From the NCBI GenBank assembly GCA_024867545.1, contig JANFNE010000071.1, positions 124,001 to 188,000 on the forward strand: DNA of 64,000 nt, written 5' to 3'. The notes under the pieces were generated by a model that ran no database searches, was not told the DNA's origin, and saw only the letters and a list, made by a program, of their open reading frames with translations. The DNA comes from Phytopythium helicoides (Eukaryota; Oomycota; Peronosporomycetes; Pythiales; Pythiaceae). Positions 1 to 64,000 of the stretch are shown here, one piece after another (within the stretch, counting starts at the first letter, position 1; each line of letters begins with the position of its first letter). The position numbers were made by a program, and so were the translations under genes.

Positions 1-744
1 GCTTCAATAGATGGTGTCGTACGGTATTGTCCCGATGTCTTGGTTGTGACCTCCATCCACCCTCGCCACGCTTCGAACCAGCACCTCGACGTCATTACGC
101 ATGTCGCCGCGACGGGAAGCCCGAGCCTCTTCGGTGCCCGTCGATGTGGGAGCACAACTTGAAGCTGATGAGCCAGTGTCTTCCCGCGGGGCAAACCAAA
201 CGCAAGCCATCCGCCTCGTCGTGACTGCACTCGTTGAACCCTCGAGTCATGTCAGAGCACTAATGCGTCAGTGTATCAGCTTGAGGGTCCATCGTTCGTT
301 GTCGCCTGCAATGAGACGGCTACAAGTCCATTGGCTCCTTGCTTGGCGCTTTTTTTCCAGCGATGTCAGCACCTCATGAGTGGCATCGAGATCGGACTCA
401 AGCGTAGAAGTTTTTCTCTCTGCTGCGATGACCAAGAAGGCGTACGGAGCGTGGGCTCCACGGAGTAAACAGCCTGGCGAATCTCGTTTGCGGCAGGTGA
501 CGCATGAAGACGCTCTTCTACCCAGTGCCACCGAGGAAAAAAGCTGTCATCGGGGGGAAGCCGGGCCGGGTGGTCCACATCTGCTATCAAATCTCACAGT
601 GCATCATCCAAGCTCTTCCGTATGTCCCAATCGTCCACATCATTCAATAATTACAGTCGACCACCATTTCCCAGAGGGTTGTAGCTGCTCGCAAAGTGGG
701 ATCCCTCGGGTGCGCCCGGTCCGACCAGGCAGGCGCCGGCCGAT
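1..744. other. No supported gene (left edge)
   Basis: Only short overlapping open frames are present, and none has recognisable motifs or a codon pattern like the flanking genes. The window begins inside unknown sequence, so a truncated gene entering from the left cannot be excluded. The last bases before 835 are GC-rich and belong to the upstream region of the START-FYVE gene. Confidence 0.4.
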
Positions 745-834
745 GTGCTCGCCTCCATGGCCGCCGCTGGCTGCCCGCTGCGAGATCTGCCGCTGCCAGT
801 CTGCAGCTCGCCTCGCAGGCGACGCACAGCCGCC

Positions 835-2620
835 ATGAAGTTCGAGCTGCCGGCTGGCGCGTTCCCTCCGCTCGAGCTCTCGGAGCGGCGGCGGCGCGCG
901 CTGCTGGACGAGGCGCGCCGTGTAGTGGCCGAGACGGTGGCGGCCAACGAGGCCTTCATCTCGGCGGGCCGCGTGCTGCGCTCAAGCGACTGGCGTCTCG
1001 TACGCTCCAAGGAGGCCGTGCAGGTGTACCAGCAGCGGTCGAAGAGCTCGGCCAAGGCGGCTGAGCACGTGGCGACCGACAGACGCAGAGGAGCCACCGT
1101 GGGCGACGTGGAGAGCGCCGGCGGAGACAGGATGACCATCGTGGAGGCCATGAAGCGCCCGCAGGTGCCGCTGCTGGCGCTGCACGGCGTCGTCGAGGGA
1201 TCGCTGCACGACACCATGTACGGCACCTTCGCGGACGACGACCGCAGCTGGCGCTGGCGCAGCGCGCACGTCAACGACCGCTTCGACGACGCAAAGATCC
1301 TCGCGACGCTCGCCAGGCCCGACGCCAGCGACCCCTTCCGCTTCGCGGGCGTCAAGTGGTTCGCCAAGGAACACCCGGCCGTGCTCAGCTCCTTCGTGAG
1401 CCGCAGAGACTTCCTCATCGTCGAGGCTACGGGGCTCACCACCGACTCGAAGGGTCCAAGGTCGGCTACATGCTCATGCACTCGGTGGCGCTGCGCGGCG
1501 TGCCAGAGCTCACGGACCTGGGCATCATCCGCGGATCGCTGTCCTTCTGCTACCTCATCCGCGAGCGCGAGGATGGCCGCACCGTCGAGCTCTTCTGCCG
1601 AGGCTTCTCCGATCCCGCTGGGCGACATGATGGAGCGCGTGTCGGTCGCCATCGCCACCGAGGCGCTCATGGCCTGCCGTCTCGATCGTCGACTACGCCA
1701 ACGTCAAGAAGCTCACATGGCTCGCCAAGCGCCACAAGAACCGCTCGCGGCCAAGCCAGACAGGGAGAGATTCAGGGCCTGACCAAGGCTGCGAGGTCTG
1801 CCACTTCCAGCTGGCCGGCAATAGCGGCGCCAACACCAGCCGCGTGCTTAGCGGCTTGCTCTCGACGGTGGCGTCCACGGTTGGAGTGGCTGCGCAGTGC
1901 CAGATTTGCCACCGCCGAGTTTGCTCCAAGTGCAGTGTGCTCAAGAAGATGACGGTCGATGTGTCGGCGCGCTGGGCAGCACAGAAGACGCTGCGTTTTT
2001 GCGTCGAGTGCGTTATGCAAGCCAAGAGGGCGTCAGCGTGGAACATCGCCGTGGAGGCGCTCAAGAAGTCTATCTCACAGTCCTCGTCCTCGTCCCCGTC
2101 GTCAACCTCGGCGTCATCTCCGCCTTCCGTTGTCCTGACGCCGTCGTCGATGCCAGCAAGGACGCCGGTGATGCTGACGCCGCAGTCAGCACCTGCCACG
2201 ATGCCGACGCCTCCTCCTTTGCCGCCCCAGCCCCCGCTGCCGCCGCAACGCCAGCGACCCGAGGAGCTGCGATCACGGTCCAGAGTCACACGAGCTTACT
2301 CGCAACAATTTCCATCGACGAGACTTGTGCACAAGGCAAGCTTTCCAGCCCCATCGTCAAGGACGGCCAGGAACGCCGCCGATTGTGGCCGCATGCCATC
2401 CAGCAGCGTATCTCCGACCAGCAGGAGCAAGCGAAGCGAGACCGTTAGCTTCAACATACGCGAACCAGTCGCGTATATACCAACCCACGACCGAGTGGCT
2501 CGGCCGACAGACAGTGGCTCCGCCAGAGCCTGCACCAGCTCTGACCCCCGGACGCCACTCGGAGCGGCTGGCGTACCACGTTGTGCTCTAGTCGAAGCTG
2601 CTGCCAGCAAGAGTATGTGA
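835..2620 (+). CDS. START-FYVE lipid-binding protein, frame-disrupted
   Basis: This resembles the oomycete family that joins a START-like lipid-binding domain to a FYVE-type zinc finger; such proteins are expected on endosomal or other phosphoinositide-bearing membranes. The start at 835 (MKFELPAGAF) is chosen because homologue-like sequence begins there. The START-like part runs to about 1680. The cysteine pairs follow in a third frame: CEVCHF near 1790, then CQICHRRVCSKC near 1900 and CVEC near 2010, as in FYVE fingers. The rest is a Ser/Pro-rich disordered tail ending at 2620. Reading the whole protein needs three single-base corrections, near 1445-1460, 1610-1620 and 1675-1685. None can be explained by an intron because the distances are too short. 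It is either a young pseudogene or, more likely given the rest of the window, a gene with sequencing indels. Confidence 0.7.
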
Positions 2621-2747
2621 ATGTTTAAAGGCGGAGGTGGCGGTTGTGTATGAGATGATTCGAGTCCATGTCAATAGCATCTGTGTTGAGAACGAGTGCG
2701 TGCTTGAGGAGCTCCAAGGTGTCACTGCCACGCTCTTTGATGCCTGT

Positions 2748-3793
2748 TTACTTGTTGTCGAGGTCGTAGTAGTCGACGTGCGCGCCAGTTTCATAAGTCG
2801 CCGCTGAGCGCGAGGCGCACGCCCCGGTCGGCCGACTCCTGCGGGTCCACAAGCGTGCCCTCGGCCTTCATCTTGATGTAGTTGCTCGCAAGCGCTGGGT
2901 GGACCTTGGGCGACTCGCGGAATGCTTCCTGCATGCCAGTGTCCATCGGTCCGGGAGAGTAACTGAGCACGCGCACGCGACCCACAGGAGCCTGCTCGGC
3001 CGCGATAACTCCGTGGTGCATCTCACGCGCCGCCTTGCCTGTGCAGTAGACTCCGTAGGTGGCGAACGCCTTGATGCCGCAGAGTGATGTGACGTTCACG
3101 ATCACAGCCGAGGGCTCGCTCTGCTGCTTGACATCAGCAGCCAGCAGCTCCTCGCGACTTGCGCCGAAGGCCTCGAGGAAGCGCGCGTTGAGCCAGCAGA
3201 CGGACGTCAGGTTCATCTCCCAGTACTGAGCGAGCGCCGCGGGCGTCGACAGCTCCTGCACGAAGCCCAGGTCGCCAAGCGACCCCGCATTGTGCACGAG
3301 CAGAACGCGCTCGAACCCTCCCTCTTTGAGCTGCAGCAGCCTCAGTCAGCACAGTGGCATTGAGCATCTGGTGGTTGCAGGGACAGCGAAGCGCACCTGG
3401 GTGATCAAAGCCTCCACCTTGGGAACGTAGTCGCTCTGGTCGCCAAGATCCACGCGCTCCACCACAGTCCGGAGCTTGTCGGGAGCGTTTCCAGTCTGGT
3501 TCACGAGAAAATGGGCCATGAGAGAGTCATTCAGCAGCATTTGCAGTCTGGAGAACCCACCTGGGCGGCCCAAGCGGCCGTCGCGAGCCTGGCGGTCTCC
3601 GCCAGCCCCTCAGCGTCTCGCGCCAACAAAAACTGCCACAGACCGCGGATTAGCGTGCGAGTTGGACGAGCAGAAGCGGGAGACGCGCGGCTACCAGGGA
3701 GAGCGACGAGCAGCGCGTGAGCCGCGCGAACGACAGCGCCAGGCAGCGCCCGAAGCTGCGAGAGGCGCCAGTGACCACCACCGCCGTCGCCAT
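2748..3793 (-). CDS. Sepiapterin reductase-like short-chain dehydrogenase
   Basis: This NADPH-dependent SDR resembles sepiapterin reductase, the last step of tetrahydrobiopterin synthesis. Four exons join well: 3695-3793, 3561-3632, 3397-3495 and 2748-3330. They are separated by GT...AG introns at 3633-3694 (62 nt), 3496-3560 (65 nt) and 3331-3396 (66 nt), all phase 0. Visible motifs are the nucleotide-binding TGASRSFG at the N terminus, HNAGSLGD after the third intron, a catalytic Ser in VTSLCG, the active-site YCTGK, and YSPGPMDTGMQ, which is very characteristic of sepiapterin reductases. The conserved C terminus (ETGAHVDYYD) lies out of frame after a small indel near 2793-2797; as written the protein would stop early at 2791. 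The full length of about 284 residues fits the family (about 260). An FBT-type pterin transporter lies 20 kb away, which may be coincidence. Confidence 0.8.
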
Positions 3794-4114
3794 GCTTGTC
3801 AAATGCCAACGCGTTGAATTTTCGTGGACACTGAAACCTAAGCAGGTCATTTCAGCTGCATTTTGAGGGAGCGGAAACCTAAACAGATAGTCTCTTCATT
3901 TAAATGCCACGGCATGGTCCTGGCTGGACATGAAGGCGCTCGCTGCTCATGACTGCATGGGTCTTTAAGGCCTGGCTGTAGTGTCATTAGGTTGTTGTAC
4001 GTGTCAACAGCAAACTCCATGGAGTATCACAGACAGGTTTTCGTGTTGAAGCTGTTACTTCAGACTAGATGCAGCAAAAGAAGCAGCCACTGGCCACTAC
4101 AAGGACAACCTCGC
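3794..4114. other. Intergenic, nothing recognised
   Basis: This holds the 5' side of the sepiapterin-reductase-like gene and the 3' side of the sugar transporter, both on the minus strand. No open frame or repeat of note is seen. Confidence 0.5.
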
Positions 4115-5542
4115 TTACATCGAGTACATCTTGACCTTGAGGAAGAAGAAGGCCGTGAGGAAGCCCAGGAAACTCATGATTCCGCCGAGGAACACGGGCA
4201 GCTTGTAGCCGAACGAGGTCTCGACGAGTGCCGAGCCGATGGAAAAGTTAAGCAGCTGGCCGAAGCAGTTGGCCGAGTTGAGCGCACCGACGTAGACGCC
4301 GATCTCCTGGTCCGCACCGAACATGTGGATGATGAGCGGTGTGACCATGGCGAACACGGCGTTCTGCGTGATGGCCGTGACGGCGACGCAGAATACGTCA
4401 AAGGTTACGTTACTCGACCAAGCCATAACCGCAAGCATTGCCTGCGGCAGGCAGCAGATCGTCACGACCCACTTGGCACCAAACTTGCGCACGAGGAACG
4501 GGAGGCACCACGAGAACAGGTAGCCCACAATGTTGAAGAGCAGGTCCGCGCGACCACCCGCAAGACTGACACCATGGTTGTAGTTGCTCTGCGCCTCCGT
4601 GCAGTTGTCGCCACAAGTGTCAGCTCCTTCCGAAGAGCCATCGTACACCTCCAGGCCGAAGAACTGCCCCTTGCTACCGTTGTACGCGGTGTAGCCGTAG
4701 CAAATGCAGAAGAACATGACCGAGTAGACGACGAGCACGCTTGGGAGTGCCTTGATGCCGTACCAGATCGAGGCGAAGGCATTGAGGACACTTTTGAGAG
4801 TCGACTCCTTAGGCCTGCTGTTGGGGTCGAGAGGCTTCTCCTTGGCAGCAAAGCTAGCAACGGCGACGCAGACGGCCATGACGGCCGAGAGCATGGCCAT
4901 GAACGAGTGCAGCGAGTTGTAGGCCGGACCGATGAACTCAATGTAACCAGCGACTAGAATCGCACCTAACGTGGACCATGCCTGTCCGAGCGAAGCCCCC
5001 ATGGTTTGGCGGTCTCCAGCAAAGTCGGCAACGAGCAGCATCGACGGCGTCTGCACCACGTTCACCGTCACATCCATCCAGATATAAAAGAAGACCGTGA
5101 AGACGGAGGTCCACTTGCGGTCGGCAGTGCCGGTGCCGGAGTCGCCGAGTGCCTCGCCGATTTCACGTGTGTAACCCATGAGAATCCAGCACACGATGCT
5201 GGTGAAGGCGGCGACGACGAGGAAAGGTCGACGACGACCGAACTTGTTGGTGCTGCGGTCGCTGAAGACACCGACGCTGGGGCCGACGAGGATACCCGTG
5301 ACGGGGCCGATAATCTGGGTGAGCTGGACGGCGAAGCTCGGAAGCATGGTCTGCAGGTACGGTCCGAGGGCGGCCCACTGGGCCGACCAAGACATGTTGA
5401 GGGCCATGCGGGGCATCGAGACGGCGAGGAGCAACCAGATGGACGGCCAGTTCTCGGAGGTCTTCTCGGTCTCCTGCACCTCCTTGGGTGAGGCGTGCGA
5501 CTCGTAGCCGGGCGTGCCGGCGGCTTCGAGATCCTTGGCCAT
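4115..5542 (-). CDS. Sucrose/GPH-type MFS sugar:cation symporter
   Basis: A 475-residue membrane protein with about twelve hydrophobic segments. It belongs to the glycoside-pentoside-hexuronide branch of the major facilitator superfamily, close to plant-type sucrose transporters (SUT). The family signature is visible between helices 2 and 3 as DRSTNKFGRRRPF, matching the D-R...FGRRRP loop of SUT proteins. The first transmembrane segment starts with WLLLAVSMPRMAL near residue 36. A large extracytosolic loop with paired cysteines (DTCGDNCTE) lies near residue 300. Expected role: proton-coupled uptake of sucrose or related glycosides across the plasma membrane. The substrate cannot be fixed from sequence. 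Single exon, intact; the start is an ATG in good context, 39 bases downstream of an oomycete-type initiator. Confidence 0.88.
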   Translation of the reverse strand: MAKDLEAAGTPGYESHASPKEVQETEKTSENWPSIWLLLAVSMPRMALNMSWSAQWAALGPYLQTMLPSFAVQLTQIIGPVTGILVGPSVGVFSDRSTNKFGRRRPFLVVAAFTSIVCWILMGYTREIGEALGDSGTGTADRKWTSVFTVFFYIWMDVTVNVVQTPSMLLVADFAGDRQTMGASLGQAWSTLGAILVAGYIEFIGPAYNSLHSFMAMLSAVMAVCVAVASFAAKEKPLDPNSRPKESTLKSVLNAFASIWYGIKALPSVLVVYSVMFFCICYGYTAYNGSKGQFFGLEVYDGSSEGADTCGDNCTEAQSNYNHGVSLAGGRADLLFNIVGYLFSWCLPFLVRKFGAKWVVTICCLPQAMLAVMAWSSNVTFDVFCVAVTAITQNAVFAMVTPLIIHMFGADQEIGVYVGALNSANCFGQLLNFSIGSALVETSFGYKLPVFLGGIMSFLGFLTAFFFLKVKMYSM

Positions 5543-5580
5543 GGTGGAGACTTGGCGTGCTTGACTTGCGAGGGAGAAGA

Positions 5581-5600
5581 CAAATCGGAAAGTGAGAAGC
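5581..5600 (-). promoter_or_regulatory. Oomycete Inr/FPR-like core promoter of the sugar transporter
   Basis: Read on the minus strand this is GCTTCTCACTTTCCGATTTG. It fits the oomycete initiator plus flanking promoter region (consensus close to GCTCATTYYNCAWTTT) with few mismatches, and lies 39-58 bases before the ATG. Confidence 0.6.
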
Positions 5601-8300
5601 TCGCAATGCGGGAAGCCTGCGTTGCGGGGTTGCGACCTCTTCGAGAGATCTGCCGAGGCCTCGGGTCGTGCAGTGCCGGGACTCGTGTGGTTGAACTCGG
5701 AGCAGTGTCATTTGAAAATGGGTAACCTTCCGGTGTACCCTAAGTAGATGGGCAGCAGGTGTCAAACTCCTGAAGTTACCCTCCTTGCATCCTCCACACC
5801 AAGACCAGCTTCACGACAAAGTGCAACCACGACGACTTTGTCTAGCGATGCCATGGGCACTGTGGGCGGTGATCCAGCCTGGATTTCGGGGTCGGTGGGC
5901 AACAGACAGCTGGGAGAGAGAGGACTCCTTTGAGTGCATTGCTTGGTAACTCACAAAACTGCTTCTCTACTGTAGCGAGTACCTGTGCCAGCCAGTCACC
6001 GACCATTCAGTTGTGAGTGTTCGTACGATCTGAAGCACACCGCATTCTCTAACACTGCGCTTTTTGTTTCAGGCGATTTGCAGAAAGCCCATACTTGTTC
6101 AAAAGTGCAGAATTCGGATGCGGGACGACGTGAGGACAGTGGTAGGTTTTGATGTCAGATCGGATTAATCTCCGATGATGTTGAAGTGTCCTGTCGTTGT
6201 TGTTGGTTGACGCAAACCTTCTGCAGCTGTGCTAACGAGCCATACAGTATTAATATGCACTGTACGTATTCTCGAATTCGAGGCGAGACTGTGCTATGCT
6301 CTCGGCATTCTGCTGCATGCAGCGGCCCCTTGTTGCCCAGTCAGCAGTGCTGGCCTAGCACCACGACGCCGGTTACCTCATCGAGGACTCATCCGGAGTG
6401 CTACAGAAGTCGTGAAGTTGAATAATTCCTCACGCCATCAAAGAAATTGTGTATCGCGGTGCTCCTTCCGTCTTTCTACGCGCCATATCACTACAACTTC
6501 AACTGCTTCCACGCTCCACGCCGTGACTTTTGCTCTATGTACAGTATACTGAACAAAAAATAGCCGACCTGCGGGGACTGTGAGCATCCCAACGATCGAA
6601 ACTCTCGCTTTGGTCGGGATCGGAATCGAGATCGGGCTTTCGACGTGAGCCTTACCGTACGTAAACAACCGAGGGAGCTGAGCCCAACACTGTAGGCTGA
6701 AGTGTCACCTTCAGAATGCAGACCAAGCATAGTACTATCGATAAATCATCGCACTCACGGCGAACAGCAACCTCTGTGTACCGTGCGAGCGATTGTACAA
6801 TGATTATCATTTATGCTTGTTCTACGCTTGAGGTCATCATCCCCACAGTGCGTTGATATGACAAAGCTCTTCGGAGCAGGTAGCTGTAGGCACTATCGAA
6901 GGACTTCAAAGAAGTCCAGAGAAACATCGACTCTCCACCATGAGGCATTGCATAGATGGAGATGCCGCCCCACAGTATGCTGCAGTGGATACATTAGATT
7001 GAGGCCACCTCCTTCTGATCGATTCGTTGCCTGCTTACACGAGATTTGCAGTCACATTCTCATTCAAGCAGCTGGAGGTCTTTTGCTGATACATTTGCCG
7101 ACACGCTTACCTTCGTTTAGCTATCCATATTCGTATACATATTTGAAAAGACTTTATATAAGTTTTCGATCCTTTCAGAGGTACCTCCTCGTCCAGATTG
7201 CCAACTTCGACAGGAGTTCCTCATGCTGACACTCAGCTGGTCGAGTACTAACGCTCAAGTGGTGTTCTGGTAGCGGAAACGCCTTGAAATCACAGTGGCA
7301 TGTGTATCCTGCTTTGTAAGTTCATGCCATGCGGGATGATCTAGTCAAGCTAACGAAGGTCCGCCGCTTGCGTGTAGTTTTTCCTTTTTTCACGTAGAAG
7401 TGAAACGATAGAGTGCAGAGTGCGATGTTCGCAGAGACGTCAATTTCGTCCTTTTCACCCGAGAGTGCACCCCCAGCAATACACAAGACTTACAATGGGT
7501 TCTTTTGACTCAACAGTGGTAGTCAAGTCCGTGCGGAGGTTGTTGACAATCCTCTTGGTCTTCAAAGTCTGTTTAGACTATGATCACGTAGATTTGGCGT
7601 GGGGTTCAATTTTTCAGGAGCAAATTCAGTATCAATGTGTAGGCGGGGAATGATGCATCCTTCGAAGGATCTGTTATCAACACAATCTCCTTTCTCTTTG
7701 CAGTGCTGAGCTGTATTGATCCTGTGAAGCCGAGGTGGCGGTATCGTACGAAAAATCCGAACGTGTGTTGGATCCTCGTAGAGTGGCGACACTGCGTAAA
7801 CAACGAGAACACGATTATCGGCAATGCGGTGGTGCACAATGAATTCATACAGGAAAGCTCACACGTCTTTCTGAAATCGCAAAGTTGAAATGAGCCTAAG
7901 GAAGCACGACACTACGCTCGAGGTTTCTCTAGTGCACGCAACTACATATTCTGGATACCCCCATGCCGACAGCACGAGATTTGGAGTTGCTCCGCCAATT
8001 ATTCTAGGTGCAGTAGGGTACTGAAAGGAAAACAGACTTACACGTGAGAGGTTGTGGTCTCCATGTTGCGGTGCGGACTTTATGAACAGCGCATCGATAA
8101 CGTACTTGGATCAAAAACTCGGCATGAATGTCGACTGCCGTACTTGCATGATACCGGTGGGGGAACTTCAAAATGCATTTACTGCCCGCCATTCGGATGA
8201 GCAGCATGGTGTCCAGCAATAAATCCAGCTCGCAGCGTGCGTCCTCGTCCACACATTTTATCGTCATAACCGCCAGCCGTCTCATGGTTGGGTCTACAGT
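5601..8300. other. Gene-poor intergenic region (2.7 kb)
   Basis: Base composition drops towards AT compared with the flanking genes. The open frames are short and overlap each other on both strands without recognisable motifs. No tRNA, repeat array or transposon remnant was recognised. Confidence 0.5.
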
Positions 8301-8467
8301 ACTATGCAGAGACATCGTCAACTCGCTCATTCACCACCACGTTTCGTCCTTTTGCGCATTAGCCCCGTGCGACTCGATGCTCGGTCCACGTTGAAGTAAT
8401 CAGCGCTCTGATTCTAATGCTGCTGGAGATTATGAACATCAGTTTGATGTTCTACCGTTGCTGGTCG

Positions 8468-8482
8468 CCCACTTTGCAATCG
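8468..8482 (+). promoter_or_regulatory. Inr-like core promoter, bZIP/START-like copy 1
   Basis: CCCACTTTGCAATCG fits the oomycete initiator/FPR pattern and is preserved in the inverted copy at 18223-18237. It places the transcription start about 38 bases before the ATG at 8509. Confidence 0.5.
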
Positions 8483-8508
8483 TGCGCTTTCTTAAGAGTC
8501 CCGTCGCC

Positions 8509-9801
8509 ATGGAGTCGCTGCCAATGATGGCCTCGCACTGGCTGATGGATGACCGGTGGTTCGACGAACCCAATGTACTACTCCCATTCGAGACTGTCGC
8601 GTCCTTCGATACCATTCAAGCTGGTGTTGTCCAGACCCCAACCACCTCGACTCCACCAGCAACGCCACAGACCTCCAACGCGAGCGAAGACGGAGACGAA
8701 GAGCGCACACTGGTCACCAAGACGCTAGATCGAAGACGCGTGTACCAACAGAAGAAGCGACGGGAGCTACTCGAGCTGCGTCGAGCGTCGGCGGAGCTTC
8801 AGATGCAGCTGCACGAGCTGACACAGCGTCGGAAGGCTTTCTCGATCGCCTCTGATGGCTCGAAGCGGCAGGCTACGGGGTGGAAGGGAATGGCGTTTCG
8901 CCAGATTCAGCGTCGAATTGCAGCGGAGACGCTCAATCGGGAGCTGAGGACACAGATTCGGACTCGTCACGAGGCTTCTGTGAGCCTCATGGAGTCTCTG
9001 CGAGCGCAGATGACCATCATGAAATCTTCGAGAGTGGTCAAGACGGACAACGGCGAGCGAAGCAAACCCGTCATGCAACTGACCGAGCAAGACGTGTGGG
9101 ATATGTCAATGCTCATGCACGACGTCGATGACATGTGCGCTCATGCATCGGTTGAAATTGAGCGGACGAGCATGCCACAAGTCGAGGCGACCAAGCCGTA
9201 CAGCTCGTGGTACTCGCGTGGTGTCACCGATTTTATGAGTGGTGTGCACAGTGCGACGTTTGCGGAGACGATAGTGATCCCGCACTCGTTCTTGGAAGCT
9301 AATGCTGCGATGGAGAAGGCTCTGAACATCATTATCCGCAACGAGTGTGTCCCTGTCATCTCTGGCGTTGCAGAAGATGGGTGCACAGTGGCTGTCAAGT
9401 ATGTTTGGGGGTCATTCGAGGTCCTCTCCATCTCGAAGGCAATTGATACCAGTTCTCGCACGGATCTTGCGTGGCGATCTGTGATCCGTGAGCGAGGGCG
9501 TCCTTCGGGTCCTTTGATTTCGGAGCGCGGGTGGGGATGCGTTGCAGCTTCCCATGAACTTCCGTCGTCGACGCGTGTCCAGTTTCTTTCACTTTGGGGG
9601 TTTGAGCAATTCCGGGCATCCAAATTGAACAGGCTAGAACAGCATGTGGGCCAACTCGACCAATACGTGCAGATGCTCGTCAAGGCTTCCGAGAGAGAGA
9701 CTATCGAGCTTGCCCAAACGATTGAAGACGTGATTGTGGACGAAATGGTTGCGCGGAAACATGACGAATTGATGCAGCTTGTGGAATCCAAGTATCATTA
9801 G
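8509..9801 (+). CDS. bZIP-like START-domain-like protein (oomycete M96-type family), copy 1
   Basis: Intact single-exon protein of 430 residues. A basic stretch with an adjoining heptad-like region (DRRRVYQQKKRRELLELRR, then a Leu/Gln-rich helix) around residues 75-125 looks like a degenerate bZIP. The C-terminal half, with motifs such as ETIVIPHSFLEANAAMEKAL and KYVWGSFEVL, resembles the START-like domain of the large oomycete family often annotated as M96 mating-specific or bZIP proteins. Probable nuclear regulator, perhaps ligand-responsive; this is inference. The start at 8509 (MESLPMM) is chosen because it is the first ATG of the frame, follows an Inr, and is conserved in copy 2. A frame-disrupted inverted paralogue lies at 16944-18196, and more distant relatives are at 58531-59850 and 60983-62386. 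Confidence 0.75.
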   Translation: MESLPMMASHWLMDDRWFDEPNVLLPFETVASFDTIQAGVVQTPTTSTPPATPQTSNASEDGDEERTLVTKTLDRRRVYQQKKRRELLELRRASAELQMQLHELTQRRKAFSIASDGSKRQATGWKGMAFRQIQRRIAAETLNRELRTQIRTRHEASVSLMESLRAQMTIMKSSRVVKTDNGERSKPVMQLTEQDVWDMSMLMHDVDDMCAHASVEIERTSMPQVEATKPYSSWYSRGVTDFMSGVHSATFAETIVIPHSFLEANAAMEKALNIIIRNECVPVISGVAEDGCTVAVKYVWGSFEVLSISKAIDTSSRTDLAWRSVIRERGRPSGPLISERGWGCVAASHELPSSTRVQFLSLWGFEQFRASKLNRLEQHVGQLDQYVQMLVKASERETIELAQTIEDVIVDEMVARKHDELMQLVESKYH

Positions 9802-12800
9802 CGTGTAACATGTAATAAGCGTTCCGGTCTTGGCCCCAGCGTATCCTACATCTCTATTGACAAAGCTACGCTGTCGGAGAACAGGGACTCACACTTTCGA
9901 CGGTTGGATGGTACTCTTCAACATCGTGTACTATACGCTTGAAGACTCTTTATATCGGATAGATTATGGCAAAAAATCTACAAGACCGCATGTCCGGATA
10001 TCAATATACACACCCGGTCGGTATACACCTCAGGTGCAAAGGCGATCTCCACCAGGTTGCGAGGTCAGGTGCCTCCACTAGCGAGGTGGAGGCGCCCATA
10101 CAAGTGAAAGAAACATGTATAGGCAGCACGTAAGTTGGCTGTCGAGTTTCTGCGGCGCAAGAGTGAGCGAAAGGTGGTCGGAGCAATGGACCGGTGGCGC
10201 TTCCAGCGCTCGTCGCCGTTGTTGGTTGCGGAGTCAAGGTGGAGCCGTCATTTCACTTGGAGCTACAAGTATCAACGATAACATCCCTCCCTAAGTCCTA
10301 AGCCAAGTCTCGGCCCACGTCCATGCTGCTGTCGACTCCCAAGTACAAGTACAAGTACAAGGTGCTGTCACTGGCAAAACCAGTGTCCAAGGTGCCTTTG
10401 AAGCAAATATCCATCTGCTAGCCACTCATGATCGAGAAGGCATCCATGGCATGTTCTCGCACTGCTCAAGCATGCGATTACTACCAGTATTGTCGCTTGT
10501 GAGTGCACTGGGTCTACTGCAATAGATGCCGCCGTGACAATCAAACTTTGCGTTCGACTGGCGAAACACTTCAACCTGATACTCCCGATTTCATTCGATG
10601 GGTAGAGGTTGTTGATGGTCATGGCGCAGGTTGATCTGCTACGATCAAAAAGTCTAAGACCACTACGTCGACATTGCGACTTGACGCGTGCCGCAGTTAT
10701 AGTGCGTGCCTTTGGGATTGGCGTCGTTGCCTGACGCGCTTCTCGCGCTATTGTGGGAAATGCAAGGGATGGCATCCGCTGGTACCCCAGCATGCAGCGC
10801 TTTGTCGCGAAACTGTGCTTGTAGCAGCGATGAATCTAGGGCCACATGATAGGGTGCAAGGGAACGAGACCAGTAGCTCACGATTGGACTCGAGGGGATC
10901 GCGAGAGACACGACCAGAGCCAGGAAGCCTGCACGCGCATCTCCTGACGACGGATCATTTCGTTCAGCAACAGATAAATGCGCGCGCGTTCTTGCTGCTT
11001 CGGCGAGGCGTCAAAGCGACTTACAGGTCTATGAGTCCAAGGGATCGATCATTCACAGCCCAAGTCGCTGGATTGGGTCACAAAGAGCAAGGTAGGTGCA
11101 CGATTGCTGTCTGCTCGCATCTCGTGCAAGTCGACGTCTGAGCAATCAACGGTTCCTCCCCGCAGCGCCAGCAATCGAGTGCTGATGGCACTGCTACAGT
11201 ACGGTACACGTCTGCACCAAGCACCATCAGGCTGGCTTGTCTCTTGTGGCGGATTTTCGGCTATGCACTGTCGCACCACAGCGCGCTCGGCGATGTTCTC
11301 GCATCTGCTGGTTAATTTCTGCTTCGAAGGCGTCGCATGCTCAACTGCAAGCACTAACTGCGTCAATTAACGCGTTCAGACTCTGAATCAGAGAGCTGCT
11401 GGCTCGCATGCAAGCGCTTAGCAGCGTCTGCCGTGCTTGAGGCGTTAAGGAGGACCAATGAGGTTGATAGCAGCTTTGCAACGTCCCAGCAATCGTTTCC
11501 CGCTGGTCCTTTCTGCTTGGCGGGGCTGCATCCAAGCAGTCAGATTCCAGGTCTCTTTCTCTTCTATGCAGCTTCGAGTTCCGCCGATACCCACCTTCTT
11601 TGCTGCAGTACGATCGGTGTCTCGCTCTGTGACTGACAACGCCGCCTGCCATGTGAGCATTCACTGAGGCACCGCTTGTCTCGGCAGGGTATGAGTGGCG
11701 CCGACTTTCAGCGTCATCAAAACCTGAAGTTCCAAGCAGACCGTTTCTATGCGGTCATGAAGGCTGACCGCAGCCAACCTGATTCTAGAGGTTGCGTCTC
11801 ATGTCAAACACGCGCCAAGCAGAAACCGCAGCTCACGCAGCTAGCGAGAAAGCAGTCACGGCCCCATCCGCTGGATCAGCGCAGGTGCGCCGCGTGCGCG
11901 CTGCCGGCGGAACGACATGCGCAGCCGTCACGTCGGCCGCATGGAATGGACGCTGGCGATGTTTGGCTGCATCGAGTCGTGACGCAGCTCGCGTCCACGT
12001 CGCCAAGCAGGGGGTACGCCAGCTTTTCCAATCGCACGGCGCCAGAAGCGTCATCCTTGGAGCCATGCAGTGTACATTGCTTGGGGTTTGCGGGCGAGCG
12101 TACAGGTTGGGCAAAGAGTCTGTTCCATGCGCTGCTTGGACGTACAGTATTGGTCACAGGATTCCAGCTCATGGATTCAATGTATGGCCAGGCTCTTGTC
12201 TTTGCCGTGCGAGCGGTTGGCGGCCGTTGGCGGCACGGCTGCTTGCTCGTCTACAGAGAACGGTGCAACTTGAAGCGAGTATGCGACAGCGACCCATACT
12301 GAAGTCAAAGCAACCGGAGCAACGGATTCCGGAGGCCACAACTTCAGAAACGCCCCCTAGCGTCCAGACAAGCGCCACGGAGATGGCGTCCGTCCGCGGT
12401 GATGGCGCGCCTGCGACGTGTCGCCAGTGGATTCTTGGGCCTGATTCACCGCCACTCAAGGTGCGGCTGCGTCTGCAAGTGTTTCCCAAGCATTTGTCCA
12501 TGCTTCGGCTGCATCGGGCTCTACGCTGACTACCGTACTGCTTGCAACACCGACTTGAGCTATCCTTGACAACTGAATGCGAAGCAAGGAAGGCCCCAGA
12601 AGAGCGCAACACGGCGCGCCCAAATCCAGCGGCGCCGTTTTTGGCCCCTCTGCGCAGAGAGACGCACTCTGCCGCGCGTTTAACCTCGTCGCCCGCTCGC
12701 GATCCGCCTCGCGTGACGCGTCCAGCTCAGCAGCCGCGAATGGCCTCGACGGTCTCTCGCGCTCTGTATCGATCATACTTTCGACGAGTCAAGCTGACCG

Positions 12801-13410
12801 CCAACGGACTTGAGTCGATGCTCCGGCCTCGACTGGCGCATGCACGGCGGCCACGGAGCGGCCACGCGCCTGCCGGCGGTGCAGCCCTCCCGACACGCAT
12901 GCCACGCGCGACTCGGCAGGTGATTGGTTCCGGCCGGCCGCTGACACACTCCGCCCACGCGTCCAGCCCGTCGATCGACAGCAGGCCCAGGCGAAAGACC
13001 GTGCCGGAAGCGTGTCGGGCGTGGGACGCTCGGCGTTCCTCCGGTGCCGGCGGCACGCGCGGCGCGTGCCATTGACCACCGCAACGGAGCTGCTGGCGGC
13101 GGAAAGTGGCGCTGGTGTTTGAAAAAGCGACGTAACTGACTCGCACCGGCGATACAAAGCGGGGGAGACGGCGTCGGATCTTGCAGAATGTGGGCCGAAC
13201 GTGTCACGGCGAATAATCGGCGGGTAGGGCTGGATTCACTGAATCAACTTCACTTGATGTTTGTATGTTGACTAGCGGAATGATGGCGTATGGCATCACT
13301 AGGAAAATGTATACGCCTGGACCACCCAAAATCGCAATCAGCTGGTATATCAGTACAAATATGCTTCAACTGTGCTACGTCACTGATCTTGTTAGTTTGG
13401 GATGCGGCCC
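9802..13410. other. Intergenic region (3.6 kb) with many overlapping open frames
   Basis: Several open frames of 100-245 codons overlap on both strands, notably at 11676-12529 and 12542-13207. None has recognisable domains, a good start context or a clear splice pattern, and competing frames are equally open. They are treated as GC-driven chance frames. No RNA gene recognised. Confidence 0.45.
10341..10361. repeat. Hexamer microsatellite (AAGTAC)3.5
   Basis: Three and a half perfect copies of AAGTAC lie in non-coding sequence. Confidence 0.85.
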
Positions 13411-13418
13411 TGCAATTT

Positions 13419-13452
13419 GATTGGGCCGCGGCTGGACGCGCGCCATTGGGCC
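13419..13452 (+). promoter_or_regulatory. Paired CCAAT-type boxes upstream of the HGGG zinc-finger gene
   Basis: GATTGGGCC (13419-13427) and ATTGGGCC (13445-13452) are inverted CCAAT boxes about 210-245 bases before the start codon. Near-identical boxes occur at 34590-34598 and 48058-48100. Confidence 0.45.
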
Positions 13453-13503
13453 ACAGGCACGCGCCGGGCCCGTCTCTGGCGCGGCTGGACGCGTGCCGGC
13501 TTG

Positions 13504-13572
13504 TACCGTAGATATTTCGTGTTTCTTTGCCTTGCACCCGAGCCTCCTGTACCTTGTGCGTACCGTAGATAT
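13504..13572 (+). promoter_or_regulatory. Repeated 12-mer TACCGTAGATAT in the zinc-finger gene promoter
   Basis: TACCGTAGATAT occurs perfectly at 13504-13515 and again at 13561-13572, 57 bases apart and about 90-160 bases before the start codon. This could be a paired transcription-factor site; the factor is unknown. Confidence 0.35.
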
Positions 13573-13662
13573 CCGCTCGGTCGCGGTGGTCACCACGCAG
13601 CCTCGGTCTCACATTGCAAAATCCGCCGTCTAGCGCTCCGATCGATCCGTTCCTCGTCCGCC

Positions 13663-14499
13663 ATGACGTCCAAGTCCAACATTGCGTTCCTGCTCAACCC
13701 CGCCGAGCCCGCCAAGGCGGCTGCTGCCTGCGAGGCACCAAGCAGCCCCATGTCTCCGCCGGCACTGTTCCAGCGACTTTCGCCCGTGGCCAGCGACGCG
13801 GCCGCGTTCGCGTCGTCGCTCATGCTGCTGGGCTCGTGCATCGCGCCGCTCGACAAGGCCAAGTCGGCCACCAACCTCAAGAAGCGCCACGTCTTCTCCT
13901 TCACGGCGCTCTGCCAGGACGCGATCTCCTCGGCCGCGTCCAGCTCCTCGGACGACGAGGAGATGCAGGACGACGACGGCAGCGACCACGACCACCACCA
14001 CGACTCGGACGCCTGCTCTGAGTCCTCCAAGACGTCCACCTCAGCCAGCACCTCGACCGCTGCCGGAGCTTCATCCGCCTCGACGGGAGCCAAGCGCGTC
14101 CGCAAGACGCGCACGCCGCCCTGCCAGGTCGACGGATGCAAGAACATCGCCGTCTCGCGTGGCTGCTGCGTGCGCCACGGCGGCGGCTCGCGCTGCACTG
14201 TGGCCGGCTGCTCCAACCGCGCCAAGCTCTACAAGCGCTGCTTCCAGCACGGTGGATACAAGACGTGCTCCACGCCCGGCTGCACGCGCAAGGCCAAGCG
14301 CTACGGCCACTGCTGGTCGCACGGCGGCGGCCGCATCTGCGAGGTGCCCGACTGCACCAAGGTGTCGACGCAGGGCGGTCTCTGCTGGGCCCACGGCGGC
14401 GGCAACCGCTGCAAGCTCGAGGGCTGCAGCCGTCGCTCGTACCAGAAGTACGGCTACTACTGCGTCGACCACGCGTCGCTCAACACCGACGACCTGTGA
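13663..14499 (+). CDS. HGGG-repeat zinc-binding protein (oomycete WRKY19-like Cys/His repeat family)
   Basis: Intact single-exon protein of 278 residues. The N-terminal half is low complexity: an Ala/Ser-rich segment, an acidic SSSDDEEMQDDDG stretch near residue 94 and a His/Asp run. A basic patch (KRVRKTRT, residues 144-151) could be a nuclear signal. Residues 154-271 hold five tandem units of the form C-x4-C-x8/9-C-x2-H, usually followed by GGG (for example CVRHGGG, CWSHGGG, CWAHGGG). This repeat is typical of a large oomycete and fungal family usually labelled 'WRKY transcription factor 19-like', though it lacks a WRKY domain. A nuclear, DNA- or RNA-binding regulatory role is likely but unproven. 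The ATG at 13663 follows an initiator-like CTCACATTGCAAAAT about 40-55 bases upstream; the frame is open further upstream but has no ATG supported by context. Confidence 0.8.
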   Translation: MTSKSNIAFLLNPAEPAKAAAACEAPSSPMSPPALFQRLSPVASDAAAFASSLMLLGSCIAPLDKAKSATNLKKRHVFSFTALCQDAISSAASSSSDDEEMQDDDGSDHDHHHDSDACSESSKTSTSASTSTAAGASSASTGAKRVRKTRTPPCQVDGCKNIAVSRGCCVRHGGGSRCTVAGCSNRAKLYKRCFQHGGYKTCSTPGCTRKAKRYGHCWSHGGGRICEVPDCTKVSTQGGLCWAHGGGNRCKLEGCSRRSYQKYGYYCVDHASLNTDDL

Positions 14500-14663
14500 G
14501 CTCGATCGCTTCACTTCTCCACCCGTAGACTAGTAGTAGCGTGCTATTTATCAATCACATCGAAGCCTCCATTCACATCCACACCACCACTTGTGATGCA
14601 TTCAGCTTGCAGTGTCGCATTGGACTATGCAATCATTCACCTCCACCACTGGAACGCTGTATG

Positions 14664-16741
14664 TCAAGACGAGGAGGACACAAACGACGACGGCTCATTC
14701 ACCGCGACGCCATTGCTGTACGGACACGTGCCGCGATTGTGCCCTTCTGCTCGATGGCACTTGTGGCATTTGTACATGCCGCGTTTCCGTGCGTGCTCTG
14801 GCTTGGTTCGTGATCGTCGCTTCCTTTTGGGAGCCGCAGCTTGTCCATTGCCATCAGAGCCCGAGCTTTTTTGTGTGGAGCCAACACGAACACTCGACGC
14901 CAGTCGTGGAGGCAGAAGACTTTCGTCACGGGTGATGTTCTCGTCAAGTGGCAGCTCGATGTACCGATTCTGGAACGCAGACGCGTAGTTGGTCACCAAG
15001 TAGCACTCGTCGAAGAACTCCAGCGGGCTTGGAGCCAGCATCGCGTGCTGCTCGAGCTTTTGCAGCGCCGCGAGCGTATGGCGACAAGGAACGCCAAGCT
15101 GGAGACGCAACGCGCATGTGCATGTTCGATGCTGCAGATCGACACGTCGTTGTCGGACTTGAGCTGCTCGAGTGTTCCACACGAATGCTAGCTGCGGCGT
15201 CGACAAGACCACGTTGTACTCGCTTGCGCGAGCGAGTTGTTCTTGCATCAATCTCTCAGCTGTCGGAGTCACTACTCGCTGTTCACGAGTCCACTGCAAA
15301 GCCTTTTCATGCCGCGCGAACGACTGGCTCATCAGAAACACTGCAAGGGTCTGGAAGCACTCGTACGGAAGCTGAGCGCTGGGAAGGGGAGCCAACGGAG
15401 CTGTCGACGAGCCGTCCGCAGCGGTGGAGTTGCTGCCTTGTAGTCGGTCACGGGCAGTAAAGTCCACGCACTCGAGCTGCGTCGACTGCCAGCCGTACAG
15501 CTTTCTCGCCGTCACGTGCGGGAACAACGCCCATCGGCGAGCATCCAGAGCCGTCTTGAGGCAGTGCGCTGCTGCAAAGTTACGCTGTCCTAGCTGGGCG
15601 AGCGCGGCCAAGAACTCGCTCTCGCTCTCTGCACGCTGCGCTTGCCACACGAGCGGCTCGTCCTCTGGCGCAATGCTGATGCCGTGCCGAACCGTGAGGA
15701 TGTCGTCGACGACGCTCCGCGTGCTCACCATGACGTGTGGCAGCTTCGCCATGATAGTTGCCGGGTCATCCGCGAGCCACTTGGCAGTCACGAAGACTGG
15801 GAACCGCCGGAGCGGAAAGCCGTGCGCTTGAAGCTTGTCGACGAACCAGGTGAAGTGCTCTGCCGCCGCTGCGGGAACCAGCGCTGCGGCATGCACGATG
15901 GGGTCGAGGTTCCCGTCGCGGCCGATCAGGAGCAGCAGCTGTGCGCTGGTGAAGAGCGGGTGGGTCGTCTCGAGCGCATCGAGGGCCAGCGCTGCCTGTG
16001 CGTTCCACGCGCTTGTGGGGTCCATGGCGAGCACTGCGCGCAGCAGCCTGCCGTCCTGGTCCCTCTCGATCGCGCTGGCGACGTGCGTGTTGATCTGCTG
16101 CATGTGCTTGAGGAATGCCGGGAGCCTGCGCACCGACTCGACGACGCTGGGCACCGTCAGCGGGTGGCGCAGCGGGTCTGCTTTGCTCGCGCTCGCTGCT
16201 GGCGGCGCCTCTGCGCGCTGCTGGGCGTCGATGGCGTCCAGCAGGTCGCTCTTGGCCTTGTAGACCATGCTCTTGCTGCAGTCGAGGTTGGCGTGCGCGC
16301 GCAGCTGCGCCACGAGCTTGGCCGAGGACACGCGCGCGTCGCCCAGCACGGCCGCCTGGAGCAGCGCGCTGCGCTGCAATTGCCTGGCCTGTGGGCTTGG
16401 CGGCCGCGCTGCAGCCCTCCGAGTGCGCGAGCGAGCCCGACGTGACGTACCAGGCGCGGCGGCCCGCGGCGTCCCTCGCGCGCGCGCACACGGCGTTGAC
16501 GAGCCAGCCGCAGGGCGAGGCGCTCGCGCACACGAACTTTTTGTAGCTGCCGCCGCTCGTGGCCACCGAGCGCGCGCTTGCCCGCCGCCAGCGCCAGGTC
16601 CTGCACGTGCGCCGTCAGCGCGCGGCCCTCAGACCAGCGCAGGCGCCGCAGCGCCTCCCACTGCGCCTGCTGCGCCTCCGTCATGGGCGGCGGCGGCGGC
16701 ACGGCGGTGGTCCCATCCTCGCCGTCGCGGTCCGACGCCAT
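14664..16741 (-). CDS. Mutator (MULE) transposase-derived SWIM zinc-finger protein, frame-disrupted
   Basis: The domain order from the start (MASDRDGEDG, 16741) is as follows: an N-terminal helix; a FAR1/FLYWCH-like zinc module (YKKFVCASASPCGW ... HSEGC) in a second frame around 16390-16560; a transposase-like core (LLLLIGRDGN ... EHFTWFVDKLQ); a SWIM finger with CTCALRLQLGVPCRH near 15100; and a C-terminal knuckle CHKCHRAEGHNRGTC. Two single-base corrections, near 16563-16570 and 16382-16392, are needed to join the parts. The position equivalent to the second catalytic aspartate of MULE transposases (usually VTD) reads VTAKWLA, so DDE activity is probably lost. That suggests a domesticated gene or a decaying element. 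No terminal inverted repeats were found by eye. It lies between the inverted bZIP/START-like copies. Confidence 0.7.
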
Positions 16742-16835
16742 GGCGGGATGGAGAGGTGTGGCCCACATGACGAGGTGGTGGCGATGCGCGGCAGCTTCAA
16801 CGTCGAGGTGAGCCGCATTGGCGAGATGGCCAAAC

Positions 16836-16856
16836 GAGAGAGAGAGAGAGAGAGAG
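16836..16856. repeat. (GA)n dinucleotide microsatellite
   Basis: About ten perfect GA units lie in the 203-base gap between the MULE-derived gene and the upstream bZIP/START-like copy 2. Confidence 0.9.
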
Positions 16857-16943
16857 TGGAGACGCAACGACTTGATTCTACAGACTTGCCACTCGCTAAA
16901 CACTACTTGGACGGAAGCCTCACTACACTTACCACACATGACG

Positions 16944-18196
16944 TCAAACGACAATCAAGCATTGCTTCCGCGCCACCATCTCGTCCACGATCACGTCCTC
17001 CACGGCTTGGGCGAGCTCCACGGCCTCTCTCTCGGAAGCCTTGACGAGCATCTGCGCGTACTTGTCGAGTGGGTCCACGAGCGGACCTTGAGACGGAAGG
17101 TTCTCAGCTCTCCAGTGCGAGAGATATTGAGTCTGCGTCGATGATGTGGAACCAGGAGCAGGCGCAATGCTCCCCCACCCGCGCTCCGAAATCGAAGGAC
17201 CCGAAGGACGCCCTCGCTCCCGGATCACAGATCGCCACGCAAGATCCGTGCGACAACTGGTATCAATTGCCTTCGAGATGGAGAGGACCTCGAATGACCC
17301 CCAAACATACTTGACAGCCACGGTGCAGCCATCTTCTGCAACGCCAGAAATGACAGGGACGCACTCGTTGCGGATAAGGATGTTCAAAGCCTTCTCCATC
17401 GCAGCATTCGCTTCCAAGAACGAATGCGGGATCACTATCGTCTCCGCAAACGTCGCACAGTGCACACCGCTCATTTCCGTGACACCACGCGAGTACCATG
17501 AGCTGTACGGCTTGGTCGCCTCGACTTGTGGCATGCTCGTCCGCTCAATTTCAGCCGATGCATGAGCGCACATGTCGTCGACGTCGTGCATGAGCATTGA
17601 CATATCCCACACGTCTTGCTCGGTCAGTTGCATGACGGGTTTGCTTCGCTCGCCGTTGTCCAGCTTGACCACTCTCGAAGAGTTCATGATGGTCATCTGC
17701 GCTCGCAGAGACTCCATGAGGCTCACCGAAGCCTCGTGACGAGTCCGGATCTGCGTCCTCAGCTCCCGATTGAGCGTTTCCGCTGCAATTCGACGCTGAA
17801 TCTGGCGCAACGCCATTCCCTTCCACCCCGTAGCCTGCCGCTTCGAGCCATCAGCGGCGATCGAGAATGCCTTCCGACGCTGCGTCAGCTCGTGCAGCTG
17901 CATTTGAAGCTCCGCCGACGCTCGACGCAGCTCGAGCAACTCCCGTCGCTTCTTCTGTTGGTACACGCGTCTTCGATCTAGCGCTTTGGTGACCAGTGTG
18001 CGCTCTTCGTCTCCGTCTTCGCTCGAATTGGAGGTCTGTGGCGTAGCTGGTGAATCGAGGGAGTTGGATTCTGGACAACAGCAGCTTGAATGGTGGCGAA
18101 GGAAGCGACGGTCTCAATTGGGAGTAGTACGTCAGATTCGTCGAGCCACCGGTCATCCATCAGCCAGTGCGAGGGCATCATTGGCAACGACTCCAT
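16944..18196 (-). pseudogene. bZIP/START-like protein copy 2, one-base frameshift
   Basis: Paralogue of 8509-9801 on the opposite strand, sharing the start MESLPMM, the basic DRRRVYQQKKRRELLELRR region and the START-like domain. Relative to copy 1 one base is missing near 18055: TCGACTCCACC in copy 1 reads TCGATTCACC here. Translation from 18196 therefore terminates at 17978. A second, in-frame change removes one codon (VTDFMSG becomes VTEMSG). The C-terminal tail differs (APAPGSTSSTQTQ... and a shorter end, ARKQCLIVV). The lost base is one of a CC pair, so a sequencing error is as likely as a real null allele. The long conserved frame downstream, with mostly conservative changes, argues that the gene was functional until recently. 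Confidence 0.7.
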
Positions 18197-18222
18197 GGCG
18201 ACGGGACTCTTGAGCAAGCGCA

Positions 18223-18237
18223 CGATTGCAAAGTGGG
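18223..18237 (-). promoter_or_regulatory. Inr-like core promoter, bZIP/START-like copy 2
   Basis: On the minus strand this reads CCCACTTTGCAATCG, identical to the site before copy 1 at 8468-8482. Confidence 0.5.
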
Positions 18238-18420
18238 CGACCAGCAACGGGAGAGTATCGAAGTACAGTAAGGAAAGCTAACTGACTCAACTTGAAAGCC
18301 CACAACGAGTCACACGGGGCAAATGCGCAAGAGGACGAAACGTGGTGATGACTGAGCGAGTTGGCGATGTGCTCTGCATAACGACACTTAGTACTGTATG
18401 CCTCATGTACCATCTGCTCG

Positions 18421-19061
18421 CGTGCTGAGGTGGCTGCCCCGCCAAAAGAAGAGATACGAAGCGCGTTCTGACCTGGATTTTCTTGGGGGCATCTGAAGTT
18501 GACCACTCTGCTGCTCGACACAGCGAAATAAGCACATCGTCATGTGTTTCTTCTACATGGTGAAACTGTATCAAGCTATCATTTCGTACGCGGGGGAGCA
18601 GCATCGGCGTGCTGTTCGCAAGAAAGATGCTCCGTCGATCCGTTGGCACGAGCTCTTACATAAATCTGCAACAATCTCGTAAACTCTCGTGGGTGATGCG
18701 CATGATTGCATGCACAGGAAAGGGCTCGCAACCCCTCTCTCAACTCACGCAAGACTCTGGATGGCTGTCAGTTTTCTACAACACCTAGAATAGTTGGCTG
18801 GGCAACCTCCCCCACCTCATGTTGTTTACAGCTGGGTGTTTTCAGCACGCTGACAAACACATTCCGTTCCAGCCTGCCCGCCGCCATGACTGGAATGCAT
18901 TGAAGCACTACAGCGCAAGCTTTGCTCCCAAGAGCTTTGCAAGCTTCGAGACACGTCACTTTGTGGGTTACATCATTGAACCACGTTATTTTTGTCACTC
19001 AGTTACACCTACATACGGAGACAGGCCGCGCTGTCGCTCCAGCCTCTGTGGCCTGGAAAGC
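18421..19061. other. Intergenic, no gene recognised; may contain the 3' end of the Fanzor element
   Basis: No open frame of interest. The right boundary of the Fanzor-bearing element, and any guide-determining junction, should lie in or just left of this stretch near 18950-19060, but no terminal repeat could be identified by eye. Confidence 0.4.
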
Positions 19062-19190
19062 GCGACTAAGTCGCCTTGGGTCGATGCTCATCGGCACAGA
19101 CTGTCCTGTCGATGACAAGACACCGCTGTCTCACACCTGACTCCTCGGAGGTAGGCCGCTCCGAGGGCGTGAAGAATCACGCCCTGTTTA
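19062..19190 (-). ncRNA. Candidate Fanzor guide RNA scaffold (omega/fRNA): consecutive hairpins
   Basis: Reading on the minus strand from the Fanzor stop codon (19188-19190), a run of stable hairpins begins three bases later. An 8-bp perfect stem GGGCGTGA/TCACGCCC with a four-base loop lies at 19165-19184. An 8-bp stem CCTCGGAG/CTCCGAGG with an eight-base loop is at 19143-19166, overlapping the first by two bases. A 5-bp stem AGACA/TGTCT is at 19118-19131, a weak 4-bp stem at 19107-19117, and a 6-bp stem GCGACT/AGTCGC at 19062-19074. TnpB and Fanzor guide RNAs characteristically start in or just after the 3' end of the nuclease gene and end at the element's right end. Position, strand and structure all fit. 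Exact ends and the guide segment are not determined. Confidence 0.6.
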
Positions 19191-21101
19191 CGCGAGGAGC
19201 ACCTCATTCTTGAGGAAAATGTTCCTGGCTGCATTGACGTCACGATCGAGCACGAAACCACAAGACGGACACCAAAAGACACGCTGGGAAGTCATGTCGT
19301 GGTTGACTCTCCCACAGCGGGAGCAGGTCTTCGTCGTCCATTCCTCCTCACACTCAATCATCACTCCACCCGAGCGCGCCATCTTGTGCTCAAGAAGCTT
19401 CTTGAACCTATAGTGCGCCATCGTGAGCATCTTGCGCGTCGTCTGGCGCGAGAGTCGACGTTGCCGGGCGGTCATCTCTGACGTCCGGAAGCTGGGAAGT
19501 AGCACTTGATGATAGTTACTCGAGAGCCACGTAGTCACCTTGTGATGCATGTCGTCGACGATATTCCTCACACGCTGGAAGCCATTCGTCACGTGCTTGG
19601 AAAGACGATGCCGTCGCCGCTTGAAGCGCTTGCCACGTGCTCGTGCTCGTTTCGATATTGCGCGGTCTATCACTAGGCACCGCTTGAAGACTCGGTCGTC
19701 CGCGTCATGGACGCCAAGGGTCAAACCGCCTGGGTCGTAGATGGTAGCGAACGCTCGGACGCCCGGGTCGATCGCACACACTCGCGTCGAACGCGTTTGC
19801 TCGAACACCTTCTCGTGCGGGATGCAGAGGTAGACGCTGCCGTTTCTCATCCGTTGCAGGCGAACGTCATGCTGCGGGTCTTCGATCGGCTTGGTCGTGG
19901 GCATTCCTTCGTTCGTGGCAAAGCCAAAGTACCTCGGTAAGAAGCGCACGATCGTCCGATCACCCACGACCTGTATACCCTCTCTTGGCATCTGGACAGA
20001 GTTCGAGCGATCCGATATTGACTTGAACTTGAGCTCCGGCACGGAGACGTGCTGCTCCCCTGCTGCCACACGCTCAAAGAACTGTGCTCTTGACGACTCA
20101 ATCGCCTTGCGGAAGTCGTGGTACGCAGAGTTGATCACTACTGAAGGAGTCGTGAGGTGGTGTAGTGATAGGAACTGAGTCAATGTAGCCTTCGTCGCGA
20201 TAGGGTGGTATCTCGCGTACAGCTCGGGTCTACTGAAGCAGAAGCAGTCGAGCCGACCCCAACTCCCACCTGCACGTCGCTCCGCAAGTCTGCAGTCGAT
20301 CTTGAAGCTCTCGACCAGTTTGTTGTACACCGCGCGATGAGTCCAGAACGCCTTGTTGAGCAACAGCCGCTCCTCTCTCGTTGGGTACAACCTCATCTTG
20401 ATCGTTCCCATCATTGGCTCGGCATCGTCGAGCTTCTTCTTGGTCGCGCACGTGGCATCGAACGGGTAGACGTCCTGCTGGTCCGGTCGCCCCTTCACGT
20501 TGGTCACGCCGAACCACGACCGGTGATGCAGCAGATCTTGTGCTATTGGCGGAATCGTCGGGTTATCGTCGGTTGGAGGGTCCGCTGGAGAAGGCAGCCA
20601 TACCTGTCCGGCACGCGCAGCAATGTCGGCATTCCACCAAGGTGGATAGGCGATCCGAGGCCGCGGTGGGTTGGGGGCGGGCGGAGCTTGCTCGGGGACT
20701 CTCGGAGGCACGTTCGCTGCTGCCTCGTCACGGGCTGCTGGCTGAGCTTGACCGTGTGTTCTTGGGGTCGCGTTCGGGCCTGCTGCAACACTCCTCGCGA
20801 TCAAACGGGTGCAGTGGAGGTGCGGTTGGCCAGCATGTGGACGGATGGCAGCCGGTGGCGGGTCCACCTCTTGCAGGTGTTGCTGACGTTGCTGCTGTTG
20901 CTGTTGTCGCTGCTGTTGCTCGTGCTGTTGCTGACGCTCCTGCTGTGCTTGGAGGCGAGCACTGCGCCGTGGTCGGGAAGACGAAGACGCCGAGTCCGTG
21001 GCGTCAGTCGCCGGAGCAGACACTGGTGGTGGTCGCGGTCGTCGTGGCGCAGGCTCGCCGTTGTCTGCGCCGAGATCTCGCTGGCGCTTGGAGCGAGCCA
21101 T
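19188..21101 (-). CDS. Fanzor, eukaryotic TnpB-like RNA-guided endonuclease
   Basis: Intact single-exon protein of 637 residues, starting at the first ATG (MARSKRQRDL). Residues 1-190 are a disordered extension with basic clusters and a Gln-rich run (about 51-77), as in Fanzors that carry nuclear signals. Residue 234 onward (IKMRLYPTREERLLLNKAFW) is the typical TnpB/OrfB opening. The RuvC-I motif is CAIDPGVRAFATIYD with Asp445. The usual RuvC-II glutamate position reads VLLPSF (Pro536), whereas a glutamate cluster occurs about 47-51 residues later (MIECEEEWTTKTCSRCG, 581-596). This displaced glutamate is a known Fanzor hallmark. A CxxC...CxxC zinc ribbon (Cys593, 596, 611, 614) and RuvC-III DRDVNAARNIF (619-629) follow. 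Expected role: DNA cleavage guided by the RNA encoded just downstream. Probably of the Fanzor2 type, close to IS607 TnpB. All motifs are present and there is no frameshift. Confidence 0.9.
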   Translation of the reverse strand: MARSKRQRDLGADNGEPAPRRPRPPPVSAPATDATDSASSSSRPRRSARLQAQQERQQQHEQQQRQQQQQQRQQHLQEVDPPPAAIRPHAGQPHLHCTRLIARSVAAGPNATPRTHGQAQPAARDEAAANVPPRVPEQAPPAPNPPRPRIAYPPWWNADIAARAGQVWLPSPADPPTDDNPTIPPIAQDLLHHRSWFGVTNVKGRPDQQDVYPFDATCATKKKLDDAEPMMGTIKMRLYPTREERLLLNKAFWTHRAVYNKLVESFKIDCRLAERRAGGSWGRLDCFCFSRPELYARYHPIATKATLTQFLSLHHLTTPSVVINSAYHDFRKAIESSRAQFFERVAAGEQHVSVPELKFKSISDRSNSVQMPREGIQVVGDRTIVRFLPRYFGFATNEGMPTTKPIEDPQHDVRLQRMRNGSVYLCIPHEKVFEQTRSTRVCAIDPGVRAFATIYDPGGLTLGVHDADDRVFKRCLVIDRAISKRARARGKRFKRRRHRLSKHVTNGFQRVRNIVDDMHHKVTTWLSSNYHQVLLPSFRTSEMTARQRRLSRQTTRKMLTMAHYRFKKLLEHKMARSGGVMIECEEEWTTKTCSRCGRVNHDMTSQRVFWCPSCGFVLDRDVNAARNIFLKNEVLLA

Positions 21102-21120
21102 GGCTGGTTGCCAGCGGATC

Positions 21121-21131
21121 CGCAAATGAGC
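21121..21131 (-). promoter_or_regulatory. Oomycete initiator-like site before Fanzor
   Basis: On the minus strand GCTCATTTGCG lies 20-30 bases upstream of the ATG. It matches the oomycete initiator core (GCTCATTYYN), suggesting that the gene is read by the host polymerase II machinery. Confidence 0.5.
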
Positions 21132-21204
21132 AGCGAACGACTGAGGGGAGTCGAATGGCTCGCCATTGTCGATCGTGCAAGTTGAAGTTCAATTGTCTGG
21201 ACAT

Positions 21205-24067
21205 GTCATTCCTCCTCTTTTACATACAAATCCTTTTGGCATCCTGTTAAAATAGGCGGGGTGACGTCCTCATCGCTCTAAATCAGTTACACATCGAAGG
21301 ATGACAACGTTTGCCGTTGTAGATAACGATCTTCAATCTGCGATAGCAAAGCGGTAGCACGTCATTTCGCCTCAGCAACCGTCAAGGAGAAGGTTTATGC
21401 TTTGTAGCTAGACCAAGTGGCGCATTTCCTCTACCGGACGCACAGCGTTCGCATTCGCGCACATGAATGCAATACCAACACCTCCACCAAGATCAAAGCT
21501 TTCTCCCACAGTTCCAGCATGCGCTCATTGCTCAGAGAGTGGCGTCTCGATCCGAGTGGCTAGCTGATGATGATGCTGGCAGCTGCAGCGACTTGTATTC
21601 GAACTTGGGAGCTGGCAGGAACTTCGACTTGGCCAGGACTTGGCCCAGGACTTGGAACTACTTGCAGCTCCAAGCGAGAGCGCGGTGCCACCTGGGCTAA
21701 GCCATCAACAAAGGCGACGAGCGCCGGAAGAGTCACCAATGCAACGCTGCAGCCACCTCTCGCGCCACGGAAACGCGTCGTCAGCCTCATCTACTGCGTC
21801 CTCGTGATTCCAACTCCTGCGCTCAAGATGTCAAAGCTAAGGCTCCCGAGTCCCTGCTACTCTTCGTCATTCTACTGTCGGTGGAGCTGAATGCTATGCT
21901 AGAGCCAATACCATCGCTACTTCGTTAGACAAAATCATGACATTGAGGTCACCTAGAGCGAGCAAGCATGACGATTTCATGTTGTGAGCATAGAAGAACA
22001 GATAACAACAGACAACACACCAGCTCCCACTTAAACTCTTCGGCGTGAAGACGTTGGTGTACTACTCGCCACTGTATGAGCGTTTTGTACGCAGTTGATC
22101 TGTAGTGGCAGTAACATCAGCATCAGTATCAAAGTACCGAGAGAAGTGGCTATATGTGTTTACATCTGGCCTACTTATCATTGCTTCTCGCGGTTGGACA
22201 CGAGGATAAAGGCTGGACCAGCAAGCTATATTGAAATGCTTTGTTCGCCGCCTGATTCTCGGAAACTCGAACAACTTACTTCGAGTGCGTGATCGACTAG
22301 TCAATACGCATTGGCTAGTTGTCAGCCCACTCGAGCACATACCAACTCGCATTGTTGTAGAAGCAGATCAAGGCAGAGATGCCGCTTTTACCAAGCAGCA
22401 GATCGCGAATCCGTCTGTGGTAGTCATTTGTCGGCTTTTGCTGCTCATCACACCCTCACGCAAGCCTCTATCGGCAGTACAATTCACTGAACCACCTCTG
22501 ATCCCCATGGTTGAACGCTGCTAGACCTCCTCGGTCTATCTTGCATCTCAATCGTTGAGCAACCTTTCCAACAGACAGCATTTCCCATACGCATGTAAGT
22601 ACTCACGCTTGCTTGAACCTCCTTGGGTCATTGGGTCATTTCCTCCATCGCTCAGCCATTGGTCAAAACAAAATTATATCTCCTTCATTGGTTTAAAAGG
22701 AAGTAATTTCACCCAATCCAAAGCGTCACGTCGTTTTTAGCTTCTTGGCTCCCATCGCCGAATCAAAAGCACGTGAACTGCATGCGATAGTCTCTGCATG
22801 GTACATTTGTTTCTCATTAACATGGAGTGCAAGGAGCCCAGCAAGGGACCGAGGGCCATGAAGACTGCATAGGCGACTCAAAGACGCTGCTAGAGTCCTC
22901 GGACGTTGAAGGCTTGCCGAGAGCTCAATGGCCGTGTCGAGGATTCCAATGCAAACTCCAAAGCTCTCTACAGAGTCGCTTCACCGAGAAGCCTGAACTG
23001 AGAGGTGCCTGAACTGAGAGGTGCCTGATGGTGAACGTTTGTTATTAGGGTTTGTTTGGGCAGTGAGTTTGCTTTATGCACGAAAGACGTCAACGCCGTT
23101 ATATTGGCTGTTGTGTCTAGTGATGATAAGTTTTCAGTTGTGGCAGCGGTCGAGGTCCGCCTCATTGGGCTGGTATTGGAGCAGCGTGATGTCAATAATC
23201 ACGCCATGATGTGTCTAAAGATCGACGACGATCTCACCAGTGATCGGTGAGATATTAGCCTCTGCCTCTCACTGCTTGCATTGCATTCTGGTCAAGAACT
23301 TGTGCACGATCACACTAGATCACTCCCTCCTGACCAACCTGCCACCTCTTTACAGCATTCGATCGCTAACGCCTTTGAGGTGGCTAGTGGTCGCCAAAAC
23401 GATATCGCGTCTTGGCGTCCTGAACGCGTCGCCAGAACTACCAGCCTTGATCTTGTATGCTCCTGGCTTGCTCCAGATTGTAATAGGATAGCGAAACTGA
23501 ACAGCTTCGCCACTTGTCAAGATGCACTTCAGCTGAACTCCTCCTGGCATTCACTTCAACCTCATCCTTTTAACAAAACTATTTCAACCAATTGAAAGGA
23601 TCTTATTCTTCAATTTTCAGCCAATCACTAGTGATGAGTGACGTATGTGACGTCGTGAGGGCGTCCACCGCCATTGGCCACGCACAAAGGTGACGAGAAG
23701 CTCTTTCGCGTTCATTGCGGTGCTCACGACTCGATCACGTGGCAGTCGCCGTGCACCTCTAAGCTCCTGACATTGCGCCGGTGCTCGTTGTCCGTACACT
23801 CATCTCGCTGGTGGTGCAGTCAGCGGTGCATCAATCCTATAGACTCGAAAGGAGACCAGATCCACTGGAGCAAACGCCATCAGTGGATGTCGTTAGCTGC
23901 TCGATGACGTCGCGGTGCAGGTCTTGAGCTCTTCAAATCGTGTTGGATGCGGATCAAAAGGAAGACTTTACATGGCGATCAGGGTCACCACTGGCGATTT
24001 GACTGGCACACTCGACGGACACTGTCAGCTAGTCGCAGCTGCGCAATGTGCAGTCTCGGAGGCCCGG
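21205..24067. other. Gene-poor intergenic region (2.9 kb)
   Basis: AT-richer than the surrounding genes. It has only short overlapping frames with no motifs, and no recombinase-like frame that could partner Fanzor. A short tandem repeat lies at 22991-23022. Confidence 0.5.
22991..23022. repeat. Two perfect tandem copies of a 16-mer
   Basis: GCCTGAACTGAGAGGT is repeated exactly at 22991-23006 and 23007-23022, followed by a partial third unit (GCCTGA). Confidence 0.9.
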
Positions 24068-24083
24068 GCTCACTTCCGAATCT
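24068..24083 (+). promoter_or_regulatory. Inr/FPR-like core promoter of the FBT transporter
   Basis: GCTCACTTCCGAATCT fits the oomycete initiator and lies 10-25 bases before the ATG at 24093. Transcription starting here gives a very short leader and rules out any upstream start in the same frame. Confidence 0.55.
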
Positions 24084-24092
24084 GCGGCCTCC

Positions 24093-25802
24093 ATGGCGCC
24101 TGCCCAAGCCTTCCAGCTACAAGACCGCGCGTCCAGCGACGTCCACCACCAGCCGACGCCGTCTCCAGGCTCCTACGCGGCGCTCAAGTCGCCTGCGGGC
24201 CTCGAAAGCGGTCATGGCGCTGGGGTTTACGAAGGCGGAGCGCTGCGGCCTGCCAACGGCCCAATCTCCATCTACAACTGGAAGAACCTTGGCATGGCGG
24301 GCCATCTCGCGGGCGTTGGCGTCGTCTACGGCACCATCACGAGCGTCATCTACTCGGTGCTCAACAACTACCTCCACATGTCGACGACGCTTGTGGCGAC
24401 GGCCACGGCGCTCGTCACCTTCCCGCGCGCGCTGCGAGTCTTCACGGGCATGCTGACGGACCGCGTCCCCATCTTCGGCTACCGTCGTCGCCCGTACATG
24501 GTGCTCGGCTGGACGCTGTCGTTCGTGTCGTGCCTGCTCATGGCTGCGATCCCACTCGGCGACCCGTACTACACGGACGCGTCGCTGCAAGACGTGAGCG
24601 TCGCTGACATGACGCCGGAGCAGCTCGCGACCATTAACGAGGATGCGCCAAACAGCGGTATCAAGCTCATCATCCTCATGATGATCGCCAACTTCGGCAT
24701 TGTCATGGGCTACAGCGGCTTCAACGGCGTGCTGGTGGATGTTTCGCAGCGCGAGCCCGAGCACCTGCGAGGCACGGCCATGGGCGACGCCACGGTTGTG
24801 CACTACGTGTTTGCCATCGTATCGTCCTTCATGACGGGCATCGGCTTGAACGGAGTCGACTACGGTGGATCTTTCTCCTGGACGCTCGGCTTCAACAACA
24901 TCATGTGGATCTGCGCAGCCGCGTCACTTGTCACCATGCCGTTCTCGCTCTACTGCGTCCAAGAGCCCAAGGTCGACAGCGTCCCCGAGAAGTCGGTGTG
25001 GATTTTCCTCTACGAGCTGCTCCAGAAGCGCCACATCTACCGCTTTGTGGCGTTCTGCTTCTTCTACAACGTGTTCTCCATCTTTACGGTGACGGCCTCG
25101 AGTGCCATTCAGAGCGACTGGGCTCACGTCGAGCCGCTCAACAGCGGCATCGCCAACATGCTGACGTCGGTGCTGACAGTGGCTGGCGCATGGACGGCAA
25201 AGAAGTATGGCCTCGGATGGGACTGGCGGTATGCCGTTGTGGTTTGCCAGATTGTCGTCGTTGTCGTCGATGTGTTCCCGACCTTCCTGACGATCTGGGA
25301 TGTGTACCGCAGCCAGTGGCTCTGGCTCGGTGTCCCCCTTCTTGAGAAGGTACCCAGTGCCGCCATTGGCTTCATCACGGGTCTGTTTGCGTTCGAGCTC
25401 ATGGACGCCGATGGATACGAGGCAACTATCTTGGGCCTGACGGTCACAACGCAAGAGGTTGGTCAGCCGTTCGCGACCGTGCTCACCAAGACCGTCGACG
25501 GCTACTTTGACGTCGAGCGCACCTTCATCGAGCAAGACAACACCCACGTGCGCACGCAGGTGTCGTACGTGTACATCATTATGTACGCTATCAACCTGCT
25601 GTCGCTCGTCTTCATCGTGTACCTCCCGCGTCAGAAGGCGGAGCTGCGCGCCATGGAGCAGTCTGGCCGTCGCAGCCGCTTCTGGGGCACTGTCACGGTC
25701 GTGTACCTCCTGTTCTCGCTGGCGTGGACGCTCATGACCAACATCTTGAGTTTGTTCGACTCGACGAGCTGTCTGCGCATCGCCGGCGGCAGTGGCTGCT
25801 AG
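24093..25802 (+). CDS. Folate-biopterin transporter (FBT/BT1) family MFS protein
   Basis: 569-residue polytopic membrane protein with about twelve hydrophobic segments. The diagnostic FBT/BT1 loop is visible between helices 2 and 3 as TDRVPIFGYRRRPYMVLGW. The early segment (NLGMAGHLAGVGVVYGTITS) and the central NFGIVMGYSGFNGVLVDV also match the family. Oomycetes carry many FBT paralogues, expected to move folates, pterins or related solutes across the plasma membrane or an organelle membrane. The specific substrate is not predictable. The N terminus is a 50-60 residue hydrophilic extension and the C terminus ends just after the last helix. The start at 24093 (MAPAQAF) is the first ATG of the frame and sits just after an initiator. 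Intact, single exon. Confidence 0.87.
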   Translation: MAPAQAFQLQDRASSDVHHQPTPSPGSYAALKSPAGLESGHGAGVYEGGALRPANGPISIYNWKNLGMAGHLAGVGVVYGTITSVIYSVLNNYLHMSTTLVATATALVTFPRALRVFTGMLTDRVPIFGYRRRPYMVLGWTLSFVSCLLMAAIPLGDPYYTDASLQDVSVADMTPEQLATINEDAPNSGIKLIILMMIANFGIVMGYSGFNGVLVDVSQREPEHLRGTAMGDATVVHYVFAIVSSFMTGIGLNGVDYGGSFSWTLGFNNIMWICAAASLVTMPFSLYCVQEPKVDSVPEKSVWIFLYELLQKRHIYRFVAFCFFYNVFSIFTVTASSAIQSDWAHVEPLNSGIANMLTSVLTVAGAWTAKKYGLGWDWRYAVVVCQIVVVVVDVFPTFLTIWDVYRSQWLWLGVPLLEKVPSAAIGFITGLFAFELMDADGYEATILGLTVTTQEVGQPFATVLTKTVDGYFDVERTFIEQDNTHVRTQVSYVYIIMYAINLLSLVFIVYLPRQKAELRAMEQSGRRSRFWGTVTVVYLLFSLAWTLMTNILSLFDSTSCLRIAGGSGC

Positions 25803-25890
25803 AGTAGCATGAGGAGGAGCGACCAAGACATTTGTATAACGCAACGCGAAATGATCATGTTCATGTGCTGTCCAGAGCTGCTCTCGACGC

Positions 25891-26277
25891 TCACGCGTCC
25901 TCGTCCGAGTCGTCGCTGCTGTCGGAGTAGTCGCTGCTGTCCGAGTAGTCGCTGCTGTCCGAGTCGCTGTAGTCGGCGAGCTCGGCGTATGGGTTGGGGT
26001 AGGGGCACGGGAACTTCTCGTTCTCGGGCCGGTCGTCCGATCCCGCGGAGCTCTTGGTCTCGCAGTAGCCGTGCGAGTAGTTGAGCCGCACGCACGTGCC
26101 ATCGGCACACGGGTACACGCTGGGGTCCACGCAGTTGTTGTAGGCGCAGCGGCCGCCCATGGGCGTCACGTAGAACTTGTCGTGCGTGATGCGCAGGTGG
26201 ATGGCTGCCTGCTGCTCTGCTGTGGCGATGGCGACGGCCGCGACGGCCAGAGCTCCGAGTACCTTGAGGACTGCCAT
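25891..26277 (-). CDS. Small secreted acidic Cys-containing protein
   Basis: 128 residues with a clear signal peptide (MAVLKVLGALAVAAVAIATA, cleavage near residue 20). Next come about 65 residues with six cysteines (GRCAYNNC, PCADGTC, GYC, PCPYP) and a tail of about 30 residues made almost only of Ser, Asp and Tyr in a DYSDSSDYSDSSD pattern. The protein has no recognised domain and no RxLR motif. A secreted cell-surface, mineral-binding or apoplastic effector-type role is possible. The start (26277) is chosen because translation there gives the signal peptide directly; an in-frame extension upstream would bury it. The gene is convergent with the FBT transporter, with 88 bases between the stops. 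Confidence 0.65.
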   Translation of the reverse strand: MAVLKVLGALAVAAVAIATAEQQAAIHLRITHDKFYVTPMGGRCAYNNCVDPSVYPCADGTCVRLNYSHGYCETKSSAGSDDRPENEKFPCPYPNPYAELADYSDSDSSDYSDSSDYSDSSDDSDEDA

Positions 26278-26803
26278 AATGAGCTGTGAGCTGCCTGGGG
26301 GGAGTTGCTTGAGGGGCTTGGAGTGAGTTGGCGAGTGACGCATGCGGTGGTGGTGGCTGGATCGCGCATGAGCTGCTGGAGTGGCGTACATGAAAAGACC
26401 AGATGCGCAGCTGACGAGGGAACAGCATGCAGATCTTGTTGGATTCTTGAAGCGACATGATGAAGGCGACGGGAACGTCCTTGGAAGGCTCCATCATGAT
26501 CATGGAGGTGATCAATTGGCGAAGCTGCCGGCAGTCAACAAATGCTGGATAGAGTTGGTGGAACGATGGAGACGGCGCAGACGGCTGGGAATCGAAGCAA
26601 CAAATGAGACCTAGCTGCTCGCATGGACTCAAGTGAGGGACGAGTTGGGTTGTGCTGTTTCAAGCCCTCTGCATGGTTGTGCCCTGAACGTTTAGAAGCC
26701 CCTGGTGGCGGGAGTTGTCGAGTGGATACACGAAATGCATTACGAGCAAGCCAACTGGTCTTGGAGGGGTTTGTACACTACCGCTGGCCATGGTCATCTT
26801 CGA
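26278..26803. other. Intergenic (0.5 kb)
   Basis: This is the upstream region of the secreted-protein gene and the 3' side of the PDZ-like gene. An initiator-like ACTCACTCC lies around 26315-26325 on the minus strand. Nothing else was recognised. Confidence 0.4.
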
Positions 26804-27457
26804 TCAACTCAACGTGACGGACATGGCGGCCGCGATCGCGAGTCCTGCTGCAGCGGCAGCCGCCTTGGCGCTTTGGCTCTTGGATCGCTGGCGCTGAAAA
26901 TTGGGATCTTGAGCTGCCGATGCAGTCTGCTGCTCCCTTGAGACTTGGTCCCCCTGTACCTGTTGGAAGCGGAGCAGACACGGCTTCGGCAGCTTCAGCA
27001 GCAGTTGGTGCAGCTCGTCCATCTCGAGGTACCTGACCGGGCGGTCGTTCACGCTCAGCAGCTCGAAGCTGGTGTCTCCGGACACCCCGAGCTTTGCAAT
27101 TGGACTCTGCGGGTCCAGGGAGCTCACGACCACCGGCATCGGCTTCTTCTCGAACTGCAGCTCCACCAGCTGCCCAGGCACGTTGTGGAGGCTCGCCATC
27201 GTCGCCATGGCGTCCTCCAAGTTGTCTCCGCGGAGTTCCAGGCCGCTCGCGCGCAGCAACACGTCGCCGACCTCGACGCCCAAACGAGACGACCGGACGA
27301 CGACCACACGGCTCGAGAGCGCGTCCGCGCTTAAGGAGACTCCCAGCGGGCCCTCGGGGCCCCACTGGACCTCGTAGAAGGCGTCGTCGGAGCGCTGGGG
27401 CTGCGCCAGCGACAGCCCAAGCGGCTGACCTGCCCACCAGAAGTCGACGCTTGCCAT
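26804..27457 (-). CDS. PDZ-like repeat protein with hydrophobic C terminus
   Basis: 217 residues. Two PDZ-like segments are seen. One spans about residues 30-105, with GPLGVSLSADALSSRVVVV and VEVGDVLLRASGLELRG; the second spans about 108-170, with MPVVVSSLDPQSPIAKLGV and FELLSVNDRPVRYLEM. Both show the carboxylate-loop-like start and the 'GD.L..VN' turn of PDZ folds. After a Gln/Ser-rich linker the last 25 residues are Ala-rich and hydrophobic (AAAAAAGLAIAAAMSVTLS) and could be a tail anchor. A scaffold protein is likely; partners are unknown. The first ATG at 27457 (MASVDFWW) is used. It is divergent from the long gene starting at 27609, with 151 bases between start codons. Confidence 0.65.
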   Translation of the reverse strand: MASVDFWWAGQPLGLSLAQPQRSDDAFYEVQWGPEGPLGVSLSADALSSRVVVVRSSRLGVEVGDVLLRASGLELRGDNLEDAMATMASLHNVPGQLVELQFEKKPMPVVVSSLDPQSPIAKLGVSGDTSFELLSVNDRPVRYLEMDELHQLLLKLPKPCLLRFQQVQGDQVSREQQTASAAQDPNFQRQRSKSQSAKAAAAAAGLAIAAAMSVTLS

Positions 27458-27608
27458 CACTAGTCAGAATGGACGTTAGGGTGAGTTATAACGATGCGAT
27501 ACGGTTGGACCAATGGAAGGTTGAAACAGTTGGGGTTTGGCCAATCATAGAGGAGGGACGCGAAACGACGCGACGCTGGAGCGACATGGCTACACTTTGG
27601 CGACGGCC
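27458..27608. promoter_or_regulatory. Compact bidirectional promoter with two CCAAT boxes
   Basis: Only 151 bases separate two divergent start codons. CCAAT occurs at 27510-27514 and CCAATCA at 27541-27547. The region is AT-richer than either gene. Confidence 0.5.
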
Positions 27609-30600
27609 ATGGAGGGCTCTGTGACTGCGAGAGCAGCGTCCGCTTCGGCCCAACGCGCGTCTATAGATGACCGGCGTTGCAACTACTCGCTCGTGGATGT
27701 GGCGTTGCCGGAGAGGGTGGACGCACGAGTGGCGGCGGCTCGCGAGGACCGCGGATTTCGCTCGGTATCATCGGATGACGGCGAAGGAGGCGAAGGAGAG
27801 GAAGCTGTCGAGAGGGAAGTGACGTGGAGGAAGCAATTAGAGCTGCACGTAGTGGATATGGTCCGCCAGGTGCGGTTGGAGCCGGCCACGTTGCGAAAGC
27901 TGCTGCAGGTCGTTGGCGCGCTCATGCTTCGGCAGCAAGCAGAGCGCGAGCAGCAGCTTGGCTCTATGAACTTTAAGATGTCAGGAGGACTTCAGACCAG
28001 CATGGAAGGCAACGCAGGAATGAAAGCAGCAACGGGAGTGGCCCTAAACGGACCCGTGGCGCGCCGAATACTGCAGGAGTTCCACCGGGTCGCGTGCGCC
28101 ATGGGTGAGGAAGTCTACAAGCGTGTGAAGAGTATTGTGATGCGCAGCATCTCGCGCGGAGCACTGTCACTTGATGCTAATACAGTGCGACTTGAGTCGG
28201 TCTTTCGACTTGAGCTAAGAAGGCAGGTGACGATCGACGGTGTTCTAGAAAGAATGGTAAACTCTGACGCCGACGGAAGCGGAAGGGATCGCGCGAGCAG
28301 TGTATTCAGTATTGTCGGTGAGGAGACCGGGCATACCAACAAGCGAATTGACGCTACATCTTCAAGCAGATTTGTCGTAGAACCACTGGCGGCAGGGGTT
28401 AACAATTACGAACCTGTACGAGGACGCGCTCGAAGTGCGCCACCTATAACTGCAGTCAAAAGGGAGCGTGTTTCGTCCGCCCATGCTTTCAAGATGAGAT
28501 CACTGGAGCGCCTGCTTGACGCCGAATGCGAGCGAAAAGGTTCTTCAGCGTTATCTGGAAAGGAGAATGAATATTCATTCTATCCATTATCTGCTCCTGC
28601 ACTTGTAGCGACAGAGGCAGAGCATGTGCAGGACAAGATCACAGCGTTTCTGTATCATAGAAGTCGCGAAAACTTCCCATTCTGGCGCGAGCCTCCTGAA
28701 AACAGTTTGTCGAGGGAAGATACTGCGCGAATATTGCGAAGCGCTGTGACCGCGCTGCTTGGCTCGGTAATGTTTGGTGCAGGACTGTCAATTGAGCAGC
28801 TTCTTGAAGTTTTACGGATTATGAAGTGGCGATATCTTCGCGAAGGACAGCCTGTGTGCGTTTTTGACAATGAGATCGAAGAGCTTATTGTGCTGGTTGA
28901 GGGAGAGCTTATTGTAGGCACACAGAGAGACAAAGCTCCTTTCCCGGACACGCCTGGAAATGAGCATGAGTCTGCTGCGAGCACGACAATGGAGCCAAGC
29001 AGAAAAATCACAAACGATGAAACTGATCTAACACCTAAATCAGATACAGGCAAGGTCGCTTCTACATCTCTCTTAGCTCCAGCCTGCGTAGGGGAAATTG
29101 GTATGATTCGTGCAGGCGAGCGATGGCCCTATACTCTGACTTCATCATCCGCGACCGTGAAGTTATTGACAATATCCAAAACTGCATTTGAAACATTGCT
29201 ACTTCGTCTTTTCTCTGGGGGGAAGTCCTCTACCCAGACCACCTCACAGCAACCACAGCCGCCTTCTGAACGTCCAGTTTCCTCGCCAGGAGTTTTTGTT
29301 AACGGGAGGCGGAGGACGCAAATGATCTCGACATTGGCATCTTCAAAGAATGTATTGGCAATTGAAAGGCAGCTTGCAAAGTCTCACAGCCGGCGTCAAG
29401 AGGCTTTACAGCAAGGTTTGTCGTCGATGGGCGGAAAGAACAGTGATGCAACCGAGAAGAACGAAGAGGAGGCTCCATCAACGGATTTCGTCAAGCTCCA
29501 ACCAGATCAAAGCCAATATTGTCCTGTCGAGCAAGAGTCATATCACGCACCCAACCCAACAAGAGGACAAGTCCGTTCCAGTACTATCCATCCTTTAACT
29601 TGCGATCTGACGGATCATCAGGATCGAGCGATGTTGCGAGTTTGTTTCGAATCAAGTGGGCACAACCAATTGCATTCGAGATGCAGTCGAGTCACGATGC
29701 TGTGCGGGAAGAGTGGGCTCCGCCGTTTCCAGATACGCGTGCATTTGTCGATTACCTATCACCATCTTCGCAGGAAGCCGTTCGTATGCTTTTTGACAAA
29801 CCCAACCTTTTAAGCATGGCTGGTCTGCGCTCAGTCTGCCATCGACATCCGTTCCTAGATGGAGCTTACGGTCGTGGGAGGTCACGGGCAAATGCAATCA
29901 CTCCTCCTACGAGCCCAGTAAAACGAGAGGTGGGCGAGATTGACACCGTAGCTTTCGTTGCAGAAGCAAGCGCCTTGCTTTCCCCCAAGTCACCGGTTGA
30001 TCAGAGGAGAGTAGAGGATATCAGCCTCACACAATTTACAGAAGCAAGGAAGCGAATGCGCTCCAATAGCGTCAGTATTCGAGCCATGCCTAGTGCTCGA
30101 AGCTTGCTATCGGCTCCAATTTCTCCCATGGTATCGGGGCGAAATGCATCCCTGGAACCGTACGCAGGCTCAACTTTTGTGCCAGAGTCCAGTTTTCATA
30201 CAAGCACTTCTCCCCGTCGAGGAGGGAAAGGTGGTGTACCCGAAGAAAATAATACGATCAGTGATGAAGAACTTGATGATAATGATAACGATCAAGGGCC
30301 TGAGACCAAGCCGTTTGACTCCTCATCTCGTCGGACGTCAGCTCTGACAGCTTCAACTGCGACGTATCCATCGGACCCTGAAACAGAAGCAACGCTTGCT
30401 CGAAAGCGAGCGCTAGACAGCCTGACGCAGTCGGGAGAGCACGAAAAGCGCATGAGCAGACTAGTCAATGATGAAGCAGCGAAGCAAGCCATTATCCAGC
30501 GCCATCTCGAGGCCATGCACGGTCACCAATCGCCAGATAAGCATTCCGGTAATAACTCAAGTGCCGGCGAAAGTGCACAAACCAGCGAAAACCCTCTACA

Positions 30601-31777
30601 AAATAGTCATGCTCCCCTACCACTCCGTGTTGATCTACAAAAGCGCATGGACTCTGTTCTTTCTTCCCTCCAGATGCGAGCTCGTGCCAAGCTTGCTCTC
30701 GTGCTAAAGTATACTCACGCAGACAATTATGAACGGTTTCCTATTGCCGTCGTTTTATGGGAGCAGGCAACAAGATTTGTGCAGCAACGAGAAGGCGTGC
30801 TGGCAGAACTTCGAGCATTTGAACTTGTTGCTAGTGATCCTCGTCGTCACTTTCGCTCTCTCTCAACCCATCGCCTTCAAGAGCAAAGGCAGCGTGATGC
30901 GCTGTTTTGTCGCCTGAATGCAGTGACCAAAGTATGCATTGAGGCTATGAATGAGCTGAAAGCTCGTTGCGGGGACGAAGTATACCTGGATGATCGGTTG
31001 TATCGTGACAAAATGAATAAAGACTATACCGAGATGCTATTTGAAGTAGAGCAAGAGCGCCTGCAGGCAATCTATCGAGGAGTTAAGCCCGGCTTTTACT
31101 TGTTAAAGGAAGAATGTGATTCCACTCAACGGTGTGAAGACGATCGAGAGCAAGCTAGCCAGCGAATAACAAAGCAAAAAGCTTCTCTAGAAATCCGAAT
31201 CCCGACAGTGAGTCGCGAGCTTCCATTGCACATCAAATCGCCAGCGATTAACGAGACCCCATGGGCAAGTAACAACAACAACGCAGATGAAACAGATTCA
31301 TCTCAATTTGGAGCGGATGTTGGGAATTCGTCCGATCCATTGGCCGTGGGGGGAGTTGGGAGTTTAATATCTCAAACCAGATTTACGCTGAACACTCCGA
31401 ATGAGTCCCTCTACGTGCCAATTGAAGCCCAATTGCACTCCAAAACGACCTCAGAAGCGGATCAAGAAGCAGCAACTAAATATGACAACCCAAGACCGGA
31501 AGACGTTGGTCCTGGACCATCAGCGCCTGCTGAACCTCGAAGAGGAATGAACCACCGCATGGCTGCTCAGGTTCGGGCTCAGAGACAAGCAGAGCTTGAA
31601 GAACTCTATGGACAGGTTAGCTCGCAAAAGCCTGGTTCACGTCGTCCTCAACCACCACATACAGCATCCAAAGCCGATGGTGAGCCCCGAGGTGGAGAAC
31701 ATGTCGATAAAGCTGAAAACGAAGTGTCATCACTACAACATTTACTGCGTGCATTCGTACATAGCCGAGATAAGTGA
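27609..31777 (+). CDS. Long protein with cyclic-nucleotide-binding fold and coiled-coil C terminus, one frameshift
   Basis: About 1,390 codons. The N-terminal third is helical (VTWRKQLELHVVDMVRQVRL). A cyclic-nucleotide-binding-like beta roll follows around residues 400-540: MKWRYLREGQPVCVFDN, ELIVLVEGELIVGTQ, CVGEIGMIRAGERWPYTLTS, KLLTISKTAFETLLLRLF. An insertion splits the roll, and the phosphate-binding cassette lacks a clear PRAAT motif, so ligand binding is doubtful. The second half, in another frame from about 29565, is rich in Ser/Thr, then helical (ARAKLALVLKYTHADNYERF, ELRAFELVASDPRRHF, FEVEQERLQAIYRGVKPGFY). This end is reminiscent of CCDC87-type proteins, which are tied to flagella; that link is from memory and weak. 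One small indel near 29565-29640 breaks the frame, and no intron explains it. It is convergent with the next gene, with 45 bases between the stops. Confidence 0.65.
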
Positions 31778-31822
31778 AGAAGCAACAACAACGAGTTGAA
31801 CTTCGAAATAATGCATGCATCG

Positions 31823-33327
31823 CTATATTGATGGAGAAAACCTTACGTTACCTCCAAATGGCTCGCGACGTTGCGGATCCGAGCTAACAGTGATTCGTCC
31901 GAGCTGCGTTTCAACGATACGCATGTTGTGCTCGTGGGCTTCCCCGCGAGTAGCGAACCAGTCTAGAAATCGTGCGCTGACTGCTGCGTGTCGTTCTAGT
32001 GCCTCACATTGATGATCAAGACGCTGTACCTTTTCGTTTAGCACTTGCACTGCTTCATTTTTCGGTCGGTCTGTAAGAGATTTTGTGATGTTACGCCACG
32101 TGTCGTTGCTGCGATCTCGGAGCAACATGATGTCTTCCTTGACCACCTGAACATTGGAGTGTTGAGATAAGTATAAACAAAACTTAGTCACACATTTTCT
32201 CGATTGGTTGGATACCTGAATACTTGTTAGCAGATGTTGTGCGCTGTCCGCAAAGGAAGTTGCTTGTTTGCAAAATTGCGAAGATAGGGAGTTCAGCTCT
32301 TCGTCTAGTTTGTCCGTGAGCGCGGCCCATTTTGTTGCGTCTCCCATTGAAAGCCGCCATTTGATCTTGAATTGATTGAACTTGTGGAGCCAAGACGTGG
32401 AGTAGCTCATGCTCAATTTCAGAAGTGCGAACTCTGTTTCCACTAGCAAGCCCATCTACGCGTGAAAGCTCCCTTGAGTGAACATCGAGTAGGTGCTTGG
32501 TCTCTTCAGCGTTCGTTGTCAACAACATGAATTCGGTCTCGAGCTTCTCGATGCGTGCTGTCATTTGTGCCGCCATGGGTCGAAACTCGCGAATTTGCGT
32601 TAGAGCTGCGCTCATTCTTGCGGCTTCTGTCTAAAATTCGTGGGTTGGCTGGATCAGTCACCAGTTTGGTTAGCTAGAAATAGGTGGCGGACCTTGTCGA
32701 TTTTCCCGTCGAGCCGACGGTCCATAGTCTCCAAACGCTCATGCAGAAGGCTCTGGCTTGCCTGCAGACTGCAAGGAGGTTAGTGATATGTGCATCTGAC
32801 TGTTGCTCAAGCAGAGTACGAAGCGTCAGCAACGAACTTGTTGACAAGGTCAAAACTCGCAGCTTCTGCGCGAATCTGGGGCGTCGTACAGCAGTGGTGG
32901 GATAAGTTCTTCTTGATTCCTTATGTGCTCGATTTATCAGCCACGATTGCCGACGCACCTCCAATCCGAGCTTGACGGTCCCTCGCTCGACCCGTCCGAT
33001 AGCATCCAGCACCTCTTTACGGTCACTTTTCTCACTTACAGCAGCCTCGAGTCGGCTAACTTGCTCGTGGTACTCTTTCCGAAGCTCCTGTCGACCACGC
33101 TCCGCGCTGCTTTCGAGCATGGTGATTTCGTTCTGCAGCGAAGCGACCTTCTCGGAATCAATTCTAGCTACTGCGCGAGAAGTGGCTTCGTGATGTCGCT
33201 CAAGAGCATCCAGTCGCGCATCTAGCCGCTCTAGCAGCATTTCCTGCCGGTTGAGAGCTGCAACGAGCCGCTGGTACGGAGCCTCGGCCGCCTCCACATC
33301 GAACACGTCAGCCAGCGCCACCGGCAT
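31823..33327 (-). CDS. Coiled-coil protein, five exons, unknown function
   Basis: Exons 33327-32959, 32875-32820, 32768-32693, 32630-32216 and 32146-31823 join through GT...AG introns of 83, 51, 62 and 69 nt, with CTAAC/CTAAG-like branch sites. The protein (about 410 residues) is almost entirely helical with heptad patterns, such as LERLDARLDALERHHEATSR, ASLQNEITMLESSAERG, LQASQSLLHERLETMDRRLD and MTARIEKLETEFML. The fourth exon is one base too long or too short near 32340-32350, where the frame passes from QDQMAAF to MGDATKWAALTDKLDEEL. No domain was recognised. It has an unusually high intron number for this window. A structural or cytoskeletal role, possibly flagellar since zoosporic organisms keep such proteins, is speculation. 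Confidence 0.65.
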
Positions 33328-34589
33328 GGCCGGAGAGGTGATGCAAGAGTGTGTTTAGGACTAGAGTAGCTAGTCATGAACAGTCGGTGCAGCGATCTTT
33401 CCGCCGCTGCCGCTAAGTCTCCATGCAATTTGGCTTCGAAGTCCCATCACCATCGCCAGAGCACAGATGGTATCTGTTTCGATAGTAACACGAGACTTCA
33501 ACGTGGCGCAGAGGCATGGTCGCTCCAGGTGGGAGCCCGAGGGATCGATCGATCACCAGATGCGGGCGGAGGCTAGCTTGAAGGCCGGCCAGCCGATGCT
33601 CGCAACTGCAGAACTGCGGAACTTTCCAGCGTCGCGTCATTTGCCAGATAGAGAGCGTCATGCGACCCGACCAGCTGGGTGCGCATGTGCCATTGTTACT
33701 GTCGGCCCAAGCGGCAGCCAGCCGGTGATTTGGCCTCATCGCGCTTCCGGCAGAGGAGTTGACCGAATCGTGATTGCCCTGACCCAGTGGCGCCATGCGT
33801 GTGAGTCTCGACCAGTTGGTCGCTGCTAGTTGCTGGTTGTCACCATCAAAACGCGGATTACTCGGCTCCACGCAGCCAGGTAGGACCACCACCTGTGCGG
33901 AATCGATAGATGAGAGTCTCACGGATCTCTGCGACGCGAATGAAACGTCTCTGGCTGGGCTGGGCTGGCTGCATTGCCGGGAGGAAGATGGACAGCGAGG
34001 CTTGGACATTCCAGTGCTGCTGCTTGTCTGCAGCAAAACGCGCTCAGCTCATCGCGGAGATTGGCGAGTCGCGCGTGGCGCGGTGAGACGGTCGGTGTCT
34101 GATTCTCTTGCTTTCACTATGAAAATATGCGAACTACAAAAATTCAGTCAAATTAATGCATCGCGACCTTTCAGGTACCGATATACAGTAGCCAATAGAC
34201 ACGCACGATCAAGCCAAATTTGCAACATCTACGGTACAAACAGGAGTTCCCAGCTCCGACCGTCAGGATTCCGAAACATTCGGTCACGAGTGTGGCACCG
34301 GCGAAGCCAGCTCCCCCGCGCGGGCGAGCTGATCGGCATCCGTCCCAGAAGATGCGCACGGTCCCTCCTTCCTGCTCCATTCTCCTGCGCTCCGGCCTCT
34401 CTGCGCCTCGAAAAAAAAGCAAACACAAGGAGCGAGTCGCCAGTACCCAGGCCTCACCTGCGGCGAACTCTATGGCTCCAGCCAGCGCTGTATCCTACAG
34501 TTTAGCGCGGCGTGCACCAGTCGATGCTCGCGCGTCTGCCCGCCAAGTTCAACTGTATACCGTAGCGTCCCACGGCCCGTCTGCGATCT
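33328..34589. other. Intergenic (1.3 kb), nothing recognised
   Basis: Open frames on both strands (for example around 33413-34036) compete with one another and lack motifs. No RNA gene or transposon signature was seen. Confidence 0.45.
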
Positions 34590-34622
34590 GATTGGGCCGC
34601 GGGATCCTTTTCCGCCAATCAG
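34590..34622 (+). promoter_or_regulatory. CCAAT-type boxes upstream of the PX gene
   Basis: GATTGGGCC (34590-34598) and GCCAATCAG (34614-34622) face each other 15 bases apart. The first is embedded in GATTGGGCCGCGG, also found at 13419. They lie about 330-360 bases before the PX start. A CAGCTCC-rich short repeat follows at about 34828-34910. Confidence 0.4.
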
Positions 34623-34947
34623 ACAAATCCCTCCGTCCCGGCTCTGCGCGTCCGGTGCCAGGCCCTACCCCTGTCGTTAACCTACAGTACACATATACTA
34701 CGCGTAAGTGATTACAAATCGATTACAAGCCGTGGGACCTTTTTTTTCGTACCGTACCGATCGAGCAGCTCCGAAGTCTCTGCAACCGCCGACGAGTCCG
34801 CATTGCATTCCCGCTTTTGCTCCGGACCACGCAGCTCCAGCAGCTCCTGCAGCTCCTGCAGCTCCATCACTAGCTCCATCACCAGCTCCACTAGCCCAGC
34901 AGCTCCATTAGACTCTACTGGCAGCTTCCCCCAACTCCCCAAGCCCA

Positions 34948-35634
34948 ATGCCAGCTCCCTCTCCGCTCCTCATGCAGCCGCGACATTCGCTGGACTCGCG
35001 CAAGGCGCTGGCGCTCCGTGGGCTCAGGTCGCAGCCGCTGGACCTGGCGACGCTGCGCGTGTCCGTGGCCGAGCTGCGGCTCACGAGCGACGGCACGTGG
35101 CTCTACGTGCTGCAGCTGTCCACCGCCTCGGCGCGGTGGGAGCTACTGCGGCGGTACAGCGAGCTGCGCGAGTTCTGGATGGCGCTCTGCGAGCGCATCG
35201 GCTCCTCGGGCACGTGCGAGGAGCACGTCCACTTCCTCGAGGGCCTTGAGGGCGACAAGTTCCCAAAGAAGCGCCTGCTGCACACCAAGAATGCGCTCGA
35301 GGCGCGCGCCAACGACCTGGACGACTGTTTCCTGCGGCTCTCCATGCGTCTCAACCTCTGCAGCGACCGCGCCTCAGCCATCTGCCAAACCCGCGGCTGC
35401 CCTGTGCTCTCGCTGCTCGCCGACTTTCTGCAAGTCCCCAGCTCGCCGCTAGAGAGCTTTATGATGGACGACGCAGCCACGTCTCCGCTCGACATCCCGC
35501 AGCGCGCGCCGCTCGCCAAGTACCGCAGCTACCCGCTCACGCGTGGCGGTCTCCAGCGTAGCAACAGCAGCCGCCGTCTTTCATTCGCTGAGCGCCGAGA
35601 CTCGCAGGGCGTCGCGGGACCGCGCAGCTTGTAA
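34948..35634 (+). CDS. PX (phox homology) domain protein
   Basis: 228 residues, single exon. A PX domain occupies about residues 35-165. The strand-rich start LRVSVAELRLTSDGTWLYVL and the RRYSELREFW motif (the Arg-Tyr pair that contacts phosphoinositide) are visible, as are FPKKRLLH in the proline-containing loop and the terminal helices up to LLADFLQVP. The remaining tail is short, basic and Ser-rich (LQRSNSSRRLSF). The protein should bind PI3P or a related phosphoinositide on endosomal membranes and act in sorting or trafficking. It has no BAR or other effector domain, so an adaptor role is likely. MPAPSP at 34948 is used; MQPRHS at 34972 is an equally possible start. Confidence 0.8.
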   Translation: MPAPSPLLMQPRHSLDSRKALALRGLRSQPLDLATLRVSVAELRLTSDGTWLYVLQLSTASARWELLRRYSELREFWMALCERIGSSGTCEEHVHFLEGLEGDKFPKKRLLHTKNALEARANDLDDCFLRLSMRLNLCSDRASAICQTRGCPVLSLLADFLQVPSSPLESFMMDDAATSPLDIPQRAPLAKYRSYPLTRGGLQRSNSSRRLSFAERRDSQGVAGPRSL

Positions 35635-35769
35635 AACAATCTCATGCCGTCCACCCCAAGCGGGTGGTAAAGAGCTCCACCCGCGGCGAATGCGAGTACA
35701 GCTTACTAGAGAGGAAGCACACGACGAATCAATATATTTATCCCCAACAACGCTTCGTGTCTGCTCTTT

Positions 35770-37470
35770 TCATTTATGCCGATCATCAGCTCCACTGATG
35801 ACACTCGACTCATTCAACGCTTCGCGACCGAAGCGCAAGAGAGTCGACTCCAGCTTGCGAATGTTGAATGCCGACACGTCGGCAATTTCTAACAGCGTGA
35901 AGTGGGGGGACTTCAAGTCGCGATCCCCGTAGCACATGCTTGAACGAAGCATCGCGGCTGGATCCGCTAGCCCTCCGATCTGAATTCGATAGTGCTCTCT
36001 CACGTGCTCGTACTGCGCCTCAGCCGTCACCATCGACGCTTCCGGGAACGAAAACAACTGCAAGTGCGTCCACACCGCGTCGCGCTCCACATCCTCCAAT
36101 CCACTCAACTTCTTCGCGTTTCGGTGCATGAACAGAATCGCCTCGGCTCCAGCATCCACGCTCGCATCAGGATCAAACTGCACCATGGTCATCCCGCAAT
36201 ACACGACACCGTCCGCTTCCGTCTCGACCTTGGAACCGGCAGAAGCAGGTGGGTGCTGCACCATGTGGAACGACGTGTTCGTCTTCATCCACGCGAGCCG
36301 GAACAAATCCTTGTCGCCGTGAAGAAACTTGAGACTCGCAAAGTGGTTTGGCTCCTGATACGCCAGTAGCTCGAGTACGGCGAGAGCACCAGTAGCCTTC
36401 GCGCGACGTTTGTCGACTAGGATCTGACCGCTTTCCTGCTCAAACATGTCCACAAACGGCGTGCCGACCATCTCCCACAGCGGCGAGTGTTCGTGAATAT
36501 TGAAGATGGTGTTGCGAGGATGCCAGAAGTCGGGCCAAAAGACCGCGCCCGTGGTTCGGAACGCTTTGGAGTCTGTGAACAGATAGGTCGGGTCTCTCAC
36601 AGGGACGTTATCTGCGTCGAGGAACAAAACCTGGTCGAAGTCGCTGTTGATGAGCGCGTAGACCTTGGTGGCGAATCCTCGGATGCGGTCGTCGTCGATG
36701 GCTCGGAGTGCGATAGGTCCGTATTCGTTCACAAACGATTTCAGGATGGGTCGTGTGTTGGCTGGTGCGTCGTCGCCCATTTCGCTTTTCATGTACCATA
36801 GCTCGACGGGTAGGGTGCATCCGTATGTGCGAAGCATTCTGACGGTGGCATGTACGCTGACGAGCATCTTGGGGTAGATCACCATGACGATACCGTTGGA
36901 GGGCTTTGGGTGTTTGATTGACCATCGATGTCTCTCGAGTTGAGCACGTAGTTGCTCCCGGTAGTCCCAGCGCGCTTGAGTCATTGCTTTCTCGATCTGA
37001 GCTGGAAATCGCGCCATTTCGGCAACTTGGTTGCACGTGAAGGACACATCCTCACGTATTGTAGTGCACGTTGTAAGCATCTTTTGGACCTCTGTACCGG
37101 AGTCGAGATCCTCCAGGAGGCAATACCCTGATGCAGTTCCTTCGATCGAAGTTGAGCATTCGTCATCCATTTCGGTGTCTGCCGGTCCATTCGGGTCGCA
37201 CTCAGTTGTTTGGCGCCATCCGATACACTTGTATTGCGGCTCATGAATCGATTGTGGATCTACTAGAGGACCTGTGAACTTGAAGAACGCTTCGAGCTCA
37301 TCGGTCGTACTCTCCATCCCACCAATCAAGAAGAACTGTAGGCACCAAAAGGCTGTGAGGCACAACGCGTAAAAGATCATCATCCCTGGTGTAACACCAG
37401 AGCTACGTCTAGGCAATCGGAGCGGTATCTCTGGCGCAGCGCTCGCGTTAGAAGCCCGTCTTGAACGCAT
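35770..37470 (-). CDS. GT71-like Golgi glycosyltransferase, paralogue 1
   Basis: Intact 566-residue type II membrane protein. It has a short basic cytosolic tail, a membrane anchor at about 30-50 (MMIFYALCLTAFWCLQFFLI) and a Cys-rich stem (KCIGWRQTTECDPNG, SGYC). The catalytic domain opens with NGIVMVIYPKMLVSVHATVR near residue 192. The DXD metal/nucleotide-sugar motif is VLFLDADNVPVRDP (Asp285-Asp287). Conserved blocks AVFWPDFWHP, FVDMFEQESGQILVDKRRAK and HGDKDLFRLAWMK follow. The overall plan matches Mnn1-type alpha-1,3-mannosyltransferases (GT71, putative mannosyltransferase family), but the donor and acceptor are not known. It is the first of seven paralogues in this cluster and convergent with the PX gene, with 135 bases between the stops. 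Confidence 0.82.
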   Translation of the reverse strand: MRSRRASNASAAPEIPLRLPRRSSGVTPGMMIFYALCLTAFWCLQFFLIGGMESTTDELEAFFKFTGPLVDPQSIHEPQYKCIGWRQTTECDPNGPADTEMDDECSTSIEGTASGYCLLEDLDSGTEVQKMLTTCTTIREDVSFTCNQVAEMARFPAQIEKAMTQARWDYREQLRAQLERHRWSIKHPKPSNGIVMVIYPKMLVSVHATVRMLRTYGCTLPVELWYMKSEMGDDAPANTRPILKSFVNEYGPIALRAIDDDRIRGFATKVYALINSDFDQVLFLDADNVPVRDPTYLFTDSKAFRTTGAVFWPDFWHPRNTIFNIHEHSPLWEMVGTPFVDMFEQESGQILVDKRRAKATGALAVLELLAYQEPNHFASLKFLHGDKDLFRLAWMKTNTSFHMVQHPPASAGSKVETEADGVVYCGMTMVQFDPDASVDAGAEAILFMHRNAKKLSGLEDVERDAVWTHLQLFSFPEASMVTAEAQYEHVREHYRIQIGGLADPAAMLRSSMCYGDRDLKSPHFTLLEIADVSAFNIRKLESTLLRFGREALNESSVISGADDRHK

Positions 37471-37769
37471 TCTTGAGCAGCGAATATGCTCTCAGTCCTC
37501 TCAGAAGCCTTATTGAGATCTCCTCTTTCCAACCCGAAGTGAACCTGTTCTCAAGGTCGCAAGCAAGAAAGCTGCTCTGGGTGAGACGAACCACCTTCGA
37601 GGTGCGTGCCAAACTGTCCTGTAGGCAGTTGAAGTTTGTGCTCATTCATAGGAATCAGCCACGGACTTCGGTGCTAGTGACGTTACACTATCTCATTCGG
37701 TGCAGCATGGACTCAAGTGTTCAGACCTGATGGAGTTCAGAAATCTGTGTTGCGCTAATTTACAGGAAC

Positions 37770-39599
37770 CTAACTTGGCTGCAACTGCGTGTGCAGCTCC
37801 ATCGCTTCCCGACCGAAGCGCAGTAATGAAGTCTCTAGATCACGAATGTGCCAGGATGCACCCACTTCATCAACTGGAGTCAGCTGGAAGTAAGGCGATT
37901 TGAGGTTGCGGTCGCCGTAGCACTGATTACATCGGACGATCTTTGCGACGTCTGACATTCCTCCATACTCGATGCGATAGAACTTGCGAGCGTGCTCATA
38001 CTGCATCGCAGGAGTCGCCATTGCTTCTTCCGGGTATTTGAAGACTTGAACGTGCGTCCACACAACGTCCTTGTCTTCCTCTTCTTCCCCCGTGAGCTTC
38101 TTGGAGTTGCGATGCATGAACAGAATTGCCTCCGGGCCTGCATTGGCGCTTGCATCTGGATCGAACTGCACCATAGTCATCCCGCAGAAGACCGTGCCTT
38201 CCACCCCTTCAAATGTAGATCCCGCTGTTGCCGGTGGGTGAGGTACCATATGGAACTGCGCTCCAGCTTTCATCCACGCGAGGCGAAAGAGATCTTTATC
38301 TCCGTACGCCATCTGCATAGCTGCAATGTAGTTTGGCCGGTAGAATGCTAGATATTCAAGAGCTGCAAATGCCCCGGAAGCCTTTGCCCGACGCTTATCG
38401 ATAAGCACCTGGCCGCTTTCCTGCTCAAACATGTCGACGAACGGCATACCAATGACCTCCCACAGCACAGATTGCTCGTGAATGTTGAAAATCGTGTGCG
38501 GTGGCAACCAGAAATCCGGCCAAAACACGGCTCCAGTGGCTTGGAACGCCTTGCTCTCTGTGAACAGGAATGCTGGATCTCTCACGGGCATGTTGTCGGC
38601 ATCAAGAAACAGTACTTGGTCAAACTCGCTGTTCAAGAGCGCATAAATCTTTGCGTAGAACCCCCTTGCGCGAGAATCTCTGATCTGTCGAAGCGTAGTG
38701 GGTCCATAATCGTTCACAAGCGACTGCAGAACAGGCTGGGTCTCCACAGGTACTGTGCTGCCGCGCATCATCTCGCTCTTGAGGTACCAAACCTCAATTG
38801 GTAGTGCGCATTTGTGAACCGTGCGAAGGAGACGGATTGTTGCGTGGACGCTCACCAGTAGTTTGGGATAGACGACCATGACAATCCCGCTGGTTGGAGT
38901 CTGCAGCTCATCCATGCGCCGCAGCGTTGCTTGATTCTGCGTCTCAATCGCGTTGTTCCATTTCGCTTGGGCAATTGCACGCTCGAGCTCGGCTGACGTC
39001 TTGGCGATATCTGCTGCCTGGCGGCACCGAAAACGCTGGCCAAGCATGACAGACGAACAGTTCACTGAGAATGCTTGGACTTCTTCTCCGGTTGCTTCAT
39101 CCAACATCATGCAGTATCCCGAAGCCATCCCACCGATGATCGGCGCATCACACGATCTGTTTGTCTCCACTGGTTGGATATTCTGAATGCCAGCGCACGT
39201 GCTGGTCTCGCGCCACCCAAGACACGTGAGTTTGGGAACATGGATCGACTGTGGGTCGATTAGAGACGAATCCAACGTCCGTGGGTCGACAGCAGCCTGA
39301 GGCGAAGCGCCTTCGAGCGTCTCGCAGTTATCGCCTCGAAACGAGCCACCTAACCACCACAGAGTCGTGCAGACTCCGTAAATGAGCATGGCCACCCACA
39401 TGAGGAGCGGCTTGCCGACATGTCCGTTGGCCAGCATTTGCGTTCTGCGCAGCAAACCGAACAGTGGTTCTTCCTCCTTTGTTTCGCCACCGTGGGCCTT
39501 TCGACCTGACGTTTTGCAGCACTTGGAATCGGAATGCCCGTGCACAGCCGTGTCCAACGCATTGTCGCGTATGCCTGCGCGATCGTGAAGGGACCTCAT
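37770..39599 (-). CDS. GT71-like Golgi glycosyltransferase, paralogue 2
   Basis: 609 residues from the first ATG (MRSLHDRAG); the frame is open upstream but without an ATG. The membrane anchor is at about residues 64-85 (PLLMWVAMLIYGVCTTLWWL). The stem carries TCLGWRETSTC and SGYC. The DXD motif FLDADNMPVRDP lies at 333-335. The blocks GAVFWPDFWLP, VDMFEQESGQVLIDKRRAK and YGDKDLFRLAWMK are all intact, as is the C-terminal CYGDRNLKSPYF signature shared by most paralogues. Nearest in sequence to the paralogue at 43981-45899 (shared LWWLGGS anchor and RRMDELQTP-like stem). Same strand as its neighbours on both sides; 299 bases separate it from paralogue 1. Confidence 0.82.
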   Translation of the reverse strand: MRSLHDRAGIRDNALDTAVHGHSDSKCCKTSGRKAHGGETKEEEPLFGLLRRTQMLANGHVGKPLLMWVAMLIYGVCTTLWWLGGSFRGDNCETLEGASPQAAVDPRTLDSSLIDPQSIHVPKLTCLGWRETSTCAGIQNIQPVETNRSCDAPIIGGMASGYCMMLDEATGEEVQAFSVNCSSVMLGQRFRCRQAADIAKTSAELERAIAQAKWNNAIETQNQATLRRMDELQTPTSGIVMVVYPKLLVSVHATIRLLRTVHKCALPIEVWYLKSEMMRGSTVPVETQPVLQSLVNDYGPTTLRQIRDSRARGFYAKIYALLNSEFDQVLFLDADNMPVRDPAFLFTESKAFQATGAVFWPDFWLPPHTIFNIHEQSVLWEVIGMPFVDMFEQESGQVLIDKRRAKASGAFAALEYLAFYRPNYIAAMQMAYGDKDLFRLAWMKAGAQFHMVPHPPATAGSTFEGVEGTVFCGMTMVQFDPDASANAGPEAILFMHRNSKKLTGEEEEDKDVVWTHVQVFKYPEEAMATPAMQYEHARKFYRIEYGGMSDVAKIVRCNQCYGDRNLKSPYFQLTPVDEVGASWHIRDLETSLLRFGREAMELHTQLQPS

Positions 39600-39979
39600 T
39601 CTGCGCTGAGATGCGATCACGTCAGAGTATCCAACGAAAGTTTGAGATGGATCCACTTCACGAAGGCCAGCAATTGCGGCGAGAGAAATTCATTCAGAAC
39701 CCTTAGTGCACAAGAGGTATCCCGTACTGGCATCTCGGTGCAGTGGTTATGGGCACGCGTCCCGGGACGTGAGATGGCTATGAAACTCCACCAGCGCCCG
39801 CTTGCGAACGCCAGTGGATCTTTCCACTCACGGAACGTTTGAAAGTCGCGCGATTTGGGTTGTCTGTCATCACCGCCGTCTCCTTCGCCTTTGTCGTCTC
39901 CATCGTCTCCATCTTTACTCGCTGGTGCCAGGGCTGAACGCCCGTCGCTTGATTGCATAAATACCATGTACTGGACGAA
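39600..39979. other. Spacer between glycosyltransferase paralogues 2 and 3
   Basis: 380 bases upstream of paralogue 2. Nothing beyond presumed promoter and terminator sequence is recognised. Confidence 0.4.
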
Positions 39980-41839
39980 CTACTTGCCGCCAAGCCGAAT
40001 GTTGAGCTTGATTGGCGCTGCCATGACGGCCACCTTCTTCTCTGTAGGCAGTTCTGCCACCGCATCGCTCGCAAACTGCAGCAGTTGTCTCTCGATATCG
40101 GGAAACGCAGTCTTTCCCCACTCGATGGTCTTGTAGCGAGGAGTCAAGAGCGTCATTTGGCCATAGCACCACTGCGTGGGGGGAAACTGCGGCGCTCCGT
40201 TGTAGATCTCCACGTGATAGCTGCGCTTCATGAACTCGTACAGCATATCCAGCTTCCCAGACCTCACTCTAACACCTGGAGCTCGAGTTGGAGGAGGAGT
40301 CGTCGGCTCAATGACTGCGGTTGACGCTGGAGTAATCCGCCGAGCGTCAACGTCTCGTCCAAGATACTGAAATCGCTGTAAGTGTGTCCAGATGAGCTCA
40401 TCTGGCTTGCTCTTGGATCCTCGTCCACCCGTAAGCTTCTTGGCGTTGCGGTGCAGGAACAGCACGTCGCCATTCGGATCCGCCTGGACCATCGACATAC
40501 CGCAGAACTTATCGTCTCGCAACGTTCCAGCCGTACCAGGAGGATGTGGCACCATGTAGAACGGCGTCCGCGTCTTTAGCCATGCCAGTCGAAACAAGTC
40601 CTTGTCACCATGTGCTAGCTTGAGTCGGACGAAGATGTTCGGCTCGTGAAATGCGAGCAGGTTTAGCATTCGAAGTGCAGCATGAGCTCGTCGCCTGTCA
40701 ATGAGTAGCTGACCACTCTCCTGCTCGAACATGTCGACGTAGGGCATGTCAAGTAGCTCCCACAGCAGCGACGCACTGTTCACATTAAAGATGGTGTGAT
40801 CTGGATGCCAAAAGTCGGGCCAGAAGATGGCTCCGAACTCGCGGAACTCGCGAGTAGCAAAGAGATAGCGCGGGTCTCGCACTGGCACGTTGTCTGCATC
40901 AAGGAAGAGCACGTTGTCGAACTGCGAGTTTGAGATGGCAAATACCTTGGTGTTGAAGCCCGTGATACGTTTGTGGTAACGCGGATCTTCCGTTGGTAGC
41001 GGTCGGAGGTAAAGCTGCGCTTCCGCTGTTGATCCGTTCCTTAAGAGCCACTCGAGTTGATCCGCCGTCACGTTTGCATCGCGCATTTCGGCTGGCGAGT
41101 ACCACATCTCGATCGGCAGCGAGCTGTTGAGCGACGAGCGCAGCACTCGGACAGATGCCAGCGCGCTCACCAGCAGCTTTGGGTAGACGACCATGACAAT
41201 TCCATCCGTTGCATTCGCCTTCTGAGCGGTGGGAAGTATCGGGGTAATGTTGAGCTGGCCTGTCATTTCGGATGCGTTGGTGCTGCCGACGTCCGTCGAG
41301 TTGAGCTTTTGCAAACCCGAGCTGAGTTTCTTGGCGAGCGAATTGACAGCGAGCTGGAAGTCGGCAAACTCGCCTGCGTGGCGGCAGGTGAAGACGACGT
41401 CCGGTCGCACGCTGTCGCACGTGGTGCGCATGATTCGCACCTCCTCGCCGGTGTCTTCGTCGACCATGAGGCAGTAGCCGGGCACGGCTCCGCGCACATA
41501 TTGATCGCACGTGCGGTTGCGATTGGAGATGACCGGCGTGTTGGGGTCGCAGTTCTCAGTCTGCTTCCATCCAAGGCAGCGCAAGTTCCGTCCGAGCATC
41601 CCGCTGTCCTCGGAGTCGTTGCCGATCGCGTGGCGGCCGCCAAACTCCCGCACGTGCCGCCCCGCATGCACTTGGCTCGCAGCGATCGGGAACATCTGCA
41701 ACGAGTTGCTGCTCTCTAGCGTCCTGGAGCTCGTGGAGACGGCCATGTAGACCACGAAGCCCAACGCGTAGAGCCCCACGACGGCGAAGAGCGTCTGGAA
41801 TCTCGCGACGCGCACCACGCGAGCCCCCGAGCTCGCCAT
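39980..41839 (-). CDS. GT71-like Golgi glycosyltransferase, paralogue 3
   Basis: Intact 619 residues. The anchor is at about 13-34 (RFQTLFAVVGLYALGFVVYMA). The stem has RCLGWKQTENCDPN and several N-glycosylation sequons, more than in the other paralogues. The catalytic domain starts at DGIVMVVYPKLLVSALASVR, with DXD LFLDADNVPVRDP (Asp314-Asp316), then AIFWPDFWHPDHTIFNV, VDMFEQESGQLLIDRRRAH and HGDKDLFRLAWLK. It is one of the two divergent members; it lacks the NEYGPI block and carries instead an extended loop (LYLRPLPTEDPRYHKRITG). It shares a 216-base divergent promoter region with the mitochondrial release factor gene. Confidence 0.82.
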   Translation of the reverse strand: MASSGARVVRVARFQTLFAVVGLYALGFVVYMAVSTSSRTLESSNSLQMFPIAASQVHAGRHVREFGGRHAIGNDSEDSGMLGRNLRCLGWKQTENCDPNTPVISNRNRTCDQYVRGAVPGYCLMVDEDTGEEVRIMRTTCDSVRPDVVFTCRHAGEFADFQLAVNSLAKKLSSGLQKLNSTDVGSTNASEMTGQLNITPILPTAQKANATDGIVMVVYPKLLVSALASVRVLRSSLNSSLPIEMWYSPAEMRDANVTADQLEWLLRNGSTAEAQLYLRPLPTEDPRYHKRITGFNTKVFAISNSQFDNVLFLDADNVPVRDPRYLFATREFREFGAIFWPDFWHPDHTIFNVNSASLLWELLDMPYVDMFEQESGQLLIDRRRAHAALRMLNLLAFHEPNIFVRLKLAHGDKDLFRLAWLKTRTPFYMVPHPPGTAGTLRDDKFCGMSMVQADPNGDVLFLHRNAKKLTGGRGSKSKPDELIWTHLQRFQYLGRDVDARRITPASTAVIEPTTPPPTRAPGVRVRSGKLDMLYEFMKRSYHVEIYNGAPQFPPTQWCYGQMTLLTPRYKTIEWGKTAFPDIERQLLQFASDAVAELPTEKKVAVMAAPIKLNIRLGGK

Positions 41840-42055
41840 GGCTCCGTCCGACCTGGAAATGGGCTCGAGGCCTCGTCAACGCCGTTGCAACGCTGCCGCA
41901 GCGCTCGATTCGCGTCCACAGCCGTCGGATCGGCGTCTGCGTGCCATGAGCGGTGCCGAGCATGTGCCATCTGTCCTCATCGGATTCATGTACGGTACTG
42001 CCGAGTCGTGCCGCGACCATCCAAAGTGTCGCACTGTGACCACCCTCGGTCTCAC
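41840..42055. promoter_or_regulatory. Divergent intergenic promoter, glycosyltransferase 3 / mtRF1
   Basis: 216 bases separate the divergent start codons at 41839 and 42056. No clear Inr was recognised on the mtRF1 side apart from GGTCTCACATG overlapping the start. Confidence 0.35.
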
Positions 42056-43409
42056 ATGATGCTGCGCGCCTGTGCCGCTCGCCTGCTGCTGGCTGGCGCT
42101 CGGCCGACGGCTCGTGCGTCGCCTCGGCTGCGACTGGCGGCTGGGCATGCGCTGGCTCCGCCGCTGGGCCGCGGGATGGCCCTGCACGCGTCCATCCTGA
42201 GCCAGATGGAGCTGCTGTCGGCGCGCTACGAGGAGCTGTCGGCCGAGCTGTCGCACAACGACGGCAGCATGGCGGCCGAGCGCATCACGAGCCTGTCGAT
42301 CGAGATGGCCGACATGGAGCCCAAGGTGCTGGCGGCCAGGGAGCTCAAGGACAAGCAGGTGGCCATCCAGGAGCTCGAGGAGGTGCGCAACAGCGCTGAA
42401 GTCCTTCTGGTGGTGGTGGTGGTGCGTCAACTCACGCGGCGCTGCAGATGATTGAGGAGCAGCGAGAGGAGACGGACGCAGACGCACTAGAGCTGCGCCG
42501 CATGGCGGAAGAGGAGCGACGAGAGCTGCTGGAGCAGGTGGCCGAGCTCGAGGCGCAGGTCACGGTGCGTTGTTGAACGGCGTGAAGCACGAGGGAGGGG
42601 ACCGACATGCTGACGCTTTTCGGTATCTGCAGCGATTGATGCTGCCGCGAGATGCTGCGGACGACCGCAGCTCGATCGTCGAGATCCGCGCGGGCACGGG
42701 CGGCGACGAGGCCTGCTTGTTTGCGAGCGACGTGCTCAAGATGTACCAGAAGGTGGCGCTGGCCAAGGGCTGGCGATTCGAGGTGCTCAGCATGTCCGAG
42801 ACGGACCTGGGCGGCGTCAAGGAGTGCGTGTGCTCCATCACGGGCCGCGGTGCTTATGGTCGCATGAAGTTCGAGAGCGGCGTGCACCGCGTGCAGCGTG
42901 TGCCGGTCAACGATGTGCGCGTGCACACGAGCGCAGTGTCGGTCGTGGTGCTGCCAGAGGCCGAGGCCATCGACCTGCAGATCGACCCCAAGGACCTGCG
43001 CATTGACGTGTACCGCGCGAGTGGTGCCGGTGGACAGCATGTCAACACGACCGAGTCGGCTGTGCGCATCACGCACATTCCTACGGGCATCCAGGCGGCT
43101 GTGCAGGACGAGCGATCGCAGCACCAGAACAAGGCAAAGGCCATGAAGATTCTAGCTGCGCGCGTGCTCGACGGCGTGCGGAGACAGCGAGACTCGGAGC
43201 GTCACTCGATGCGCAGCGCGCAGGTCGGCTCGGGCGATCGATCCGAGCGCGTGCGCACCTACAACTTTCCGCAGAGCCGCGTGTCGGACCACCGCGTCAA
43301 TGTGACGGTCTACGGCATCGAGCGAGTGCTCGGTGGCGAGCTGCTGGACGAGATCGTCGACGCGCTCGTAGTCGAGGAGCAGAACAAGCTGCTGCAGCAG
43401 CTGGAATAG
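42056..43409 (+). CDS. Mitochondrial peptide chain release factor 1, shortened decoding loop
   Basis: Three exons, 42056-42400, 42448-42564 and 42633-43409, with GT...AG introns of 47 and 68 nt (the second with GTGCGT donor and TGCTGAC branch site), encode 412 residues. The N terminus is rich in Arg, Ala and Leu with no acids for 40 residues, as in mitochondrial targeting peptides. The helical domain 1 and the RF1 core ([32 protein letters not shown]) are clear. The catalytic loop [16 protein letters not shown] with the GGQ motif is intact, as are [12 protein letters not shown] and [16 protein letters not shown]. The codon-recognition loop is unusual: RF1 normally has RVPxT plus about five residues before HTS, whereas here it reads [12 protein letters not shown], two residues shorter and without the Thr of the PxT motif. 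Confidence 0.87.
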
Positions 43410-43956
43410 ATGGAGCTTGCATCGACGAAATGTTCGTGAGCCAGCGAACCCATCCGCTGGATGCTGCAAGAGTCTCACTTGACCTTGCAGCTGGAGCTTT
43501 CTAGCAACCCGCATGCGTGCAGCAGCTATCTAACAGCAAACGCATCTCATGTGGCGCCACAGCCTCAGATTCAGGGTCCCAATGGAGGATTGCGGCGCTC
43601 GTAAGCTCGTTCTCCTCTGTCGCGTCACAAGCAGACGATGCACATCGAGTCCTGGTGTTGAGCTCACTACCGTAGCACCGTCCGCCCGGAGCTGCGACGA
43701 CGGACACTACGTGATCATGATGGCATCCTCCAGAGCTGTGGGTCAGCAAGCTGGTCGAGTTCACTTCAACGAGCTCCTGCGCCGTGTCCAACAGGGCCAC
43801 CCACGGTGGCTCACCTGAGATAACAACTGGTCTGCCTTATGCCGTGGCGTGGCTTGGCTCAGCCCCTATCTCCTTGTGCCGTCGATGCCACGCACTGTCC
43901 ACGTCGCCATCGTGCCTGCTGATCCTCGAGGATGCTGCCGATGGCTGCTGCTCGCT
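43410..43956. other. Intergenic, nothing recognised
   Basis: This is the 3' side of mtRF1 and the upstream region of glycosyltransferase paralogue 4. It has short competing frames only. Confidence 0.45.
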
Positions 43957-43970
43957 GTCATTCCCTGAAA
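43957..43970 (+). promoter_or_regulatory. Inr-like core promoter of glycosyltransferase paralogue 4
   Basis: GTCATTCCCTGAAA contains the YCAYTYY initiator core about 11-24 bases before the ATG at 43981. Confidence 0.45.
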
Positions 43971-43980
43971 ACCTCGCACC

Positions 43981-45899
43981 ATGTCGGACATAGGCGCCCG
44001 GCTCGCCGAGCGCTCGTCGCTGCTGGCGGGGGCGACGGACCCGATGTCTCCGTCTCCGGTGACCATCCGGCTGCACAGCTATGCGGACGTTCGAGCAGCT
44101 TCTTCCTCAGGCAGTCGCAAGCCGCTGCTCATGACGCTCGCCGTGGTTGTGTACGGCCTGTGCATGCTCGTGTGGTGGCTAGGAGGGTCGGCCGCGCTTG
44201 GGATGGAGCGGTTCACGCCGACTATGGGCTCGACCGGTAGCATCTTTGGCGATTGGTCGAGTGTCGTGGACCCGCGAGTGCTCAACCCGGAGCTCGTGGA
44301 CCCCGACTCCATCCGAGTGCCCAAGCTCAAGTGTCTCGGGTGGCGGCAGACCAAGAACTGCGACCCGAACGGCGAACGCGATGAGGAAATGGACTTGCCG
44401 TGTGACCAGGCGATCACAGGGGGCGTTACTTCCGGCTACTGTGCTATGCTGGATGAGGAGACTGGCGAGGAGGTTCGCGCCATGGTCTCCAACTGCTCGT
44501 CAGTCCGCTACGGCATCAAGTACCGCTGCTCGCAGGCCAAGGAGATGGCCAAGATCCCAGCCCAGATGAGCCAGTTGGTCGCCAAGGCGCGGTGGATTGA
44601 TGCTGTTGAGAAGCAGAACCACACGCTGCTACGTCGAGAAGAAGAACCGCAGACCCCGGTTAACGGCATCGTCATGGTTGTCTACCCGAAGCTGCTCGTG
44701 AGCGTCTACGCAACCATCCGCATTCTGCGAGAAGTGCACAACTGCACGCTTCCAATCGAGCTCTGGTATCTCAAGAGCGAGATGGGGCATTCCATTGACG
44801 ATCCAACAGTGACGCGACCCATTCTGCGCACGCTGGTGAACGAGTACGGCCCCATATCGCTGCACAAGATCAAGGACATGCGTGCCAGGGGATACAACGC
44901 CAAGGTGTACGCGGTTGCACACAGCGAGCTCGACCAAGTGCTGTTCCTCGACGCCGACAATATGCCCGTGCGAGACCCAACGTACCTCTTCACAGACTCC
45001 AAGGTGTTCAACGAGACTGGCGCTGTCTTCTGGCCAGACTTCTGGTTGCCGAGCCACACTATTTTCAACATTCACAAGAGCTCGATGCTGTGGGAGGTGG
45101 TTGGGACTCCGTTTGTCGACATGTTTGAGCAGGAGAGTGGTCAGATCCTCATTGATAGGCGTCGTGCAAAGGCCTCTGGAGCTCTGGCTGCCCTCGAATA
45201 TCTAGCACTACACTTCCCCAACCCGATCTCGACCATGCGGCTGGCTCACGGAGACAAGGATTTGTTCGTCTCGCCTGGATGAAGGCCGGTGCGCCATTCC
45301 ACATGGTGAAGCATCCACCAGCGGCAGCTGGATCGAAGCTTGACATTGACAAGAAGGGCACGGTCTTTTGTGGCATGACCATGGTGCAGTTTGACCCAGA
45401 TGCAAGCGTCAACGCTGGCGTTGATGCCATCTTGTTCATGCATCGCAATGCCAAGAAGCTTTTAGGCTTCGAAAATGACGCCAAAGACATCGCGTGGACC
45501 CACGTGCAGGTATTCCAGTACCCGGAAGAGGCCATGGCAACACCTGAGACCCAATGGGCTCACACGCGAGAGCATTACCGTATCCAGATTGGTGGGCTAT
45601 TGGAGGCAGCGTCCGTCATCGGGTCTGCACGGTGCTACGGAGATCGCGATCTGAAATCCCCGCACTTTGCTCTTACAGCTGTAGAAGACGTAGCCCCGTG
45701 GCATATTCGCGAGCTTGAGACGACACTGCTGCAGTTCGGACGCGATGCGGTCAAGCTCAACAGCATTCCAGCGCCGACCAAAGTGGAAGACCGTTTGGGC
45801 GACGGTCTCTTGCAACCAGTGCTGCCACTAAGGACTTCTGAGGCTGGTCCTGTGGCAGTCGGCAGCGGACAAGCAGTAGCGAGCAGAGAGCCAAACTAG
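43981..45899 (+). CDS. GT71-like Golgi glycosyltransferase, paralogue 4, one-base frameshift
   Basis: Type II protein with an anchor at about 49-69 (LLMTLAVVVYGLCMLVWWLGG), stem KCLGWRQTKNCDPNG, DXD LFLDADNMPVRDP (Asp324-Asp326) and the usual WPDFWLP and VDMFEQESGQILIDRRRAK blocks. The frame breaks at GDKDLF: the sequence reads TTGTTCGTC where paralogue 6 has TTGTTCCGTC, so one C is missing at about 45267. Translation as written stops at 45282. The rest of the protein, including RLAWMKAGAPFHMV, CGMTMVQFDPDAS, FMHRNAKKL and CYGDRDLKSPHF, continues intact in the next frame to 45899. With the base restored it would be about 639 residues. A sequencing error is the simplest reading. Confidence 0.78.
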
Positions 45900-46181
45900 A
45901 GACAGACAGGTACAGTACAGTAATCCTATAACTATTCCAACCATTTGTCCAAGCTGCGTACAGCCAAATGATTGTCGAGGCCGGAATGGCACGTGCTCAC
46001 GGCCATCAGCCGACCACAAAGCTGAGTCAGTGGCCGTAGGCTAACGGGTTCGTGCGGGTACTCGTGGATCGCAAAATGTTCGCCAACTCACAGTGTTGTT
46101 ATCTTCGCTCGCTCACTTCAGCTCTTTCGACTGGTTGCTGAAGTCCTCGAACAGCGCGAATGTGGCCGACGGGATTCCCCC

Positions 46182-47841
46182 ATGCGCGAGTGGTGCCTGC
46201 GTCTACAAGACCTCGAGAGCACCAGATTCCCCCTGTGATGCAAGTCGTTCGCAAAGCAACGCCTCCACCAGTGGGGATGGCGCTATATACGCTGCCTGTT
46301 GGTAGCTTTCAGTGCTTTGCACTTCTTTGCGGGGAGTCACGCAGGTATTGAGAGCTTGCAACCAATAGACATCTTAAAGAAGACGTCGGTGGATCCCAAG
46401 TCAATTCGCGTGCCAACATACAAGTGCCTCGGGTGGCGTGAGACTCAAGAGTGCGAACCAAGCGGACCGCGAGACTTTGTGATGGACTCTCCATGCGAGA
46501 TTCCCATCGAAGGTGGTGCTTCAGGGTACTGCGCGCTTGAAGATGTTGCTACAAAGCAAGAAGTGCGCGCGATGCTTGCTAGCTGCTCGAGCGTTCGACC
46601 AGACGTCGACTTCACGTGTGACCAAGTAGCGGAGATGGCGCGAATGTCCGCGGAGCTCGACAAACTTGTCGCCCAAACGCGATGGGATCTTCTGTGTTCA
46701 CGTCCCGGCAGGTCTTGACGATAAACCTCTGGCCAAGGGGATTGTGATGGTTGTCTACCCGAAACTAGCTCGTCAGTGTTCATGCGACCGTCAGGCTACT
46801 GCGAATGCATGGCTGCACACTCCCGATCGAGCTGTGGTTCCTTATGAGTGAGATGGGACGCACAGCTCCAACTCGAGCAGTTTCTAAACTCGCTGGTGGA
46901 GGAGTACGGCCAGTAACGATTCACCCCGTCACGGATAGACGGATTGGTGGGTATAACACAAAGGTTCATGCGATTATCAATAGCGGGCTCGACCAAGTGC
47001 TCTTCTCGACGCAGATAACGTCCCTGTGAGAGACCCGACCTATCTGTTCACAGACTCCAAGATGTTCAACGACACTGGTGCTGTATTTTGGCCAGACTTC
47101 TGGCATCCGCTCCATACCATCTTTAACATTCATGAACACTCGCCACTGTGGGAAATGGTCGGTACGCCGTTCGTCGACATGTTTGAGCAGGAGAGCGGTC
47201 AGATTCTCATTGACAAGCGTCGTGCAAAGGCTACTGGAGCCCTCGCTGTGCTAGAGTACCTTGCGTTCCATGAGCCAAACTACTTCGTGAGACTCAACTT
47301 GCTTCATGGTGACAAGGATCTGTTTCGACTCGCGTGGTTGAAGACGAACACGTCGTTTCACATGGTACAGCACCCACCTGCATCCGCAGGGTCAACGATC
47401 AGGCTGGCCGGCCAAGATGATGCTTTCTGTGGCATGACTATGGCGCAGTTTGATCCAGATGCGAGCGTGAACGCCGGTGCCGAAGCCATTCTGTTCATGC
47501 ATCGGAACGGCAAGAAGCTGGTCGGAGACGAGCTCGACGTTGTCGACAGCGTGTGGACGCAAGTGCAGCTCTTCCGGTACCCTGAGCAGGCCATGCGGTC
47601 ATCCGAGACACAGCTAGAGCACGTGCGAGATCACTATCGCGTGCAGATCGGCGGCATGGAGGATGCGGCAGCTGTTCTCGGGACTGCGCACTGCTACGGC
47701 GACCGTGACTTAAAGTCGCCGCACTTTTCGCTGCTATCGGCGCCTTCCGAGCTGCTGCAGCTCGAGCGGACGTTGCTACAGCTCGGACGAGAGGCCGCGA
47801 AGCTGGTGAGCGGAGGACACGCTGACGACAGCGAGCTATAG
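46182..47841 (+). pseudogene. GT71-like glycosyltransferase, paralogue 5, multiply frame-disrupted
   Basis: Recognisable pieces lie in order but in changing frames. They are an anchor-like segment near 46280-46340 (VAFSALHFFAG), stem YKCLGWRETQECEPSG and SGYC, IVMVVYPKL near 46740, VRLLRMHGCTLPIELW near 46800 (by paralogue alignment), and NTKVHAIINSGLDQVLF near 46960. The DXD region is out of frame near 47005: TTCTCGACGCAGAT where paralogues have TTCCTCGAC. A long intact frame from VRDPTYLFTDSKMF (47026) to the stop at 47841 follows. At least five indels are needed. The start is uncertain. The intact, highly conserved C-terminal half argues for recent damage or poor sequence quality and against an old relic. 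Nearest relative: paralogue 1. Confidence 0.7.
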
Positions 47842-48057
47842 GCTGAGCTTGCAGGAGAGTTGAGGCGAGGTGGGATCAATTGTGTACAGTAACGATGCAA
47901 GTCCAGGCATGGCTACACTGGCAAACGAGTCAGCGCGAGCCCGTCTCAGTTGACGTGTATAGTCATACAGTATACGGGACACGCGTCCACATACAGAAGC
48001 CAAGACGTTTTCCACATCTCAGGGATACGTGCGTTAATCCCCTACCCTCTCCTCCTG

Positions 48058-48100
48058 GCCCAATCAAATCCCCTCCTCGCGTCCCCTTTGGCCCAATCAG
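48058..48100 (+). promoter_or_regulatory. Two GGCCCAATCA boxes upstream of glycosyltransferase paralogue 6
   Basis: GGCCCAATCA occurs at 48058-48067 and again at 48090-48099, 32 bases apart and about 150-190 bases before the start. It is the same motif, in the opposite orientation, as at 13419 and 34590. Confidence 0.45.
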
Positions 48101-48245
48101 CGCTCGGATCCGTCCGTCATACAAACCGCAACACATTGTGGACGCCAGAATCCACCGACCGCGTTGGACATGTGCAGGCGGCTCCGTCCGCATCCGGCTG
48201 CTTGTCCAGCCGGATCCCCGCGTTCCGAGCGCGTTTTCGGCTCGC

Positions 48246-50050
48246 ATGATGGTCCGCAGCACTCGGCATTGCACCATCTTCCGCCTCGACAGCTATGTGG
48301 ACCGTCCGGTCGCTCTCCACGTCCGCGGCCTGCGGCCTCCCGCGCGTCCGCGGCCGCGTCCACACTCCCGTCCGCGCGGCCGTCTGCAGGCAGCCGCAAG
48401 CCGCTGGCGCTGTCGCTGGGCATCGCGCTGTACGCGGTGGCGCTCGTGCTCTGGTGGCTGACGCTGCGGGACGGCGCGGCGCCGCTCGGCCGCCTGCAGC
48501 TGCTCGTGAGCCGTGAGGACAGCGTGGACGCGCCGTCCGCGCCTGCGTCCGCACCTGCGGCCACACCTGCGGCCGCGTCGTCCGCGCCGTCCACAGAGCG
48601 GACGCTGCCTGTGGACCCGTCCACAATCGTCGTCCCCAGGTACAAGTGCCTCGGGTGGCGGCAGACCGGCGGCTGCAGCCCCGACGGCCCACGGGAGCCC
48701 GAGCACGACCTCAAGTGCGGCACGCTGCTCTCCGGCGGTCTCTCGGGCTACTGCGCGCTCGAGGACCTGGCCACGGGCCAGGAGGTGGTCTCTCTGCGCG
48801 CCAACTGCTCCACGGTCCGCGGGGACGTCAAGTTCAAGTGCAGCCAGGTGGCCGACATGGCGCACATGCGCTACGAGCTGGACAAGGTCGTGGCCCAGGC
48901 CAAGTGGGACGAGTTCCACCGCCAGCAAGCCCAGGTACAGCTGCGAGTGGCCGAGGCCCAGCCTGCCAACGGCATCGTCATGGTCGTCTACCCCAAGCTG
49001 CTGGTCAGCGTCCACGCCACCGTGAGGTTGCTGCGGTCCCTCGGCTGTGAGCTGCCCATCGAGCTCTGGTACCTCGAGAACGAACTTGGACACGAGCCCG
49101 AGGCCAGGCCCATCGTGCAGTCGCTGCTGAGCGAGTTCGGACCCATCACGTTGCGGGGCGTGACTGACGGACGCGTGCTCGGCTTCGCCGCAAAGGTCTA
49201 CGCCATCGCCAACAGCGACTTCGACCAGGTTTTGTTCCTCGACGCCGACAACACGCCGGTGCGAGACCCGACGTTCCTCTTCACGGACTCCAAGGCGTTC
49301 CGAACCACCGGCGCCGTCTTTTGGCCCGATTTTTGGCACCCTCGCAGCACCATCTTCAACATTCACGAACACTCGCCGCTGTGGGAGATGGTCGGCACGC
49401 CGTTCGTCGACATGTTTGAGCAGGAGAGCGGTCAGATTCTCATTGACAAGCGTCGCGCCAAGGCTTCCGGTGCTCTGGCAGCGCTCGAGTACCTAGCATA
49501 CCACGAGCCGAACCATTTCGCCAACTACAAGTTTCTCCATGGCGACAAGGATTTGTTCCGTCTCGCCTGGATGAAGTCCGAGACGCCGTTCCACATGGTG
49601 GCGCACCCCGCGGCTGCAACGGGCTTCATGAAGAACCCGAAGTTTGGAGGTGGCTCCTTCTGCGGGATGACCATGGCGCAATTCGACCCTGACGCTCGTG
49701 CGGATGCCGGGCCGGATGCTGTTCTCTTCCTGCATCGCAACGCGAAGAAGCTCACGGGCACCGAGGATGAGGAGAAGGACCGCTTGTGGACGCATATTCA
49801 GACCTTTGCGTTTCCGGACGGCGTAGCTGACGACGCCGAGGCGTACCGGATTTTGAGCGAGCATTACAAGATCGGGATTCGTGGATTGCCATCGAAAATG
49901 GCGCGTACGTCCATGTGCTACGGCGGGCAGGACAAGAAGCATTTCAAGCTGACGCCCATGACCGAGCTTGCGTGGAATGTTACCGGGCTCGAGACGTCGC
50001 TCCTGCAATTTGCCAAGGAGGCCGCAAAAATTGGCACGCCCTCACCGTAG
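48246..50050 (+). CDS. GT71-like Golgi glycosyltransferase, paralogue 6
   Basis: From about 48360 the frame is intact to 50050. It contains an anchor PLALSLGIALYAVALVLWWL, a Pro/Ala-rich stem, KCLGWRQTGGCSPDGP, SGYC, NGIVMVVYPKLLVSVHATVR, DXD LFLDADNTPVRDP, AVFWPDFWHP, VDMFEQESGQILIDKRRAK, HGDKDLFRLAWMK and C-terminal CYGGQDKKHFKLTP. The start is uncertain. The anchor-containing frame can begin at ATG 48170, giving an N terminus unlike the paralogues. The ATG at 48246 in another frame gives TIFRLDSYVDRPVA, which resembles VTIRLHSYADVRAA of paralogue 4. I therefore place the start at 48246 and infer a single-base indel between about 48300 and 48350. The coding sequence is markedly more GC-rich than paralogues 1, 2 and 5. 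Confidence 0.78.
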
Positions 50051-50121
50051 GATGAAGATATGTTGAGATAGTGATGTCCTAAGTTATTCAATCGATCATA
50101 TCGTACTTTAGCTCCATTCTC

Positions 50122-52164
50122 TCAGTCTTGATCGATCATGACGGCAGCCTCTCGAGCATATCGACGGAGTGTGTTTTCAAGCCCAGCAAACGGCAAATCG
50201 CGCACTTGGTCAAGTCGAAAGTGACGCGCCTGATCCGGATGCTGTTGGCCGTAGCACGACTGCCATTTCGGAAGGAACGGCTCCACATTGTACGTATCGA
50301 TCACGTAGTCGAGAGTGCGGGACCCATTGAAGGACAGCAGGTGCGTCCAAATAACCGGATCTGGCAGCCCGTCGGGAGCCGAGGGAAAGTCTGGCGGCTT
50401 GATCTCTTCGTCGTCCTCTTCCTCCTCTTTTTTCTCCATGGCTTGCACGGGGATACCACGGCGAGCAAGAGCTTCACGTCGTTGTACTGCTCGTAGCTTG
50501 GCTTCGTTTCTTTTTTTGTGCTTGTACTCTGCACCCCTCAGCTTTCGCGCGTTGCGGTGAAAGAACAGCACCTCACCGTCTGGCGAGTGCTGCACCATGG
50601 TGAGTCCGCAAAAGTCCGAGCCATTGACTATCACGCCTGCTAGTGCAGGTGGGGTCTGCACCATGTGGAAGCTCGCCCGCGACTTGAGCCATGCCAATCG
50701 GAACAGGTCCTTGTCTCCCCACACGAGCCGCAGCCGCTCGAGGTGATTTGGGCGATGAAATGTATAAAAGCTCACTAGTGCCAGCGCCTCAGCGTGCCGA
50801 GCGGTGTCGATGAGTAGTTGACCGCTCTCCTGCTCGAACATCCGGATGAAACGCAGATTGAGCAGCTCCCATAGCAGCGACTTGGCCTTGACGTTAAAGA
50901 TGGTGTGTCCTGGGTGCCAAAAGTCAGGCCAGAAGAGGGCTCCCGTGTCGATGAACTCGGTAGTCGAGAAGAGGAAGGTCGGATCCTTTGCTGGCGCGTT
51001 GTCTGCGTCCAAGAACAGCACCTGCTCAAACTGGGAGCGCGAGATGGCATGGATTTTGGTAGCGAAGCCCTTGGCGCGTGGCACCTGCTTCTTCTCGGCC
51101 TCATTTGCTCCTTCGAGGTCAATCGATCGCAGCGTTATGGGCCCAAATTCAGCGTTAAGATGGAGGAGCACGCGCTGCTGGTGTTCGTCGGCGCCAAGCT
51201 CGTCCCGTCTGAACCAAATCTCGATCGGCAGCTTGCAGCCCATGTCACGCAGCGCACGCACTGTGGCGTAGGCACTGGGAATGAGTCCTGGATAGACTAC
51301 CATGAGTATGCCCTGCTTCTCGGCGGCCGTGGGGCGATTCACAACGGCGTTGACCTGTGTGCGAACAACATCGGCGGCTTGAAGGTGGAAGTTGGAAAAA
51401 TCCCAGGCTTCGAAGCACCGGAAGTGAGCGTCGGGGTGCAGCGTCTCGCAGTGCACGAACATGACGCGGAAACTCTCGCCCGTGTCCTTGTCCTGCACCT
51501 CGCAGTAGCCCGATCGGCCCGTCGGGATGTTGTGCGAGCACGGCGCATCATTCACCGGGTCTCTCGGTCCAAACGGCGAGCAACCCGACGTAGCTTTCCA
51601 TCCAACGCAGCGCAATCGTCGCTGGCGTCCGTCGTCCGGCAGCATCTTGACCGTCCGAGCGTGCGAGTTGGCCTCCTCCAGTGCCTTGCGGTCGTTCGTT
51701 GGAGCCGGCGCAGGAGGCGCGGTCGTGACAGCCCGGATGCGCGCGAGCTGCTCTAGGATCTCCTTGGGGGTCAGTCTCCCGCGATTTATGGCGTCCAGTG
51801 GGTCAATGGGCCCAAGCTCGTCGCTGTCCTGCTCCTCTCCTTCCTCTACCGGCAGCGGGTCGTCCGGGTCCGCCGCGCCGTCCATGAGCGCGTCGTAGTC
51901 ATCGTACACGGCGTTCCCGTCCTGAAACCGCACGCGGTCCCTGCGTGACCGCAGCGCCGGGCTCGGCAGGCTCCTCCCCATCCAGTAGACCATCACCACG
52001 AGGTACAGCGCAGCGCCGAGCAGCAGCAGCCGCGCAGTCCTCGGCCACCGCCGCGCGCCATTCGAACCGGAGCCGCCACCGCTTGAACTCGAGCCGCCAA
52101 GCCCTGCGAGGCTCCTGGGCGACGCCGGAGACCGCGAGAGCCGCCGCTGGCGCTGCGAGTCCAT
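50122..52164 (-). CDS. GT71-like Golgi glycosyltransferase, divergent paralogue 7
   Basis: Intact; 680 residues from the first ATG (MDSQRQRRLS). The Ser/Gly-rich cytosolic tail is followed by an anchor at about 42-62 (TARLLLLGAALYLVVMVYWM) and a long acidic stem (EEGEEQDSDELG). The stem Cys motif is RCVGWKATSGCSPFGP with SGYC. The catalytic domain has QGILMVVYPGLIPSAYATVR, DXD LFLDADNAPAKDP, ALFWPDFWHPGHTIFNV, MFEQESGQLLIDTARHA and WGDKDLFRLAWLK. An unusual charged insertion rich in Lys/Glu (KKEEEEDDEE, near 50420) separates the FHRNARKL block from the C terminus. It is the most diverged member of the cluster and lies on the minus strand, convergent with paralogue 6 with 71 bases between the stops. 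Confidence 0.82.
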   Translation of the reverse strand: MDSQRQRRLSRSPASPRSLAGLGGSSSSGGGSGSNGARRWPRTARLLLLGAALYLVVMVYWMGRSLPSPALRSRRDRVRFQDGNAVYDDYDALMDGAADPDDPLPVEEGEEQDSDELGPIDPLDAINRGRLTPKEILEQLARIRAVTTAPPAPAPTNDRKALEEANSHARTVKMLPDDGRQRRLRCVGWKATSGCSPFGPRDPVNDAPCSHNIPTGRSGYCEVQDKDTGESFRVMFVHCETLHPDAHFRCFEAWDFSNFHLQAADVVRTQVNAVVNRPTAAEKQGILMVVYPGLIPSAYATVRALRDMGCKLPIEIWFRRDELGADEHQQRVLLHLNAEFGPITLRSIDLEGANEAEKKQVPRAKGFATKIHAISRSQFEQVLFLDADNAPAKDPTFLFSTTEFIDTGALFWPDFWHPGHTIFNVKAKSLLWELLNLRFIRMFEQESGQLLIDTARHAEALALVSFYTFHRPNHLERLRLVWGDKDLFRLAWLKSRASFHMVQTPPALAGVIVNGSDFCGLTMVQHSPDGEVLFFHRNARKLRGAEYKHKKRNEAKLRAVQRREALARRGIPVQAMEKKEEEEDDEEIKPPDFPSAPDGLPDPVIWTHLLSFNGSRTLDYVIDTYNVEPFLPKWQSCYGQQHPDQARHFRLDQVRDLPFAGLENTLRRYAREAAVMIDQD

Positions 52165-52450
52165 CGGGAGGCGTTGCAGGCGCTCGCTGGAGCCGCAGGG
52201 GGCGTCGAGGAGCGCCAGGAGCAGCCAGAAGCGCAGATGCCGACGGAAGCGCGCCAAGTGACCCGCATGCGCGTTTGTATGGCCGTTTGTATGGGATGGG
52301 TATACGTTGAGGTGTATAATAATATACGGAGCCCAGACGTCGAGTCCGACGTCGCACTGACTTGGTCCCACTATGGAAGGGATTGTAGGTACCTGCTTCA
52401 ACCTGGTCAGTCTGACCACCAGCAAGTTGTCCTGCCCACTGCCATGGCTT

Positions 52451-55400
52451 CTACTCGCCGTGGATGTGCTCGAGGTGGTTGACGAGGATTACGGCGTCGC
52501 GTGATCGGAACGCGCAGAGCGGGCACTGCTGCTCGGGCTCCTCGGTCTGCAGCTCCGGCACGACGTGGCTGGGAGCAGATGGACCGGCTGCGCGGTGCCT
52601 GGATGCATGGCCTCGACATGGTTGACCATGGTGACAGCGTCGGTCGTGCGGAAGCGGCAGAATGGGCACTTGTCGCTCGCCTGCGGTGTCGTGAACGTGT
52701 TGAAGCCTGGCGCTGGTCTTGACGTGTTGGCACTTGCACGCTCACGCTGCCGCTTGTACTTGCGACTCACACGCCAACGCACACAAGCTGCGATCACGAT
52801 TAGCAGTACGAGGGCTCCACCGCCCACGGCCGCAATCATCCACGGTTGCCAGATAGAGCTGGATGAGCCGCTTGACGTACCGGCCGAGTCGGCGTAGCCT
52901 GAAGCCGACCCAATAGCACTCGAGGATGCCACGAACGCGAACGCTTGAGCGTCTGCGAGCAACACTGACCGCCCGAAAATGACAGCCTCCACGACTAGCT
53001 CGCCCGAAGCACCAACATCAATCCCATCGTTGGTTGCAGCAGTCAACAACTCGGCATACGTGACGAGCACGACCTCGACGTTGTTGACAGCATCCCGGTT
53101 AGTGGAGTTGTCCGCTGTGACGGGGTAAAAGTTCGTCGAGCCGTTGCGGATTCGCACTGACAGATCCAGGTCATGCTGGAGTTGTGTTGTTGAGCGGACC
53201 GATCCCGGAGGGTCTGTCCACACAAGTGTCGTTCGTAGATCCACGTCCTTGGACACGGTGAAGGAGATAACTACTTGCTGGTTGTGCGCCACAAGCGGCT
53301 CGCTGCCCACCGTCGAGTTTGGCAGAAAATACAGAGATGTTGTACCGTTCCCGTCGCCTGTTGAGAGGTCCACAATGTTGTTGAGGTTTGGCTTGCCGTA
53401 CCCTTGGTAAATGTTGGGAAACGTTGTTAAGGGGGTTGCTTCCTTTTCAATCTGTCCGCACGACACCACTGTGCCGAATTCAGCCAGGCGACGACGCAAT
53501 GGCTCACCACTATGAATAATAAGCGCCTTCAGCAACGCTGCAGGCACAGTTGTCATGGCGAACTCGCTGTCTTTTACGCCGTTCTTCCACCAGCCGTCTC
53601 GCAGCCATTCATAAAGAAGCACGGCCATGCCAGCAACCACTGGTGTCGCCTGTGATGTGCCTTGCAGCGAGCACGTTGCTGCTGTTTTCGCGGTGGATCC
53701 CGGCATCCCAGACTGACTGGAAATGACCCGCATTCCCGGTGCAACTACGTCGGGTTTGAGTCTCCCGTCTGTCGTTGGTCCGGATGAGGAAAACGATGCA
53801 ACCGAGTACTCGTTGAACACCGATGGACATGACACGTCGCTGAAGGAGTCAGCAGAGTTTAGAGATGCGCCGACGGAGATAACATTCTTGGCTCCCGAGG
53901 GCGATGAAATAGTTCCCGACTCGGCCGTTTCGCCACTATTGCCGGCTGCAACGACCACTAGCACCTCCGGATTTTGGTAGATATACTCGTCCAAGTCACG
54001 AGCTTGGGAGCTGTAGTCAGATCCAGGCGTGCCCCATGAAAACGAGAAGATTTTTGCACCGACATTCATCTGTGACTCGACCAGATCGCTTGCCCTGGCA
54101 GGAGTTGCAAGCTGTACGGCGCATCCAGATTGCCCTGCACATGATGCACTTTGTGTTCCGATATCCATAAATGCGATTCGGGAGCGGTCAGCAATACCTA
54201 AACTTGGGTAATTGCCACTGTACGAGCTTCCAGCGAGAATACCGGCGACATGGGTGCCGTGACCACATGTGCCAGAGTCGGATTGATCGGTATCATCCGC
54301 CCATGCGTTGTAATACACAACTTTGCGAGCACTAGTGTTGGCGCTGTCGAAAACATTGTGCGAGTCTTGGTCAAACTGGTCGTGATTCAGATACAATCCA
54401 GAGTCCGTGATTCCAACGATAACATCATTACCGCGGATGCCAGCTGCACGCGCTGCATCGATCCCGATCAAGCTGTGAACATACTCGTCGAGGCGGCGAT
54501 CTCGAGTGCGATACCTTGGGTCGGCGATCGCGTTTTGCGATATGAAACCACGAACATCGACCCACTCGACAGATGAATCCGAGACAGCGAGTGCGACTGC
54601 GTGACTCCACGTAATCAGCTCCACGAGCGGCTTGGTATACAGAGAAGACGATGAAAGAGTAGAGTTTGGAGCTTCAAACATGTTGAGAATGCCGAACTGA
54701 GCAGCAAAAGTAGACTGTAATCGCTCTAGAACAGCAGCACTGTCACTTCCGTCGACGAGACGAATCTCCATAGCTGGGATCTCATCGGTAGATTTCATGG
54801 TGACCCCAAGCTGAGCCGCACTTCTCGCGAACGGGAGCAGCTTGAGCACCTTCGGAAGTTCTGTGATAGCGCGAACGCATGCGAGCACGCCGATATAACT
54901 GGCCGTCTGGTTGTCAATGTGCAGCAGCAGCACGGTGAAGGCCGCTCCACGTTCGTTTCCACTGCGAGAAAGCAGCGGCGTGAGCGCCTCGTCCACGTCG
55001 GACCAGAGCGTCTTGATGGCCTGAATGCAGGCGCGCTCGTCCTGGTCGCGCGCGAGCTGTACGAGCATGGGTCGTCGTCCCTCAGGCGCTGCGTCTGCGC
55101 GCTCGGCCGTCGGCAGCAGCTTGTCCTGCAGGAACTGTAGCTGGCAGGCGTCGAAGGTGGCGCTGTCGCTGGCCAGCAGCGCGTCGAAGGCGGCGAAGAA
55201 CGCGCCGTGGAAGTCGCGGAACACGTCGGCGACCGCGCGGTCCGTCGCGAGCGACAGCGACAGCGCCGCGCTCGACTGCGCCACGCCGTTGCACTCGAGG
55301 AAGTCGATCTGCTGCAGCTCGGCGGCCGCCAGCTGCTCGCGGAGCCTGCGGCCGCAGTTTGAGGCCGAGCACTCGCTCGCGCGGTGCGACGCGCGGCAGT

Positions 55401-55524
55401 GGACGGCGCAGAGCGCCGCGCGGCTGGAGAAGCGCAGGCCGCCGGCGTCGGTGAGCGCGGCGGCGGCGCTGGAGGCGGCGAGCGCCAGCAGCAGCAGCAG
55501 CAGCAGCAGCGGTAGCCGCGCCAT
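52451..55524 (-). CDS. Membrane-anchored subtilisin-like protease with cytosolic C2H2 zinc fingers
   Basis: About 1,025 residues. A poly-Leu signal peptide (MARLPLLLLLLLLALAASSA) is followed by a Cys-containing prodomain-like region. The S8 catalytic domain has the full triad: Asp374 in VGITDSGLYLNH, His422 in CGHGTHVAGILAG and Ser624 in GTSQATPVVAG. The oxyanion Asn529 is in VVAAGNSGE. A beta-sandwich-like domain follows, then a single transmembrane helix at about 895-915 (MIAAVGGGALVLLIVIAACV) and a basic stop-transfer RWRVSRKYKRQR. The cytosolic tail has a classical C2H2 finger (CPFCRFRTTDAVTMVNHVEA.H, spacing C-x2-C-x12-H-x4-H). After a one-base frame correction near 52570-52590 a second finger with the same spacing (CPLCAFRSRDAVILVNH.E.IH) follows, ending at 52451. 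Without correction the frame ends at 52489 with a random-looking tail. The start is placed at the signal peptide. Confidence 0.85.
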
Positions 55525-55587
55525 GGCGGTGGGGGGAATGGCAAGGGAAACCTCCGGCGAGAAAGTGCACTGCAACTGTGTTATAGT

Positions 55588-55597
55588 CCGGAATGAG
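55588..55597 (-). promoter_or_regulatory. Initiator-like site of the subtilase gene
   Basis: On the minus strand CTCATTCCGG matches the oomycete Inr core, 64-73 bases before the start codon. Confidence 0.45.
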
Positions 55598-56361
55598 AGG
55601 TGCGGGTGAGAGGGAGGAGAGGGGAGGGAGGACTAGTTGATGTGGACTGGAGGAGACTGTCGAACGGAAAAAGGCAACGAAAGGGTGCGGAGGAAGCTGG
55701 TGGACGAGTGGACGGATAGGCAACGGTAGAAAACACTGTTTTTGAGATAAATATAGGATAAAGCAGGCCATTGGTATATAGTATGAACAAAAGATATACT
55801 GACGTGTGGAGATGATAGGATATAAAAGGTTTAGACGAACTCAGCTGACTCTGTCACACGCGGACCCACCACGCAACTGTGCACTTGATGTGTGGCTGCC
55901 TGGAAGGTGCGGCAGCAGTCGCGGACGTCAAGAACCCACTGATGCGAGTGGGTTGCGGTCTCCATCACGTGAACGCGTGCTCAAGTCGTCGAGGAGAGAG
56001 ACATGGAAGGTGTCACACTTTCTGGTGCACCACCTGGGCTTGGCTGTTCGAGAGATTTTGATTTTGGTTTCGGCGCTGCCTGCTGCGATATATGCGTGTT
56101 TGCTGCGACGGATCTGTTTCTCCGTGCCAAGTGACCCACGCATTGTCTGCTTGAAGCAGCAGCAGCAATGAGCTTTTAATTTCCAGGTTGGGACTTTCTG
56201 CAAGAAACACAGCATGAGTGAAACCGGACATGCCGTACTGTCCAATATGCACCTGCTGTGTGGGTTCGACACCACGAACTCGTGCGCGAAGTTATCATAT
56301 CCTATAGTGTCAACTCATCATGTGCAGCACTCGTAATGCCAACGAATTGAACAGAAGTCTA
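55598..56361. other. Intergenic (0.76 kb)
   Basis: This separates the subtilase promoter from the 3' end of the torsin-like gene. Short frames only; no RNA gene recognised. A GGTTCGACACC at about 56263 recalls a tRNA T-arm, but no tRNA fold surrounds it. Confidence 0.45.
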
Positions 56362-57566
56362 CTACTTCTTTTTCGCCTTTGGCTGCTTGGCTTTGCGGCG
56401 CTTGATTGGCCCCCACGGCTCCCGGTGCTCCTTTTGCTCGCGCTTTTGCGCTGTTACCTCATTCCAGCTCTTGATTATGTGCAATAGAGCCAACACAGCG
56501 ACGAGGACAATCGTCCACAGCTGCACCGCTTGATCGTCGCCGTTAGAATCTCCTGAGGACGCTTCATTGCTCCGCTGGTTTTGTTGGCTCAACTGAATCT
56601 GGCAGTCACCAGCTGCGGTGAAGAGTGACTCGGTCATGAGCGTAATACCGTCCGTGATCCGACCGACAAGAGCCTGCGGTGTGAACTCCTCGGCGGCGTG
56701 GGTCTCCACCGGACGCGTCCACTTGCGCATGAGGAATTCGCGCCAAGTGCTCTTCCCATTCCCAGTCCACAACAGACTGTCATTGATTGGGGCACTCGAT
56801 GCATCCTCAGCACTTGGCTCCGTCCCGACGTGGAACAGGAACAGAAACACCGCGTTTGTGCAGTCGAGCACTGCGTGCCCCGACTGGAATTGCGCGCGCT
56901 TGCCATTCAGCGGGTCCAGGAAGACGTCCATGACCGGCAGCGCGGCGTCGTCCAGCGCCTGGACGTTCCGCACAACAAACAGGCTGCGCGCCGAGCAGGA
57001 GCGCAGTGGGGCAGCCAGCGCCGAGCGCAGCGCCTGCTTGACTTCGTAGTTGCTAGCTCGCTCTCCGCTGTTCGCATGCCACAGCAGCTCCTCAACGTCC
57101 ACAAGCTGCACCGCGTGAGGAGCCGGTGGAGCGTCAAACAGTGAAGTCGCGACCACCGATGCCAGCGCGTCCAGCGCGTCGCTCGAGTTGGAAAAAAACG
57201 CGAGCGCCAGCGGCGCCTGCCGGTCGAACCTGCGGCCAGTCCCGATGAGCGCCACGCTCTCCAGCTCCAATACAGCGCATTCCCACGCACTCGTTGGTTG
57301 TGAAGGCGCTCGTGAGCTTGTCCAGAGCCTCTGGGTGCGCGTTCTCGCCCAGACAGCGCGCTGAAAAGCGAGCCGCACGTCAGACGTCTCGAGCCATTTT
57401 CGACCCGTTTTCAACCGGAAAAACGCGCACCGAAGCGCCGCTCGAGCTTCTCGAGCACCTCCTCGCCCTCCGCGTGGCCGCAGTGCTGCGCTTGAGCGCG
57501 AGGCGTCAGCGCCAGCGCCAGCAGCAGCAGCGCCGCCACTCGCGGCATGAGACCGTCGGTTGCCAT
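56362..57566 (-). CDS. Torsin/LAP1-like AAA+-fold ER membrane protein, probably inactive ATPase
   Basis: Exon 1 (57416-57566) encodes a signal peptide (MPRVAALLLLALALTPRAQA) and QHCGHAEGEEVLEKLERRFG. A 55-nt GT...AG intron (57361-57415) follows, then exon 2. One further single-base shift around 57255-57300 is needed to join ARCLGENAHPEALDKLTSAF to LELESVALIGTGRRFDRQ. The lumenal domain looks like a degenerate AAA+ fold: LALAFFSNSSDALDALASVV stands where a Walker A helix would be but has no GxxxxGK. RSLFVVRNVQALDDAALPVMDVFLD resembles the torsin Walker B region without its acidic pair, and NAVFLFLFHVG resembles sensor 1. A C-terminal transmembrane helix (LWTIVLVAVLALLHII) and a basic tail ending KAKKK follow; Lys at -3 and -5 fits a dilysine ER-retrieval signal. 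The assignment to torsins or their LAP1-type cofactors is tentative. Confidence 0.6.
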
Positions 57567-58530
57567 CCCGTTTCTCGATACACTGAGTGGGGCCAAACAA
57601 CTATGTGCGTTCTATGCACCGAGAAGACCTGGATCCTTTTGCTTCTCAAATTCGACTGTCGCCTCTGTTCATGACAGGTTCTTTGCTTGTTCGCTTTTCA
57701 TTGATACAACAGAGAGTTGAGATACTATTGCTGCACCTGGCTGAAGCTCATGAGAGTTGTAGATAACGTGCTCGTTCGTCGTCAATTGAAGTTGGAGCGA
57801 TACAACTGAGTGCTAGACGTCTCCTGGTCTTCCTGCAATGCTGTCAGCTGGTCTGATCCAGATCAGAGCAAATGGAGTCAACCTGTGAGATGACCAGCGT
57901 GCAAAGCTGTCGCTGACTCGGGTTGGAAATACCAGTTAGGAGCACATCGTCGTGCTTGGCTTCCCACTTGTTGCTGTTGATGTCGCAGTGCGGCGAGAAA
58001 ATTTCTCCACGTGTGATGCCGATGAGCTTTGGTCATTTTGGCGGCACACTACTTGGGCATCATTCATTCAAAGCGTGTTGATTACCGCGTTGAGATCGCG
58101 GAACGTCGTGTGATGTGCTTCAGAATCTCTCGCAAACACCAGAAACTATCGAGTTCACCAGCCAAACCTCACGATAACTGATCATAATACAAAGAGCTTG
58201 ACCCGCGAGGCCAGTCGTGAGTCAAAATACGTGCTCCGCGCGTACATCCGAGTGTTTGACGGTTTCTGGGCCACCTCTGTCGTGTTTCTCGCGCCTCCTC
58301 TCTGGCAAACTCGTAGGCGATGCTGAATGGCGACGCTCTCAGTGGTACGTATTCCATCGTCGTAGCAACTCTGGATGAATCCAGAAAAATGATTTCGGTT
58401 GAACTTGACCGCGTTGAAGTCAGCGCCTTCACTTGGCGCGTCCATTGCTTGTCCATGCTGTACTCTACGTGTTCCTACTTGCTCGTACTCTATACATTAC
58501 CCACTCGTTCGTTCGTTCGTTCATCGGAGC
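57567..58530. other. Intergenic (0.96 kb), nothing recognised
   Basis: AT-richer spacer with short competing frames. No RNA gene or repeat of note. Confidence 0.5.
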
Positions 58531-59850
58531 TCAGCCACAGAGCATGCGCGAGGGCAGCACGAGCTGCTCCCAGCGGACGGCGATGGTGCCCCAGTCCACG
58601 AGCTGCTGCTGCGCGTGCTTCTCGCTCAGACAGCACGCAATGTGGTCGTAGACAATGTCAAAGTGCTCGTTGTCGACCTCCACGAGCTGCATCACGGCCC
58701 CGCCGAAGGGCACCCACATGACACCCTCGTCTTGCTCGGCTGTCTGGCTGCGCGAGTTCTCGGGCGACGTCGCCACCACCATCGTGTACGTGATCACACG
58801 CTGGTTGAACGCGTTCATCTCGGTACTGCGCTGTACCAGGTTGAGGTAGCGCACGAACCGCGGCCCTGCTCCGGGACCGGGAACGTTTCGTACCAGCATG
58901 TATGTGTCCGGGTCCACGATCTGCAACACCTGCGACTCGACCGAGTACGTGTGGATCTTGGACCAGAGCGCGGGCTCGACGAGGGTCGGCCACGAGGCGG
59001 CTGCCAGGTTGTCCACAGTTGCGCGCACACCTCCCGGGGAACATCGGATGCGCTTAGTGTACCACACGCGAGCGAGGATGGCGTTCTTCATCTCGGGCTT
59101 GCGGACGAGCGGCGCGCGCTCGACCTTCCAGCCGAGCATGGTGCCGACATCCTCGCCGATGGGCCGAGCAGCGAACCGCACGTCGTACTGTAGCTTGATG
59201 GCGTCGCACTGCTGCTTGGTGAAGGGGTGGTAGTGGAACGACGGTGCACCGCTCTCAAAGAAGACGCGGTGACCTCCAGGACCACCGATAGAGGGGTTCA
59301 CGAGCGCCCCGGAGGCGCTGGAGGGACCGAGTGCGGGCGAGGAGGACGCGTACGAGGAGGAGGCCGAGGCGGACGAGTCCGAGTTGCTGCCGTCGCGATC
59401 TTCTCCGCTGCCAGCCTTCTTGGTCGATCCAGCGTCGCTGCCAGGGGCGAGCGCGGCACCCTCCTGGCCGATGAGGTCGTAGACGCGCTCATGTCGCGCG
59501 ATCTGCTCTCTCAGCGCCAAGTTCTCGGTGCGCAGGTCCTCGCGCTCGAGCACGAGCCTCTGCAGCGCGTTCTGCACGTCGTCGACGTTGGCGCTGGGGC
59601 GCGCGACGGGCGAGGCCCTGGCGAGTGCACGGCGCTGGCCGTCGAGGTGCTGCTGCAGCTGCTGCTCTAGCTGTCGGTGCAGCGCGCGCAGCTGGGCCTG
59701 CTGCGCCTTCTTCTTGCGGCGGAAGTGCACCATGTTCTCTCGGTGCTGCTGGCGCTTCCACTGCTTCTCGTCCTCCTCGGTCCACTTGCCGGCGGCCGAG
59801 AGCAGCCAGTGGCTCTCGCTCGTCATGCTCGGCGGCTGCGCCATCGTCAT
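58531..59850 (-). CDS. bZIP transcription factor with START-like domain (upstream member of tandem pair)
   Basis: 439 residues, single exon, starting at the only ATG supported by context (MTMAQPPSM). The bZIP region spans about residues 22-70: a basic region RQQHRENMVHFRRKKKAQQ followed by a Leu/Gln-rich helix, with a second helix VLEREDLRTENLALREQIARHE near 110. A Ser/Gly-rich linker carrying acidic patches follows. The C-terminal 250 residues resemble a START-like fold (FHYHPFTKQQCDAIKL, TMLGWKVERAPLV, YTMVVATSPENS, FGGAVMQLVEVDNEHFDIVYD). Oomycetes have a large expansion of such bZIP-START proteins. The expected role is a nuclear regulator that may sense a lipid or other hydrophobic ligand (inference). 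It is tandem with the related gene at 60983-62386. Confidence 0.78.
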   Translation of the reverse strand: MTMAQPPSMTSESHWLLSAAGKWTEEDEKQWKRQQHRENMVHFRRKKKAQQAQLRALHRQLEQQLQQHLDGQRRALARASPVARPSANVDDVQNALQRLVLEREDLRTENLALREQIARHERVYDLIGQEGAALAPGSDAGSTKKAGSGEDRDGSNSDSSASASSSYASSSPALGPSSASGALVNPSIGGPGGHRVFFESGAPSFHYHPFTKQQCDAIKLQYDVRFAARPIGEDVGTMLGWKVERAPLVRKPEMKNAILARVWYTKRIRCSPGGVRATVDNLAAASWPTLVEPALWSKIHTYSVESQVLQIVDPDTYMLVRNVPGPGAGPRFVRYLNLVQRSTEMNAFNQRVITYTMVVATSPENSRSQTAEQDEGVMWVPFGGAVMQLVEVDNEHFDIVYDHIACCLSEKHAQQQLVDWGTIAVRWEQLVLPSRMLCG

Positions 59851-59872
59851 CTTGCAGTGGCCTCCAGGCGGC

Positions 59873-59888
59873 GAGTGGCTAAATGAGA
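59873..59888 (-). promoter_or_regulatory. Initiator-like site of the bZIP-START gene
   Basis: On the minus strand TCTCATTTAGCCACTC carries the oomycete Inr core CTCATTT, 23-38 bases before the start codon. Confidence 0.45.
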
Positions 59889-60982
59889 CCGCAGGTGGGG
59901 TCGTAGCTGCTCGCTTGTCAAGAGGGGCAGAGAGGGGCGGGTTACCCGGTGTAACTCTCCGATTTCTCTTGGTTTCACTATACTCGCGTCGAGACGAGTC
60001 GCGCGTGGCCACAAACGCCGGCACTGTACACTTGCCAGGATACTGAGGAGGGACTTGAGGGGCGCTGGTCGATTGCAAGTGTCTTCACTGGACAGATATA
60101 AACTTGCAAAGGGACAGAACCAATTGGACACAACTTCTTATTGACTGTATCCTTCCGTGCGCCGGCAGAGTCAGATCGTGAGGAATGGAGCTCTATATCA
60201 GTTGTCTAGGCCATTTTATACAATAACCTACTGATTCAGAGGTGTTTCGACCGTTAGACATCCGGTTCGGTGTCTCCGTCTTCTTGACCCCTCGCCGCCA
60301 AATCGCGACCGGCGAGCGCAGCCATGTTGTACCGTACACCTCGAGCAGCTACGTGGTCTCCAGTCCGCTCACCACTTCAACTAGTTGCACCTCTCGAAAA
60401 TCCAGAGCCAAGAGTCGGAGGCGAGCCTCGATCGGGAAAACACCGAGCCGTTTGCTGAGCCATCATAGATCTTTGTGAGACCTCCTTGAGCAGTCCGCTC
60501 TGCTCTTCCCATGGCCCTTCGTTCGTTGACCTCATTCTTTGAATGAGTCGATGCAGAGCATCGTGGAGTGCATCATGCTCGCAAAGCCAATGGCAGCGCT
60601 GGGCCTTTGGATTGCTGCCGATTAGCTTGCGGGTTGATGCGGCGGAGGGTAATCAGCGCCGTCGATCCATCCATTCGGAGCGATGCTACGCTGCGATGCC
60701 CATCGAGTTCCTGCTGCTGTACAGCTGATAACGCGGCGCGCTTCGTGCTCTCGAGATGTGTAACGCGCAGGTCTCCGCTCGACGACAGCGACTATGAGAC
60801 GCCAAGCGCCCCGTTCTTGAGGCCAAAGCTGTGAGACGTGCACACAAGTCGGAGCGCGAGTATTGTACAGTGGACACTTCCGTTGTCCTACGTGTTGAAG
60901 CGAGGCAAGTGTCTCTCTATCCTATCGATCGGCCGCGCTGGCCGGCTATCTATCTGTTCATTCCTCGCCGACCTCCCATCTC
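59889..60982. other. Intergenic (1.1 kb), nothing recognised
   Basis: Spacer between the two tandem bZIP-START genes. No open frame with recognisable features. Confidence 0.5.
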
Positions 60983-62386
60983 CTAGAGCGTCAGGTGGCG
61001 CGCCTGCAGGATCATTTGCTCCCAACGACACGCGATGCCGAGCACTTCGACCATCAAGTACCGTGCGTGTGCATCGCTCACACACTCAAAATCGCATCCG
61101 TAATGCAGATGGATGGCTCGTGCACCGTCGCCATCACTTGCTCCCTCCGTCTCCTCTGTCAGTAGCAGGTACGAGATGCCGCGCTTCATCCACTCAATGT
61201 CGCGCATGCGCTCCGTCTTCCGCTGTGCACCGTCTTGGCTGTCGCCAGGATTGACGATGGTCTTGACGAGCGCAACCACTCGTTCGCCGCGCTCGTTCAA
61301 ACCACTCATTCGAGCCAAGATGTTGAAGTAACGAATGTTCACGGCGCCGGTCGCCACGGGAGAGTTTTGGAGCAGCACGGTCGTGTCCTCGTCGACTCGC
61401 TGGACAACGCGGGTGATTACAGTCGTGCTGTAGATGGCTGCGAAGCGCTTCGGGTCGTGGAACGCCTCCCACGTGCGGTTGACGATGCCATCCATTGAAT
61501 CCCCCAGTCTCCGAACGCGCTTTGTGAACTGGAATCGAAGAGTGCGCGAGTCGATGTGTACTGGCCGCCTGACCGTCCAGCCGAAGCACGAAAGCTCCGC
61601 CACGGGGATACGACGGTGCGCAAACTGCGCGTAGAGCCTCAGCATGCGGTCGTACACGAGACGCACGAGGTCGCGGCAGCCGCGCTGGGTAAGTGGCACA
61701 TAGTAGAAGGGCTCGACGTCGTCGTCGTTGAAGAACAGCCACGTGCCGCTCGGGTGGCTGGCGTGCTCGCTTCCTGATCGTGCAAGCGACAGCTCGGACG
61801 GTGTCCTGGGCTCTTGGTTCGGGCTTGGAGCCTCGTCTCGCATGTCTTCGTACGTGTCTGCCACCTGCATGACCGCTGTCTGAACCTTGTCGTGCGCTTC
61901 GAGTCGAGCCCGCAGCGCTGCGTTCTCTCGTCGAATGCGCTCCTGCAGCGCGACTTGATCTGCATAGGCTCTGCGCAGTCGATCAAGCTCGTCGTCGTCC
62001 GGATCCTCGCTGCTCTCGTGCTCGAGAATCAATTGGTGCAGCTTGGCCGACAGCTCGGCCTCCTGCGCGCGCATGGCCTGCGCGTTTTCCTTGTGGCGCA
62101 TCCGCGAGCGCGCCACAACTGCCTTGTGCTGCGCTCTTCTCAGCGCGGCGCGATCCAGTTCGCGCCTCTCCTGCTGGTTGCTGTGCGAGGGCATCGCCGT
62201 GTGCTGCGACTGGTGGTGCACGACTGGCGGCAGCTCGTCCTCGTAGAGCACATCGGTGCGGAACGGGAGCGAGTGGCGTGCGTCGTCCCACAACGCCGAG
62301 GAATCGCTGCCGCTGCCGCTGTAGCTGCTGGCGTCGTCGCTGGCAAAGGACGCGAGCGCCTCCGCCAGCACGCGGTCGTGCTCCAT
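60983..62386 (-). CDS. bZIP transcription factor with START-like domain (second tandem member)
   Basis: Intact, 467 residues. The N-terminal acidic/Ser-rich segment is followed by a bZIP-like region at about 72-165: RRAQHKAVVARSRMRHKEN (basic) and repeated helices with Leu/Ala heptads, including LRRAYADQVALQERIRREN. The C-terminal START-like domain (EPFYYVPLTQRGCRDLVRLV, SCFGWTVRRPVHIDSRTL, GAVNIRYFNILARMSGLNER, MRDIEWMKRGISYLLLTEE, CRWEQMILQARHLTL) ends in the same way as the neighbouring paralogue (RWEQLVLPSRML), which supports common descent. The ATG at 62386 (MEHDRVLAEAL) is used. No frameshift. Confidence 0.78.
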   Translation of the reverse strand: MEHDRVLAEALASFASDDASSYSGSGSDSSALWDDARHSLPFRTDVLYEDELPPVVHHQSQHTAMPSHSNQQERRELDRAALRRAQHKAVVARSRMRHKENAQAMRAQEAELSAKLHQLILEHESSEDPDDDELDRLRRAYADQVALQERIRRENAALRARLEAHDKVQTAVMQVADTYEDMRDEAPSPNQEPRTPSELSLARSGSEHASHPSGTWLFFNDDDVEPFYYVPLTQRGCRDLVRLVYDRMLRLYAQFAHRRIPVAELSCFGWTVRRPVHIDSRTLRFQFTKRVRRLGDSMDGIVNRTWEAFHDPKRFAAIYSTTVITRVVQRVDEDTTVLLQNSPVATGAVNIRYFNILARMSGLNERGERVVALVKTIVNPGDSQDGAQRKTERMRDIEWMKRGISYLLLTEETEGASDGDGARAIHLHYGCDFECVSDAHARYLMVEVLGIACRWEQMILQARHLTL

Positions 62387-63530
62387 GCTCGGCCCTGGCG
62401 GATTGCACGCTCGCAGTCGCGGCGAAATTGCAATCTGGCGTTGCCAATGCCAGCACCGCTGCTTGGCGCCGAGGCTCGCCGTGGCCGCTCCACGCGCCGC
62501 GCCAACTTACGTATGCCGTACAAGCGCCGGGCTGCGCCTTACGCGCGCATGGTGTGATGATTCTTCGCGCAGAGCGTGGGCGGCGTGGTGTCGACGGACT
62601 GCCAAGTGGCCTTGAGCGCGGCGCCGATGCCACTGCGTGAAGGGATCCGGCAGTCTGATATGCAGCCAGGTGGCCTGGCGAGTGCCATGTGTTCCCTTGG
62701 CTTGATACTCGCGCGCCTCCGTTTAACAGCTTGGGCTTATGTAGGTGGAACTGCGAGACATGATAACCAGATGCGGATGGTGGTTGGCTGGTGTGACGAG
62801 GATGACGCGACAGGGCCATACAGTTGGCGAGATGTTTTGCTGACTAGTCGGTGGCAGTCGAGGCAGTCCACCCAGAGACGGAGTCGATCGACTGACTGCG
62901 GAGAGGCTTGCCCAGAGGTTGTTCCGTCGGTCAGGCAAGTGCCTCGGCTGCTGCTGTGTGATGGCCGCCGCTACGGTACGCTTCGACCGTGACGACAGCT
63001 CTACGAGGCATCAGCAAGCCACAGGTGCACGATCGTGCAGAGTTCGTTCGTCGGGCGTATGCATGTCGCCGCAAAATACTGTGCAATCTTCGTTCGGTGG
63101 TGGCAGTGGGCCGGAGCTCCTGGTGACAGGGCTGCATCGACAGGATCCCTCAGACTGTCGAGTCGACCAAAGCGGACTTTTTCGACCACCTCAAAAAAGG
63201 TTGATCTCATTGCAAAATTGCGCAATTGACTCAACGCTGGAGCGTGCACCCTCCAGACAAACCTGCTCAGCTCGCTCGGCCGTCCGCGCATTGCAAAGAT
63301 CCTCACCGAGATGGATCCGACGCCTCCTCATCAAAGCGCGAGATGAGGTGGCCAGTTCCAGATCCGCATCAAATCCTCCCCCTCATCCCGCAACCCGCGC
63401 ACCGTCCCTCCTCCCACCTGGTTCAACGATTACCAGCGTTCTCCCCTCAACTTGCAACCACCTGCTTTCTAATCGCCGCCTCCTCGCCCCCGCATACTCT
63501 GGCCCATACACTCGGCGACTCGACCGGCTC
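62387..63530. other. Intergenic (1.1 kb), divergent
   Basis: Separates two divergent genes. GC-rich near 62500 and AT-richer later. Overlapping short frames only; no repeat or RNA gene recognised. Confidence 0.45.
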
Positions 63531-64000
63531 ATGGCGCTGCACCGCAAGCAGCGCGGCGCGGCCGACGCGCTGCCGCAGTACGTGCGGCTGCCGACTGCGC
63601 GCGCCGCGTACTCGGCGGTGGCGACGGCCACGCGCGCGGCGCCGCGCAAGTCGCGCAAGCCCCGCGAGGCTCCGCGCGCGCAGATGAGCTCGCTGCAGCT
63701 GCGCGCGTGCTTCTTGCTGTGCGTGGCGCTCTACTTCGGCACCATCTACTTCGCGGACAGCATCGTCGGCATCGGCCGCGCGCTCGGCTCCGAGCCCGTG
63801 CGCGGCCACGACTTCTTCGTGCAGGCGCCGGCCAACTTGCGCGTCGTGGACGACGGGGCGGGAGAGGGCGGTGACGATGGCAAGGCGGCCAAGTATGGGG
63901 ACGTTCCCGAGGCGGAGGAGGACACGGGGAGAGGAGAAGAGGAGGCGGCACAGGTGGACACCGAGCTCGTTGCTCAAGAGGAGACCCGCGAGGACCAGCC
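63531..64000 (+). CDS. N-terminal part of a type II membrane protein (runs off the window)
   Basis: Open from ATG 63531 to the end, 156 complete codons. Residues 1-60 are basic and Ala-rich (MALHRKQRGAADALPQ ... PRKSRKPREAPRAQ). One hydrophobic helix lies at about 62-80 (RACFLLCVALYFGTIYFADS), followed by a lumenal or extracellular stem that turns strongly acidic (EAEEDTGRGEEEAAQ). The plan of short basic tail, single anchor and long stem is that of Golgi-resident enzymes, such as the glycosyltransferases earlier in the window, but no catalytic motif is reached. The family cannot be named from this part. Confidence 0.65.
   Translation, partial: MALHRKQRGAADALPQYVRLPTARAAYSAVATATRAAPRKSRKPREAPRAQMSSLQLRACFLLCVALYFGTIYFADSIVGIGRALGSEPVRGHDFFVQAPANLRVVDDGAGEGGDDGKAAKYGDVPEAEEDTGRGEEEAAQVDTELVAQEETREDQ

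Follow-up and report, generated by a model that had tools for sequence, protein, structure and literature searches.

The window, by which we mean the whole 64,000-nucleotide stretch of DNA analysed here (part of the 245 kb contig C70), carries on its minus strand an uninterrupted open frame of 637 codons (19188–21101, with the ATG at 21101 and the stop at 19188). The full 637-residue frame given in the preliminary description thus stands, and the motifs listed there are all present at the positions read: the TnpB opening (IKMRLYPTREERLLL, from residue 234), AIDPGV, DRDVNAARN and a CxxC/CxxC ribbon. Motif and alignment reading place the RuvC-I aspartate at D445 (19767–19769, minus strand), and sequence reading places the RuvC-III aspartate at D621 (19239–19241, minus strand). 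Profile and sequence reading agree on the zinc ribbon (19260–19325, minus strand), with its cysteines C593/C596 and C611/C614. The RuvC-II glutamate is a relocated one, E586 (19344–19346, minus strand), seven positions ahead of C593, while the canonical site reads LLPSF. Residues 233–263 (20313–20405, minus strand) match Pfam HTH_OrfB_IS605 with 25.5 bits (cut-off 21) and are preceded by an N-terminal extension (residues 1–225, 20427–21101, minus strand) that is rich in P, A, Q and R and partly disordered in the structure model. Elsewhere in the window there are an inverted duplication (16963–18380 and 8303–9761, 87% alike), a minus-strand frame of 571 aa at 14664–16379 whose only domain is a SWIM zinc finger, at 35770–52425 six clustered frames that carry a putative mannosyltransferase domain (PF11051) and, following this cluster, a subtilase-like frame at 52489–55575.

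The protein had been described as a Fanzor, a eukaryotic relative of the TnpB nucleases, and both profile search and structure prediction place it inside the TnpB/Fanzor clade, not outside it, in agreement with its DPG and relocated glutamate. With 75.3 bits for Pfam Cas12f1-like TNB (cut-off 26.3) and 130.7 bits for NCBIfam guided_TnpB (cut-off 100), the family match is not due to chance; Pfam OrfB_IS605 with 25.4 bits stays under its cut-off of 30.5. The best match by PDB sequence search is mimivirus L79 (E 1.7e-25), and SpuFz1 is not listed there at E up to 1. An AlphaFold2 model built on a 74-sequence alignment has a mean pLDDT of 81.4, with mostly >90 in the core and <50 at residues 1–43 and 82–132 of the extension. 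In a Foldseek search this model finds the mimivirus Fanzor2 (9b0l) at the top with E 2.6e-21, ISDra2 TnpB second and the Fanzor1 SpuFz only at rank 44. The excerpts of PMC10711439 describe as the Fanzor fingerprint a DPG together with a glutamate moved beside the zinc finger; the window protein has both (D445-P446-G447 and E586, the canonical glutamate site being lost as LLPSF), with D621 as the third residue. It also fits the motif D-X(125,275)-[TS][TS]XX-C4 finger-X(5,50)-RD given in excerpts of PMC3627910, with D445, TTKT, C593/596/611/614 and R620-D621. Fanzor2 is the type that falls with TnpB and pro-Fanzor and not with Fanzor1; the HTH_OrfB_IS605 domain, which occurs in some of its members, is present with the 25.5 bits given above. 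Judged by sequence and modelled fold, the window protein is a Fanzor2, its closest solved relative on both counts being the mimivirus Fanzor2. A Fanzor1 identity was rejected, since the mimivirus protein and not SpuFz1 or GtFz1 is nearest by sequence and fold. RNA-guided cutting of DNA would be the expected activity.

The window frame is one of three open near-full copies in the assembly (49 Mb in 100 contigs, with 46 TNB matches). The other two, C1a and C1b, lie 3.5 kb apart on contig C1 (1.96 Mb); these 92% identical relatives have frames of 623 and 644 aa, the stop column counted, and their DNA shares 91–92% identity with the window element over 19006–21281. Both C1 frames continue upstream to a further ATG, and in the window copy a stop blocks the same stretch. 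The ATG of the 637-aa frame could be either the true start in all three copies or an internal start used after the loss of about 46 residues; the differences between C1a and C1b in the upstream stretch are few and, by eye, mostly amino-acid-changing, for which reason the shared ATG may be the true start. A distant relative on a viral contig of 142 kb (L053) aligns from window residue 154 and shows a PWWN...WLP...SWF string ahead of its HTH stretch. As this alignment reaches into the N-terminal extension, part of the extension may be an old conserved segment.

In the core (after residue 225) dN/dS amounts to 0.127, 0.102 and 0.148 for the three pairs of open copies, with 0.53–0.62 for the N-terminus of the same copies and 0.16 for the core of a further pair, C79b and C32. 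With these low ratios and a core dS of 0.26–0.27 between the window copy and C1a/C1b, the protein was kept while the copies diverged, and by this measure the open copies are under purifying selection. It is the open frame and dN/dS that suggest current or recent function of the window Fanzor2. A dead relic, with a frame open by luck and a protein that no longer works, would fit the closure of the upstream frame in the window copy only and the presence of damaged copies elsewhere in the genome. We consider it improbable in view of the core dN/dS of 0.10–0.13 between this copy and its two relatives at the dS stated, and because all catalytic residues are kept. Among the damaged copies, C20 is 76% identical and has eight TGA and five TAG in its aligned part, C53 and C6 retain about 190 bp of the 3' end, and C46 retains a piece of it. 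The C53 and C6 loci (L046 and L047) are gene-less remnants that run from just before the stop codon to the exact 3' end; they stem from one event and are not independent, as their flanks are shared on both sides.

Several other loci were noted in the assembly. Two Fanzor2 copies (L014, C1:1936000-1945500) occupy the two arms of an inverted repeat of 9.4 kb. Its arms are 99.3% alike, and it is either a real palindrome or an assembly artefact. A further divergent subfamily on C21 and C16 (L016, L017, L018) has open frames of 725 codons with DPG and HTH domain, and beyond the C16 copy there is a second piece of its 3' end, seemingly standing alone. At about 971–977 kb of contig C1 (L051), close to the C1 elements, a unit of about 1,365 bp is repeated in tandem, with near-identical copies. 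On contig C58 five TNB matches fall into about 33 kb (approximately 205–239 kb); two C-terminal pieces read there are near-identical and have a long zinc finger. Because these pieces are Fanzor1-like by eye, the genome seems to hold both Fanzor types.

A protein search with residues 222–637 yielded 593 proteins at E up to 1e-5; with the N-terminus included only two matches were obtained, as its low complexity dominated the search. The named relatives among the best 120 of the 593 include Globisporangium splendens, several Phytophthora and Nothophytophthora, the yeast Lipomyces and the cyanobacteria Plectonema and Moorena; nearest among them are G. splendens and Phytophthora nicotianae with 47% identity each. 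For the neighboring mannosyltransferase gene, every organism-named relative among the best 120 of 550 is an oomycete, and the closest of these 120 matches has 85% identity. We also built a tree of 82 rows, which contained no Fanzor1 reference and from which four listed fragments or outliers were omitted. In it a long branch (100/100) unites the window protein with its two close copies and stands next to a group of 31 rows, G. splendens and P. citrophthora among them; C79b from the same genome falls with Phytophthora and Nothophytophthora. According to a program warning some other long branches may be misplaced. The phylogeny proposed in the preliminary description was thus run with oomycete relatives and sets the window protein beside oomycete rows. 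The same description had named a bacterial contaminant contig as an outcome that would count against it, and none came to light: the two closest copies lie on a contig of 1.96 Mb and the organism-named relatives listed for the neighboring gene are oomycete. That a bacterial TnpB on a contaminant contig is at hand would agree with the match to TnpB profiles and with some named relatives being cyanobacterial (about 40% identity across half the length, for some of those listed), but the nearest named relatives among those listed are oomycete, as are those of the neighboring gene, and copies occur on other large contigs of the assembly. On these grounds we consider the contaminant reading refuted and its probability negligible; going by these sequence relationships, the host of the window Fanzor2 is an oomycete. 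No relative was confirmed when IMG/VR was scanned with the window protein alone. A scan of IMG/VR and prokaryotes with an alignment gave at least 80 viral and at least 80 prokaryote loci, of which 160 were taken further. Counted by alignment, both fingerprint marks are present in 4 of the 160, three viral (L054, L061, L085) and one cyanobacterial (L133). As these four are only 26–34% identical to the window protein, there is no close viral relative among the 160 loci examined.

The whole element without its duplications spans 19009–21282 (minus strand, 2,274 bp), as defined by its likeness to C1a and C1b, and is bounded by exact 10-bp repeats at 18999–19008 (3' copy, GTGTAACTGA on the minus strand) and 21283–21292 (5' copy), which we regard as target-site duplications; the likeness to C1 ends one or two bases short of the repeat. 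Taking the last conserved base of the 3' end as zero, we searched 14 copies for exact upstream repeats of at least 8 bp. In three of them a repeat starting at zero recurs 2.28–2.34 kb upstream. Its length is 11 bp in C1a and 10 bp in both the window copy and C68. The latter, whose zero point inside a G run was placed to fit, belongs to a sister subfamily with about 40% identity at the protein level. At random positions of the same loci, a 10-mer recurs within a 300-base stretch at that distance in 157 of 200,000 trials and an 11-mer in 70 of 200,000. The other 11 of the 14 copies and a fifteenth show no such duplication; several are damaged or have ends set by eye, which makes the negative test weak for C21, C16a and C16b, whose 3' ends were placed in this way. 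At the three duplicated sites GAT, TAT and GAT stand just ahead of the duplication, which begins with G, and the first flanking base is G at 10 of 11 placeable junctions, with A in the damaged copy C35. Matches between the terminal 20 nt in inverted orientation are no better than in shuffled sequence in the four elements tested: out of 500 shuffles, 424 reach the best match of the window copy, 490 that of C1a, 489 that of C1b and 63 that of C68.

The 3' end is fixed, being common to all copies of the family that have one. Regarding the 5' ends, that of C1a lies 76 alignment columns further upstream than that of the window copy, and in two sister subfamilies a 3' query finds nine loci and a 5' query six loci with different starting points; C79a and C79b share the same 5' starting point. 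C1b contains the 5' duplication of C1a and about 70 bp beyond it, with a different 3' flank, so that it could be either a daughter of C1a carrying 5' flank or the product of a local duplication or gene conversion that stopped at the 3' end of the element. No empty site for the window copy, C1a or C1b was listed in a search that was not exhaustive, as a known 159-bp likeness between C1 flanks is absent from its listing. The Fanzor2 frame is the only long frame on its coding strand inside the element. A search of the whole assembly with PF00239, the serine recombinase/resolvase profile, gave no match; of 14 control genomes, 10 were positive. An IS607-type element was rejected for lack of a PF00239 match in the assembly and for the 10-bp duplication.

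The 3' noncoding stretch (19009–19187, minus strand) is the predicted scaffold of an omega-RNA, in view of its fold z-score and its preservation in C1a, C1b, C53 and C6. Of 200 shuffles of the segment 18996–19200, 199 fold less well than the segment itself (z -2.79). Between the window and the C1 copies 166–168 of 180 positions are identical in the 5' noncoding part and 166–170 of 181 in the 3' noncoding part; as the former is about equally conserved, conservation alone does not single out a guide RNA. In three subfamilies we found a hairpin followed by a GAGGAG-like string, with a loop able to pair with the last bases of the element. In the window the predicted hairpin lies at 19144–19165 (minus strand), and its loop (19151–19156, GCCUAC) can pair with the element's 3' end, the predicted 3' strand of a pseudoknot (19007–19012, minus strand, GUAGGU), whose last two bases belong to the duplication. 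There are six such pairs in the window copy, five in C79b and five in C68 and C1c, formed by different letters. Compared with random 8-mers of the same composition, the chance of such pairing is 0.015 for the window, 0.039 for C79b, 0.016 for C68 and 0.021 for C1c, the first three being the best members of their subfamilies, so that the test is a modest one, and the pseudoknot is weaker in C32 (0.087) and C79a (0.090). The C79b end is likewise a good pairing partner for the window loop (score 5.0), and within the window family the two strands are invariant across five aligned rows. Rfam gave no match at gathering score in the window. As excerpted, PMC10711439 reports that a pseudoknot between hairpin loop and scaffold 3' end is needed by ISXfa1 TnpB, and predicts one in Fanzor2. 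A 3' hairpin-loop pseudoknot in the predicted RNA of the window element is likely, with moderate support from these comparisons. The model predicts a guide starting near 19006 (minus strand) and a target motif resembling (G/T)ATG(T/G); going by the junction, the guide would be the flanking DNA beyond the scaffold, at 18987–19006 (minus strand). For two Fanzor2s, both with disordered N-termini, the target motifs CCG and TAG are given in excerpts of PMC10432273.

We think it probable that this is an oomycete mobile element that carries a Fanzor2 and no transposase, relies on RNA-guided cutting of element-free DNA and is inserted in trans. Its 3' end would be transcribed into an RNA made up of a scaffold (at most about 180 nt, with the pseudoknot closing it) and about 20 nt of flanking DNA as guide, which the Fanzor2 protein would most likely bind. 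The nuclease may then cut double-stranded DNA in which a match to the flank adjoins a short motif, namely the allele or sister chromatid without the element, and repair from the filled copy would keep or spread the element in a homing-like manner. For insertion the element would depend on a trans-acting enzyme, which would recognise its 3' end, insert the DNA and duplicate 10–11 bp of the target.

How the element moves could be explained in other ways. It might be a Helitron2-like passenger that spreads by rolling-circle replication from its 3' end, the 5' ends being imprecise and the duplications short, a reading compatible with the nuclease function. The fixed 3' end with differing 5' ends (C1a 76 columns upstream; nine versus six loci) and the 3' pieces left in C53, C6 and C46 argue for it, as do the duplications of 10–11 bp, since CRe-1, 2 and 3 have about 7–19 bp and 5' truncation in excerpts of PMC3627910, and the 33 genomic matches to Helitron_like_N, many of which lie in long open frames. 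This combination of fixed 3' end, variable 5' end and 10–11 bp duplication is seen in few copies. The same excerpts show a T-rich sequence before the 5' duplication, where we find GAT, TAT and GAT; moreover, C79a and C79b share their 5' start, and a scan with one 20-base end pattern returned only the Fanzor2 element family and one site with three mismatches. On balance we regard this reading as rather unlikely. We give slightly less credence to a passenger of a cut-and-paste transposon with 9–11 bp duplications and no obvious inverted repeats, such as a Mutator-like one (Fanzor2* type). SWIM fingers occur in Mutator-like transposases, and the SWIM zinc-finger frame of the window lies 3 kb from the element. 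The constant duplication length of 10–11 bp points the same way, as does the presence of Fanzor1 in MuDr-type elements with 9-bp duplications (excerpts of PMC3627910). Against it stand the terminal inverted matches, which do no better than shuffled sequence in any of the four elements tested, and the differing 5' ends, which do not suit a two-ended transposase. We tentatively suggest, as a speculation that may well prove wrong, that the oomycete Fanzor2 spreads one-endedly from a 3' end that is at the same time the last helix of the scaffold. The Fanzor2 motif would coincide with the preferred target (G/T, A, T, followed by a G-rich start), insertion would write motif and guide together, and C1b would be a daughter of C1a with about 70 bp of its 5' flank.

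Fanzors of both types are listed for oomycetes, in Pythium, Phytophthora and Albugo, by Bao and Jurka in 2013 (PMC3627910, as excerpted), and the presence of a Fanzor2 in an oomycete is therefore not new. What is of interest is the element's ends, which bear on the way in which transposase-less Fanzor elements spread and on the role that RNA-guided cutting plays for such elements. With open copies under selection, a defined 3' end, duplications, predicted guides and the apparent parent-daughter pair C1a/C1b, the models of guide, motif and insertion are directly testable. Our literature search, which left most subscription papers outside, listed no title devoted to oomycete Fanzors and did not find this insertion pattern (short duplications, one fixed end, no transposase) for Fanzor2.

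The mimivirus Fanzor2 (L79, PDB 9b0l, from Acanthamoeba polyphaga mimivirus) belongs to the same fold class, with 20% identity in the fold alignment, but its element ISvMimi has an IS607-type serine recombinase (excerpts of PMC3627910), which the window element lacks. In these excerpts Fanzor2 elements have neither inverted repeats nor duplications. The Fanzor2s of Phytophthora, an oomycete like the host of the window, are given there as one each in P. sojae, P. capsici and P. ramorum, Fanzor2 in general being tied to IS607-type elements without inverted repeats or duplications; compared by description only, the window element differs in having duplications. Fanzor2 has also been found in cut-and-paste elements with inverted repeats and duplications (excerpts of PMC10711439). 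Among these, the Fanzor2* of Chloropicon and molluscs resembles the window element in standing outside IS607 and having target-site duplications, and differs in its terminal inverted repeats, none of which were found here. The ISXfa1 TnpB guide RNA (excerpts of PMC10711439) offers an experimentally shown counterpart of the loop/3'-end pairing, which is a prediction in the window element. The Helitron2 elements CRe-1, 2 and 3 of Chlamydomonas share with it the lack of a transposase of their own and, going by the few copies that show this pattern, a fixed 3' end, differing 5' ends and variable duplications, yet they carry Fanzor1, exist in many copies and have T-rich sequence before the duplication (excerpts of PMC3627910). 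Set against these systems, the window gene adds one more member to a known family. The element is a variant in which a Fanzor2 without recombinase or inverted repeats is combined with 10–11 bp duplications and one fixed end. Should this pattern hold, IS607 and cut-and-paste transposons would be joined by a third kind of element that has taken up Fanzor2.
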